A stretch of 64,000 nucleotides of DNA from Asterochloris sp. CNOR1 (lineage: Eukaryota > Chlorophyta > Trebouxiophyceae > Trebouxiales > Trebouxiaceae): the NCBI GenBank assembly GCA_963969365.1, contig OZ017757.1, positions 2,604,001-2,668,000 of the forward strand. The letters run 5' to 3'. Shown piece by piece: positions 1 through 64,000 of this stretch. A program made the position numbers and the translations under genes. A model generated the notes under the pieces. The model saw only the letters and a list, made by a program, of their open reading frames with translations. It was not told the DNA's origin and did no database searches. The stretch's first letter is position 1; each line of letters begins with the position of its first letter.

Positions 1-815
1 CCACAGTGGAGAGTCACATTCGACTTGCATCTCTGTGAGCCTGTTCCGGTGATGTGCTGCAAAGGGTGATTTTAAGGCTTGCCTAGTTTGCAGTTGATGG
101 AGCATCTGTGCAGCATTGAGACCGCTGGCACAGATGAGGAAGACGTGCCCAAATCTGGCCTCATACTCCTGATTGCTGCGCTGAAGCTTCTGAAGTACAT
201 CCTGCGCATCGACACTTACATCCTAACCCCTTAAATCCATGTGAGGGAGGTGTGAGGTCAGTTGCAAACATTGTTTGGTGTCTGAGTAAGAGCGGCTGGT
301 ATCTTCAGCCGCAAGCCTGCTGAGTCCCAGACAAGATGCAAGGCAATTGAGAGGCCAGCCTTCAGAGGATGAGGCTGCAGCTGCATGCCATCATGTCTCA
401 GAACGCCTGGCTTTGTGAGCCACTTTGGTGTGAATGTGGATCCTGACGCTCACCTGCCCTGCGTCTGCAGTGGATGCCTGCTCGCCATGGCTGAACTTGG
501 CAAAGCCATCAAACCTCTTCTGCAGGCTGCTCATGTCTCCTATCCTGGGGTGTGCCGCAAAAGCCTCAAGCCAGCCTGTGACAGGCACCTGCAGGGGTTT
601 GACTGGGACCTGTCAAGCAAGGGCTTTCTCCCATGCTGTGCAAAGGAAGCAATGCCAGCCGGTGTGCCTGACCTCGTTCCACCACACCTCCCGAGCACAT
701 TGCAAGAGGGTGTCGAGATCTGCAAAGGGTCCCCCTGTCGCAACTCGATGAGCCCATTGCTGGCAGTTGCAGCATGTGAGCAGATCCTGCGATTGCAGTT
801 GCATGGCGTGTAAAC
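1..815 (-). CDS. OHCU decarboxylase (UraD/URAD-like), 3' end cut by window edge
   Basis: 2-oxo-4-hydroxy-4-carboxy-5-ureidoimidazoline decarboxylase makes S-allantoin in urate degradation (established role of the family). Three minus-strand exons are visible. About 815-673 encodes CCNCQQWAHRVATGGPF, matching the family's N-terminal Cys-Ser-Trp-Ala region. 588-454 (phase 0, acceptor CTGCAG) encodes WLEAFAAHPRIGD followed by FSHGEQAST, the HPRIG and S-x-x-EQ active-site signatures. 201-1 encodes NQEYEARFGHVFLICASG, the typical FG-x-x-F-x-x-CA-x-G block, then the C-terminal helix region with HHRNRLTEM. The reading frame is still open at base 1, so the stop and any C-terminal tail (for example a peroxisomal signal) lie outside the window. 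The start codon is uncertain; a Met codon near 803 is possible but an earlier exon is likely. Identity is secure from motif order; exon 1 limits are approximate. Confidence 0.88.
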
Positions 816-1029
816 AATTCTCCCACAGGGCATATGACCCAGCTGCAGTCAGCAGATCCAGTCGGACACCAAGCCTTCTCGTATTTTCACAGTTCAACGT
901 GGCCTCCCAAAGGCTGTTCAGCCATCAAGCACAATGCAGGGCCTGCTCGTTCAGTGCTTCAAGCTGAAATCACAGTGATGCTCAAAATGGTTGACAAGTG
1001 TCAGTGCCAGGAGAAAGCAATACTTGTCT

Positions 1030-3800
1030 CTACATGATGGTGCAGCGCCGGCTGGCGTGCTCATGTGACTCGGCCAGGGCCGCGTCTGTGGTCTCAGCAC
1101 CTGTTGGCGGCCCCCGTGCAGGATCATAGGTGAACTGGGAGGTGTCCAGGCCATACTTGTCCCGCATACGCAGCGACCACGGATCTGTTCTGGGCGTCTG
1201 GCTAGCAGATGGCAAGCCAGCCTCGGGGTCTGCAGCTGCTGCTGGAGCCCCACCACTGCAAAGTAGGGCATAGGTCTTGTTTCATGCGCGACTTGGCCAG
1301 CTGAGAAACACCCAAAGCAGTGGGCCATCCATTGAGGCACCGCTTTCCCTCGGCAGCAGGGTTCAGAGGCTGAGACAGCAGCTGCAGCTTCACAGTTGGC
1401 CCATAGCCACAACAGTGCAGTAGGGGCTAACAGTTGCAGCATGCAGCTCACTCTGCAAGAAGTGGTCGCCGCCTTCCCCAGATCTCATCTTCCTCGTCGC
1501 TGCAGGCAGGTGCATCGAGTCATCGATTGTACTCGTCCTGACAGTGCAGGATGCTGGCAAGGTACTGCCTGGGTGTATGCTGACAATCGTGCAGAGGGGG
1601 TGCGGCTCCACACGTGCAAGGGGAAGGCCTGCCAACAACTGGCAAACAATGCAAAAAGCATTGGTAGAGCAGAGTATGAGGCCTGGCACAACAGTGTGAA
1701 GTCACTCAGTCCCGACGAGGGGAAAAGCCCACCTCTCATTCTCGAGCAGCGCGTTCTGCTGCGCCTGTGTGAGGGCGCAAGCCAGCAGGACGACTAACAC
1801 CTGCATGACAAACGCTGCCAGCGCCACCCACTGCACGATCCGAAGCTCCTTGCGCAGGAAGCGCTCGATCTGCAGCAGGAAGGGCAGCCATATGCAGTTG
1901 GCAGGCTGGAGCAGCATGCAGTGTGCAGCCCCTGAGCTGGCATGGCTGAAGATGAAGCGGGTCCATGCTGCGGGCAAGCAGGCAGGACGGCCTAGTTCAG
2001 TCGGCAGGCTGGAGCAGCTTGCACTATGCAGCTGGTGTGGCTGGAGATGAAGCAGCTGCATGCTGCGCGCCCAGGCAGGGCAGGGCAGTCATCAACCAGT
2101 TGCCAGGCTAGAGCAGCATGAAGTGTGCAGCCCCAGAGCTGGTGTGGCTGAATTTGCACGCAGGTGCATGCTGCGCCTAAGCAGGCAGGGCAGCCAGGCT
2201 GGCGCAGCAGGTCTGTGGGGGGAGGGTCAAATCAAGTCAAGCCTTGCCGCCCTGCTGCTGGTGCAGCTGGGGGGGCAGCTGCCGCATGCTGTGAAGGCCG
2301 CAAAAGCAGTGTGAAAGTTCTTTAAATTGGTCAATAGAGATGTTGGATGGCATCCCTTTGCGATGGCAGCAAGCCACGCCTGCTATGCAGCAAGCACGCT
2401 CTGACTAGAAGACCTGCTATTGGCCATGCCCTTCCAGCAGGCAGGTGAACCGCCACCATTGATTGAAAGCTCGCAAGCTGCCTCTGAACCCTGCTGGCCC
2501 CAGCCTTTGTCCTTGCTGGAACCCCAAGCATGCGTCTGGGCTCCGACTGTGCAGGCCCACTGAACCCCATGATTATGCTGCTGCAGCTTGGACTCTGCCC
2601 ACCTGCTTGGCCTCGCCGGTGTCATCGTGGGGCAGCCTCTTCTGCCAACTGTCGTCAGCAAAGTAGGCCACAATCATGGCACCCTCAGCCACCAGCAGCA
2701 CAATGACCAGGGTGGAGTACAAGTTCAGGCACCGCCGGATGCTGCGGGCAGCGCCCACCAGCCCGGTGATGGCTGTCGCAAAGACAATAATGCCCACGCC
2801 GCCAAAGGCGTACACGAACCTGCAGCACAGGTACCCCTAGATTTGGCTGGGACAAGCCAAGCAAGCCTGCAGCAGGTATCAGCATGCTATGTGGCTGGAG
2901 GCTGCAGCATCGGGCCCCTGTAGCAACTTGAGGGGTCTTGGGCGGCATGGACCAAACCTGTAGAGTGTGCAGGCTCAGCAACTGGGAGCGGCATGCAGCT
3001 ACGAGGTGTACGCCAATGACGGGGTGGCAAAAACAGCTACAGCATGCTCATTTCGCAGCCGTCAGGAGTGTGCAGGCGCAGTGGCAAGAGGCCGCCAAAG
3101 TGACCTAAAGCAGCCTCCAGCTTCGCTCTGAGTGCACTCAGAGCGAAGCTGGAGGCTGCTTTGTGCAGGCAAAGGCATCACAAGGGCTAATGACTGGGCT
3201 GAGCACACAGTGCAGAAGCATGGGTAAATTGGTGAGAAGGCTGAGCAGCATGGGCAGGTTGCCACTTGCAAGCAGCCGTCAAGTCACAACCCTTTGCAGC
3301 ACGCTGTGGCAGCGAAGGACCAGCATTGCAGCGCACCATGGGTTGCCTGGCCTGCCAAAATGGGACGAGGGTGCTGGTGCAGGTGCCAGCTGTGTCTCCG
3401 TCCAGCCCTTGACATCAAACAGCATGTAGAGGGCATAGGCTGCACAAAGTGGTGGAGGTAACAGTTTATGCTGCAATGTCCAGCAGTGGATCAATTATGC
3501 TTCTCAGCAAAGCACTCACCCAGCATGCCCAGGCCAGCCAGGGCCAGTATGGCATTGCATACCTGCAACCAGAACCTGTAGCAGAGGCACAGGCTGGGTT
3601 GACTTGTCACACACAGTGGGACGGCAGCCATCTGCAACCCACCTCAGGCAGCTGACAGTGAATCCAACTGGCTTGGAGTGGTGCCCCCTTGCCATGAGTG
3701 GCTGCTCCACCCTTGGGGTAGCTTCCGGAGCTGTGGAAAAGAGCCACCTGGAAAGCAAATAGGAACAGTGAACAACTTCTCCTCACTGGCCATCGGCTGC
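1030..3800 (-). CDS. tetraspanin family membrane protein
   Basis: A four-pass membrane protein in several minus-strand exons. TM1 is in the exon near 3,565-3,525 (CNAILALAGLGMLG), followed by an exon near 3,450-3,350 with ALYMLFDVKGW. The exon around 2,815-2,600 holds TM2 (YAFGGVGIIVFATAITGLVG), the short RSIRRC loop, TM3 (LYSTLVIVLLVAEGAMIVAY) and the start of the large extracellular loop (DDSWQKRLPHDDTGEAKQ). The exon near 1,890-1,735 encodes FLRKELRIVQW and TM4 (VALAAFVMQVLVVLLACAL). The last exon ends at 1,030 with a hydrophilic tail finishing RRCTIM. TM spacing and the RKEL sequence before TM4 fit tetraspanins, which organise membrane microdomains. I could not place the usual loop CCG motif, and the start exon (somewhere about 3,650-3,800) is not resolved. 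A perfect palindrome and a threefold repeat lie in its introns. Confidence 0.72.
1898..2205 (-). repeat. three degenerate ~100-bp tandem units in a tetraspanin intron
   Basis: Units begin near 1,898, 2,001 and 2,100, each opening with TTGGCAGGCTGGAGCAGC or a close variant and containing GCAGCCCCTGAGCTGG-like and GCTGCATGCTGCG-like blocks. Spacing is 103 and 99 bp. The array lies just upstream (in transcript sense) of the exon carrying TM4. Confidence 0.75.
3107..3162. repeat. 56-bp perfect palindrome without spacer
   Basis: Bases 3,107-3,134 are the exact reverse complement of 3,135-3,162; the centre reads GAGTG/CACTC. No mismatch was found in the 28-bp arms, and symmetry ends at both outer flanks. 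It lies between tetraspanin exons, so it would be intronic. Confidence 0.95.
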
Positions 3801-4837
3801 TCGCCTCGTGTTGAGCGCCTCGTCTCCTTGATCCCCTTCTTCGATCGATAAGTAGGCAGTGCATTACATTCGTGCCGATATTTGCTGGGGCATTGGCTGT
3901 GAGCCTGCTGTGGACCTGTGCCCTGTCTCTGTGGGCCAGCGCCTGCTCCTTGTGGCTACCTGGCGGTGATCCATGTGCACAGCCCAAAACCCTCCTCTGA
4001 TGCTGAGGTGTGTTGTCCCTGCAGCTTAGGAACAGTTCCATATGGCGTCTTCACATGCTATGATGTCCCTGTCCCTCCTTGGGCTGACCTGCCTGGCAGG
4101 TGCAGGCGTTGGAGTGGGTGAGTGACCTTCCCGTTGGTGCTGTGCATGCTGCTCCATGCGTGGCAGCCGGCTGCTCAGCTTTGATACTAGCCATGCTTTG
4201 CACAGGCTGCCCAGCTGCTGCCTGCTTGAGATGCTGCCCTCTCCTGTCTGCAGGCTCAGGCGTGGCAATGATGTACCAGGTATGCAGTTACCTTCTTTCT
4301 GCGCTGGGACAGCTTGTGCATCACAGCTTCTGAGCTTATGGCCAGGCAGCACACTGAACCACAAAGCACAGCTGGGTTATGCTGCAGGCCATGGCTGCTG
4401 AGGAGCAGCAGAAGGCGTCTGGCACAGCAGCAGCCCACTCCCCTAAGGAGCCAAAGGTTTCTCTGGCCACACGCGGCTTTGCAGCCGATGGCGCCAACAA
4501 GCAGTAGACTGCGCCACTTTTACACCAGCCAGCGCAGCCACGTTGGACACTGGACGGTGCCCATGGTCTGCTGCTCAAGCACCAAAACCTGCAGCTGCAT
4601 GCAGCTGAGACGTCTGTGCTGAAGGAGTATTTGTTATGAGTGTATTTGAGAGTTAGCACCGGAATGTGCCCTTGTGTCTGTGACAACTGTCAGGGAATTT
4701 AGCATTGTGTGAAACGTTTAGCCCAGTTGAATGGCAACGGTAGGGGAGTTAATCATAATGGTGTCCTTGCATGAGCATAGGTGCAGGCCCTTCAGCACTT
4801 GATGGCCCTGCTCTCTGCAGCCTCCAGGTGGCAAGCT
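3801..4837. other. intergenic or intronic stretch, nothing identified
   Basis: Short open frames occur on both strands but none shows a recognisable domain or convincing splice structure. It separates the tetraspanin from the arginine-rich gene and may include 5' exons of the former. Confidence 0.3.
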
Positions 4838-7800
4838 TCAAGTCAAAGTCAAAGGCTGCAGCAATGCTGGGGGCAGCCCTGGCTCGGCCTTCTCCTCAGT
4901 GTCAGGCTTGTCGTGTTGACCATGCATGTCGTGGAGCCATCGGTCACCACCAAAGTCCTGGTCATCCCCTTGGCCCCTTGACCTGTGCAGGGAGGGCAGC
5001 GTGAATGTTCCATCAGGGCAAGACAACAGATGTGGTCAGCACAGTCAGGTGATGCAGAGCAGCACGGGGTGCCCTGCTTGTCCAGCCAGAACACTAGATG
5101 CCAAGTGCAGCGGTCATGCAGGCACATGTCTTGCCAGAGCACGGGTGGGCATCAACAGTGCATCTTGCCTGCTGCCGCACTGCGCAAGCAGCGCACCTGC
5201 CTGGTGCAGCGGCCCCCCAGATGTGCAGATCTATGCAGGGCGCCCTGCTTGCTGCTGCACTGTACAAGGTATGCACATGCTCCATCAGCAGCTACAGAAG
5301 AGCTGTCATCCTGAAGAGGGATGCAGGACGCCTTGCCTGTGGTCTTGCCTCGTGCAAGGAGGGCGCATATCAAGTGCACTAGCCACACAGGGAAATCTTC
5401 GGCCTCGACAGGTGCATTGTTTGTGCAGGACTTGCCTGCTCCTGGCCTTGAGACGGTGCCGCTGCTCAAGCTCGACTCTGTCTGCCTCCAGCGTCCTGGT
5501 AGCAGGCCTGCAGGGTTACCATTGTGAGCAGGCATATCGAAGAAGGGGAGGGGCAAAGGCACATTGGGGCAAGTGCACCCTGGGTCATGTCGGACATCCT
5601 ACTGCTGCAGCCATGAGCACCATGCGCTGCGTGAGATGCGGGCTGCTGAGGGATGGCATCACCTGCGCTGAGGGTGCAACGGTGCTGTCACACTCTCCAT
5701 GCCCCAACCCCAAAGAGGTGCATGAGCCACTGCGGGACAGCATGTGCTCAGTGCAGCAAGTCCACTCTCAGCTCAGGGGTGATGTGGGGAGTAATGGTGA
5801 TGCGCAGCCCACATCAGAGCCAGCAGCTCTCATGAGCCCAACAGGAGGATCTTTAGGTATCAACTCAATCATTTGCACATGCAGCATCCAACATGCTGAC
5901 TCTGGCAAGCAGAAGCTTGTGCATAGAGCATCAAACACAAACAAGAAGAGGCAGAGGCTCATCAGGGCAAGCAGCGCTGTGTGCTGAGGGCAGCACGGCG
6001 ATTGCTCACTATGGGCCCCGCCAGCCACTGACGCCTGCTGGTTTCTCCAATCCGGCCGAGTGGTTCAGCCTGACATGCGTGCAGGAGGGCATGGCAAAGC
6101 GTGGGCTGCCTTCTTTAGGCAGCGCAAGACAGGGGGCCAGCCACACATGTCTCTACATGTACGGTCAACATGCTTACTCTGGGCCCCGCCAGTCATTGGA
6201 GGGCTGCCGGCTTCTCCAGTCTGGCCGGAATGGTTGTCGCCCATTGGAACCCCTGGGCACCTCAGGTCTGCTGTCCCACCGACTGCGTCCTTCATAGGGG
6301 GCGCGCATGTCCCTACAGGCAGTGCTCTGCGGGCTTAGTTCAGACCAGCAACAGACACAGCACACAAGCTGCTTCACGCACATGATCCATGCCACTGCAT
6401 TTGATAGGACTCAGTGGCTGGTCAAAGATATCTGTAAGAATGAGATGGCATGTCTTCTTGACAGGCACCAGCAAATGTGGTTTGGGCTCAGGCCACGCTG
6501 CTGGGCAGCAGGCCGCATGGGGATATTTGTTGACAGCGCATACGCGACACTGCTCGCTGCTGTCAATCATGAGTGTCTGACTGCAGGCAGGGTGCAAATA
6601 TATGGGCGTCAGCAAAACTTTGCTCAAAAAGAGCCCATCTGCCCAAATGACTGAGGCTGGCGCAGCAGCCATTCATATCATTGTTCCTTATCCTGGCTGT
6701 CAAGCATGAGTGTCTGGCCACAAGAAGGGCGTAGCCGTGGGGCGCCAGCACATCGTGGGACTTTAGCCCACCTGCCAGAGGGCCGGGGCTGGCGCGGCCG
6801 CCAGTCGTTGCGCCGGTCCCACCCCCGCTGCCTGACAGGGCTCCTGCTGCGGCGGCGGCTCAGGGGCCGAGGGGATCGGCGGCTGCGGCTGCGGCTCCTG
6901 CTGCGGTATTCCCTGCTGGCGGGGCGGCGCTCCCTGCTGCTGCGGCGCCGCTCGCGACTCCTGCAGTGGCGGGAGGCATTGAGGCTTTGCCTGGCAAGTC
7001 TGCTGCTCCAGTGCTTTGCAGCACTCCCTGCTGCTGCGACGCTGCTCGCGACGCCTGCAGTGGTGGGAGACATTGAGGCTTTGCTTGAGCAGTCTGCTAC
7101 TGCAATGCTTTGCAGCGCTCCCTGCTGCTGCGATGCCGCTCGCGACTCCTGCAGGGGTGGCGGGCACTGAGACTTTGTTTGGCAAGTCTAGTGCTGCAGT
7201 GCTGCTCTTAAGTTTTGCAGAGGCAGGTCGACCCTGAGGCTCGCTGTTATTCTGTAGAGGACAGGAGACCTCTTGCAGAGGTGCAGCAACGTGTGAGCGG
7301 CATTCCCTGCTGCTGCTGCTGCAGCGGCGGTTGCTGCTCCTGCACAATGTGCAACACACACAGCAACTGCTGTGGCAGTGCCTGCTCACAGCTGTCAGCA
7401 TGGCCTGCCTCAGCTCAGGCCGCTGGCATGTGTCACCTGCTGCTGGTGCGGCGCCTGCGACGCGGCTCCTCAGAGCTCTGCTGATGGGGCTTGGCTACGT
7501 CCATGGCCACGGGGCTGTCAATGTTGCTATGGCCTCTCTCTTGGCTGGGGGAATTTGCTGCATGTTGGCTGACCTGTTCTGGCTCAGGAATGGCATCAGT
7601 CTGATCTGCACGGTCAGAGCAGCAATCTGGGTGCAGGTGCTGTCTGACGTGTGGGGTTATGGTCAGAGCAAGAGAAGTACCTGTCAGCTCTGCCTGCGCT
7701 TCAGCTCCATCTGGCTGCGCCTGCAACAGTAGTGCTCCAGTGAAGAGCATATGCTGTCAATGAGAGGCAGCAGTCGAGCTTACAGCTAGCTCACCTGCCC

Positions 7801-8540
7801 TGGGTCGGTGTCTCCCATGCCAAGCTTGGTAGGGGACATTTTGTTTTCTCACTGACAGGTCTGCCGCGAAGCAGAACTTGCTGTCGGAGCTGTTCAGTCT
7901 GCATAGGTTGCGGATTGATGGTGTGGCTACTTCAGCTGCTTGTTGCTGACAGCGTGCCCTGCCCAACTGTCCTTGGCCTCTGCATGTCGCGTCTGCACTT
8001 TGAGATGGCATGTGCTGAGGGACCCCTGCCATTTGCAGTGCTGCATGGCATCTCTGGAAGGTCATCATGCCAGTCAGCCTTCTCTTATGGGCACCTCCTG
8101 CAGTGTTCTGACTCAAGTGCAAATCATAGCTCTCAGTGACTGCAGTGGACTGGCAGAGAGCTACCGATGCTTTTAGCACAGATCCTTTCATGGCACCAAC
8201 CACTGCTGTCACACCTTCTTTGCGGCCATGCTAGCACTGTGCGGACTGGCCCCTGATGGCAGTGGTTTGTGGCAGCATCTGAGGGGCAAAGTGAACATGT
8301 ACGTTTTTAGCTCAGAAGCGCGATTTGGTTGCTGATGTCTTCCCATCAGCCCTGACAATTTGGGAGCATACAGTCACATGTCCCCAAGCTGGGCAGACGG
8401 CGTCCAGACAAACTGGGCTCGCCTCAGTGCCACAGACAGGGGTCTCACTCTGCAAGGTCACTCTCTGACATCTGCAGCTTGAAAGTGCTGGCAGCACCGC
8501 CAGACCACCAGGGGCCACCACCAGCCTGCCATTCCCACAT
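4838..8540 (-). CDS. arginine/serine-rich (SR-like) protein, probable splicing factor
   Basis: The core minus-strand exon near 7,000-6,760 encodes a classic RS domain (REYRSRSRSRSRRSPRPLSR and RRRSRSPVRQRGWDRRNDW). A second Arg/Trp-rich exon near 6,320-6,180 reads RSRWDSRPEVPRGSNGRQPF and FRPDWRSRQPSNDWRG, and a weaker copy of that unit lies near 6,060-6,000. An acidic/basic exon near 4,990-4,840 (RSRGQGDDQDFGGDRW) may be the C-terminus, with a stop at 4,838. Upstream coding-like pieces lie near 7,690-7,435 (ending RRRRRTSSR) and at 8,540-8,449, where an ATG opens MWEWQAGGGPWWSGG before a GTGAGA donor. RS domains mediate protein contacts in the spliceosome (established). No RNA-recognition motif was found, so this may be an SR-related protein rather than a classical SR factor. 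Gene limits are inferred. Confidence 0.55.
6945..7235 (-). repeat. 94-bp tandem repeat, three copies, within the SR-like gene
   Basis: The word CTCGCGAC recurs at 6,951, 7,045 and 7,139, exactly 94 bp apart. Each is followed by a homologous block (CCTGCAGTGGTGGGAGACAT and variants, then GAGGCTTTG and TGCTTTGCAGC). Because 94 is not a multiple of three, the copies cannot all be read in one frame; the unit resembles the RS-coding edge (minus-strand RSRERRRSSRE). Confidence 0.85.
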
Positions 8541-8939
8541 ATTAGCTGCATTTGTGATCAAAGTAAAATTGTGCAGGCAATAACACCCCCACTGTCTAAC
8601 ACCAGCACCAGCTGGAGCTCCCTGTATCGGTTGCATGCTGCAAAATAAGTCCGGGCCCCAACGCATCTGCAAAGCCAGAAGGAATGTCTTCCAGCCTTGT
8701 CTCTAGGCAGTGATGGCTAGATGCCTGCCTGGTGACATTGCCGGATCTGCCAAAGTCTTGATTGGTAGCTCTGGTGCCTGCCTTCCAGTGGACTTACATC
8801 TTTCAACCTGGCATGGCTAAGCAGCGACCTTAACAGTTGAATGCGATTTAGTGGTGCTGTCTGGCCATTGTAGAACATAAGGCAAGTGCAAAAACGCCAT
8901 TTTCGATTGAAATTTTGGATCTGGTGGTGATTGGTCGCC
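8541..8939. promoter_or_regulatory. divergent intergenic region
   Basis: About 400 bp separate the proposed ATG of the SR-like gene (8,540, minus) from the ATG of the CRAL-TRIO gene (8,940, plus). This is the likely shared promoter region; no specific element was recognised. Confidence 0.4.
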
Positions 8940-11900
8940 ATGGTTCAAGCAACACAGCAAGTTTCTGCTGTGCCTCAAGGTGAAAAGGAGGAGGCAGCAC
9001 TCGTTGAATTCAGGAAGAGGCTGGAGCTGAAGCCTGATGTAGAAAAGCAGCTCAGGGCTGGGGGAGAGCCAGGTAGGCTGTCAGACATGGATCCAAGTCC
9101 GCCCTTCATTGTTGTCCTGAAACAATGCAGGATACCAGAAGACAGGCGCATGCTCGAGATCAAAGGCTGCGCGCCTGCCTGACATTGCCAGCATCCTTGC
9201 AAGCAATGCAGCTGCTGCATAACTGATCGTGCCTTCTGCATGACCCATGTGAAGGACTGTTTCGCCTACTTCCCCCTGACAGCGGCCAGTAGCGCCTTGC
9301 TCTGCAAGGTGCAGTCTGGGTTTGATGCCGGGGACGCCACATGCACTGTGGCCTGAGCATCAGCATAGCGTCTCCTCTTTCAGCCTGCAGGGCCTTCAGA
9401 GACAGACACGCAGCCATTGGACGATGCTGTTGAAGCTGCATGAGAAGCTGTCAGTGGATGCAGTGCAGGATTGCAGGCAGGCAAGCAAGAGCGCTTGCAA
9501 CCGTGGGCTGCTGTGGGCTTGCAGTTGCCAGGTCAAGAGCTCACGGCTACCCCACATGCTGCAGGGCTGTGCCTCAGCAGCTCTGCCTTTCTCACGCTGG
9601 CATCGTATTTATCAGACCACAGCAACCTCGGCACAACAGGGCATCTGAGCATGAAGTGGCTGTCGCTCTGTGCTGGACATTCTGAATACCTTGTGGCAGC
9701 AGGTCTTACTTGACAAGAACGTCGCGCTCTGCCCTGCAGGCCTCCTTGGCACCAGCGGGTATGATGACCTGACCCTGCTGCGCTGGTTGCGGGCAGAGAG
9801 TGGGAGCGTGGACAAGGCTGAGAAGCGCCTGATGGCTCACGCGCAGTGGCGTGCCACATTTGTGCCCAACGGGGTCATCTCCGAGGTGAGGCCACCTGGG
9901 CGCAGCCAGCTGTCACACCCCCTCAACGGCAGCTTGTGGTGCCTGGCTGGCCATGTCCCCCAGGGGCTCACTTCAGTGGCGAGCTGCACTGTACCTGAGA
10001 TGTGATTCACGAGGTGAGGATTGCTGTGCCCGTGGGTCTGGTCGGCTCCCACTCAAGGCTGCCATGTAGGACAGAATGGATCAGCATCAGCACATGTTGC
10101 ATAGAGTCAGCCCTTCTGAGGTGGCGATGGGTGCATGTCATCATTTTGACGGGCACTGCCTTGCGCCGTCCATGTCACTAGGGAGCCCAGTGAGGAAACC
10201 TGCAAGGTGGGCCTCCTGGGATGGGCTCGCTCTCTCCTGGAGATTGTCTATGATGTGGGGTTCCCCAAGCCTGCTTCAGCTTCTGGCTGAACTTGCTTCT
10301 GTGCTGAGCTAGGTGATGACCATCCCCAATTATCACTTCGGAAGGTGGGCTATTTTGTATATCCAGCATGACTGGCCAATGATGCATTGGGCAGTCAGAC
10401 TGGGAGTGGATCGCTCCCTCAGCTGAGCTTTGCAATGGATCACTGCAAGGCCTGTCCTGCAGCTTAGCCATAGGCATGGTAGGCTGGTCGCCGCAGCTGC
10501 CCGTGCTATCTGCAACTGCCCTGCAACTCCTGGGGCCCTCCAGCCTATGACGCGACCCCCATGAAAGATGCAATTGCTTGTGTCTGCACTGCGCTTACAG
10601 TATGTTATACAGAGGGCTAAATCACACCCTGATGCCACCCAGTTGCTTGAGTCAGCAACCGGGCCCAGCTCTCATGCCATATGGGTCCACACATGATGTG
10701 AGAGGAGAGCTCTCACCCTGCTTCCCTTTGCTGTGCAGTCAGAGATCCCAAAGGAGCTGGGTGCAAAGAAGGCCTACCTGCAGGGCACAGACAAGCAGGG
10801 CCGCAGCCTGTCGGTGGTCATCTGCAGCCGCCACAGCCGGTCCAAGCGCAACATAGAGGAGTGCAGACGGTGAGCGCCCTGCACAGGGGTCATCTGCGGG
10901 GTCTTGCCATTGCTGCATGTGACTCTTCTGTTCATGAAGGTGGGTCATGTCTCAGTCTCAGAGCTGTTGCATCACGGCACAGAAGCGAGTAAGGCGGGGG
11001 AGCATGTGCTCATTGCACTGACGCTGCTTGTGCCCCCAGCCAGGTGCCTACATCTGTGCTGCCGCCTGCCAGCTATTAGAGTGCTTGATGTTGATGCTGC
11101 CCTGCCCACCCTGCAGTCCATGGCTCTGCGGTGGCTAAGCTCTGCCTCGTAATCTCTTCCCAATGCTGGCAAGGCTGCCTGCTACACATGTAGCAAGTGC
11201 ACAGCTGGCTGGCTGCACCCGCATGCCCCAGGGCCGCGTCTGCGATGTGTGCACAGCCAAGTCTGGTGGTCCCCGCAGGTTCATCTGCTACACGCTGGAC
11301 GCTGCAGTGGAGGCCAATGACTCCAGCAGGAACCCTGCGGGGCGCACCTGTGCCCTGTTCGACCTGCGCAACCTGGGGCTGGACTGCCTGGACAACAGCG
11401 TCCTCAAATCTTGCTTTGAGCTCCTTCAGGTGAGCCTGTGCACACAGTGCTTGCTTCTGTATGTGAAGCCCATCAGCCTGCAGCAGGGCAACTGCTGAAG
11501 CATCAAGCGATAGCAGGTTGAGTCCCACACCCAGGAAATGTCGCACTGTGCTTGTGGCTGGCATGACAGCACCCGTCACCCTGCAGCTGCTGTGTGACTG
11601 TGCTGGGCATCTTGTTGTGCAGCACGCCTCTGCCGGCCTCAAAGTCATTCTGCAACCAAAGTGCTTTGGCGTGTAAGCCGAGCCAAACAGAGTACATATG
11701 CCATGGACTGCATTCACGTGAGGCGGCCTCCATAGGTGCTGGCTGCATGAGTGGACCCAACTTCCAGCAGCACCTGCCGGGCTGGTGGATTTGGCCTGAG
11801 CCTGGTAAGCTTTTAGATGGGCTGCAACAGATGCAGCCTCTTCTATCTCACAACTGGTGATTTGCCTGGAGTTTGGACACACAATGCTCACATGGGGAGC

Positions 11901-12615
11901 AGATAGGTGGCAAGCTGCCCGTTTGGCAGGCGGAAGACAGAGCTATCAAGGTCAAAGCAGGCTGCATGGCCCTGTACGTCACAGTCACTGCTGCTGGTCG
12001 TCATTGCTGGGCATCTCAGACTTCCTGGCAGGAGATACCCTAACTTCCTTTGCCCTGCAGGCCCACTATCCGGAGAGGCTGAGCATGTTGTGGATGTACG
12101 AGGCCCCCACCATCTTCTGGGGTTTGTGGCAGGTAAGCCTTGCAGCAGTCTCTTGCATCAATGCATACCGGCGCGTGCAACATGTTCAGTACCTGAATGA
12201 AGCCCTGCTGACAAAGTCCTGAGCGCTGACATTGCATTCTCCATTGCATTGCAGGTTGTGTCCCCGTTTATTGATAAGGCAAGCCTGACTGTGGCATTGC
12301 TGGATGTCAACATGTGTGTCATGGGGAGAGCATCTTGTGACACGCATTAGGTGTCCAAATGCAGGTGACACGGGAGAAAATCAAGTTTGTGTATGGCAAA
12401 GACGGCTTGGCAGAGCTTCAAGCAGCCATTGACCCAGAGGTAGGCTTTTGACATCACCGCCGCTGCCTGAGGTTGATGTGTTGTGAGCAATTTGTGTGGC
12501 ACTGCAGGTGCTTCCCAAGGAGTTTGGGGGGCAAGCTGACTTGATGCTCGTTCAGGACTATCGGAAACAGCTTTTGGCAGACCTGCAGAAGGCAAATGGT
12601 GCAGCCAAATTCTGA
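8940..12615 (+). CDS. CRAL-TRIO (Sec14-like) lipid-transfer protein
   Basis: Multi-exon plus-strand gene. Exon 1 starts at ATG 8,940 (MVQATQQVSAVPQGEK). The CRAL-TRIO N-terminal helices are in the exon ending at 9,885 (GYDDLTLLRWLRAESGSVDK, then AEKRLMAHAQWR). The lipid-binding fold follows in exons near 10,741-10,870 (IPKELGAKKAYLQGTDKQGR), 11,279-11,429 (GRTCALFDLRNLGLDCLDNS), 12,061-12,132 (HYPERLSMLWMYEAPTIFWG), 12,254-12,278 (VVSPFIDK), 12,364-12,435 (VTREKIKFVYGKDGLAEL) and 12,507-12,615 (LPKEFGGQADLML, stop TGA). The order F-D-L, YPERL, N/EAP-x-x-F, P-F-x-x-x-T-x-x-K-I and LPxEFGG is diagnostic for Sec14-type phosphoinositide/lipid exchange proteins. The intron after 12,278 begins with GC rather than GT. 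No transit peptide or membrane segment is evident, suggesting a cytosolic or peripheral protein. Confidence 0.9.
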
Positions 12616-12925
12616 AAGCCACCCTGCCTATTATTTGCCTCTGACCATTTTGAGGTGTTCTTTTGCTTTTGCAAATCTGTGGGTTCAAGGACATCGCCTG
12701 TTTTCAACTTCTTCAGCATGACATCTGTGAACACTGTGAAGGCACTGCCACTGCCGCGTGTTGCAAGCCAGTCAGCACACACAAGGTGCTGCTAGGCTAC
12801 CCAAATGCCAAGAAGCACAGGAATGCAACCTGTCAACTTAACAAGGTCGACCCCCAGATGTCTGGGCTAGGCGCACAGGCTAAAAAGCCTCTAAGTGCTG
12901 GGAATGCTCTCTGGCAGGAGTACAG

Positions 12926-12953
12926 CTTGAACCCATGTTCACATGGGTTCAAG
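12926..12953. repeat. perfect 12-bp inverted repeat with 4-nt loop
   Basis: CTTGAACCCATG, loop TTCA, then CATGGGTTCAAG. It lies about 310 bp downstream of the CRAL-TRIO stop. It could be a 3'-end hairpin or a small mobile-element relic; no U-tract follows. Confidence 0.8.
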
Positions 12954-13940
12954 AGACCTTTGTTTGCAGTTGACTGACCTTTGCTTGTACAAGTCAGTCC
13001 AGGACAAGTGTTTCCATGGGCGCCAGCGTGCCATGCTGTCACTAGCAGACCAAGCTGTAGCCCATTATGGACCCATAATACAGCCAAATGGGTGCCCAAT
13101 AGGTGTGGCACAGGCAGGCCAGGCCGTCTCCAGTGACTACAAGTGCACAGTCATACAACCAACATTGGTCCAAAGGGGCTGAGCACATGCCCACATGGCG
13201 GACAGCTAGCTGAAGGCAGCTGCAAAGATGCTCATGTGGTCCTCATTGAGGGTGCACCATGGCAAGAGCACAGGCCACACTAGTGCAGTACTGAACCCCC
13301 ACATGAGCATAGATATCCGTGCCAGTTTGGAGTGTTTGGAGCTCATCATGATGAGCATCCCACTAGAGGATCTAAAAGGATCTAGAAATCTCACTGCTGT
13401 GCTCACAGCTGCCATGCAGTATCTACCGTATGCCCCAGCAGGTTGCGCCAGATGCTCCAATGGAGAGAACTGCAGGTTGGGGGTACAGGAGACCATGGCC
13501 AGACCAGGCCAGAGAACAAGGGAAGAAGCCAGCAGCGGCAGCATGAGGATGGCAAGAATGCGGTCGCATCCCACACAGCACTTCACGTTGATCTGCTACT
13601 AGTAGGCTACACAGCTACCTACTCCAGCAAGATGTCAGATTCTGGCTGAGCACTCAGCATGGTAAGCACTGCAAAGCGGAACATGACTGTAGGTTGAGTC
13701 AAGAGTGCTCCCACCCGTCCTTGCAGGCAAAATAAGCCAACCACATCTGCTTAGTGTGGCTGATGCCGGACATGTGCAGCGTGCAGCATGCAGCCTTTTC
13801 TCTCGAGAGCTCTCAGTGCTTACAATGAATCCTTGCCCCTCGTCCTTCTGCAGGCACAAGGTGAAGGGCACTTACTTGTCATGCGCCTGCTTCTACCTCT
13901 CACCTTGACAGCATGATGTTGCCCTGAGGCATTCATAGCA

Positions 13941-13962
13941 CACACACATATATATATACACC
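13941..13962. repeat. CA/TA dinucleotide microsatellite
   Basis: A short run of CACACACACATATATATATA lies in an otherwise anonymous region. Confidence 0.85.
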
Positions 13963-15015
13963 TTTTCACTACCTCCCCAGCCTACAGGGGTCCACTGCAT
14001 GAGCCAGTCTGGGTGCCAAGGAGCCTGGCAGAGCCCCATGCTGCTATTGCTGTTACATTTTATGCTTTATGTCCTGGTGATTTGCAAGCAAAACAGACTC
14101 TTCTCATCTGAGACATAGGACGTTTAAGATAGTGCGCACGAAGAACATCTCAGATCAGAAGCTGTGCTGGTGTCAATTGGGCAAACCAAAGTAGCTACCT
14201 GGGATCTGACCGCGAGCTGACTGCTGTGTTGGTGAGGGACCTTGAGTTTGTGAGGGTGCAATGTTGGGGCCTTCCCCACAGCCTCTTTCGCAGTCACATC
14301 CCACGAACTCAGTGCTGCAGAGATGGGACGCGGTGGCCACAAAAGGTGGTCCGCTGAGGAGGAGCCCCGGCGGTTCCGCGATACGCGCCCTGTGCGCGAG
14401 CCGTTGACGCCGTCAAGGAGGCACTGAAGGTGAGGCTTCAGGAGGGGGGCGTTGTGTGGTGGCCCCACTGGCAGCTATCCAAGCCGTTGCAGCATGCCAT
14501 ACATATGTCCAGCAGCTGGGGCAGCACCACTAGCTATAGCGTCCCAGCATGCCAGGCAGCCTCAGCAGATCACAGCTGGAGCCTCTAGCCAACAGCAAGC
14601 AGCTCACTCAGTCATTGCCTGGACCACAGCAGCACATAGCTGTAGCTGCGGTCTTTGGCAGAACATTGCAGCAGCAACTGCGCTTGGCAGCCTTTCAAGG
14701 CCTGGCAGCTGGCGCAAGATCACTGGCTTGCAGAGCAGCCCTGCAAACAACAAAATCCCATAGCATGCGCGCCACACCACAGGGGTGTTGCCAATCGACA
14801 TGGCAGCCCTCAGCACTGACAAGCAGACCTCAGTCCACCAGCACTGACATGCTGAGGGCCTGCAGCGGCAGCATGGACTCACTGCCTTTCACCTGCATGC
14901 ACAGCCTCTCAGAGTAAGCTGGCAAGCTCATTGAGGAGCCTGCTGGGCAACTTTCAGACGCAGCAGTCGGTAATGGTACCACCGGTGTCATCTCGCCCTC
15001 CATTCAAGATGCAGC

Positions 15016-15452
15016 ATGACTCATGTGTTGAAGCCTTGGGGAGAATTTGGCTTCGATTCATACCTGGCTGCAGGAATGCGCGCAGTTGCGAAGGAGCGGG
15101 CTGAGGCTGAAGAGAAGGCTATCAAAGAGTCTGTGAAACATGTCAAGCGCTTCGGGCCAGATGAGGTGGGGTGGGGCCACTGCTGATGCTCAGCATGGTC
15201 TCAAGCTCGCTCAATGGCTGCCTGGAATGAGTCAGCACCTGCCAGTCAGCAGCTGCATTGAGATGGCATGCACTGCTTGTCTCAGCCTGTCGCAGGTGTG
15301 ACCCCAGCTTTTTGATATCATTGCTCTTGCTGCTGCAGCTTCTGAAAGAGATGCGCAAGGCGAAGCCCTCCACACCTCTAACTGATGTTGTGATTGAAGA
15401 GATGATCAGGTCTCACATGAAGCCGGATCCCATCCCAAACAGAAGGGCATGA
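15016..15452 (+). CDS. small two-exon protein of 87 residues, unknown function
   Basis: Exon 1 (15,016-15,165, 50 codons) starts at ATG and reads MTHVLKPWGEFGFDSYLAAG, then a charged helix (VAKERAEAEEKAIKESVKHV) ending FGPDE at a GTGGGG donor. Exon 2 (15,339-15,452, acceptor CTGCTGCAG) continues in phase with LLKEMRKAKPSTPLTDVVIE and ends PNRRA before TGA. The join FGPDE-LLKEM is phase 0 and both junctions follow consensus. The protein is highly charged with a predicted long helix and no signal peptide or membrane segment. I do not recognise the family; the compact W-G-E-F-G-F-D-x-Y start and PLTDVVIEEMI end look conserved rather than random. An upstream non-coding exon is possible. Confidence 0.6.
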
Positions 15453-17190
15453 ATATTCATTGCATTGATGAGCAAGGTGGGAATCGACATCGACTGTTCC
15501 TGCATCCGGTGATCATGCTTTTGCCCCCATCATGCTGGCGGCTGGTGGCAACAACAGAAGCCTGTCCTGCTGCCATGCAGCTTCTGAGTAAGGTTGCGGC
15601 AATGGTCCCCAGCTCCTGCAGCTGCTGCTGCCACTGCAGATATCCCGCGTCCAACCCATGAGAGAGTGTCATGTTCACCAGTGCCCCCACCTCTGGCCAG
15701 CTGGGGGCACGCTCACTCTTCTCATACACAGACTGGTGCCCTTCCGTGTCATCTGCATTTTGAACACCTCAGATTTTGCACAGGATACACTCCTGAGTCA
15801 CAGAGTCTTCTGCCAGAGTCTGCTGCACATCCATCTCAGACCGTTGAACCAAACGGGTACATGCGAAATGGCCACGGTGAAGTGTGAAGCAGACAGCTGG
15901 CGTGTTTATGTGGGGCCAACAAGCCTTTGCTGTGCATTTCTTTTAACAGTTGCATGGTGAAGTCTCTTTAGGAGACAAGATGTAATACAGATAGCTTTTT
16001 ATTGGTGCCAGCTTGCTGGAACACATTTATATGCATACTGCGGCATGAGCACAGGCAGGCCAGGCCAACCCCCGTAACAGCGCTGTCACTGCTAGCAGCC
16101 GCAACTTTAGGCCAAAGAGGCTGAGCAAATGCCCACTCATTTGCGAGGCAGCTAGCTATCTATACATGAAGGCAGCTTCAACAGCGCTTGCGTTGATGAG
16201 AATGCATCCTGGCGGGCCTGCAGCAGCTGCTAGGAGAACACGCTGGACTGAACACCCATAAGCTTGAATGTCAGGGCCGCTCTGATCCAGACGAGCACTA
16301 GCACAAAGAGCATTTAGCAGTGGCAGGAGACACATGACGTGAGCCATGTGGACCAAACAGTTGTGGTGAACATGACCAAGAAGCATGCTATTCTTGACAG
16401 GTCCTACTTAAAGCTTGAGTCTTAAGACTGCAGCATGCTGGTAATTGCGCAGTTACTGTGATGCTAAACTGCTGCATCTGAGCTCCTGTATGTTGTCAGA
16501 CAACCTGCAGGGCAGTCCATACTGTCACAAATGATCACACCGGCACATTACCGTGACATGGAGGAGGCCCAAGTGCTTTGAAGCAGAAGGCGTGCAGCAC
16601 TGCTTCGCACTAGCTTCACAATAAGTGGCAGAGGCACAAACAATCAGCCTTGCAAGGCCCACCTTAGGAGAGACATCAACTTTTGACGTGCCCGCCGGGC
16701 AAGCGACGGGACACAAGTGCCGCAGCCCTTGCCGATAGCAGCCAGCCAAGCCAGGGGACTGGCAGGCCTTGTCTGGAGCAGAGGCCTGCAGCATGCAGAT
16801 GCTCACAGCTGGACGACAGTTCGACTTCGTAGCGTCAAAGCACGACAAACAGTGTTGTGCAAAAGGGCATCAGCTGCAGCATCAAACTGGGCGCCCCTCT
16901 ACGCAGACAAAAGACAGCAAACCTCACTAAGGAGGCTTGCAGCATTTGTGCTGCTTCTTCAGCACAAGCTGGAGGCTGTGCAGGCAGTGTTTGCATAGGA
17001 ACATGGCTAAGCGATGCATGAGGGGCCAAAAGGAGGGTGGATTCCAATTGGCTCTTGCAGGCATCAGCTTTGGTGGACGGCAGGCAGGGCATGTAGCAGG
17101 TGCTGTGCACTGATGGTAGGGGGCGCACCACCAAACCTTGTGCTACAGGTGTCAGGGCGCAGGGCCAGCTGCCCTGGGTGAGAGTGCGCT
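15453..17190. other. interval without an assignable gene
   Basis: Only short overlapping frames on both strands; no domain, RNA gene or mobile element was recognised. Confidence 0.3.
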
Positions 17191-17192
17191 GT

Positions 17193-17654
17193 TCAGGATG
17201 CGAGGCAGGCTGACCTGGGTGTGTGCGTGCCAGGCTCAGGGTCTGCCTCAGCCTTGCTGGCGCTGCCTGCAGGTCCTGCAGACGCGTTGTCCTCCTCCAC
17301 AGATGTGTCGCGCGGGGTCAGCATGGGGAGGGCAGTCTCAGTGGCAGCTCCTGTTGCCGACACCAGGTCAGCGCCATCCAGAAGGGTAGTTGAGGCTGCC
17401 AGGCCTCTCCCGTACGTAGCTGGGATCAGCTGGGTGGACCCCTGCAGGAAGCAATCGAGCCCCTTCTTTACGGTGCCGACAGCGTGGGGCCCTGAAGGCC
17501 AAGGTAGCAGCAAGAGATTGGCTTGCTTGCTGCTGCAAGCAGAGGCAGCAGCAGCAGGGCGCTGACAAGCGACAGCCACAGGAGGCAGACGCAGCAGCAA
17601 GGCGCTCGAAACTGCAGCAGACGCAGGTGAGACCTGGAGGTCAAGTGATGTCAC
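17193..17654 (-). CDS. hypothetical Ala/Ser-rich frame, possible organelle-targeted exon
   Basis: An open minus-strand frame of up to 153 residues. Its N-terminal half is rich in Ala, Ser, Leu and Arg with no acidic residues (VSSALLLRLPPVAVACQRPA), as in chloroplast transit peptides. It is followed by a more ordered segment (GTVKKGLDCFLQGSTQLIPA) and an acidic C-terminus. It lies immediately 3' of the membrane-protein gene on the same strand and might start a separate gene. No family was recognised and low stop-codon density makes chance frames of this length common here. Confidence 0.25.
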   Translation of the reverse strand: MTSLDLQVSPASAAVSSALLLRLPPVAVACQRPAAAASACSSKQANLLLLPWPSGPHAVGTVKKGLDCFLQGSTQLIPATYGRGLAASTTLLDGADLVSATGAATETALPMLTPRDTSVEEDNASAGPAGSASKAEADPEPGTHTPRSACLAS

Positions 17655-17660
17655 GCCTCT

Positions 17661-20600
17661 CTAGGCTGTGTTGACCGGTTGCTCAGGTGGGGCAAGCACA
17701 AATATCAGAGGCAAGAAGGGCACAGCAAGGGGCTGGGGCCACACCGTCAGTCCTTGAGCAAACATGACCCTCGCACCTGTGAGAATGACGTCTTGCAGCT
17801 GTCCGCCATCACAATCTGCTTGGTGCCAGGTAGGCAGAACAGGAATCTGGAGGGTGGCGGTGGCAGTGGGACTGCCATCTTCAGGTTTGGCGAGCAGGCC
17901 AACATGGCAAACATCGTGTGGCAGCAGCCCGCCAGCAAGGCCCCACGCTGCAGCAGGCAGAGAAGAAAGTGTTCGCACAGGGCCCATGGTGATATCCACA
18001 GCGAGGCCTCGCCCTTTTGCCGCAGGCAATTACCACAGGGCCCATGGCAGGTTCCACGGCTGGCGTGGCAGACATCGCGCTGCCCACTTGAGACTGTCCA
18101 ACCAAGAGGGAGACATGCAAAGACCCACCATCTGCATCTATGCTTGCCCACACCGCAGGCTTCACCCATTCCTGGTGCTGACAGAACATGCCATAATGGG
18201 CAGTGTCACGAAATGCACTCCCACTTGCCAGCAGGACAGAGCGGCCGCCCACCTGAACACGAGCTGCAGCAATGCACAGGGGACGGACAGCTGGCACCTG
18301 TGCTTCACACGAGCAGCAGCGGGCTCATTTGGTTCTGGATGTTGACCTGGCCGGCAATGTCCCTCAGCCAGTGGCTCTGAGCAGTAGGTGTCAGCGACAG
18401 GACCCTGCACAGAGAGATCTGCATTGGGAGCCTCTATGCAGCGGCAGGGTCCAAGTGCAGTGCCCAGCGGGGTTATGCGCAGTGCCCGGCAAGGTGATTA
18501 TGGGGGAGCCAGTGTGTACAGGCCTCCAATCCAATGACGTGAACTGTGACTTGTGACATGGAGGAGTTCCAGTCTGGATTGGGGACTGGCGCACAGAAGC
18601 AGCCTGCAGAAATGCTCAAGCGCAGGTCGCGGCTCCTGGGTAAAAAGCAGAGCTGGCCACACAGCACAACTGAGAAAATGCATGACACAGCAGCTGAGTT
18701 GAAAGCAGGGATGGGTACCTGTTGACCACAGCATGGCGGTTTGGGTGTTTCAAGAGGCGCGTTGTCTTCTTCTGAGGCACCAAGAAGGCACCACGGCTGG
18801 CGGGGCTCTGCGTCTTGCGGCCAGCCACCTGCAGGGCAAGTAAGGGGCAGGTCATCCCACACCCAAGCCAGTAGGCGTCTCAACAAGGCTGAGTAATGTA
18901 TCGACAAGGCACATTGAGTGCAGATGCATGAGGAGCTCTGAATTGGCACACCCCGCAGGGGCAGCACCGCAGGCCCCTGCAAGCAAGCATCGCACAGACA
19001 TTCAACCAGCGCACAGACATTGACATGACGCACAAAAAAACAGCCAAAGCTGGCAACCTGCTTGAGCAGGGATTCAGGCAAACTGTCCATGGCCACAAAC
19101 CAGCAAAAAGGCAGCAAAATGCCCTGCACCAGCCTGCACAAGCCGATGGACCTCACCTGCACAGCGCTGCGGGGGTGCAGGCTTGCCTTGGGCCAAAACA
19201 GCATGCCAGGCTGGCTGCAGGTGATGTCCAGCATCTCCACTACCCAGGAGTCCAGCTGGGCTGGTAGCACAGACTGCAGCAGCACAGGCCTCTGCAGGCA
19301 AGCATTGCACTGGTAGACCAGTGCAGCACACAGACATTGACATGACGCACAAAGAAAGCAGCAACAGCTGGCAATTTGCTTGAGCAGGGATTCAAGCAAT
19401 TTGTCCATGGCCACAAAAAAGCAAGGTTGCAGCAAATGCCCTGCACCAGCCTGCACAAACGGATAGACCTCACCTGCACAGCGCTGTGCAGGCGCAGGCT
19501 TGCCTTGACAGCAGGCAGCGCCGGCGCCTGGCTGCAAGCTGTGACGGGCGCCACCAGGAGCACCGTAGAGGCCCACACTAGACCCCAGCTGGTGCAACCA
19601 ACGACCGCCAGCACAGCTTGTGCCCACCACACCTCAAAGCCGCCCACCTGCACCAGGCACAGTGGCAGCAACCGTGCAGACCCCTTTGGGGGCACCAGTG
19701 CGGTGTTTTGCAAAAGTCCAGAATGCTCCGTGTTTCTGGGATACCTGGTTCAACCAGATTGTGCCGCACAAGCAGGCAAAGAGACCTTGGGTGCAGCTTT
19801 TTCAACCAAGATCAACAGCCACATTGAAAAGCCTCTCCCTGCACACCTGTATGCGGGAGCACAGCACACGACTCGCAATGCGCACCTTGCACTTGTGGAC
19901 GCTGCAGCACAGCATGAAACATCCTGTAGGCATCTTCTGCTGCATCACGATCGGCCCGTGAGGGGCAACCACGACGGGTGCAACACCCCTGCACGCAGAC
20001 CGCAGGGCATCATGGCTCAGACTGGCTGCTCCAGCTTCCTTGCAGGGCCGAGACAAATTGACGCACAGGGCACTGGGCCTGCAGGAGCTGCCCTCAGGCT
20101 GGCGCAGTGGTCAAGGGCTGTGGCCTGGTGCAAGAGCGGCTCCATCAAATGACAGCCAGGCTCACTGCAACGGATTTGCTTGGCGTGCGTACTCGAGCAA
20201 GCATGGCTGGGGAAAAGGCACGGCAGGTGAGGCACTTGAACTATGGTACACCGAGGTGTAGCCTACCCCAGCTTGGTGAGTGCACTGCAGCCTTTCTGGC
20301 AACATCAAAGGGTGGCTCACCTCAGTACAATGGCTTCAGAGCAGCCCTGCTGGAAGGTTGTCAGGCTCAGACCAGAAGCAAGCGCTGGCTCCAGCAGTCC
20401 CACCTTCAGAGTGATGGGCATGTCAATGACGTGCTTCTGCAGCACCCAACATGGAAGTTCAGAGTGGAGAAGCCTTGGCACAGGGCACAAGACACATGCA
20501 CAAGGCAGCCTGTCTGGGCAGTCCACAGGAGCCGCATTCTCTGCAGAGGGCGGCTCTGGGCCCGGCTTATGACTGGTGGGCAAAGATTTTCTGTCGGCAA

Positions 20601-21155
20601 ACACGACAGGAATGGTATTGTAGTTGGTCGTCCACAGGGCAAGCACCTGCAGGGCTTCAAGATAAGCAGGGCTCCACCAAACAGAGCTTGCCAAAGACTT
20701 GGGGATGCGCTTGCCTGCAGGGGACACCTGCTGCAGAACCGCACCTCCTTAACCCATCCCACGTCGCAGAGCGTGGTGATGGGCCTGCAGCCCGCCACTA
20801 GCAGCAGGGTGGGTGGTGGACGGCCCCGGCGCACCAGGCTGACACAACCTGCAGCCGCTGCAGTGGCCTGCGCAGCAGTGGCATTAGTGTGGCCCCTGCC
20901 TGCACTGCTGAGCACAGCTCCTAGACCAGCTGCAGCTGCAGGAGGCTGCTTGCTGCCCGCTGCATCATCTGCGCCGCTGTCAGCTGCAGAGGCAGCAGGA
21001 GGGGCTGCAACGGTGGCTGGCAGATCCTGGGTGTCGGCTGCCAGGTGGCGGGCAGGCTCAGAGATGTCAGGTAGGGCATCTGGCGCCCCGCTGGCAGGCT
21101 CATGTTCTGACCCTGGCACGGGAGGGAAGCCACCTGCAGCAAGGTGGGGCACCTG
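17661..21155 (-). CDS. multi-pass membrane protein of unknown function
   Basis: Coding-like minus-strand exons run through this interval. An exon opening near 21,148 (VPHLAAGGFPPVPGSEHEP) is low-complexity and ends RPPPTLLLVAGCRPITTLCD. Next come an exon near 20,640-20,350 (WTTNYNTIPVVFADRKSLPT), one near 20,000-19,810 (VAPVVVAPHGPIVMQQKMPT), and membrane exons near 19,640-19,480 (AVLAVVGCTSWGLVWASTVL) and 19,262-19,165 (SWVVEMLDITCSQPGMLFWP). Later exons are near 18,850-18,740 (GAFLVPQKKTTRLLKHPNRH), 18,270-18,170 (LVFRWAAALSCWQVGVHFVT) and a C-terminal block ending at a stop at 17,661. Two adjacent exons look duplicated. I do not recognise the family. It might be continuous with the pseudokinase gene upstream, but the phases I tried (exon end near 21,410 versus start near 21,148) do not match directly, so I treat it as separate. 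Confidence 0.4.
18970..19600 (-). repeat. tandem exon-plus-intron duplication, ~310-bp unit, two copies
   Basis: The block 18,970-19,280 is repeated at 19,285-19,600. Shared landmarks are CACAGACATTGACATGACGC, GCTTGAGCAGGGATTCA, TGTCCATGGCCACAAA, TGCCCTGCACCAGCCTGCAC and CACCTGCACAGCGCTG. Each copy contains one exon with its donor (minus-strand ends KASLHPRSAVQ and KASLRLHSAVQ, both followed by GTGAGGT). Confidence 0.85.
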
Positions 21156-21408
21156 TTTATTCTCGATTGCAAAGGACAGCCATTGAGGTTGTCAGGGAGG
21201 TCGAACCTTGGGGCAGCCGCAGTGCAACACTGTTCCACTGCTGGCGCCACTGAAGGGCTCTTTTGAATGTGCACAGCACAGGGATAGCATCACTAGCCTA
21301 CAGGCTGCAGACGCTCTGTCAAGCTCCCACCTTCAGGCAGCAGTGCCTGGTGGACTGCATGGCGGCACTGCATGCAATCATTATCATTGTGGATCTGCAG
21401 CTCACCTG

Positions 21409-24400
21409 CGCTGTCCTCCGAGCCTGACGCTCTGCTGTCCTCTTCCCCTGCTTGGTTCCCTCCCCCTGCTGACTCAAAGTAGTCAGTCTCAGTGTTCGCG
21501 TCATCGTCTTCAGGGACAACTGTCGGGCACAGGCAGGAGATGCACAGGGCCGTGCGGGCCACTGTGGCCAGGCGGCCGCCCAGCCTGCCTGCCCGTGTGC
21601 TGGGAGGCTTCCACTTTGCGCCCCTGGCGCGGCGGGGCTGTTCCTTCATGACAGCGGGCAGGCGCAGCACGTGCGTGCTGGGCGAGTCCTCAGGCACCCA
21701 CTGCAGCAGCAGGCCGATGAGCAGCTGTCAGCAATGAGGCGCCAACGTGCAGGCATGGCGAGTTGGTGGTGGCACAGAGCCTTCTAAAACCTGAGGGCTT
21801 GGCAGGGTCAAAAAGCAGCAACAGCTTACAGGGCCAGCAGCAACAAATGTGTCATTAGCTTCACTGCACACCTGCAGACGCTACACCTGGGCACCTTGGG
21901 GTGGCACAGCGGCTGCTGGAGTGGAGCCCTTGACAGGGGCAGCAGGCAGCCACAGCTGACAGGTCCAGCTGCACATGTCCCTAATGACATGCAAACCTCA
22001 CCTTCAGCATGACCGCCTGCCTGTGCACATAGGGGTGGCACAGCGCCTGCTGGGGGGTGAGGCGCTTGGCGGGGTTAGGGTGCAGCAGCTGCCTGACCAG
22101 GTCCAATAGCTCCACCCCATGGTATTTGTAGACGTCGCGCAGCTCCCTCTGGCGGGGAACAGTCACCCCGTCCTCCTCCACAAACTCCTCCCAATGAGAT
22201 GCCTGCACAGCAGCAGTGCAGCAGGTCCTGCAGCTGGCTGGAAGCAGCAGCATGGGTCCAGTGGGTCCAATACCTACGTGACCCCGCCAAGACTCTTGCA
22301 GAAAAGCTGCTGGGGATGCTGTTGGCGACACCAGTCGCAGGGCTGCCTCTGGAGGGGCACGGTGCGCCCACTGACAAATGCAGACTCTAACCCATTGGGC
22401 TGCAGCTGCCAGCGGGCAGACGATGGCATGTGACAGGCAACAACTGCTTGCGCTGCTTGTCTTGCACAGCAGGCAACAGAGGCTGCTTGGCCATATGCGG
22501 CACGCCATTGATTCTGATTCACACAGGCGGGCTGGTAGATGACTGAATGTCCTGTGCAGATGCTGACCACAACAGAAGCATGTCTGCATCTGCAGTTCGT
22601 TGGCATGGCGTTGGTCATCAAAGACCAGCAGTGCACCATGGCCCTGCCAGTCTGGGTGCAACCACCTGTGTCACTCACTCAGATCCCAACCCTCCTGCTT
22701 CAACATGACAAGCTGCATGCCGTGCAGCTTCCAAGGGCCCATGCCTGAGGACCCGTCCCCGCTCTCAGACATGTTCAGCAGATTACAAACTGCGCAAGTC
22801 AGGCAGCGCACCCATTTCTTGGCAGCGATGACTGCATTTCCCACGATCGCCTCGGGCCTCTCATCCTGAGGCCTCAGCAGCGGCCACCTCCCTGCAGCAT
22901 GAGGAGGCAATGCATGGAGCATGGGTGGCAACATCAGGGCAAGAGCAGTGAAGACTCCCTGGGCCAAATTGGCCCCCAACCTCAGAGTGGTGCAATAGAC
23001 AACATAGCCAGAACCACGCTGCTGCCTCCAACCGACAACAAGCAGCAGGTGTAAGGGCAGACTGGGCATGGCAAACTCTGCCAGTCACTTATCTTTGACA
23101 CAGGCAGACTCCTCAAGCAGGACAGGGAAGGCGGCATGAGGCAGCATCGCTGATGATTCTCAACGCAAGCACTGGGTGCCACCGCACTCTACTGCCTGTG
23201 CTACGCCGTGCATGTCATCACAGCGCACCTGTGGCCATGCGGACGATGTTGGCGCCCAGTTGCCACATGTCCTGCTGGGCGGGGCTGACGGCAGCCTGGC
23301 CCCTGCACCTCTCCTCCTCAGGCCCTTCTGAGCCATCTTCCTGCTGTGAGTGCAGCTGCAGAATCAGCTCGGGGCTCAACACTTGCAGGATGCCCCACTC
23401 GGCTGCGCTCCCTGCGGGGTCTGCAGGCAGGAAGGTACACCTCGTGCCTCGGCTGATGCTGTGCAGTGGACTTGACCACCTGCCCACCTGCAGCACTGTC
23501 CAAAGGCTGCACACCTGCAGGAGGGACAACGAATGCATCCCCAGCCTGCAGGCGAGATGGGCCCCTTTTGCTGAGGCAGTGGGAGATGCGTGGCTGGGGC
23601 AGCTAACCTGGTGTCAGGCTGGAACTGCGGCCCAACCCGGTCAGTTTCAGCTGTGCGGGCTCTCCCTCGTCAACCTCCTTGACCAGAAAGTGCTGGGGCT
23701 GCAGGTTGCGGTGGGCAACGCCGGCTGCATGTAGGGACCTGAAGGCCTGCAGCAACTAGTAATGTTTGTAACCCTTGAGTTACATACTTTGCTCATGTGC
23801 TGTGGCTGCAGGTCGCATTAGGTCGGGCTGGCTGCTTGCATGGCTCTCAACACCTGCAGACAGGCAGAATGTTGTGAAGCTTGGGGCTCATGCTGTGAAG
23901 TCCGGGGGTCCATGCTGTGCTCAGGTGCTATGGCTGCAGGTTGCAGTGTGCTGGCTCTGCCCCATGCATGGCCTCAGCGCCTGGAGCAGGGCAGGTGCAA
24001 TTGGCGTGCATAGAAAGACAACAAGTGGAGCCTGCACCAGTGCGCAGCAGGTGGCGGTCAAGGCATTTTCAAGCAGCAACCTGTACATTGCAGAGATGCA
24101 GACAGTGAGCCCTTTCTCTGCTCATGTGCAGAGGCTTGGCGGCGACTGTAACAGGCTGGCCGCACTGGCACCTGCAGTGCTCCATATCCTTTTGTGTCAG
24201 GCAGCAGCACCCTTTTGCAAAGCTGGACCATTGTCCCAGGCAGCAGCAATCACAAGGCCTCTCAGCTGCTGTCTGAGTGCAGGCATAGGGGCATGCAGAG
24301 GCACCCCAGGTACAGCAAGCCGACGCCCAGCAGTAGCTCACCTTGGCACCATGCAGGGCCAGCATGTTGACGATGCGAGCAATGCTCTGAGTGGCTTCAA

Positions 24401-27400
24401 TGTAGTCCTCGTGCACCCAGTCAACGCTGGTGCTGGTCTGGCTGCCAGATGTAGAGCTCTCACAGGCCGAGCTCTTGCTGCCAGCAGAGGAGGCTGCTCC
24501 CTTGCAGCAGAGCCAGCGGCTGGCCTGCCTGCTCCTGCCTTCCCCTGGGTCAGCAGCCCTGCCAGCGCTGCCAGACTGAGAGGCTGCAGCCTGCCCAGCT
24601 GATGCAGAGGGGGTGGCACTGCTGCTGCTAGCACGGCTGTGCTGGCTTGCAGCCACACCTAGACTCCTGACCCAACTGTGCTGGCTGGCAGCACGGTGGC
24701 CGCTGCTCACTGCACTGGCGGCTGGGCTTGCAGCAGCAGGAGCCTCTGAAGCTGGGCTCTGGCCGCCCGCAGACGGCGCCCTGGTGCTGCAAATCCTGTC
24801 TGCACCCTGCCCACTACTGTGCACGCTGCCTGCAGAGCTCCCCTGCACACTGCCAGCCCTGCTGGCAGAAGGGGTGCCCCGCACAGGACTGCTGCTCTCG
24901 CCACTGGCTTCATCGGCAGCTTGGGTGTCGGCGCTCGAGGCATGGGGGCCAGGCTTGCAGTGCAAGTGCGGCCCTGCATTTGCAGCGCCGTCAGCCCCAG
25001 CAGCTGGGCTCAGGCTGCCCTGGACACCTCCTGAGGCAGCGCCGGCCAGGCCCTCAACAGCGCCCTCCGCGTCAGCGCCAGCCAGGCCCTCAACAGCACC
25101 CCCTGGGTCAGTGCTGGAGGTATTCCCAGCAGCAGAGCTGAGGGCAGGCACAGCACAACCCCTTGGCCCCATGTCGGCACAGGTGTCCTCTGGCATCCTG
25201 TGCCCCTCACCTTCAATGTCACTCTCCGCCTCAACGTCAGAGCTGACATGACTGTCGCTCTCCTCCTCGTCGCTGGTAGTGGGGCTGGAGGAGTCAAAGA
25301 CAGCCTCGTCCTCAAAGGCCTCCAGCCGGTAGTGCTCCAGGGTGCGGCGGCTCTTGACCAGCCTGCAGGCAGGCAGTGGAAACAGGTTCCAATGGGCTGC
25401 ACTGAGTCAACTTGGAACAGCACTGGGAGGGCTATCGCTGTCCTGTTATAGGCGTGGCGACAAGGGGTCATGGGGACCTCGTGGTCGCTGATGCACAGGT
25501 GCCTCCAGGGTTTATTGTCGCTCCACCATGCTGCAGGCTGTTGGGAGTCGAGGACATAACAAGGAACAGCAACTGCCTGGACATCCTCAGGCAGCTGGAT
25601 GCCCTTGCAGAGTTGGGCAGCACTACACCAGCCTGCAGACAGGCAGCACAATCCATACAGCACCAAGGAGCAGGTCTGCAGCTCCTGATGCTGTCACGGT
25701 TTGCTGCCTCTGGGCCAGCCTGCAGGCCGTGGTGCACAGCACATCGTGGGGCCACAGGCCCTTTGCTTTGCTGCACATGCGGCATTCGGTCCCCGACCAG
25801 CTCAAGTTGCATCAGGGCGGAAGAAGCTCACAGGCAGGTCAAGATCAGCTGGGTGTGTGGCAGTCACAGGCCCTGGGGCTGCATGACGTACAGGCGTAGG
25901 TGGTTGCGCACGAGCTTGCAGGGAATGCCAGACACGCTTGCTGTGCCTCTCATGCATCGTGAGGAGAGGCAAGTGTCAGCAGGTCCCGCAGGCCCCTTCC
26001 GCAGTCACGGCATGCATGCCACCAAGCGAGCAACGGGCGAACTATACAGCGCCTCAGCCCAGGAGGCGCTCCCTCAGGTGCAGGCCTTAAACAAAGCGCC
26101 TGCTGTGCACCAAGGGCAGTGCAAGCGATGAAACAGTCAGCCGTGAAGCTCCCGTGGCTGATGCTGTCGGTGCACACAGTGACCGGCGTGCTGGCAAGCA
26201 GCCACGGCAGCAGTGAGCAACAGGGTAGCAGAGTGCATGGTGACACTCACGCTGTGATGATGTAATGCTGCTTCCCCACACGGTAGCTGCCGACCAGGCG
26301 GGGCACCGCCTTGCTGGGCTGTGCGATGCGCAGCGCGTGCAGCTCCTGAGTGATTTGCAACTCTGCTAGAGGGCCAGACACCTCAATCACCTGCAGGCCA
26401 GTCCAGTGAGACCAAGTGGCTGCAGGGCAGGCGGACTGTGATCAGTGCCTGATGGGCAACACCTGCACAATCGCCTAGTGTTGCAGAAGCCAGTGACAGA
26501 GCAGGCACTTTCTCACTCAGCACGCACAGCAAGCAGTGCATGCAGGCCCAGGGCAAGCTGGGAGAAGCCCAGCCAAGGCCTGACAGCCTCCACCACCTGC
26601 ACGACCTCATGAGAGTCCACAGTTGCAGATCTGGAGCAGCACTGTACCCAGCTGACAGTGAAGCTGCAATGCGCGCAGCAGGTGCATGGATCCACCTCCT
26701 ACCACCAGGGATGTCAGTGTAGGCAGCTGCAGTTTGGGAGCAGCGCTGGGCTCAGCAGGCCTGAGGTGACAGTGAGTGGCGGAGAAGGGCGTTGCCAACA
26801 AGCTACCATGCTGCAGCCCCTGCTACCTCAATACATGGCGCCTATACTTCACATACAAGCGATTGACTGAGCTGCTCACACTTGTACAGCAGACAGCGCC
26901 ACCATCTTTGCTTTCGATCTCTGCACTCATGGCAGGCGCTGCTCTTCTATCCAGCTGCCGCTTCTTGCAGTAGAAGGGCCTGCAGGGGCGCTGTTGCTCT
27001 AGCGCTGCCTGCTCACAATCTGGCAACGCTCACCCGGACAGCTTGCTGCTGCACAGCCCAGACAAAGACTTTTAGAGCCCGTTCACAGCCTGCCAGCAGC
27101 AGGCACAAGACTTGCCAGCCATGCAGGCCAGCCCAGAAGTTTTCACAGCGTGCACACACCTCACATCGACAGCCAGCTGCTTGCAGGCCACCACACACCT
27201 CATGCAGTGCTCACCTTGACAGCTCGCTGCTTGCAGGGCTTGAACTTGTCCCAGCCCTGGTGGACCAGGCCCGTGTTGCCGGCAGCAAAGGGCATGGGCT
27301 GAAGGCGCAACTGCTTTTTGCGGGCGACCGAGACTGTCAGGTGGGGCGCAGGAGCCAGCTTCCACGCGGTTGACTGCGCCTGCTGCCATGCTCTCGCCAG

Positions 27401-28101
27401 GGCAGAGACCGTCTGCAACAAGCATGCAGCGATTCAGTCTCGCGCTCAGTTTGTGAAGGCAGCACCATAGGTCTCATTGCCTGCAGCATGGGGTCACGCG
27501 CACACTTGACTGAGGATTGCCAGAGACTGTGGCTGGTTTGCAGCACTGCAGTGGTGGGCGTCCAAGAAGGTGAGGTGGAGCTGGGGAGCAAAACGCTCAG
27601 CACTGGACAGAGCTTGCTGTCGGGCCTGTGTCCCACCCGCCGGTCGCCCTCAGCAGTCGATGCAGCCATGCAGGATGGGCCTTGTGGCATTCCCACTGAA
27701 GGGTGTCGCTGCCCAGCCCTGCAGTGGAAGGCTTGGACGCTGTGCGGACAAGGCTTGCAGCAGGCACAACAGCTGTCATGTCCAGGACCCACGCGTGTTT
27801 GAAACATGCATCGTGGGCAGTAGTGCCACTTGCATCAGGGTGACAGCTTGCTGCCGCACAGGCAGTGCTTTTGTATAGATGAACTTGGGCTAGCCGCTGC
27901 TGCAGGCTGTTTGCATGAGCTTACACTACTATTCACTATCCTCAGGGCTTGTGACATACCTGATGCAGTTGTCTGGGCAATGCGTGCTCGAAAGTTGTCA
28001 GAGTGCAAGGCGCTTGCACCCAGTGTGGCCTGGCTGGCAGCAGAGGCATGGAGGGCTGCCGGTGGTTGCAGATACTCCACACCAGCACTTGCAGCGGCCA
28101 T
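21409..28101 (-). CDS. protein pseudokinase with long hinge insert
   Basis: Minus-strand gene. The probable first exon starts at ATG 28,101 (MAAASAGVEYLQPPAALHAS). The exon ending at 27,215 carries the beta-3 strand (KPCKQRAVKV, catalytic Lys kept). Helix C lies near 26,390-26,250 (AELQITQELHALRIAQPSKA). A Ser/Ala-rich acidic insert of roughly 300 residues (about 25,340-24,440) precedes helix E (SIARIVNMLALHGAK). The catalytic-loop exon is 23,746-23,608 (AGVAHRNLQPQHFLV ... LKLTGLGRSS). The HRD aspartate is Asn and the DFG aspartate is Gly, so both catalytic acids are missing. Later exons keep the C-lobe scaffold: LSPELILQL, QQDMWQLGANIVRMATG near 23,290-23,220, and LLHPNPAKRLTPQQALCHPY near 22,090-22,030, then a basic/acidic tail to about 21,409. 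The fold is intact, suggesting a regulatory scaffold (inference). It is related to the adjacent kinase (LLALHGA versus MLALHGA; DMWALGA versus DMWQLGA). Confidence 0.7.
23797..23988 (-). repeat. two decayed copies of the catalytic-loop exon in the preceding intron
   Basis: Bases 23,797-23,859 and 23,925-23,988 match the 5' part of exon 23,746-23,608. Minus-strand translation of the first reads LQVLRAMQAASPT, stop, CDLQPQH, against LQAFRSLHAAGVAHRNLQPQH in the exon. The second reads EAMHGAEPAHCNLQP, stop, H. Both carry stop codons and lie upstream in transcript sense. Spacing from the exon is about 107 and 235 bp. Confidence 0.75.
27028..27196 (-). repeat. decayed copies of the beta-3 (catalytic Lys) exon end and its donor
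   Basis: The real exon end at 27,215 reads KPCKQRAVKV across the donor GTGAGC. At about 27,190-27,158 the minus strand reads VACKQLAVDV with GTGAGG, and at about 27,060-27,028 it reads VWAVQQQAVRV with GTGAGC. Both lie in the following intron and preserve the donor edge. Confidence 0.6.
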
Positions 28102-28449
28102 GGAACAGAAGGCACTGTTGCTCAGATTCTGCTGTGCTGAGGCGCTGCATGACGCAGCTTGCTGCACCCAGAGCCATGCATAGGCAGTGTGGGGCAACGC
28201 TTGCACTTTTTTGGTAGGCAAGAGGTGCCTAGAGCATGCCTGCACAGGAACTGGGAGATGCGCGGATCAGGGGCGTTCACAGACAGCTTGAGGCAGACTG
28301 CTCACTCTTTGATGCTGCTCTGCAAGAGCTCTGCAGTAGGCTATTGAGATGAAATCTAGACATGTCTCTATGAATGAACAGAGTGGGGCCCTGCATGACA
28401 GCAACGCCCCCTGCAGATGCGCCTGAGCTTGTCAGGAGGATTCTCACCC

Positions 28450-29428
28450 AGTTCCGTGCTGCAAGTGTAGATGGCAAGTTGGCGAAGTCTGTACCTGACG
28501 CCTGCTCCAAGCCGTATCGAGGAAAGTAATCTGCAGCAGATCCATCAAGTAATCCGCTGAAACACCTGAGCAAGTATCAGCTAGCATGCAGTGGGGAGGC
28601 TCCCCCAGCATCTGATCTGTACACATGTGGCCTACTAGGTTGCCATGCAGTTCAGCACAGCCAAAGCCACACATTTAGAGAGTGCTCTGAGCAGGCACCT
28701 GAGCAACTTTAGGGATTCTGCTGCATAGCTTGCAAGCTTCAATCACGGCAAACAAGCCTACCAGTCAAGAGCTTGAGGAGACAGGCCCCCAGAGCCCACA
28801 TGTCCTGGGCTGGCAGGTTGACAGTGCTGCCCAACTCGCCTGCCATACGTGCCAGTACCAATTCTGGTGACTCATAGTCTTCCTTAGCATAATTGTTTGG
28901 CCACTCAGATTCTGACTGGCCTGCACCCAACAGGGCTGGCCCATGACAAGACCGGACTTTGTGCTGAAGAGCTTGATTTGGGAGGGTGGACACCTGTGTA
29001 GCACTACAGACACAACAGAGCCAAGCCCAAACTTGCCTGCCGGTGAGTAGTATTTGTGCATACCAAAGTCAAGCAGCTTCACATTGCTGCCTGGCTGTAA
29101 CACGTTGCTGGGGCCACAGCAGAACAGGTTGTCAAGGGTGACGTCCCGGTGCACAAACTGCTGGGCGTGGCAGTCTCTCAGGGCCTGCAAGCAGCTGGTC
29201 AGGTCAGGTGCACAGCGTCAGACTGGCTGCTATACTGACCACCAAATGCTGCTCGACATGGCTGCTATGCATCACAAAGTGCATTTGCTCACACTTGCGC
29301 CATGAAGCGCCAAGAGGTTGCCCAGGAGCTTGAGCTTGGCAAGGTCTTCAGGCTGGGGCTGCAGCCCCGGAGCTCGAGCATGTAATGCTGCCTGCAACGT
29401 CTCCAACAGCCCAGGGCCACTCAGGTAC
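28450..29428 (-). pseudogene. 3' half of a protein kinase gene, separated from its 5' half
   Basis: Minus-strand exons encode a kinase from the hinge onward. The exon from 29,428 (acceptor CTGCAG; first base completes a Glu codon) reads YLSGPGLLETLQAALHARAP and ends with helix E (LLGNLLALHGA). Exon 29,184-29,037 has the catalytic loop and DFG (QQFVHRDVTLDNLF, NVKLLDFGMHKYY), followed by a GC donor. The exon near 28,900-28,760 has EDYESPELVLARMAGE and PAQDMWALGACLLKLLTG. A further exon near 28,553-28,460 reads GLLDGSAADYFPRYGLEQAS. All catalytic motifs of the C-lobe are present, unlike in the neighbouring pseudokinase. No glycine loop or VAIK lysine lies upstream on this strand, because transposon copy 1 begins at 29,767. 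The matching N-lobe is at 39,761-40,142 on the opposite strand. The 3' end of the gene is unclear. Confidence 0.7.
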
Positions 29429-29766
29429 CTGCAGGCCAGGGAGTTAGGTCAGCACCCAGCTTGCCAGCTGCACCACCTCCCTATCCGGGTCAGGCCGTGT
29501 GGGACAGCCTGCGCGCTAGCGGCAGCAAGCAGAGGATTGTAGGTGGGGGCCACCAGGAGGTCAGGGCGGAGAACAAGGGGGAGAAGCCAGCAGAGAGCGG
29601 CAAGGTCTTGATGGCAGACAAGTGTGTTGCATCACACAAATCACTTTGCACTGCACCACACACATCACTTTGCACTGCACTGCTATCGATAGGATGCCCA
29701 GCCAAAAGACACCCACCGAGATGTTGGCCAGGTGATTGACTCGTCAGCAGCAGAGCGCGCAGCAGA

Positions 29767-29800
29767 CATCTGAAGAGTGCAGACAGCACAGATCTGTAGG
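29767..29800 (+). repeat. left terminal inverted repeat of transposon copy 1
   Basis: 34 bp, starting CATCTGAAGAGTGC and ending ATCTGTAGG; pairs with 38,925-38,958 with two mismatches. Confidence 0.88.
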
Positions 29801-29809
29801 AGATAGACA

Positions 29810-30110
29810 AGGGTACAAACTTACAAGGATTGTTTGCACCTCCACCAAAAGGTGCCGGTACGATGTAGTGCCATTTGCTGCCCCTGCTGTGCAGGCAGGT
29901 TTTGGTACCTCTGCAGTCTAGGTCAAAATTTATACAAATAGGTACCTACTAGTCTTGTACGATATAGCACGTGTAGAACTGTCCTTACATTTTTGTACAG
30001 CTGCAACAGATGAGTAGTTCTGTAGCCTTTGTAGCTGTGCAAAAGAGTAGCCGCGCAGAAGACTGTACAAACAGGGCACTCCAAAGCTCCAGGGTGCAGA
30101 CAATGCATAG
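29810..30110 (+). repeat. subterminal region with recurring GTAC words (left end, copy 1)
   Basis: Repeated short words such as GGGTACAAAC, CCGGTACGATG, TTGGTACCTC, TTGTACGATA and TTTTGTACAGC occur in both orientations. Such subterminal arrays are transposase-binding sites in CACTA-type elements (family knowledge); binding here is inference. Confidence 0.5.
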
Positions 30111-30246
30111 TACCACATTTGACTGCGACAGATTTCAGTCCAGGGCCAGTTTGTTCACACAGACAATGTGCAGCCACTGTGGCTGCCTAAGGCCAGATGG
30201 ATGTGTACAGATCTGGAGTCGGCGTCTGATGAGGGCTTCCTGAACT

Positions 30247-32767
30247 TCAGGGGCTGAGGTCTGTGCTGATGTATGTAGGAGCCCTGGGGCGCCCTCCTGT
30301 TGACGGCTGCGCTTGTGATCCTGGGGCAGGCCTGCTCTGTACAGCTGAACGGTTACGAGGGCGTGCCTGCAGCCGCACAAACTGCAACGCTGAGAAGCAG
30401 GGCGTCCGACGGTCACATACTTCAGAGACACTCTTCAGATGAGGTGAAACAGGTGTTGCATCTGCTGCCAGGTGCAGCTCGTGACAGAGGCTGAGGCAGC
30501 AGCACTGCAGCAGGCGCATCAGCAGTACCTGTTGAGGCGTCTGCTCGGCATCAGGGCAGCAACGTTTCTTGAACCGGCGAGAAAAGGGCAGGTTGTGCTG
30601 AGCGTCATCCAGCAACATCTTATGCAAGTCTCTCATGGGACCCTGCTCATTAAGACGCTGTGGCAGAGCAGCTTTTGGAGTCTCAGATATCAGCTGGAAC
30701 TGAACCTGCAAACCACGGCGACACACGGTGCAGTGTTGGGAGCAGGTGGCATCAGGTGGCACAAAGCAAGCCGGATATAACCTGAGGAGGCACACGCTGA
30801 TGCAACATGGCCTGGGCTATAGCATGGGCCCGCCAATGAGAAACTCCAATAGGTGAGGCATAGTTCGCTCACCATAACTCCCACGTATGCTATCTCCGCA
30901 GCTGTGACTGGGACCCTGCCATCCTCATCTGGCAGGCGGTCCAGCACAGACTGTACTGTGTCCACAAATGGGGGAAAGCCGTAGGGGTCAGCATCCCCTT
31001 GTTGCTCACCAGGGTTGTTGCTGCCCGGCTCTTGGTAAGAGCACCAGGTCCCACCTGCACATACAGCAGGTTTGGGCGTCAAACAGTGCCAGAAGCAGTG
31101 TGCATCAAACCGACTGTAGGTGTGTGCTTGGTCAGCGGGTTGCAGTGCAAATTGCGCTGCCATGACAAGCTAGGCAGCTGGCAAGCGGTTTGACAGTCAT
31201 TGCCAGGGTAAGTTTGCATGACAATAAGAAACTTGCCTTCTGCCAGCCCCAGCGCCACCTCTTGATTCATTTGCAGCTCCTTGGAGCCATCCACCTCCTC
31301 CCAGTAGTAGACCGACGGGCCCCACTTGGTCACCATGGCAGCATTCTGGTACCAGGAGAAGGCGTCTGTCATGGCGTCCTTGATCCTTTTGCTGAGTGCG
31401 GTTCGCACTTCTCTGGCCTTACTGCTGCCCTGCATGGCATGACAGCCAACTGTAGCATGGTCCCACCCCTGTTCATATCTTCCTGTAATGACCTGCGGGA
31501 GGCAACTCTTGTGCTGAGCTGCGGGAGGAAGGCTTGGCAAGTTGCAGCGCATGCAGGATATGCAACAGACATCTGAACCCAGCAAAGAGGTGTACTGGGT
31601 AAGTGTTAAACATGACATAAAAGAATAGCAGCCACATGAACTGACAGCCTGCAGGACGTCTAGCAATAAGGAACCTCAGTGTAATAAAGGCTTTGCACTA
31701 GGAACTTTTGTGCATGAATGCACGCACCCGGTCACGCAGCTGGATGAGCAGGTCCGCATTGGCGCGCCTAGCAGCATTGGCGTCACTTCCAAAGCCCATC
31801 ACCATGGCTGCTACCACTTCATAGTCACGCTCATCAGGGAAGAAGGTGTTGCTTATCATGTACGCCTCACACTTCCCATCAAAGTCTTTTTTGAGCTGCA
31901 AATCAGACACGCAAGAGTTCTCATGGACACCCACAATTTGCTTGGCTCAGTCCAGGGCAATGGCATACTGCTTGGCTCAGCTCCAGCCCTCAAGCAAACC
32001 ACGCACACATGCACAGGCAGGATGCTACGTGAGGTCAAGCTAGGAGCTGACATGAGCACACCGATGGCCAGGCTCATCCACAAGCGCACAGTGGCAGAAT
32101 CCACTGCCGATCATGCAACAGGGACATGGGGGCCTCACCCCCTTGTCGTCTTTCTTGGTTCTGGTGTTGCCCGAGCCAGCCTACAGGAGCAACAGCAATG
32201 CCCTGCGTTGCTTTGCAAAAGCTTGGGAGAAGCAGTCAGGTTAGTGCTTTCAGTCAGGGGAGCACCAACCTCGCTTGAAGCAAGAAAGCTGAGGCTGGAA
32301 CCAGTCTGCACACAGAGTGCATGCAGCAGCTAGGCAGGACTGCTGTAAGCCAGACCTTATCGCGCTGGATGACCTCTGCAAACAGGTCTGGTAGGCTATC
32401 GAGGGTAGCTGCCAGCTGTCGTGCCTCTTTCACGTGAATCCTTAGCAGCGCATACTGTTTGCGGGCTAATCTGAACTCTGGGTCGTCCTCAAATGTACTG
32501 TCTGCAGAGCACACCAGCAATATAGCACCTAGCGCTGACAACATGGGAGCTTGCAAGGGCGGGCTGGTGCATTGTAAAGAGGACAGAGTGCACATTTCTG
32601 AGCTGTGCATAGACATTCAGAGGCCAACCTGGCTCCTTTTCAGGGCTAGGCAGCTCTTCATGCGCCAGCACAGGCACGACAGTGGTAGTCCTGCCGGAAG
32701 GATGTTGGGTTGTGCCACCAGCACCACGGCGAGGTGACACCTGCACAGGCACATCGCTGTCTGGCAT
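30247..32767 (-). CDS. transposon accessory gene, copy 1 (unknown, TnpA-like position)
   Basis: Minus-strand multi-exon gene, divergent from the transposase. It starts at ATG 32,767 (MPDSDVPVQVSPRRGAGG), continuing with TVVPVLAHEELPSPEKE. Later exons encode FEDDPEFRLARKQYALLRIH (about 32,500-32,360), KKDFDGKCEAYMISNTFFPD (about 31,900-31,710), a helical exon with SKRIKDAMTDAFSWYQNAAM (about 31,430-31,235), one with PFVDTVQSVLDRLPDEDGRV (about 31,060-30,870) and a basic C-terminal exon with NLPFSRRFKKRCCPDAEQT ending at stop 30,247. No known domain was recognised. Many CACTA elements carry a second gene for a DNA-binding partner of the transposase, so a TnpA-like role is an inference from position only. 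The frame is intact here but shifted in copy 2. Confidence 0.6.
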
Positions 32768-33240
32768 TGCATGTCCTGATGTCAATAGAGCAGCCTCAGA
32801 ACTCCAATATGGCCACTGGCATCCAATGGGGCAATGACCACACTTGGTCCCCTGCTGCAGTTCAGATGATCAATGCGCAAAGCGCCCTCAGTTTGTCAGG
32901 CATTGCATGGAAGGTGATGCAATCTAGAAGGCAGTCTGCGGACTCACTGCTTCCTGCAGCACGCCAGTGGCCTCGCTCTGTGTCTGCACAGCACAGATGC
33001 CTACTCAGTGGTCAAACCCTGGACATCTGCCGGGACTGCTTGATGAAGCTGGGAAGGCTGCGTACCGTGGACCCGCCGGGTGTTGAGCAGCTCCCTGTCT
33101 TCCGCGCTTTTTTCCCTTTGAGCAAGGAGGTGGGGTCTGGAGGCCTCCTAGGTCCTGCTTGACTCATGCTGGGATGGGCAGACTGATGAGCAGTCCCGTC
33201 GGTCAAAGAGCGCCAAGTCAACATTCCTTTTTTTTCGCGA
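32768..33240. promoter_or_regulatory. bidirectional promoter region of transposon copy 1
   Basis: 473 bp between the divergent start codons of the accessory gene (32,767) and the transposase (33,241). No specific motif was recognised; the equivalent region in copy 2 is 45,886-46,354. Confidence 0.4.
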
Positions 33241-36200
33241 ATGCCAGCGAACGGCTCGCAGATTTGTGACTGGTGTCCCGGTCAGGGCCCTTTTTCAGAG
33301 CATTCCCTGCGATTGCATCAGTCGTTACCAAAGTGCCGCAAGCGAAGGGCTCTTGTTTCCGCGCAATATACTTCACCATCGGCGTCGGAGCCACCATCAG
33401 CTGATGACACTGCTCATTTCTATGATGGAAACGATGATCTGCCAGACACAGGTGCAGATGCTTGGGAGGAGCCTCAGCAGCTAGACCAGCAACAGCCCTC
33501 ACAGCAACAGCAGCGAGAGCTGCAGCCTGAGTTGCAGCTGGCAGATGGCTTGGCGCTCAACCCCCTCACCAGGCAGTATGAGCAGGCTCTCACACCTGCT
33601 GTTGTGGCTGCCGAGCCCCTGCCTGGGCTCCCTGATGACACAGGTTGTGAAGACAACTCCATTGGCAGCCTGCCAGAGGAGTATAGGCTCCTCAGGGATG
33701 CTCTCGCCGACCTGCCGACAGCCTCCAAGGATGCAGTGTTGCGCATATTGCACGTCCTAACTTCAACCCGCAGAACGTGCCGTGGAGGAATGCCCAGGAG
33801 TTCAACCAGTATCTAGACATTAACGCAGCCCAGGTGGGTGGTTGCCAGTCTCTCAAAGTCTGGCGGCTTGTTGCAGTACATGTGCTGGCACTCGGCTTGC
33901 CCCTCAAGCTAGCACTTGAGGCTGTCCCATTATTTGCAGGACTGGAAGCCTGCCCATGTAAGTATTGTAGTCAAAGGCAGTGAGTACACATTTCCTTTTT
34001 CGTACCGCGCTTCCTTGGAGCCGCTGGCAGAGCTTGTGCGCAGTAGGAAGGTGTGCAGTCACCTGATCCATAGAGTCTGGCAGGCCAGTGTAGTGGCACT
34101 TCATGCTGCTGTGTAGCTGTGCAACATTGCAGACTGCGTGCTACTCTGCATTTGAATCATACAAGCCACAATGCATATCGTCTGTTGTTGCCTTGCAATG
34201 GCAACATGCATGTGCAGGCAGGGCGTCTTGCCTGGGATGGCAACCACTGCTTTTCAGAAGCTGGAGACAGAGTCTGGAGCTCATTCCACAATGCAGATTG
34301 GCTGAGACGCAATCAGGCAGGCCTGTGTTCTCGCTTTGGCTGAACACTGCACAGGCACCACTGCGGACAGATGTTGCTGGGCTGCACACCAGCTGCACTG
34401 GCCACCCCACTGCAGACAACAGTTGCTGTGTTGACACCAGTTGCACTGGCACCTATGCAGACTAATTGCTTTGCTGCTCACCAAGTGCAGGAGCGTCTAA
34501 AGGGGTATGTATGTCCCTGGATTGGTTACAATGATGGCACCATTCTTGAGCGAGATGGCGACCGAAAAGCACACCCTGTTGTCATATTCTGCCCCCTTCA
34601 GCCCCTGAGCCACATGCTGTCGCGCGATGGCTACCGCCGTGTGGCACTGCTACCCTCTGTGGATGCCAGCAGCTTCCCAGGCAGCAACCTAGACGATAAA
34701 AGGGATAACATGTGAGTCTTGACACTTCTGTCCTCTTTCAAAGTCAAGCCCTTGGCAGAGACTCTCTCTGCTCTGAGAAGACATTTGTGTGTTGTCTGCT
34801 GCGCCCATCTGCACACACTGTGGTGTTGAAACATTCCCCCTGTTGCAGCCTGCTTTCAGATCTTCAGAGACGTCTGGATGCTGTCTGCATCAGAATTTTC
34901 TTGGCAGACTGGAAGGAAGCAAGTTTCAGGTGATCAGTAGCAGGTAGCACAACCCAGTGACAGCATTCATGGTGCTGCAGAATGACTGTGCCTCCAGACT
35001 CTGTAGGTGGCCTACCACAGGCTGCCTGACAGACTTGCGTGGGGCCAACAGCCACCTGCCTCCTGCCTTGGTCTGGCAGCAGTCGAGCGAAGTCTACAAT
35101 CTCGATGTGCTGTGCAGTGGCACCATATTTAAGGACGCAGACGGCATTGAAAGGCGTTGCTACCCATTGCTAGCTTTCTGGATTGCCGACCGCAAGGCCG
35201 CCAATGCCCTGCTGAACATCAAGCACCACCCTGCCTACTACTCTGACCCATGGGACCTGGTCCGCAAGGACAGCCTGGACCAGTACGACAGGACGTTTGA
35301 GCCCAGGACGGCAGCCGCCATGAAGCAGGTCAGGCTGTAGATGGGTGCTGACTTATGAGGTTGCATGGGACTGCTGAGGTCCAAACAGTCTCAGCCTGGG
35401 ACTATCGAGGCCCCATTAGGCCCAGCCTGAGACTATCAAGGCCCAACTAGTCCCAGCCTGGCAGGTGACTGCCCTGGTGATGTAGGCTGCACTGGCCTCA
35501 CACAACCCATGTTGTGCCGTCTTGCAAGGTGGTCAAAGCTGCCAAGGCGCTGCTGGCGAAGGGCGAGGAGAAAGAGGCGCTCCAGAAGCTTGATTCGGTC
35601 TCCCTCCACGAGGCCGAGATGGTAAGGTCTCCATGCTTACCTGAAGACCTGTTGCCTTGTGGTGGGTGCACGCATACATGTTGTTTTCTTGATGATGGAC
35701 CTCATTTGCAGAAGGGGCCTCACAAACTTGACATTTGAGCTGTTGCCTCCCATCATTCTTCTGCAACCTGCCATCCAAGGCAGTCGTTTTCGTGCTGTGA
35801 TGCTGACATCTCTCGAGTTTGGCGCTGCAGACTTGCCTATATGGGTTCAACACTGATGTAGACTGCCATCACCTCGTCTTCCCTGACGCAATGCACAACA
35901 CCAGCTGTGGCCTCATCAAGCACCTCTTTGACGTCACTGAGAAGAAACTGCATGCCAGTGGCCAGTACAACATCGTCAAGGAGCGCTTCAAGCAGGTTCC
36001 TTCCTACATGGACCTGCACTTGCCCGCCAAGCGCCTCGTCGCCAAGAACATCACAGCAACACAGCGGCACAGCCTGGGGGCTTGCATGCCCGTGTGTCTG
36101 CTTGGCTTGGAGGACATGGAGCCCTACTGTCACGCTTTCACAGGTGCAAGGACGCTCTGCAGAAATTGCTTTGGTAACGTGGCAACATGCATGGCCACCA

Positions 36201-38550
36201 GACACTGCCTGTGGCATGCCCAGCTGACGGGCTGGGTTGACGGTGACTCAGCATGCCTGCCTTCAAGCAGTAGAGAGTGGCCCTCCTTGCTCACTGACGG
36301 CCAGCCTGTACTGCCGGTGCCAATTTCAGGCCAGAGAGGCACTCTGCCTGCCCTCAGTGCGCTTCTATAACTTACGGCCCCCCTGTGATTTGTGTTGCAG
36401 CTCTGATGGAGTGGAGTGACCTCAGAGACATGCGGCAACACACCGAGCACACCATCGCAGCTGTACAAGACGCCAGGGTCAGGTACGCCACAGCATCACA
36501 CGATGAGTGCAAAGCATGCCATGTTCAACGACGGCTGTGGTGGCTGGGCAGTCTTGTGTTACATCAGCGCTGCTAGGTGGTGGCTATGGTTCAGCAATCA
36601 GCATTGCCCAGGCTCCACCTTGGTGCCTTGGTACCCAGTGTGTGCACGCCACACTGCAGGTTTCAGAGCGCGGCAGTGGGCTTGGGGGACAAGTCCTGGG
36701 CTTTTCCCAAATTCTATGACATGTTCAAGTTTGGGGAGCTCATTCGCGAGTTTGGCAGCGTCGCCATCGCGAGTGCCTCCTACGGGGAGCGCAGTCACAA
36801 GGACTTCAAAGCAGCTAAGCTGTTCACTAACAACCACAAGGCTACCCTGATGAACCAGGTCTGCGCACTGCATGGCATTCGTCAGCTGCATCCAGACACG
36901 ATTGTGGACACTTTCGGCCGCCAGAAGTCTCATGCAAGACTGCACGCTCTCAGGTGCTGCTCATTGTGTGACCCCGCTGACCACTGTGGCACATCTCAAA
37001 GCTTGATGCTGAGTGTGCTTGTGCTGCCCGTGGCGCGCTATGCATCTCTGTTGCCACTACATCCTTGTGATGCAGATCAGCAAGCAGGTCAGGCGACTGG
37101 ATGGTGTGCGGCAAGCTCAGGAGGACATGTATGAGGCGCCTGGGCACAGGGCGATGAGTGTGGTGAGCGCATTTGTAGCCTCAGTGCATGCAGTGCTGTG
37201 ACAGGCCAGCAAGCAAGTCTGCTCACTCAGCCTGTGGCAGCTCAGCCTGTGCCAGCGTCGTGACTGACAACGTTTCAGCCTCATGCAGGCCCAGAAGGCG
37301 CTCAAGTCCGGCTTGCCACACATGACAATCAGGGGCGGGGATGTTGACTACCGGGCCTTCCATCAGGATTCACTGAACAGACTTGGCTCTCTCAGTGACA
37401 CAGAGCGTGAGCTGCTGCAACAACAGCCAGAGTTGCAACAGCTCTACAAAGCAGTGTGCCTCATGCTGGCAGGCTACCCCACGCGGAATCCCCAGGACCC
37501 TGAGGCCACATTGCTGGCAAGGCTGCCGAAGCTGAGCTATCCAAAGGTGAGCAGAATCTGCACAACCTGCGCCTGCGGGGTTGTCCGACAGGTCAGGTCA
37601 GGTCAGCACGCGAGTTGGCGCCTGTGTGGAGCTGTGGCAGGCTGAAGCGCTATTGGTCGTGCGGGTCGGGCATGTGTCTGTAGCAGCTGCCACTCAAACA
37701 CCATTGGGTGACATGTGACAGGGGTGTGGAGGCAGTGCCCCCTGTGGGGGCAGGGTCCCCCTTGTCCTGGGAGTCCCTGGATCTAAGCTGGCCCTTGCCC
37801 ACCGCATGCGATGCACACCACTGATGGCCTTCCCAAGTGAAGTTCAGTCTGGTGTCTGCATGTTGCGTGTGCCTTGCATGCTTTGCAGGTCAAGGTTAGC
37901 TCAGCTTTGGGCGTTGCCTATGAGCGCAGGGTGGGCGATGATATGGTTGGAGCCACATTGAGGGCCTCGCCAAGCTTTGGCAGCCCTGGTCACCCAGTCT
38001 TTGATGACGTTGCAGTCAGGTGTGAGCGCAAAGACTGCTTGTTATGTGGATAAAAGGAGCAGCCCGCTTGGTTGCATGATAGGGTCGCACTGCGCTTGGT
38101 ATCCCTGCCATGATCAGGCATGCTCCTCTGTCCAAACCCAGGTCACGCTGGGCCATATTAGTTGCTCAAGTTTGCATGGCCTGCTGCCAATACACCAGAT
38201 CACACTGGTGCTGCAGGGGCAATGCTGACCAGATTTGGTTTGCACAGCTCAGACTGCTATTCAGCTACAGAAGCAACCACAGCGGGAAGATGATCGCAGC
38301 AGCATTTGTGCGCTGGTATGATGCAGCTGACACTCGCAACAGGCTGCCTTCTAAAGGACGCCTTCTGAAAGGCCGCCAGGACAGGCCGCTGAGGGGCATG
38401 CAGCGCCTCAAGTGGGCCACTCTGAAGGAGGGACGCACGGAACTCCCACACTACGACTGTATCCTTGCAGATAGGATCATCAGGCCCGTTTACATCCAGC
38501 CAGACCCCACATGCCCTCAGCGCTATTATTTCAACCACTACGTGAAGTGA
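33241..38550 (+). CDS. Plavaka/CACTA-like transposase, copy 1
   Basis: Exon 1 starts at ATG 33,241 with a zinc-finger-like start (ICDWCPGQGPFSEHSLRLHQ) and a Gln-rich acidic stretch. A short segment NFNPQNVPWRNAQEFNQYLD (to 33,832) lies in another frame. Further exons: near 33,940 (DWKPAHVSIVVKGSEYTFPF); 34,489-34,711 (RKAHPVVIFCPLQPLSHMLS); to 35,331 (RRCYPLLAFWIADRKAANAL); near 35,830-36,140 (HHLVFPDAMHNTSCGLIKHL); 36,400-36,482; 36,660-36,858 (AFPKFYDMFKFGELIREFGS, then SYGERSHKDFKAAKLF). Next are exons near 37,080, 37,280-37,546 and 37,889-38,019, and a last exon to 38,550 (ILADRIIRPVYIQPDPTCPQ). The order PVVIFxPL, YPLLAFxxAD, PDAMHxxxxGLIKHL, FPKFY...FG, GERSHKDFK matches Plavaka-type transposases. 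The usual Cys pair after the AD motif is not seen. The frame change near 33,755 is either a missed intron or an inherited lesion. Confidence 0.75.
35383..35462. repeat. ~33-bp tandem repeat inside transposon copy 1
   Basis: CCCAGCCTGGGACTATCGAG-like units followed by GCCCCATTAGG / GCCCAACTAGT repeat about 2.3 times in a transposase intron; copy 2 has the same array at about 43,665-43,745. Confidence 0.7.
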
Positions 38551-38649
38551 TGATGCCAAGTTGTAACTCCCTCAATGACAGCTGTATTGGCCGTGCCACA
38601 CATCTGGTACTGCTCGGCCCTATGCCACACGCCACTGTAATATGTACAT

Positions 38650-38920
38650 TGGTGTCTATGGACACCATTTTGCACCAAACTTTTTGTACAGATATGTGCA
38701 ACATGACCCAACCCGTACATGACAGTAGAATGAAGTACAGGTACCAAAATGTTGTTTACTGCACAAGCACAATTTTGTACAACTTTGTATCTCTAAGTCA
38801 TTGTACAAAATAAGCAGTCATGCAAAGCGGCACACAAGCTTGTGTTACCAATGTGTACAGGTGCCAAGCTTTGCACCGCTTTGTGCCAAGCTTTTGGTGC
38901 AGTTTGTGTACTAGTGCAAA
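38650..38920 (+). repeat. subterminal repeats (right end, copy 1)
   Basis: Dense words such as TTTTTGTACAG, GTACAGGTACCAAAATG, TTTTGTACAAC, TTGTACAAAATA and two versions of GCCAAGCTTTGCACCGCTTT / GCCAAGCTTTTGGTGCAG lie just inside the right terminal repeat, downstream of the transposase stop. Confidence 0.6.
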
Positions 38921-38924
38921 CTGC

Positions 38925-38958
38925 CCTACAGATCTGTGCTGTTCGCACTCTTCAGATG
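38925..38958 (-). repeat. right terminal inverted repeat of transposon copy 1
   Basis: 34 bp ending CACTCTTCAGATG; inverted match to 29,767-29,800. Confidence 0.88.
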
Positions 38959-39329
38959 CCAGCGGTCACTGACTCGCTGAGTCAGCGCTGAGGGCTGCCA
39001 TGCAGGTGTGCAACACCCCTTGTGGTAAGATCATGATCAGGCATGCACCCTGTAGGCTACATCGGTTGCAGGGCTTTTGGTGCGGGTCAGGCATATTGCA
39101 CCAGCTGCCACTTTTGAGCGCTGCCAAGCACATGGGCTGTGCAGGATCAGCTGACAAAGTTAAGACTGCAGCAGTGTGCTTTTGTGGCTCCTGGCTGGTA
39201 CGTGCACTGACTGAAATTGCTATTTAGTGTGGCCAGATATCATCGATGCTTCAGCTGTGTACTGTCAAGCTGCCAGGCATGTTGAGACACTGCTGACGCT
39301 GCCACGTGCGAGCCCTTGCAAGGGCTGAA

Positions 39330-39660
39330 AATGCTGGCAGGGGCTCAGATCGCTGCCATACGACTGCTGCCATACGACTGCTGCCCCTGTTGGCTTACTC
39401 TTGCGACTTCAGCAGGGTCAGGACGCTGGGGCTGGCCGCCAGCAGGGCGGGTCTTGGTCTTGTTCTTCTTACTTTTGGCCATGGGGACGTCCTGCAGCAG
39501 TAGGATGCTGAGTGAGAGTGCAGCAAAGCTTCCAGGGCCGTTGAGGGGCACGCCGGCCCTAATGTCTGCAAAGGCATGTTGCTGCTGCCTCCAATCGCCT
39601 CACCGAAGTCAATCAATGTGGTCGGCGCAGCGCCACCTCGGAGAGACAGACTGAGTCTGG
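39330..39660 (-). CDS. hypothetical minus-strand exons in the spacer
   Basis: Coding-like segments read TTLIDFGEAIGGSSNMPLQ, then, after a possible TTGCAG acceptor, DIRAGVPLNGPGSFAALSLS, and after CTGCTGCAG, DVPMAKSKKNKTKTRPAGGQ. The last part is strongly basic. I do not recognise a family; the LIDFGEA string resembles a kinase DFG but no HRD or other kinase motif is near. If the spacer is inverted, this gene originally ran in the opposite direction, away from the kinase start. Confidence 0.3.
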
Positions 39661-39760
39661 CGAAGCAGCCCAGATGCACCCAGCAGCAGTGACAGAGATG
39701 TGATGAGAACTTTCTGTTTTTCACGAAGATGATTGATTTGCGCACACCAGGACAGACAGC

Positions 39761-40142
39761 ATGAATCTTGACAGCAGTCTAAGCATGGGTCTCTGCCAGG
39801 CCCCTTGGCACCCAGACTGGCTCATGCAGACGGGCCCCATCGGCTACGGAAGTGGTGGAAAGGTGTATAGATGTTGTGATGCCTCAGGCCGACTCTATGC
39901 TGTCAAGGTAAATTCATGCTGCATCAAGAGGCAGGGACCACATTGCAACAGCAGCTGCTGCAGCAAGCCACCTCTGCCTTGTGCTTTCAGGTGGCCAAGA
40001 GTTGGATCTGGCCGTCTCCTGCGCGGGAGGCTGACATGCATCATATGATGCGGCGCCTGTCTGGCAGCAGCCACACTGTGCAGATGGAGTTGGCCTCCTC
40101 TGCCTACCAGGATGGGCAGAAACACTCTTACCTTGTGCTGGA
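39761..40142 (+). pseudogene. 5' half (N-lobe) of the split protein kinase gene
   Basis: Exon 1 (39,761-39,907) starts MNLDSSLSMGLCQAPWHPDW and encodes a textbook glycine loop, GPIGYGSGGKVYRC, then GRLYAVK with the catalytic Lys at a GTAAAT donor. Exon 2 (39,991-40,142, acceptor TTTCAG) encodes helix C (READMHHMMRRL) and the beta-5 strand to the hinge (QKHSYLVL plus two bases GA), with donor GTGAGT. Transposon copy 2 begins 29 bp after the donor, so no C-lobe exon follows on this strand. The missing third base and next residues (G, then TAC CTG AGT, i.e. E-YLSGPG) are at 29,428 on the minus strand left of transposon copy 1. This is the front half of that gene, now in opposite orientation. The start ATG is the first in frame after upstream stops. 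Confidence 0.75.
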
Positions 40143-40171
40143 GTGAGTCCTTGCTTTCCAGGGCAGTCTGA

Positions 40172-40205
40172 CATCTGAAGAGTGCGAACAGCACAGATCT
40201 GTAGG
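40172..40205 (+). repeat. left terminal inverted repeat of transposon copy 2
   Basis: 34 bp starting CATCTGAAGAGTGC, in the GA variant also seen at the right end of copy 1. Confidence 0.88.
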
Positions 40206-40579
40206 GCAGTTTGCACTAGTACACAAACTGCACCAAAAGCTTGGCACAAAGCGGTGCAAAGCTTGGCACCTGTACACATTGGTAACACAAGCTTGTGTGC
40301 CGCTTTGCATGACTGCTTATTTTGTACAATGACTTAGAGATACAAAGTTGTACAAAATTGTGCTTGTGCAGTAAACAACATTTTGGTACCTGTACTTCAT
40401 TCTACTGTCATGTACGGGTTGGGTCATGTTGCACATATCTGTACAAAAAGTTTGGTACAAAATGGTGTCCATAGACACCAATGTACATATTACAGTGGCG
40501 TGTGGCATAGGGCCGAGCAGTACCAGATGTGTGGCACGGCCAATACAGCTGTCATTGAGGGAGTTACAACTTGGCATCA

Positions 40580-43500
40580 TCACTTCACGTAGTGGTTGAA
40601 ATAATAGCGCTGAGGGCATGTGGGGTCTGGCTGGATGTAAACGGGCCTGATGATCCTATCTGCAAGGATACAGTCGTAGTGTGGGAGTTTCGTGCGTCCC
40701 TCCTTCAGAGTGGCCCACTTGAGGCGCTGCATGCCCCTCAGCGGCCTGTCCTGGCGGCCTTTCAGAAGGCGTCCTTTAGAAGGCAGCCTGTTGCGAGTGT
40801 CAGCTGCATCATACCAGCGCACAAATGCTGCTGCGATCATCTTCCCGCTGTGGTTGCTTCTGTAGCTGAATAGCAGTCTGAGCTGTGCAAACCAAATCTG
40901 GTCAGCATTGCCCCTGCAGCACCAGTGTGATCTGGTGTATTGGCAGCAGGCCATGCAAACTTGAGCAACTAATATGGCCCAGCGTGACCTGGGTTTGGAC
41001 AGAGGAGCATGCCTGATCATGGCAGGGATACCAAGCGCAGTGCGACCCTATCATGCAACCAAGCGGGCTGCTCCTTTTATCCACATAACAAGCAGTCTTT
41101 GCGCTCACACCTGACTGCAACGTCATCAAAGACTGGGTGACCAGGGCTGCCAAAGCTTGGCGAGGCCCTCAATGTGGCTCCAACCATATCATCGCCCACC
41201 CTGCGCTCATAGGCAACGCCCAAAGCTGAGCTAACCTTGACCTGCAAAGCATGCAAGGCACACGCAACATGCAGACACCAGACTGAACTTCACTTGGGAA
41301 GGCCATCAGTGGTGTGCATCGCATGCGGTGGGCAAGGGCCAGCTTAGATCCAGGGACTCCCAGGACAAGGGGGACCCTGCCCCCACAGGGGGCACTGCCT
41401 CCACACCCCTGTCACATGTCACCCAATGGTGTTTGAGTGGCAGCTGCTACAGACACATGCCCGACCCGCACGACCAATAGCGCTTCAGCCTGCCACAGCT
41501 CCACACAGGCGCCAACTCGCGTGCTGACCTGACCTGACCTGTCGGACAACCCCGCAGGCGCAGGTTGTGCAGATTCTGCTCACCTTTGGATAGCTCAGCT
41601 TCGGCAGCCTTGCCAGCAATGTGGCCTCAGGGTCCTGGGGATTCCGCGTGGGGTAGCCTGCCAGCATGAGGCACACTGCTTTGTAGAGCTGTTGCAACTC
41701 TGGCTGTTGTTGCAGCAGCTCACGCTCTGTGTCACTGAGAGAGCCAAGTCTGTTCAGTGAATCCTGATGGAAGGCCCGGTAGTCAACATCCCCGCCCCTG
41801 ATTGTCATGTGTGGCAAGCCGGACTTGAGCGCCTTCTGGGCCTGCATGAGGCTGAAACGTTGTCAGTCACGACGCTGGCACAGGCTGAGCTGCCACAGGC
41901 TGAGTGAGCAGACTTGCTTGCTGGCCTGTCACAGCACTGCATGCACTGAGGCTACAAATGCGCTCACCACACTCATCGCCCTGTGCCCAGGCGCCTCATA
42001 CATGTCCTCCTGAGCTTGCCGCACACCATCCAGTCGCCTGACCTGCTTGCTGATCTGCATCACAAGGATGTAGTGGCAACAGAGATGCATAGCGCGCCAC
42101 GGGCAGCACAAGCACACTCAGCATCAAGCTTTGAGATGTGCCACAGTGGTCAGCGGGGTCACACAATGAGCAGCACCTGAGAGCGTGCAGTCTTGCATGA
42201 GACTTCTGGCGGCCGAAAGTGTCCACAATCGTGTCTGGATGCAGCTGACGAATGCCATGCAGTGCGCAGACCTGGTTCATCAGGGTAGCCTTGTGGTTGT
42301 TAGTGAACAGCTTAGCTGCTTTGAAGTCCTTGTGACTGCGCTCCCCGTAGGAGGCACTCGCGATGGCGACGCTGCCAAACTCGCGAATGAGCTCCCCAAA
42401 CTTGAACATGTCATAGAATTTGGGAAAAGCCCAGGACTTGTCCCCCAAGCCCACTGCCGCGCTCTGAAACCTGCAGTGTGGCGTGCACACACTGGGTACC
42501 AAGGCACCAAGGTGGAGCCTGGGCAATGCTGATTGCTGAACCATAGCCACCACCTAGCAGCGCTGATGTAACACAAGACTGCCCAGCCACCACAGCCGTC
42601 GTTGAACATGGCATGCTTTGCACTCATCGTGTGATGCTGTGGCGTACCTGACCCTGGCGTCTTGTACAGCTGCGATGGTGTGCTCGGTGTGTTGCCGCAT
42701 GTCTCTGAGGTCACTCCACTCCATCAGAGCTGCAACACAAATCACAGGGGGGCCGTAAGTTATAGAAGCGCACTGAGGGCAGGCAGAGTGCCTCTCTGGC
42801 CTGAAATTGGCACCGGCAGTACAGGCTGGCCGTCAGTGAGCAAGGAGGGCCACTCTCTACTGCTTGAAGGCAGGCATGCTGAGTCACCGTCAACCCAGCC
42901 CGTCAGCTGGGCATGCCACAGGCAGTGTCTGGTGGCCATGCATGTTGCCACGTTACCAAAGCAATTTCTGCAGAGCGTCCTTGCACCTGTGAAAGCGTGA
43001 CAGTAGGGCTCCATGTCCTCCAAGCCAAGCAGACACACGGGCATGCAAGCCCCCAGGCTGTGCCGCTGTGTTGCTGTGATGTTCTTGGCGACGAGGCGCT
43101 TGGCGGGCAAGTGCAGGTCCATGTAGGAAGGAACCTGCTTGAAGCGCTCCTTGACGATGTTGTACAGGCCACTGGCATGCAGTTTCTTCTCAGTGACGTC
43201 AAAGAGGTGCTTGATGAGGCCACAGCTGGTGTTGTGCATTGCGTCAGGGAAGACGAGGTGATGGCAGTCTACATCAGTGTTGAACCCATATAGGCAAGTC
43301 TGCAGCGCCAAACTCGAGAGATGTCAGCATCACAGCACGAAAACGACTGCCTTGGATGGCAGGTTGCAGAAGAATGATGGGAGGCAACAGCTCAAATGTC
43401 AAGTTTGTGAGGCCCCTTCTGCAAATGAGGTCCATCATCAAGAAAACAACATGTATGCGTGCACCCACCACAAGGCAACAGGTCTTCAGGTAAGCATGGA

Positions 43501-45885
43501 GACCTTACCATCTCGGCCTCGTGGAGGGAGACCGAATCAAGCTTCTGGAGCGCCTCTTTCTCCTCGCCCTTCGCCAGCAGCGCCTTGGCAGCTTTGACCA
43601 CCTTGCAAGACGGCACAACATGGGTTGTGTGAGGCCAGTGCAGCCTACATCACCAGGGCAGTCACCTGCCAGGCTGGGACTAGTTGGGCCTTGATAGTCT
43701 CAGGCTGGGCCTAATGGGGCCTCGATAGTCCCAGGCTGAGACTGTTTGGACCTCAGCAGTCCCATGCAACCTCATAAGTCAGCACCCATCTACAGCCTGA
43801 CCTGCTTCATGGCGGCTGCCGTCCTGGGCTCAAACGTCCTGTCGTACTGGTCCAGGCTGTCCTTGCGGACCAGGTCCCATGGGTCAGAGTAGTAGGCAGG
43901 GTGGTGCTTGATGTTCAGCAGGGCATTGGCGGCCTTGCGGTCGGCAATCCAGAAAGCTAGCAATGGGTAGCAACGCCTTTCAATGCCGTCTGCGTCCTTA
44001 AATATGGTGCCACTGCACAGCACATCGAGATTGTAGACTTCGCTCGACTGCTGCCAGACCAAGGCAGGAGGCAGGTGGCTGTTGGCCCCACGCAAGTCTG
44101 TCAGGCAGCCTGCGGTAGGCCACCTACAGAGTCTGGAGGCACAGTCATTCTGCAGCACCATGAATGCTGTCACTGGGTTGTGCTACCTGCTACTGATCAC
44201 CTGAAACTTGCTTCCTTCCAGTCTGCCAAGAAAATTCTGATGCAGACAGCATCCAGACGTCTCTGAAGATCTGAAAGCAGGCTGCAACAGGGGGAATGTT
44301 TCAACACCACAGTGTGTGCAGATGGGCGCAGCAGACAACACACAAATGTCTTCTCAGAGCAGAGAGAGTCTCTGCCAAGGGCTTGACTTTGAAAGAGGAC
44401 AGAAGTGTCAAGACTCACATGTTATCCCTTTTATCGTCTAGGTTGCTGCCTGGGAAGCTGCTGGCATCCACAGAGGGTAGCAGTGCCACACGGCGGTAGC
44501 CATCGCGCGACAGCATGTGGCTCAGGGGCTGAAGGGGGCAGAATATGACAACAGGGTGTGCTTTTCGGTCGCCATCTCGCTCAAGAATGGTGCCATCATT
44601 GTAACCAATCCAGGGACATACATACCCCTTTAGACGCTCCTGCACTTGGTGAGCAGCAAAGCAATTAGTCTGCATAGGTGCCAGTGCAACTGGTGTCAAC
44701 ACAGCAACTGTTGTCTGCAGTGGGGTGGCCAGTGCAGCTGGTGTGCAGCCCAGCAACATCTGTCCGCAGTGGTGCCTGTGCAGTGTTCAGCCAAAGCGAG
44801 AACACAGGCCTGCCTGATTGCGTCTCAGCCAATCTGCATTGTGGAATGAGCTCCAGACTCTGTCTCCAGCTTCTGAAAAGCAGTGGTTGCCATCCCAGGC
44901 AAGACGCCCTGCCTGCACATGCATGTTGCCATTGCAAGGCAACAACAGACGATATGCATTGTGGCTTGTATGATTCAAATGCAGAGTAGCACGCAGTCTG
45001 CAATGTTGCACAGCTACACAGCAGCATGAAGTGCCACTACACTGGCCTGCCAGACTCTATGGATCAGGTGACTGCACACCTTCCTACTGCGCACAAGCTC
45101 TGCCAGCGGCTCCAAGGAAGCGCGTACGAAAAAGGAAATGTGTACTCACTGCCTTTGACTACAATACTTACATGGGCAGGCTTCCAGTCCTGCAAATAAT
45201 GGGACAGCCTCAAGTGCTAGCTTGAGGGGCAAGCCGAGTGCCAGCACATGTACTGCAACAAGCCGCCAGACTTGAGAGACTGGCAACCACCCACCTGGGC
45301 TGCGTTAATGTCTAGATACTGGTTGAACTCCTGGGCATTCCTCCACGGCACGTTCTGCGGTTGAAGTTAGGACGTGCAATATGCGCAACACTGCATCCTT
45401 GGAGGCTGTCGGCAGGTCGGCGAGAGCATCCCTGAGGAGCCTATACTCCTCTGGCAGGCTGCCAATGGAGTTGTCTTCACAACCTGTGTCATCAGGGAGC
45501 CCAGGCAGGGGCTCGGCAGCCACAACAGCAGGTGTGAGAGCCTGCTCATACTGCCTGGTGAGGGGGTTGAGCGCCAAGCCATCTGCCAGCTGCAACTCAG
45601 GCTGCAGCTCTCGCTGCTGTTGCTGTGAGGGCTGTTGCTGGTCTAGCTGCTGAGGCTCCTCCCAAGCATCTGCACCTGTGTCTGGCAGATCATCGTTTCC
45701 ATCATGGAAATGAGCAGTGTCATCAGCTGATGGTGGCTCCGACGCCGATGGTGAAGTATATTGCGCGGAAACAAGAGCCCTTCGCTTGCGGCACTTTGGT
45801 AACGACTGATGCAATCGCAGGGAATGCTCTGAAAAAGGGCCTGACCGGGACACCAGTCACAAATCTGCGAGCCGTTCGCTGGCAT
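40580..45885 (-). pseudogene. Plavaka/CACTA-like transposase, copy 2, frameshifted
   Basis: Mirror image of the transposase at 33,241-38,550, with the same exon motifs on the minus strand (for example FPDAMHNTSCGLIKHL near 43,230 and AFPKFYDMFKFGELIREFGS near 42,430). Compared with copy 1 it lacks one G in the GGG run shortly after the start (near 45,840), shifting the zinc-finger exon. It lacks single bases in two further C-rich words (near 45,360 and 45,126). Each change breaks a frame open in copy 1. Downstream exons differ only by a few substitutions (such as one Gln-to-Leu near 43,165 and one Thr-to-Ala near 44,115). It would encode no full transposase as it stands, but might be mobilised by copy 1. 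Confidence 0.7.
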
Positions 45886-46354
45886 TCGCGAAAAAAAAGG
45901 AATGTTGACTTGGCGCTCTTTGACCGACGGACTGCTCATCAGTCTGCCCATCCCAGCATGAGTCAAGCAGACCTAGGAGGCCTCCAGACCCCACCTCCTT
46001 GCTCAAAGGGAAAAAAGCGCGGAAGACAGGGAGCTGCTCAACACCCGGCGGGTCCACGGTACGCAGCCTTCCCAGCTTCATCAAGCAGTCCCGGCAGATG
46101 TCCAGGGTTTGACCACTGAGTAGGCATCTGTGCTGTGCAGACACAGAGCGAGGCCACTGGCGTGCTGCAGGAAGCAGTGAGTCCGCAGACTGCCTTCTAG
46201 ATTGCATCACCTTCATGCAATGCCTGACAAACTGAGGGCGCTTTGCGCATTGATCATCTGAACTGCAGCAGGGGACCAAGTGTGGTCATTGCCCCATTGG
46301 ATGCCAGTGGCCATATTGGAGTTCTGAGGCTGCTCTATTGACATCAGACATGCA

Positions 46355-48877
46355 ATGCCAGACAGCGATGTGCCTGTGCAGGTGTCACCTCGCCGCGTGG
46401 TGCTGGTGGCACAACCCAACATCCTTCCGGCAGGACTACCACTGTCGTGCCTGTGCTGGCGCATGAAGAGCTGCCTAGCCCTGAAAAGGAGCCAGGTTGG
46501 CCTCTGAATGTCTATGCACAGCTCAGAAATGTGCACTCTGTCCTCTTTACAATGCACCAGCCCGCCCTTGCAAGCTCCCATGTTGTCAGCGCTAGGTGCT
46601 ATATTGCTGGTGTGCTCTGCAGACAGTACATTTGAGGACGACCCAGAGTTCAGATTAGCCCGCAAACAGTATGCGCTGCTAAGGATTCACGTGAAAGAGG
46701 CACGACAGCTGGCAGCTACCCTCGATAGCCTACCAGACCTGTTTGCAGAGGTCATCCAGCGCGATAAGGTCTGGCTTACAGCAGTCCTGCCTAGCTGCTG
46801 CATGCACTCTGTGTGCAGACTGGTTCCAGCCTCAGCTTTCTTGCTTCAAGCGAGGTTGGTGCTCCCCTGACTGAAAGCACTAACCTGACTGCTTCTCCCA
46901 AGCTTTTGCAAAGCAACGCAGGGCATTGCTGTTGCTCCTGTAGGCTGGCTCGGGCAACACCAGAACCAAGAAAGACGACAAGGGGGTGAGGCCCCCATGT
47001 CCCTGTTGCATGATCGGCAGTGGATTCTGCCACTGTGCGCTTGTGGATGAGCCTGGCCATCGGTGTGCTCATGTCAGCTCCTAGCTTGACCTCACGTAGC
47101 ATCCTGCCTGTGCATGTGTGCGTGGTTTGCTTGAGGGCTGGAGCTGAGCCAAGCAGTATGCCATTGCCCTGGACTGAGCCAAGCAAATTGTGGGTGTCCA
47201 TGAGAACTCTTGCGTGTCTGATTTGCAGCTCAAAAAAGACTTTGATGGGAAGTGTGAGGCGTACATGATAAGCAACACCTTCTTCCCTGATGAGCGTGAC
47301 TATGAAGTGGTAGCAGCCATGGTGATGGGCTTTGGAAGTGACGCCAATGCTGCTAGGCGCGCCAATGCGGACCTGCTCATCCAGCTGCGTGACCGGGTGC
47401 GTGCATTCATGCACAAAAGTTCCTAGTGCAAAGCCTTTATTACACTGAGGTTCCTTATTGCTAGACGTCCTGCAGGCTGTCAGTTCATGTGGCTGCTATT
47501 CTTTTATGTCATGTTTAACACTTACCCAGTACACCTCTTTGCTGGGTTCAGATGTCTGTTGCATATCCTGCATGCGCTGCAACTTGCCAAGCCTTCCTCC
47601 CGCAGCTCAGCACAAGAGTTGCCTCCCGCAGGTCATTACAGGAAGATATGAACAGGGGTGGGACCATGCTACAGTTGGCTGTCATGCCATGCAGGGCAGC
47701 AGTAAGGCCAGAGAAGTGCGAACCGCACTCAGCAAAAGGATCAAGGACGCCATGACAGACGCCTTCTCCTGGTACCAGAATGCTGCCATGGTGACCAAGT
47801 GGGGCCCGTCGGTCTACTACTGGGAGGAGGTGGATGGCTCCAAGGAGCTGCAAATGAATCAAGAGGTGGCGCTGGGGCTGGCAGAAGGCAAGTTTCTTAT
47901 TGTCATGCAAACTTACCCTGGCAATGACTGTCAAACCGCTTGCCAGCTGCCTAGCTTGTCATGGCAGCGCAATTTGCACTGCAACCCGCTGACCAAGCAC
48001 ACACCTACAGTCGGTTTGATGCACACTGCTTCTGGCACTGTTTGACGCCCAAACCTGCTGTATGTGCAGGTGGGACCTGGTGCTCTTACCAAGAGCCGGG
48101 CAGCAACAACCCTGGTGAGCAACAAGGGGATGCTGACCCCTACGGCTTTCCCCCATTTGTGGACACAGTACAGTCTGTGCTGGACCGCCTGCCAGATGAG
48201 GATGGCAGGGTCCCAGTCACAGCTGCGGAGATAGCATACGTGGGAGTTATGGTGAGCGAACTATGCCTCACCTATTGGAGTTTCTCATTGGCGGGCCCAT
48301 GCTATAGCCCAGGCCATGTTGCATCAGCGTGTGCCTCCTCAGGTTATATCCGGCTTGCTTTGTGCCACCTGATGCCACCTGCTCCCAACACTGCACCGTG
48401 TGTCGCCGTGGTTTGCAGGTTCAGTTCCAGCTGATATCTGAGACTCCAAAAGCTGCTCTGCCACAGCGTCTTAATGAGCAGGGTCCCATGAGAGACTTGC
48501 ATAAGATGTTGCTGGATGACGCTCAGCACAACCTGCCCTTTTCTCGCCGGTTCAAGAAACGTTGCTGCCCTGATGCCGAGCAGACGCCTCAACAGGTACT
48601 GCTGATGCGCCTGCTGCAGTGCTGCTGCCTCAGCCTCTGTCACGAGCTGCACCTGGCAGCAGATGCAACACCTGTTTCACCTCATCTGAAGAGTGTCTCT
48701 GAAGTATGTGACCGTCGGACGCCCTGCTTCTCAGCGTTGCAGTTTGTGCGGCTGCAGGCACGCCCTCGTAACCGTTCAGCTGTACAGAGCAGGCCTGCCC
48801 CAGGATCACAAGCGCAGCCGTCAACAGGAGGGCGCCCCAGGGCTCCTACATACATCAGCACAGACCTCAGCCCCTGA
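46355..48877 (+). pseudogene. transposon accessory gene, copy 2, frameshifted at 5' end
   Basis: Mirror of the gene at 32,767-30,247. The start MPDSDVPVQVSPRR is kept, but two extra bases (CGCCGCGTGG versus CGCCGTGG in copy 1, near 46,397) throw the first exon out of frame. The remaining exons are intact and match copy 1: FEDDPEFRLARKQYALLRIH near 46,630, SKRIKDAMTDAFSWYQNAAM near 47,740, and the basic C-terminal exon to stop 48,877. Function unknown, as for copy 1. Confidence 0.6.
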
Positions 48878-49323
48878 AGTTCAGGAAGCCCTCATCAGAC
48901 GCCGACTCCAGATCTGTACACATCCATCTGGCCTTAGGCAGCCACAGTGGCTGCACATTGTCTGTGTGAACAAACTGGCCCTGGACTGAAATCTGTCGCA
49001 GTCAAATGTGGTACTATGCATTGTCTGCACCCTGGAGCTTTGGAGTGCCCTGTTTGTACAGTCTTCTGCGCGGCTACTCTTTTGCACAGCTACAAAGGCT
49101 ACAGAACTACTCATCTGTTGCAGCTGTACAAAAATGTAAGGACAGTTCTACACGTGCTATATCGTACAAGACTAGTAGGTACCTATTTGTATAAATTTTG
49201 ACCTAGACTGCAGAGGTACCAAAACCTGCCTGCACAGCAGGGGCAGCAAATGGCACTACATCGTACCGGCACCTTTTGGTGGAGGTGCAAACAATCCTTG
49301 TAAGTTTGTACCCTTGTCTATCT

Positions 49324-49357
49324 CCTACAGATCTGTGCTGTCTGCACTCTTCAGATG
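49324..49357 (-). repeat. right terminal inverted repeat of transposon copy 2
   Basis: 34 bp ending GCACTCTTCAGATG, in the AG variant also seen at the left end of copy 1. Confidence 0.88.
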
Positions 49358-49555
49358 CAATGACCAAGTAGATCCATTGCCTACACCTGTCTCAGGCAGC
49401 TCTAGCCTGGTACATTTCTTGGTCTGCCTCTACGATTAGCTGGGCGTGCTCCAAGTGTGCCAGCCTACAGCAGCTGCCTACAGGCAGCTGGGCCCACGTG
49501 GAGCCAGCTGCCCACAGGGCCAGCTGCCTAGCTCCTGCCTTGTTTGCTGAAATGC

Positions 49556-49700
49556 ACTCTTTTCACACTTGTATGATACTTATTTCACACTTTTCATGCA
49601 CTTCTACCACACTGTTTGTTCACACTCTTTTCACATCAAATTTCACACTGTTGATACACTACAATCACACCTTCTGCTCCACACCACTACTGCACTGTTT
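49556..49700. repeat. AT-rich stretch with recurring TTTCACACT words
   Basis: TTTTCACACTT, TTTCACACTTTT, CCACACTGTTTG, TTCACACTCTTTTCACAT, TTTCACACTGTT and related words recur every 15-25 bp. It is much more AT-rich than the surroundings and looks like a degenerate satellite or low-complexity spacer beside transposon copy 2. Confidence 0.6.
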
Positions 49701-49809
49701 TGCTGCATTTTGGTGTGAAAACAGTGTGCTCTGTTTATCACCAGTGTATGCTCAAAACTTATTCAGCATTGACCACCTCTGAATGGAGCTGTGCTTCTGC
49801 CTCAGGACC

Positions 49810-50345
49810 AGGAGGCCAGTGTGGCAACTGCACCATCGTGGTCTTCACCCAAGCAGACACAGTCTCTTTGTTCGCAAAGTTTGACAGCACATCCAGATTA
49901 AACAGCACCAGCTCAGGCCTCAGCTTTCCCAGCTTCCACTACGTCGTGATGGCATCTGCAGCTTGGGAGACCACCACTCGCTGGTATGGGCGTTCTGCCA
50001 CCCCATCTGAAAAAAAAACTGCCCTCCCATCCAGATCACTGAACTTCATTCTGTGCAACACCTGCGTGGCATGTTGCCTGCATGCCAAAACGTGTTAGCT
50101 AGGAAAAGCATGAGGCCACGTTCAAAGGCATGCCACGCTCACCCTTGACAGTAGTTGCAGAGTTCCACAGGGGACCTGTCCCTGATCTCCAGACTGAGCA
50201 CCCGAAACCGGAGAGTACCCTCTGCATCATGCTGCAAGCAGACCTGCTTGTCTGTCCATGCCTGCAAAAGCATGATGCACGATGCTGAATGCACCTTGAG
50301 GCTATAAGGGCTGCCAGAAGCAGAATGGGCACCTTCTCAATGCCA
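49810..50345 (-). pseudogene. decayed minus-strand coding remnant, unknown family
   Basis: Three coding-like segments follow each other on the minus strand: NVRNGLVWFAGIEKVPILLL (about 50,340-50,285), WTDKQVCLQHDAEGTLRFRV then LSLEIRDRSPVELCNYCQ (about 50,260-50,140), and ERPYQRVVVSQAADAITT followed in the same frame by a TAG and then LRPELVLFNLDVLSNFANKE and VSAWVKTTMVQLPHWPPGPE (about 50,010-49,810). A run of eight T near 50,015 sits between the frame starting MKFSDLDGRAVFF and the downstream frame. The in-frame stop and frame change suggest a decayed gene. I do not recognise the family; residue composition is protein-like, not low-complexity. Confidence 0.45.
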
Positions 50346-50479
50346 GCAAACCAGACCAGGCCATTGCGAACGTCTCTTGTGAACAAAAGAGGCACGCCTG
50401 ATGTTTGCCGCCCGACCTACTTCCTAGGTGCAAAAACCCTAGCGCGCCAAAATGCCCTAGATCGACCTTCATGCAGCAC

Positions 50480-51436
50480 TGCCAGGTACCATCTGTTGAG
50501 TACAGCAGCTACATCAACCATGTCATCAGCCTGGGGCTGGCTGAGGACTACATTGCACAACTGCGTGCCAGCTGCTCCCCAAACAGCCCCCCTTCCCTCA
50601 GAGCGGCCATTGATCAAGCCTGCAGCTGCAGACACCTGTCTGGACTGGTGGATGATCTCCAGCCAGTGCCGGCTGGTGTGCACAGTTTAGAGGGCCAGCA
50701 GATTGAAGCACCAGCTGCTTGAGACTGCAGTCTCAGAGGCAGCAGTTGGCTTGGCAGCAGCCATGCCTAACGTGCCTGAGGAGGAAGCTTGAATCCTATG
50801 CATCACTCGTGGGATCAATGCACGTCATACTGCGGCTAAGCCACAGAACACAGTCCAGGCAAAGTCTGCTGCCAAGCTCTGGAAGGTAGGCACCGCATGG
50901 CCTTTACTCCTGTCTTATGGCGCCGTTGAGGCTTCCAAAGCCATGTCACTGACACACATGTGGTCCTGCAGAGATACTGTGAGCAGGAGGCGCACCGGTA
51001 CCCTGATGGCGACCTCATGTCTCAGGCCAAGATTCTTGAGTTCCCGGTGTGGCTTGTGGATGAGGCAGTGCAGCAGAATGGTGCTCGCTACTCGTTCAGC
51101 AGCGTGGGGTGAGAGGCCACTCCACTGCTGTGTCTGAGCTGCGCACAAGTCATGCCATCCCAGACTTTGGCCATGGCCTGGTCTGTGCAGTGCTATCCAT
51201 GCCACCTCAAGGAAGTCTGCAGAGAGCAGTACTCACAGGGCCGCATCACCTCAGATGTACCCACACCCCTGAGGATCCAGGCAGTCAAGGACTGGGTCTG
51301 TGCACGTGGCAAGGATACACAAAACCTCAATGCGCAATTGGCAGCTCAGATGGGTATGGGCCTGGTCAGAGCGTTTTGTGCAAAAAATGATGGCGTGTCT
51401 GTCCCCAGCTGTAGTCTAAGGTGCCTGGATACTTGA
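50480..51436 (+). CDS. hypothetical plus-strand gene or fragment
   Basis: Three plus-strand coding-like segments. About 50,487-50,722 reads VEYSSYINHVISLGLAEDYI and ends at a stop after EGQQIEAPAA. About 50,973-51,109 reads RYCEQEAHRYPDGDLMSQAK then ILEFPVWLVDEAVQQNGARY, ending at a GGTGAGAGG donor. About 51,190-51,436 reads CHLKEVCREQYSQGRITSDV and LRIQAVKDWVCARGKDTQNL, ending at a stop. The second and third may be exons of one gene. No family is recognised, and the first segment may be a separate gene end. Located between transposon copy 2 and the peroxidase gene. Confidence 0.35.
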
Positions 51437-52026
51437 TGTTGTGTCCAAAGGCCTGCTTCAGAGCCAGTAGGCTCTACTGTGCGGCATCAGCTAGCTGCAT
51501 CAGAGGAGACGTGATTGACGACAGTGTCAAACTTGTGATTCAGCCTCTTGTCGCTACCATGTTTAGAGTTTGCCTTGACTTCATCATAGCCTGCTTTCTT
51601 AGGGAGTGAGCTCTAACCAGGCACACCATCTTTTTGCATGAATTTTAGTAAGTTTCAATCAAGACGTCTTTTGGTGGGCATGAGTGTCATAATTAGGTTC
51701 TGCCGCGGAGCAGGCCTCCAAGCTTCACGCTGCATTGCAGGGTGTAGCTTACTTTAGGTCAAGACTGACATCACGTCAGGTTCAGCACATACCGCCACAT
51801 TCATCTGCTGGCTGCACTCCACAGCTGTCTGTCCAGCTACAAGGTTTGAGATAAGCCGATCTTGGGCACACAGCCCTCGTGGCAGCAAATCGGTGTCAGG
51901 GCTTGGCTGTTCCTTGTGATCAGGTGGCTAAATCCCTATTGAGTGCTGAAAATGCAGCCTGCTGGTCTGGTGGCCAGCATGGAGTGAGGCCATATGGAAC
52001 AATGCTAGCTCCTGCTGCAGGGCACT

Positions 52027-55000
52027 ATGTCCCCTGCTCCTGTAGATGAGAGCGCTGTAAAGGCCATGGCAGGAGAGCTGCGGGCGCTGCTGAAGGAGAA
52101 GAAGTGCCACCCTCTGGTGATCAGGTGAGCCGCGAACCTCACAGGCCGCCAGGTTGGCAGCTCAAGGAGGCTGACTTGCTCTGTGCTCCTCTGCAGGATG
52201 GCATGGCATGACTCTGGGACCTACGACCAGGTGAGGTGCTGCCTACACTGTCCTGCAGGAGGCCAATCTGCTGTCGGCAGAGGTCAGCACTCCACAAGTG
52301 CAGCTCCGCTCCTGCCGTCTGCTAAGGTTCAAATGCTGCTGCTGGGCACTTGACTGCACCACGGCTGCAGCTGCAGCTGCAGATTTGACGTCTGTTGCCC
52401 TTCAATAGCGTACCATGCCTGTGGGAAGCTTGACTCACCACAGCTGCAGCAGGACCCCCTTCCATTCCTTGTTCACCCCTGCAGTCCATCAAGGAGTTCC
52501 CTGAGAGGGGGGGTGCCAACGGCTCCATCAGGTTCAAGGCGGAGTGCGACCACGGTGCCAATGCAGGTGAGTGCTGTGCTCAGAAGCCTCCAGACGCCAC
52601 AAGCGTGGCGGCGCCGAGGCCTGTGGCTGGCCCAGCGTCCTTGCTGTGTTCTTCAGGCATCTATGCAACAAGACAGAAGGAAAAGCAATCGCCATGCATG
52701 CTGGACAGTGAAGCAGCCGTGGCTGCCAGTCTGCCTGTGCTGGCATCTGTATGTTCTGTCTGGCAAGAGGGGACCTAGCTCTGCGCATCTCTACCTTGCA
52801 GCAAGTCGGTGCAGTCTCTCAGTGATGCTGACAAGCTTGACTGGCTGCAGGTGTTATCAACATGATCAACCTCTTGAATGGCCTGAAGGAGAAGTACCCA
52901 TCAGTCACCTACGCAGACATGTACCAGCTGGCTTCTGCCCTTGCAATTGAGGTGCGGTCATCTGGGCTCGCCTGCTTGGCGTCTCACATCTGGAACAGCT
53001 TGCGATCCAGTAAGGCCACCTTGCCACCAAATCAGCCAGGCTGCAGTTCTTTGCTGCCAGTACTGCTTGTCGATTGCTCTTCTGTAGGCCTTCCTCCTGC
53101 AGCTGTCAGGAGTGCAGGAGGCTCAGTTAGACATGTCTCGCAGGGTGTGTGGCGCTGAAGCCTGACTAGTGTTCTTGCCGGCAGCGTTGTGTTGCTGGAG
53201 GTCTGCAGTGACGTCCATGCGCCCATTATAATCCCAGCCACACTTTGGTGCTGCAGGATGCCGGCGGTCCCAAAATTCCCCTGCGCTTCGGGCGTGTGGA
53301 CGTGCCCGAGGAGAAAGGGTGCGCCAAGGAGGGCAGGCTGCCAGGTGACTTTGGGCAGCTCCTGCCTTGGCCCATGCCATTGAAGGCTGCCAGATTTACA
53401 GTGCTGTAACCCATCTGGGAGTTGCATGCAAATGCGCTGGATGGGGTTGTTGCTTGTTTTTTGGAAGCGCCAGAAGCTCTTCTGAGAGAGCCACTTCTGA
53501 AAGTGTGACTCCTGTATGTGCCAGAGGAGACCGGGTGTGGTCAGGCTTCCAGGTGTGTGATGAAAAGCTTTGTAACTGCTTCTCAGATTGCACTATATAA
53601 TCTCAAGAGGCAGGGAAGGCATGGTCTGTGCTCGGATGCAGCTCTACTGCTGAGTCCACCTAACAGCAGCTGCTGCGGTGTCTCTGGGCATGCGGACAGG
53701 GGCTACATGGTGAACAGCAGCACTCCATATTTGTCACCAGAATGGAGGTTGCAGCACAATGCCCAAAGCGCTGATGGGGTGTGACCTGCTGCAGGACAGG
53801 CTGCTGCGCACGAAAGGAGGGCAGCAGTCAGCTGGGATAATGTGGCGTGTGCTGAGGAAAAGCTTGCATGACCAATGCTGTCCAATGCTGTCTGGAAGGT
53901 CTGAAACCGACCACAGCAGAGGCCACTGCTTGGTTCTGACTGGTGTCGCCCCGCTTCAGCACTGCCAAGGCAGCCCTCCTGTGCTGCAGACAACCTCTAT
54001 AACTGCTGCAGTGCCCATGCTTTTCATAAAGTCTCCACCACAGCTGTGGTGCCTGGCATGACTGTGATGCAGCCCATCTATGCTTCACAGGTCTCAGTCC
54101 TGGGATGCAGCACCACTCATCTACCACAGGATTACTATTGTGGCCCATGCATGCTGCACAGACAATGGGACACCCACTGCCCTCATGCAGGTGGCGGCGC
54201 CCCCTACCCTGACAAAGCCAAAGACGCAGCCCACCACCTGCGCAACGTGTTCCACCGCATGGGCTTCACGGACCAGGAGATTGTGGCCCTGTCAGGCGCT
54301 CACACGTTGGGCCGGGCCTACCCCAACAGGTCGGGCTTTGGCAAGGTGAGCCGCATGGGGCACTCACCCCCACTGCTGAGTCGCCACACCACGACTGTTG
54401 GCATTTCGTTCATGTGCAGGCTATGTCTCACCACTTGTCTGGCTGCCTGGGGTCTCTGCTGGTGAAGGGCAACCTCCTCTTTTGGCTTGCTAGCCGCCTG
54501 CTTGCAGCTGCTGCAGCCTGGCGGCCACCTCCATCAGGGGCGGCTCTGTGAATCAAGAAGTGCGCGCTGCTCAAGAAGTGCACGCTGTGATCTTGTGTGG
54601 CTGCCTGTCACTCACAGCTGCCGGCCCTGTGTGCCCTGGTGCTCCCCACACCGCGGCCGACTGCCAGCTCTAAAGATCAGCCTGCCGTCCCAGTATGGAT
54701 ATAAGTGGATGGGGCTTACTCATTTCCGTTGACAAAATTGCTCATCATCTGCTTACTTCAGCAGTGGATCAAATTCATACGACAAGTCAAGCGCCTCTGG
54801 GAGATCAAACACAGTTAAGTGCCCCGGCTGCAGGACAAGACCCCCTACACAGAGAAGCCTGTGGCCCCAGGGGCCACAGTGGGCGGCAGCTCGTGGACCA
54901 AGGACTGGCTGAAGTTTGACAACAGGTGCAGAGGGGGCGGGTGGGAGGGGGAGAAAGGGATTTTGGTCTGTGTGCGTGTATATGCTTCTTGCTTCCAATC

Positions 55001-56250
55001 ACAGTGGCGCTGTGCAGCAAGCAGCCGAGGCTGTGGGCACTGCCCCTCTCATCCAGATCCCTGTGCTGCTGAAGATAGCCTTGGTGCTGAGCTGCCTTCT
55101 CTTCTTCCAAACAGAGGGGCGCAGAGGGAAGGGGTGAAGACATGGGCCACTCATGTCTGCAGGGGGGTTGCAGCCATGTGCCACTCATGTATGCATCATG
55201 CGCATCAGAGGCAGCCTAGACAAGAATGTTCCGTGAGGTGCTGTGTCAAGCACACTGTTTGCATCGTCTTGCTGCTGCAATGCTGAGGCAGTGGGCTGTT
55301 GGTTGGTGTGCAATTCACTCAAATGCCATCCAGGTGCCCCGCTGCCTTGTCATGACAGAAGTTGACCGCAACTGGTGGTCGCATCGCGCTGACCTGTGCC
55401 TACCTGCTGCTGCTGTGTGCCGTTGTCATCAAGTCCATGGCCAACCACCAGCTCAGCTCACAAGCTGGCCAGCTGGTGCACGGCTGATGTTTTGGTCTGC
55501 TGCACTGCAGCTACTTCAATGACATCAAGGAGCAGACGGACGAGAACCTGCTGGTGTTGGAGACAGACGCTGTCATCTTCACAGACCCCAAGTTCAGGCG
55601 AGTAGTGTTGAGCCTGCCTGGCAAGCCCGCCTGCCCTGCAACACCCAAGAGCGCCTTCGCTCAACAGCATCTGCTGGCTTCTACAGAAGCTGTCTCTGCT
55701 GCATTGTGTCCCTGCCTGCACCCTAGCTTGTACGGGCGCCTTTGCTTGACAGCGCACTTTTGCCGCCCTTGATAAGGCAGCCCCTGCAAGTCCAAAGGCA
55801 ACATTGCTCAATGGCAATCCTTGGCTGGTTTCTGCAAAGGCTGCCCTTGCAACACCCCAAGGGCACCTTCGCTCCATAGCAGTCCTTTGCTGCCTTTGAC
55901 GGAGGCTGCCTCTCCTGCATCGCATGCCAGCGCTGCCCCACACACAGGTATTGCTGTTGCCGCTGCATAGCATGCAGGCTTGTCAGACACGCAGTGCGCC
56001 TTTGCTAGCATGGCATGCCTGTGCACGAGGCATTTTTACATACAAGTTGTATTACATGTTGCACAATGCGCTTGGTCAGGAAAGGATATGCAGCATCCCA
56101 ACTCGTTTGCTCGCTGCCTGCAGGCCATCAGCAGAGAAGTATGCTGCAGACCAGGACACCTTCTTCAATGACTACAGCAAGGCTCACCTCAAGCTCAGCG
56201 AGGTTGGGAGTGAGTGGGTAGAGGGCTCCCCTGTGAGGGTGGACTATTAG
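52027..56250 (+). CDS. APX: ascorbate peroxidase, chloroplast-type (class I haem peroxidase)
   Basis: Reduces hydrogen peroxide with ascorbate. About nine plus-strand exons are visible. The first recognised exon (52,021-52,124) has an ATG at 52,027 ([20 protein letters not shown]) but follows a CTGCAG acceptor, so an upstream transit-peptide exon is possible. Distal-site residues Arg, Trp and His lie in [14 protein letters not shown] across an intron. Then come [20 protein letters not shown] (to 52,566), [20 protein letters not shown] (about 52,850-52,951), [20 protein letters not shown] (about 53,258-53,344), and an exon at 54,191-54,345 with the proximal His ([16 protein letters not shown]). 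[12 protein letters not shown] (to 54,925) and [20 protein letters not shown] (to 55,597) follow. The last exon is 56,124-56,250 ([20 protein letters not shown], stop). The SSWTxxWLKFDN form and spacing are those of stromal/thylakoid enzymes; no C-terminal membrane anchor is present, so a stromal location is inferred. The intron after 55,597 has a GC donor. Confidence 0.92.
55630..55930 (+). repeat. degenerate ~80-110-bp repeats in an APX intron
   Basis: Three to four units share CTGCCCTTGCAACACCC, AAGGGCGCCTTCGCTC-like and AGCAATCCTTTGCTGG-like blocks, followed by TTCTRCARAGGCTG. Copies begin near 55,630, 55,730, 55,780 and 55,845. They fill the intron with the GC donor. Confidence 0.6.
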
Positions 56251-56716
56251 ACACTCCACATAGACTCCACATGAAATTTGGAAAGCCAAAGGCTCATAGG
56301 AAGTATGTTGTGTGTTTTCTGCTGGAACTAGAATCTGGGGTTAACTGGGTTGCACTTCCCTTGACTCCTCCATCAGGTGGCAAAATCTTTCCAAACACAT
56401 ATTCTTTGCAATGGCTTTGTTATGGACTGGTCACTTTCATGTGCCCTTCACACATACTGGCTTGCTCAAACATGTTAGCTGGCAGCAAGCAATGGTGCAT
56501 ATGTAAATTCTTTAAACGGCTTCAGCTAAGCATGTTAAAGGTTCAGCTGGCAGTGTCTGAATGTGTAAGGTCAACCATTGGAGTCTGAAGGGTGGGCAGG
56601 GAGCACAGCGCAAAGGAGCTCGGTGTCGAAGGCATGCTTTCACTGAGGAGCTTGCAGTCATTAAAAATGACCCAGCTGGGACTGACACAGCGTTCATGGT
56701 CAGATTGCTCTGGCAC

Positions 56717-59700
56717 TCATTGCTGATCTTTCCTTGCCTTCAATGCAGCTCGTCGTGCATTGACAAAGGCCCCCACAGCATCCCCTGCAGGCCGCAATGA
56801 GCAGATGAGTCGCTGTTGATGGTTCTGCATTTGAGCAGTGTTGCTTCTTGAGGGACACAGTGTCGATCGACAGTGTCAAGACAGCAAGAGCATCATAGAA
56901 GCCTCACCTTGCGGGCTGAAGAACGCTGCATCCACTGTGTCAGCCCCTTTCCGGCCCCGCAGCTCCACCTGCCAGCCTGGTTGGAGCCCGTCCAGCTCAG
57001 CAAAGCGCTCCCGCCGGGATGCATGCTGCTCTGGGATGCCTGCAATGGGCCCGCGGGGATACAGCACCTCCGCACCCGTGTCAGCTCCACCACCGCTGCC
57101 TCCACCGCCGGCTGCCCTGTGGGGTGCAGGAGCAGCGGCAGAGGTCCTTGCTGCTGTGAAGCCGCTGGCTGAGGTGGCAGCTGTCTCTGCAGACCTGCAG
57201 GGCAGCAAGATTTGATTGAAACAGTGTTGAATCATACAGGATGAGTGATATGTATACTTCAGCAGCCAGCCCTTCCTCAGGCAATCATCAGAGGGGTCCA
57301 GAGCCTGCCATGCATGCCGACCTGTGGGCTTTCCTGTGGGTCAGGACTTCGTACAGCTCTATCTGCAGGCACAAGGCCAGACCATTTCTAGAAAGCATAT
57401 CATCCTTGCCGGCGTCAAGCAGCGTGCTGTGCTCACCTGCTGCCGAGCGGATCGGGCGCGGCGGCTGCCTGCCTCTGCTGGCCTGGCGCTGGGGCAGCGC
57501 CAGCTGTGTCAAAGCGGTGGCTGGTGTCGCTGTTGTCGGTGGCGGCCAGGGCCAGGACCTCCAGACGCCCCTGCCCCTCCGAGACCTGCTGCACAAAGCT
57601 GTGCAGCTGGCGGAAGCAGCCAGGCTCCACGAGGCACACCACACTGACCTGCACAGCAGCCAGCCAGCGTGCCCGGCATGCTCAGCATGCTGAGGAGCTC
57701 AAGGGGGCCGTGCATGCTGCCACATTCAAAGCATAGTGAGCTTGGGCTGCAAAGGCAAGGCTGACAACGCATGCATCTCATGTGCGCCAGTAGCCGGCAG
57801 GTGCAGTCTCTGCCCAGAGAGCAGCTGACCCATACCTGGACTAGCATGCAATGGGCAGCAGGGAGGCTGATGTGTCAAGGTAGAAGCATCTGCTGGGGCA
57901 CTGTCTGGTTCCTTGCCTTCTCTTCCCAGTCCACCTGATGCAGGATGCACATGCGAGCCATCGGTGCTTGCCTGGGAACCAACAAAGTCCCGCGTCTCTA
58001 TGGTGGCCTGCTGCTGTTCGAGCTCTGCAGCCAGCTGGGCCTTGGCACTGGTGGGCATCTGAATCTTGAGGCGCATCTGGGCCCTCCGGATGGAGAAGCG
58101 CTCCTGGAGGTGAGGGAGTGCCTGCACACAGGAGCAGCAGCAATGTTGTTAGACATTTGATGGCGCACAATGGGCACTGAACTGGATGAGGGCCCCTGGG
58201 GGTGAGGGAGTGCCTGCACACAGGAGCAGCAACATTTGCATTGGAGTTCTGGCGGCACAGGATGCGCCATCCAACTGAACGAGGGCTCCCGGAGGTGCTG
58301 TAGTGTGGAGAGAGTGCCCCCACACAGGAGCAGCGCATCCCTGTTGCTTCTACCTGCGCAAGCTGAGCCCTTTTATTGCAGCAGGGCTGCCAAAGGTAGA
58401 GTAGTGTGGCAGCAGCAGGCTGGTGTTCACTCAAGCCAATCAGGCAGAGCCCATCAAGTGGAAGAGCGCCCCTGGACATGGGAAGGAGCCTGCAGGCAAC
58501 CACCAAGTCAGTCCTGACCATTGCCACCACCTCTTGTGATGGTGGCAACGATCAGGACTGACGAGGCCCAGGACGCTCAGGCTGGGGTTTGAGAATGGAA
58601 CTCTTTCCTGACGGCCAGGCAAGGCAGGCAAGCCCCCATACCACAGGGCCCGCAGCCTGGCTGGGACAGGCATGCTCAGCTGTGCTGCTGGCATGGATGT
58701 CATCATCTGACGGTGGGCAAGGCCTGCTGAGGGACGAAGCACCCAACAGCAGTCAGAATTGATGAGACACAGGCATACTTTGTACTTCCAGCAGTCACCA
58801 GCGGTGCACAGCGGGAGGCAGCTGCAGCATGCCCCACTGCCTCTGGTCGGCCACTGCAGGGCCAGTGGGCCTCAGCAGCACTGTTTCACTGAAAAAAAGG
58901 TCTGAAGCCCTCTTCTCGCCTGCTGGTCTTGCAGAACACTGCCAGTGAAGACGCTGCCCAGCAACGCACGTGATAAGTCTAGAAAGCAAGGCCAAAAACA
59001 ACAGCTCATGGTAGCTAGACCCTCTGAGCCCCCCTCGTGCAAGGCTGCACCTACGAGGCACTCAGAGGGGCCCTACTCACAAGTCACTTACTTGACGTGC
59101 AGCCGAGCAGCCCACCACCAGCGCCTGCTGCTTGCCACCCTTGTGCAGTCCGTGCCTCAAGGCCACTCAACACACATACAAGCAGCCCCAGCCATGGCTT
59201 GCCTTGCTACACTGTGCAGGAGTGCCCTGCTGCACAGGAGAGCAGCAGCATGAAGAGCGCGTCTGCAGGCAAGGCCACAGCTCTTGACCTCACCTCCAGC
59301 GCCTTCTCATTGCGCCCCTTGCCTAGAAGCGTGCCCTGCTGCACAGCAGAGGAGCAGCAATGCAACTGCAGTCACTGCAGTCAAAGCTTAAGCTCAGAAC
59401 CCACCTCCAGTGCCTGCTGCTTGGCCCCCTTGTGCAGGTCCACGCTAAAGTGCACATCCTTCAGGGCACGTTCCAGCATGGAGATGGTGTAGGGCCGGTT
59501 GGTGTCCGGGTTGACACACTTCTCGCTCAACACAGCCGCCACGTCCCGAAAGAGAACCTCCTGCTCCAGAGCGCGCTCCTTGTCCGACACCTGCTCCGCA
59601 GAGGCACGCTGTGATGTGACATGGGCCTAGGTGCAGGAACGTCTGAGCTCAGGAGGCTTTGCTTGGGAGCGCCCTCTCTGGGGCCTGCAGCTCAGCGCGC

Positions 59701-61357
59701 AGAGCTGGGCAGTACCCCGTACCCTGACGCTTGGGCACACAGCCCTGCTCAGTCTGGACTATGCCCACGAAACCAGGTCCGCAAGACTATGTGAAGGCTG
59801 CGCAATTTGTTCCTGTGCCGGCCCTTTTTGCAAAGCCCTGCGCAGTCGACTGCACACCCAAGAGGCCTGCAAGACAGCCACTTTGCAGAGCGGGACTCCA
59901 TCTGCAGGTTCATTGCCAAGCAACGCTGCCTGCAGTGTTCCAGGCTCAGTCAAAGAGGCCACAAAGCTTGCACGACTGGGCGATTCCTCCCTTCAAACCC
60001 CGCCCCTGTTCCCCCTCTCTTCCCTGGGCTGCCTCTGCCAAGATGGCCACTGAAAGGTGTCACACCCAGGCTGGCAGCTCTGGCCACATCTGGTGAAGCA
60101 GACCTTCCAGACCTAATCTATGCCCGCATATGCAAGCCCCTGTCCCCTCCCGCAATGTTCTACTGAGCTCAGTCAGTGAGGCCACTTGGCCTGCTCAGCG
60201 GGGCATCCCTCCTCCTTTTCTTTAGGGGGCTGCCTCTGCTAGAATGGCCACTGACAGGGTGAGTCCATTCCATGACGGACACACACCCAGGCTGGCGACT
60301 CTGGCCTCACCAACAGGTCCACCTTTGCCAAGATCTTGAGGCAGACATCGCCCTCCTCACCTGCGACGAAATCTGCAAATCCCCCCCTCCACGCCCCCCT
60401 TCCCCTTCCTTCCACGTGCCACCTCTGCCAGAACAGCCACTTGCAAGTGTGAGTCCCTTCCAGGACAGTGTCATACCCAGGCTGGCGGCTCTAGCCGCAC
60501 CTGCACAGGATCTTGAGGCAGACCTTCCCCACCTCATCGCTCCCCACATGTGCAAGCCCCTGCCCCCTGCAGCTGTCTCAGGCTGAGACGGACAATGAGG
60601 GGCATAGGCTGACCCCCTTTACCCCTGTCCCTCCCCGCAATCAGGAGCTGCTTGCGCAAGTCCGGCCATTCAGGGTGCCATCTAACTCCGTAGACAGCTT
60701 GTCTGACTGCAACATAAACAACCTCCTCACGGCTCACCTGCAGCTCCCCCTCTGCCAGGATCTTGCGGCAGATCGTCTCCTCCTCATCTGTGCCAAATAC
60801 GTCCTGCAGGTCCTCATGCTTGGCCAGCAGGCCCTTGCTCACGTTGCTGAACACTGTGGTGGCCTGCAGAACCTCGTCCAGGTCCCTCTCTCTGCAGGCA
60901 GGGCAGCACATGATGCTCGTCAGCAGACAGGAAGTGCGTCGTCTTGATCGTTGAAGGCAACAGTGAAACAGAGGCTGCAGGTGGAGGAGCTGCAACGTGC
61001 AACAGCAGCACGTGCAAAGTCTGTCTGCAGGCAGCATGGCCGATGATCATCAAGGCACGCAGGAGATGTGCTCTTGCGACCGCTGCTTGCTCCTCAAGTG
61101 GGAGGCGACGTACACAGTGCAGTGAAGCCCAGGTCAGGGGTACTCACATGCCGTTGCGCCAATTGAGGACCTTGTTTTTGTAGCAGGCTATCTCAAAACG
61201 CTTGCCCTTCTTCTTGTACCGTACGACAGCCACATTTGTGAGCCTCTTCTGGCCTGCATCAGAGCAGAAGCTCAGTCACCAACGATCATCTGAACACCAA
61301 GTCAAAGTGGGAGAGAATGCTGAACATACCGATGGGCTGGCCGATCTTCTGAGACAT
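56717..61357 (-). CDS. SBDS: SBDS/Sdo1 ribosome maturation factor with extra C-terminal domain
   Basis: SBDS proteins release eIF6 from new 60S subunits with the GTPase EFL1. Minus-strand exons: 61,357-61,330 (MSQKIGQPI); 61,253-61,148 ([29 protein letters not shown]); about 60,889-60,741 ([40 protein letters not shown]); about 59,600-59,406 ([38 protein letters not shown]). Next, about 58,108-57,920 ([20 protein letters not shown]); about 57,654-57,440 ([32 protein letters not shown]). These cover domains I-III. Two more exons follow: a Gly/Ala linker with [18 protein letters not shown] (about 57,200-56,909) and, in phase, [20 protein letters not shown] to stop 56,717. The extension resembles an MBD/TAM fold (PGW...FFSPQGD). 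Total about 400 residues against about 250 for typical SBDS. Introns contain decayed exon copies. Confidence 0.9.
58090..58345 (-). repeat. three copies of an SBDS exon 5' edge with its acceptor region
   Basis: GTGAGGGAGTGCCTGCACAC followed by AGGAGCAGCA occurs at about 58,110 and 58,202, and a diverged form (GAGAGAGTGCCCCCACACAG) at about 58,306. The first copy is the true intron/exon border (CCTCCAG then GAGCGCTTCTCC on the minus strand, ERFSIRR). The others read GPHPVQ and [10 protein letters not shown] in place of that exon start. Confidence 0.7.
58507..58562. repeat. 23-bp inverted repeat hairpin in an SBDS intron
   Basis: 58,507-58,529 pairs with 58,540-58,562 with two mismatches around a 10-nt loop (CACCTCTTGT region); the arms start GTCAGTCCTGA and end TCAGGACTGAC. 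Confidence 0.85.
60030..60590 (-). repeat. three decayed copies of an SBDS exon in the next intron
   Basis: The word CCAGGCTGGC recurs at 60,066, 60,287 and 60,477, each within a longer homologous block. On the minus strand, 60,380-60,327 reads [20 protein letters not shown] and 60,565-60,508 reads [18 protein letters not shown]. The intact exon at about 60,812-60,757 reads [20 protein letters not shown]. The third copy (about 60,140-60,093) is more eroded and has a stop. Confidence 0.7.
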
Positions 61358-61561
61358 CCCAACTTGATTTTGGGGAGAGAGGCCAGATGTTTTTGCAGGC
61401 AACCTAAACATGCGCATAAGCCAATCTGATACCCCATTGCGGGGCTGAATTGATGTCGAGGGAATGAACGAGGGAACATAAAACTAGCCTGAGTCAGCAG
61501 AAGCTGTCCATTGGTCAGAAGCCTGGGGATACTGTTGAAATCACTGCAGTATAAGCACTAC

Positions 61562-62155
61562 TTGACTTTATCTCAGCTGAGATCTTTGGCTCTGCCGCCG
61601 GCACCAAGGGCCACACATGGCCCAGGGCCAGTGCAGACCACCAGCCCCAGGACCTGGCAGACATGGAAGACCCGAAAGCAGAGCTTCCAATCAGGGATAT
61701 GCATCTGGTGTGTCCCCAGCTGACTCTGCAGGATGTCAATGCCCTTTGTGCTGCAAAAGTCCCTTCATCTGCTGGGTGGCGCACTGTGCTGCCTTGAGGA
61801 GCCCATCCTAGTGGCCTGCTTGGTTGCGGAGCGGTGCATACCAGACAAGGTCATGTGGCAGAGTCTGTTAGGCTAGAGCTGCTGCGGCTTTGGTCGCCCA
61901 GCAACCAGCCCCAGGCCTCCATGCTGCAGGTCTGGTTTGCGCTGCAGGCGTGGCTGGATCATGCTGCCCTTATTGCTGCAGTGTGCAGCAGCACAGGACT
62001 GTCAGCAGAGGGTGTAAGAGTGCTGTCCCAGTTCACTCCAGCCTCTTGGACGTTCTCCTGGCTTGCTGCGTGCATGCAAAACTGCCTCTGTAATGGCACA
62101 CAGGTGATAAATTCAGCCTGTCCCAGTCTTGTGGGCTGTCAGTGGCCCCACGTCT
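61562..62155 (+). pseudogene. plus-strand ORF with two apparent frameshifts, unknown
   Basis: After a possible TTATCTCAG acceptor, the plus strand reads AEIFGSAAGTKGHTWPRASA, then MEDPKAELPIRDMHLVCPQL and DVNALCAAKVPSSAGWRTVL to a TGA near 61,798. A second frame continues at once with LEEPILVACLVAERCIPDKV (stop near 61,875). A third takes over with LELLRLWSPSNQPQASMLQV and WFALQAWLDHAALIAAVCSS. The three segments abut and have protein-like composition, so this is probably one gene broken by two small indels (or sequence errors). No family is recognised. It is divergent from the SBDS start at 61,357, about 200 bp away. Confidence 0.35.
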
Positions 62156-62159
62156 GTGC

Positions 62160-64000
62160 ATTATGGTCTGTACGCCAAACAGCTTGATGCTTCACTGAGC
62201 CATTTCAACATGTCCATGCTGATTTGATGGCCTTTCATTGGCAAGAGCACTGGTGTGAGGGCAACAGCCCATGGCAAAAGCAGGGCTTCACACAGCAAGC
62301 TGGCAGGACCCACCCTATTGTGATGAAGAAAAGCCAGCACCACTATCGCTGCCAGCTTGCTGTCACGTGACGTTGACAGCATTGCTCATGTCTGACAGAC
62401 GTTGGGTGCCTGTTCGCCTGATGTTCACCATGGGGTTCAGCAGCAGCAAGAGCATTGATCTCAGCAAGCTGGGCCATCACTTGAAGCTGCACAGGGCTCA
62501 CACGAGCAGCACGTGCTGTCCCCATGCAATTGCTGGCATGCACTGCAGTCTTGCTCCCACCAGGCAGCAGTTGCCAGCTGCAGAGCCTGCCTGGACAGTG
62601 CTGAGCATCTGCAAGGGCACGCATCTGGACCTTCCCTCGCCCGTGTTACCAATCATGTTGAGACTTTGACTGGAGCCTCCTCCTTCTGGGCCGCACAGAT
62701 ATCCTGCAGCCCAGCTAGCCAAATCATCTCCCAGAATCAGATACACAGCTGGAATCACAGCCCACCTCAGCACAGCACAATGCTGCACCTTTGTCAGTGA
62801 AGGCCTGAAGCCGTGCTTCTTGACAGCAGCTACAATGGCCTTACCCTGTCATCAACAGCAGCAACAATGGCCTCACCCTGTCCTTCTCTGCGTTTTGGCA
62901 GGCCTTTTTCAGGGTCTGCAGCTCGCCAACACTTGACGTGTCATGCCCAGTCCCAGTAGCAGAGCCCTTTTGCTTGCTTGACAGGCGCTGCTGTCATCTC
63001 GCCAGCTGTGGCTACAAGGCTGTGCAGCAGGTGTTTAGCACTGAGCCAGCGAGCTGCAGCAGGTACCATCCTGCAAAAATCACCAGTCCCAGCGGCTTTC
63101 CAAATAAAAGCAGCACCTCTGTCCTCGAGTATGCACGATGCTGGATGTGAGTGGCTGTACAGCAGGCTTTTGGCTGTGGGCTGCATGCTTTCAGCTGCCG
63201 CTCTTAGAGTAAGCTGGGTGCATCTGTGCTGCAGGCTGCAGGTCCAGGGAAATGTTGCACCCCAAAACTGGCATGATCCTGGCACTGCTGACAGTCAGGG
63301 CATCCTGATGGGGCACTGCTGTGGGCCGCCAGATGCTGGGGGGCGGCCCCTTGGCTGTCCTCACTGTGTGCCTTGCCTGAGGTGCTCACCTGTTCCCTTG
63401 GGCTGATTGTGTGTGGGATGAGCCCTTGTACGTTGGCACTTCTGACCCACCCAGTAACACTGTACAGCAGTCATTCTGGAGGCTGAGCAGCACAGTGCCA
63501 ACCTGGGAGATGTGCATCAGTAGATCTGGCTGCTTGCAAGGGAGGTGTCCTTGCACTGGAAGAGAAGATTGGCTAAGAATAATTCATGGGGACAAAATCA
63601 GGTCAGCTTGTTAGAACACATCAAGATCAGCTGAGGATGAGGGAAACTGCCCAGCTTCATACTGTTGAGGCTGTGGCACCCATGTCTTTCCAGTAGAGCA
63701 CATTTGCAGTGGGGCCAGCTGCCATGCCATGACAGCAGCACACATGCAGCCTGGACCTGGACAACAGGACTTGGATCCTGGGGCAGGGTGCTGTCTGCAT
63801 CAGGCACTGGGAAGAGTTTGGAGCCCAAGAGTAGGTAGCACTGAAGGTGCTGGCAACATGCTCCTGCCAGAACAGCCTGGAGGCCGTCCAAACACCCATG
63901 CACCAGCATGTCTGCATCTGATGTCATGTTTTGAGAGATGCTGCATGTAGAGGTTTGCTGCAGTGAGGGCCTGCCCAATGGCAGAGCAGCTTGCAGCATT
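62160..64000. other. right-end interval without an assignable gene
   Basis: Open frames such as the minus-strand frame at 63,999-63,598 and a plus-strand frame near 62,390-62,490 have no recognisable motifs or clear splice structure. Nothing else was identified up to the window end. Confidence 0.3.

Follow-up and report, generated by a model that had tools for sequence, protein, structure and literature searches.

Transposons are known to rearrange the DNA that surrounds them, and the outcome depends on how the copies lie relative to each other. Homologous recombination between inverted transposon copies gives rise to inversions, whereas recombination between direct copies leads to deletion or duplication, not inversion. 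The kind of event considered in this study is already known. Among the literature matches listed for inverted-transposon inversions that break genes, none resembles the present case, judging by title and the start of the abstract.

Other routes and elements are also relevant for comparison. In maize, alternative transposition of Ac/Ds (in reversed-ends and sister-chromatid forms) generates inversions and permutations of flanking DNA (PMC3744419). PlavakaB elements, which have been described in fungi, are placed in the CACTA/EnSpm-Mirage-Chapaev-Transib group (PMC12730594), and the word Plavaka occurs once in the accessible text of a green-alga genome paper (Auxenochlorella).

The locus reported here lies in a window of 64,000 nucleotides (C12:2604001-2668000) from a 56.4-Mb genome assembled in 21 contigs. 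Coordinates above 64000 continue the window numbering along C12, outside the window. A TTTAGGG telomere repeat forms the right end of C12, which places the locus about 0.1 Mb from the chromosome end. The style of the genes and of the telomere suggests a green-alga-like host. In this alga-like genome, a recent-looking DNA transposon breaks a gene whose paralogs on the same chromosome arm allow ancestral junctions to be checked. The preferred reading, with a probability of about 60%, is that a kinase gene was split by insertion of a transposon copy (TE1), followed by inversion of the neighbouring block S, and that the assembly of the locus is mis-pathed.

The blocks are named A (the C-lobe side, ending at 29766), TE1, S, TE2, U (49358-66172) and V (the sequence after a scaffold gap). 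Junction ends are named by side: S_left (38959), S_right (40171), U_left (49358) and U_right (66172). Misassembly and sample heterogeneity are both inferred from the assembled sequence.

Table 1. Features of the split kinase locus, its relatives and related sites.
Feature	Position	Strand	Details
N-lobe exons	39761-39907, 39991-40142	+	sequence reading; leaves GA at exon end
Intron 2 remnant on the S side	40143-40171, 29 bp	+	between exon 2 and TE2
C-lobe exons	29428-29293, 29184-29037, 28920-28762	-	first base G; HRD, DFG, SPEL; 69.8% DNA identity to K1
Intron 2, 3' part	29429-29766, 338 bp	-	joined to S_right, aligns with K1 intron 2
TE1, DNA transposon	29767-38958, 9,192 bp	+	termini CATCTGAAGAGTGC...GCACTCTTCAGATG
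Block S	38959-40171, 1,213 bp	+	promoter region, both N-lobe exons, 29 bp of intron 2
TE2, second copy	40172-49357, 9,186 bp	-	same termini CATCTGAAGAGTGC...GCACTCTTCAGATG; 5' flank TTG (U_left)
Error-like patch in TE2	45125-46397	-	nine indels: single-base deletions (eight), each in a run of two or three bases, and a CG insertion
U	49358-64000, on to 66172 outside the window	-	ends there in what was ancestrally the upstream flank of the gene
R	27275-40172, 12,898 bp		recurs inverted at 66173-79070 (R', outside the window), abutting a 200-N gap
K1, diverged paralog	C12:2478891-2480392		both halves in the same orientation, short homologous intron; about 150 kb from the split gene
K2, two fragments	near C12:2486.6k and 2490.5k		diverged or fragmentary relatives
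K3, diverged N-lobe fragment	13902-14079	-	upstream region (to about 16.5 kb) shows the ancestral U_right-S_left order
Empty site	C11:267750-268055		98%, 306 of 306 nt
Empty site	C13:2573854		96%
Empty site	C11:266099		87%, 22-283
Empty site	C12:789279		80%, 1-283

Kinase halves and their paralogs

The kinase halves and transposon copies described by the first-pass annotation are present to the base. The exons and splice sites given are predictions from the genomic sequence. The exon at 29184-29037 is directly followed by a probable GC-AG donor, and more C-lobe exons probably continue down to about 28450. Against the Pfam Pkinase profile, the N half alone scored 16.8 bits (under the 31.7 cut-off) and the C half alone 45.5 bits, while the joined halves reached 70.8 bits over profile positions 5-192 of 263. 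As the joined score exceeds the sum of its parts, the halves complement each other. Once they are joined, the translation carries in one colinear domain what we take to be the glycine loop, the AVK lysine and the HRD, DFG and SPE/APE motifs. The N-lobe alone gave weak matches among PDB sequences, where the best kinase (E 0.14) ranked below antibody fragments.

Derivation of both halves from one gene is strongly supported, because the restored intron aligns through the join with that of the unsplit paralog K1. With S_right joined to the right end of A, the local score against K1 was 319; taken separately, the parts gave 132 and 191, and the top score among 100 shuffles was 89. Alternative joins reached 144 (S_right to U_left) and 151 (S_right to U_right). 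The earlier placement of the first transposon copy within the intron that follows exon 2 is strongly supported as well. Close to its catalytic loop, K1 appears to be damaged. The locus that holds it (C12:2473001-2493000) is colinear, in diverged form, with window positions 21938-29656.

A reading in which the two halves belong to different genes was also considered and is rejected, given that both are colinear in K1, in one orientation and with a homologous intron; the one-gene claim of the first-pass annotation is supported. No whole copy of the split gene was found among 18 exon matches in the assembly, ten of which fall in the two identical copies R and R' and eight in K1, K2 and K3.

Transposon copies, insertion sites and block S

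TE1 and TE2 differ by 5 SNPs and 9 indel sites, and terminal inverted repeats of the CATC..GATG type lie at both ends of both copies. TE1 is best described as a PlavakaB-like cut-and-paste transposon with a weak Plavaka domain match: PF18759 was hit in one of ten ORFs scanned (34948-35337, E 0.013, 15.2 bits, under the 26.3 cut-off). A Pfam scan of ten first stretches, seven of them transposon ORFs, found no Plavaka domain in those seven. The same scan returned a single weak DUF723 match, located outside the transposon.

Target-site duplications (TSDs) of 3 bp were present at three of the five sites examined (GTC on C6, CAG on C5 and TTG at TE2). They were missing at TE1 and at the copy on C15, which is without its first 2 bp. 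At TE1, no 3-bp duplication appears in the assembled or the unflipped arrangement (AGA versus CCA or TCA). As a direct test of a flip between TE1 and TE2, TSDs are not decisive, as neither arrangement gives a 3-bp match at TE1.

For TE2, the original insertion site could be traced beyond the window. A 200-N gap occupies 79071-79270, and V opens after it with AGATG TTG. Its first five bases are those with which the transposon ends. The next three, TTG, are the same as those that precede the 5' end of TE2 at U_left, which makes them the mate of TE2's TSD. An empty-site query, in which U_left was joined to V with a single TTG, had nine matches in the genome. Four of these span the join without a transposon (Table 1), and the match at C11:267750 crosses it over 1,035 bp. 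The remaining five comprise the two halves at this locus and three short one-sided pieces. Together, the paired TTG and the empty sites elsewhere indicate that TE2 inserted between U_left and V. The original place of TE2 was thus some 18 kb upstream, with TE1 and TE2 in direct orientation. The suggestion that copies 1 and 2 originally flanked S is not supported at TE2, whose target-site mates are U_left and V and whose empty site is found elsewhere.

The inversion of S relative to the ancestral order is supported by comparison with the paralogs, and here the first-pass annotation was borne out by the joins against K1 and K3. Undoing the flip restores the ancestral neighbour on the A side (the score of 319), not on the other side. 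Upstream of K3, the sequence aligns with U up to 66172 and then with S_left. Joined U_right and S_left scored 363 against K3 (parts 159 and 213; top of 100 shuffles 137), and U_left joined to S_left scored 253, against 213 for S_left alone. The 159 of U_right alone against the K3 upstream region compares with at most 91 in shuffles, whereas U_left alone, tested at the join, scored 54 with shuffles reaching 69. U_right also aligns over 3 kb (63016-66090) with the region upstream of K1. There, about 1.2 kb of extra sequence separates the counterparts of U_right and S_left, so their exact adjacency depends on K3.

Longer comparisons (20 shuffles each) gave U_right 369 versus 232 upstream of K1 and 291 versus 226 upstream of K3. 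U_left also rose above its 20 shuffles, with 214 versus 184 upstream of K1 and 235 versus 193 in the K2 region. This signal was read as base composition because it occurs in both orientations and stays far below that of U_right against K1. Compared by tblastx with the paralog locus, the region gave noise at a low threshold; among matches of at least 45 bits, 62663-64316 aligned with that locus in inverted orientation. Judged by these alignments, U in the vicinity of 66172 runs in the assembly opposite to its ancestral direction.

The junctions of S can be counted directly. S_left meets a transposon 3' end twice, S_right meets one once (the ancestral junction) and S_right meets U_right once, with one unassignable base between them. 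The ancestral S_left-U_right junction is missing from the assembly, which holds two full copies of S and one U_right end. S_left against the transposon 3' end and S_right against U_right are precisely the junctions that an in-situ inversion of S would create, and one of the two breakpoints is the 3' terminus of TE1. The U_right end (65600-66172) has a single genome match, in its own place, where S_right follows; 61600-62172 also matches only itself.

Assembled order and competing explanations

The assembled order reads A-TE1-S-TE2inv-U-S'-TE1'-A'-gap-V, and several features affect how far it can be followed. R and R' are 100% identical: not one of their 12,898 bp differs. The boundary at 27275 is embedded in DNA with homology to the paralog locus (27183-27578). 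Such a position is expected for the end of a contig or of a read, and not for a breakpoint due to rearrangement. All nine indel sites of TE2 lie within 1,279 bp, a clustering equalled in 1 of 200,000 random placements, and none is common to TE1 or the C6 copy. This patch looks like a stretch of uncorrected read, at a place where an assembler must cross a repeat. The 3' part of TE2 differs from TE1 at 35017, 35964, 38440 and 38673. In a comparison of four copies (TE1, TE2 and those on C6 and C15), TE2 is the odd one at 38440 and TE1 at 38673. These differences indicate that the 3' part of TE2 is not simply TE1 read twice. The assembled order is not trustworthy; the inversion of S itself is probably real.

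A plain mix of flipped and unflipped chromosomes, with the inverted TE2 a misread TE1, was also considered and is weakened by the differences between the two copies. As a separate observation, the path from one transposon 3' end through S to the other contains no error cluster (the patch is 5 kb away), which counts against the preferred reading and favours a real inverted transposon pair around S.

According to the preferred reading, the ancestral order would have been left flank, A, inverse S, inverse U and V, with TE1 separating A from S and TE2, in the same direction, separating U from V. Comparison with the paralogs shows that a PlavakaB-like TE1 first inserted in intron 2. In a second step, visible in the assembled sequence, block S was inverted, which reaches from the 3' end of TE1 to roughly 0.8 kb before the ATG. 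Exons 1-2 would no longer face exons 3 onward, making a normal mRNA impossible. The assembly path would have gone through A, TE1 and S two times, placed U in reverse and kept a raw patch in TE2. The presence of both ancestral and derived S junctions in one assembly suggests two forms of S in the sequenced DNA (alleles, or a transposon present and excised), or else a real duplication. A breakpoint exactly at a transposon terminus makes a transposon-linked cause likely, either recombination with an inverted copy since excised or alternative transposition. The lack of a 3-bp TSD at TE1, the extra sequence in K1 and the differences between the 3' part of TE2 and TE1 count against the preferred reading.

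Among the alternatives, a scenario of three insertions is possible, if somewhat unlikely. A further copy, T0, would have inserted in inverted orientation directly upstream of the gene, at S_left-U_right, recombined with TE1 to flip S, and been excised in some molecules to leave a scar at U_right-S_right; the assembly would mix forms with and without T0 and, within the raw patch, take T0 and TE2 for each other. Such a history would account for S_right bordering a transposon 3' end once and U_right once, the differences of TE2 from TE1 near the 3' end and the patch, as well as the TSD in V and the identity of R and R' without a real duplication. However, it needs mixed DNA, the U_right-transposon 5' junction that it predicts is missing from the assembly (where the U_right end has its one match), and the scar CCTGA-G-TCAG lacks the expected CCA. 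Unlikely, too, is the idea that S acts as a reversible on/off switch, with two transposon copies, one of them coming and going, that allow the promoter and first two exons to flip while both orientations coexist, which would account for the ancestral and derived junctions of S in a single assembly. If both forms of S do occur in culture, this would be a living, watchable transposon-driven gene flip. A real inverted duplication (A-TE1-S-TE2inv-U-S'-TE1'-A'), formed by template switching or transposon recombination and broken by the assembler at the far repeat edge, takes the assembled sequence as it stands and suits a subtelomeric location, where a number of kinase fragments lie. It is nonetheless quite improbable given the absence of any difference between R and R', the end of R' at a scaffold gap, the boundary amid paralog-homologous DNA, and a V that keeps a transposon end and a TSD pairing with U_left.

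Less probable still is the crossover proposed by the first-pass annotation, in which copy 1 sits in intron 2, copy 2 lies inverted just upstream, recombination between them flipped the 1.2-kb spacer and the assembled order is right. The near-identical inverted 9.2-kb arms that flank S in the assembly, and the agreement of the unflipped intron with K1, speak in its favour, and its inversion of S stands. Its placement of TE2 is not supported, because the TSD mate lies in V and an empty site is present elsewhere. Unflipping would also set S_left beside U_left, unlike the K3 upstream region, as U_right and not U_left is, by the test at the join, the ancestral upstream flank. Moreover, the second identical S has no transposon on one side, and the expected pattern of TSD exchange is not seen. 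It is highly improbable that S-TE2inv-U is a head-to-tail ring or tandem junction, produced by direct recombination of TE1 with TE2 and later opened at S_left-U_right. Although S_right with the transposon 3' end and the transposon 5' end with U_left are both ancestral transposon junctions, such an event alone yields neither TE1 3'-S_left nor U_right-S_right, and an assembler that switched from TE1 to TE2, or back, within the patch may just as well have produced the arrangement.

These results illustrate that structural claims from transposon-rich assembled regions can mix biology with assembly path. At this locus, TSDs and empty sites reveal a 16.8-kb block lying back to front.

Comparison with known systems

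Several features recall the foldback and palindromic artefacts described for repeats in long-read assemblies (PMC12870357, PMC13265396), namely a perfect inverted copy lying where a contig ends, a patch resembling raw errors inside a repeat, and a scaffold gap at a repeat edge. A simple foldback artefact differs in that here 16.8 kb of other DNA and TE2 lie between S and S'. The transposon family resembles PlavakaB in its 5'-CATC...GATG-3' termini and in the 3-bp TSDs at three of five sites; TE1 also gives a weak Pfam Plavaka match. The PlavakaB termini, however, are given as CATCA..TGATG (PMC12730594), whereas those of TE1 and TE2 read CATCTG..CAGATG; PlavakaB was described in fungi, while TE1 and TE2 occupy an alga-like host, and the transposase match of TE1 is below the cut-off.

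With regard to the inversion, the locus is like recombination between inverted copies in that near-identical inverted 9.2-kb arms lie on both sides of the flipped 1.2-kb block, a resemblance confined to the order as assembled. It is unlike it in the misfit of TE2's original site and orientation, and in the second S having a transposon on one side only. Although maize Ac/Ds belong to another superfamily than TE1 and TE2 (PMC3744419), the flip of S resembles their alternative transposition in having a breakpoint exactly at a transposon end.

Kinase gene and its paralog

As in the split kinase gene, the C-lobe and N-lobe fragments of K2, a second paralog on the same contig, lie on opposite strands, spaced ~3.5 kb apart. 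The kinase C-lobe probably contains a GC-AG intron.

Surroundings of the second transposon copy

TE2, the second 9.2-kb Plavaka-like copy, here splits another repeat, whose two halves are its flank U_left and V, the sequence beyond a scaffold gap; further copies of this repeat occur on C11 (two), on C13 and elsewhere on C12. The first base past the gap lies 5 bp inside the transposon end, and the target-site duplication follows. Nine clustered indels within TE2 resemble uncorrected long-read errors, a quality scar helpful for locating misjoins.

Coordinates of the features (window positions above 64000 continue along C12)
Feature	Position	Detail
K2 C-lobe and N-lobe fragments	C12:2486623-2487116 and 2490478-2490613	
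Probable kinase C-lobe intron	window 28921-29036	
U_left	window 49358-49746	
V	79276-79924	outside window
Scaffold gap	79071-79270	200 N
TE2 indel cluster	window 45125-46397	
Tandem array	window 6930-7203	94-bp unit, ~2.9 copies, 84% matches
Transposon 3' end	C7:697-1005	diverged

Other repeats and relatives

The window also carries a tandem array. On C7, which starts with telomere repeat, the transposon family of TE1 and TE2 is represented by a diverged 3' end ~1 kb from that start.
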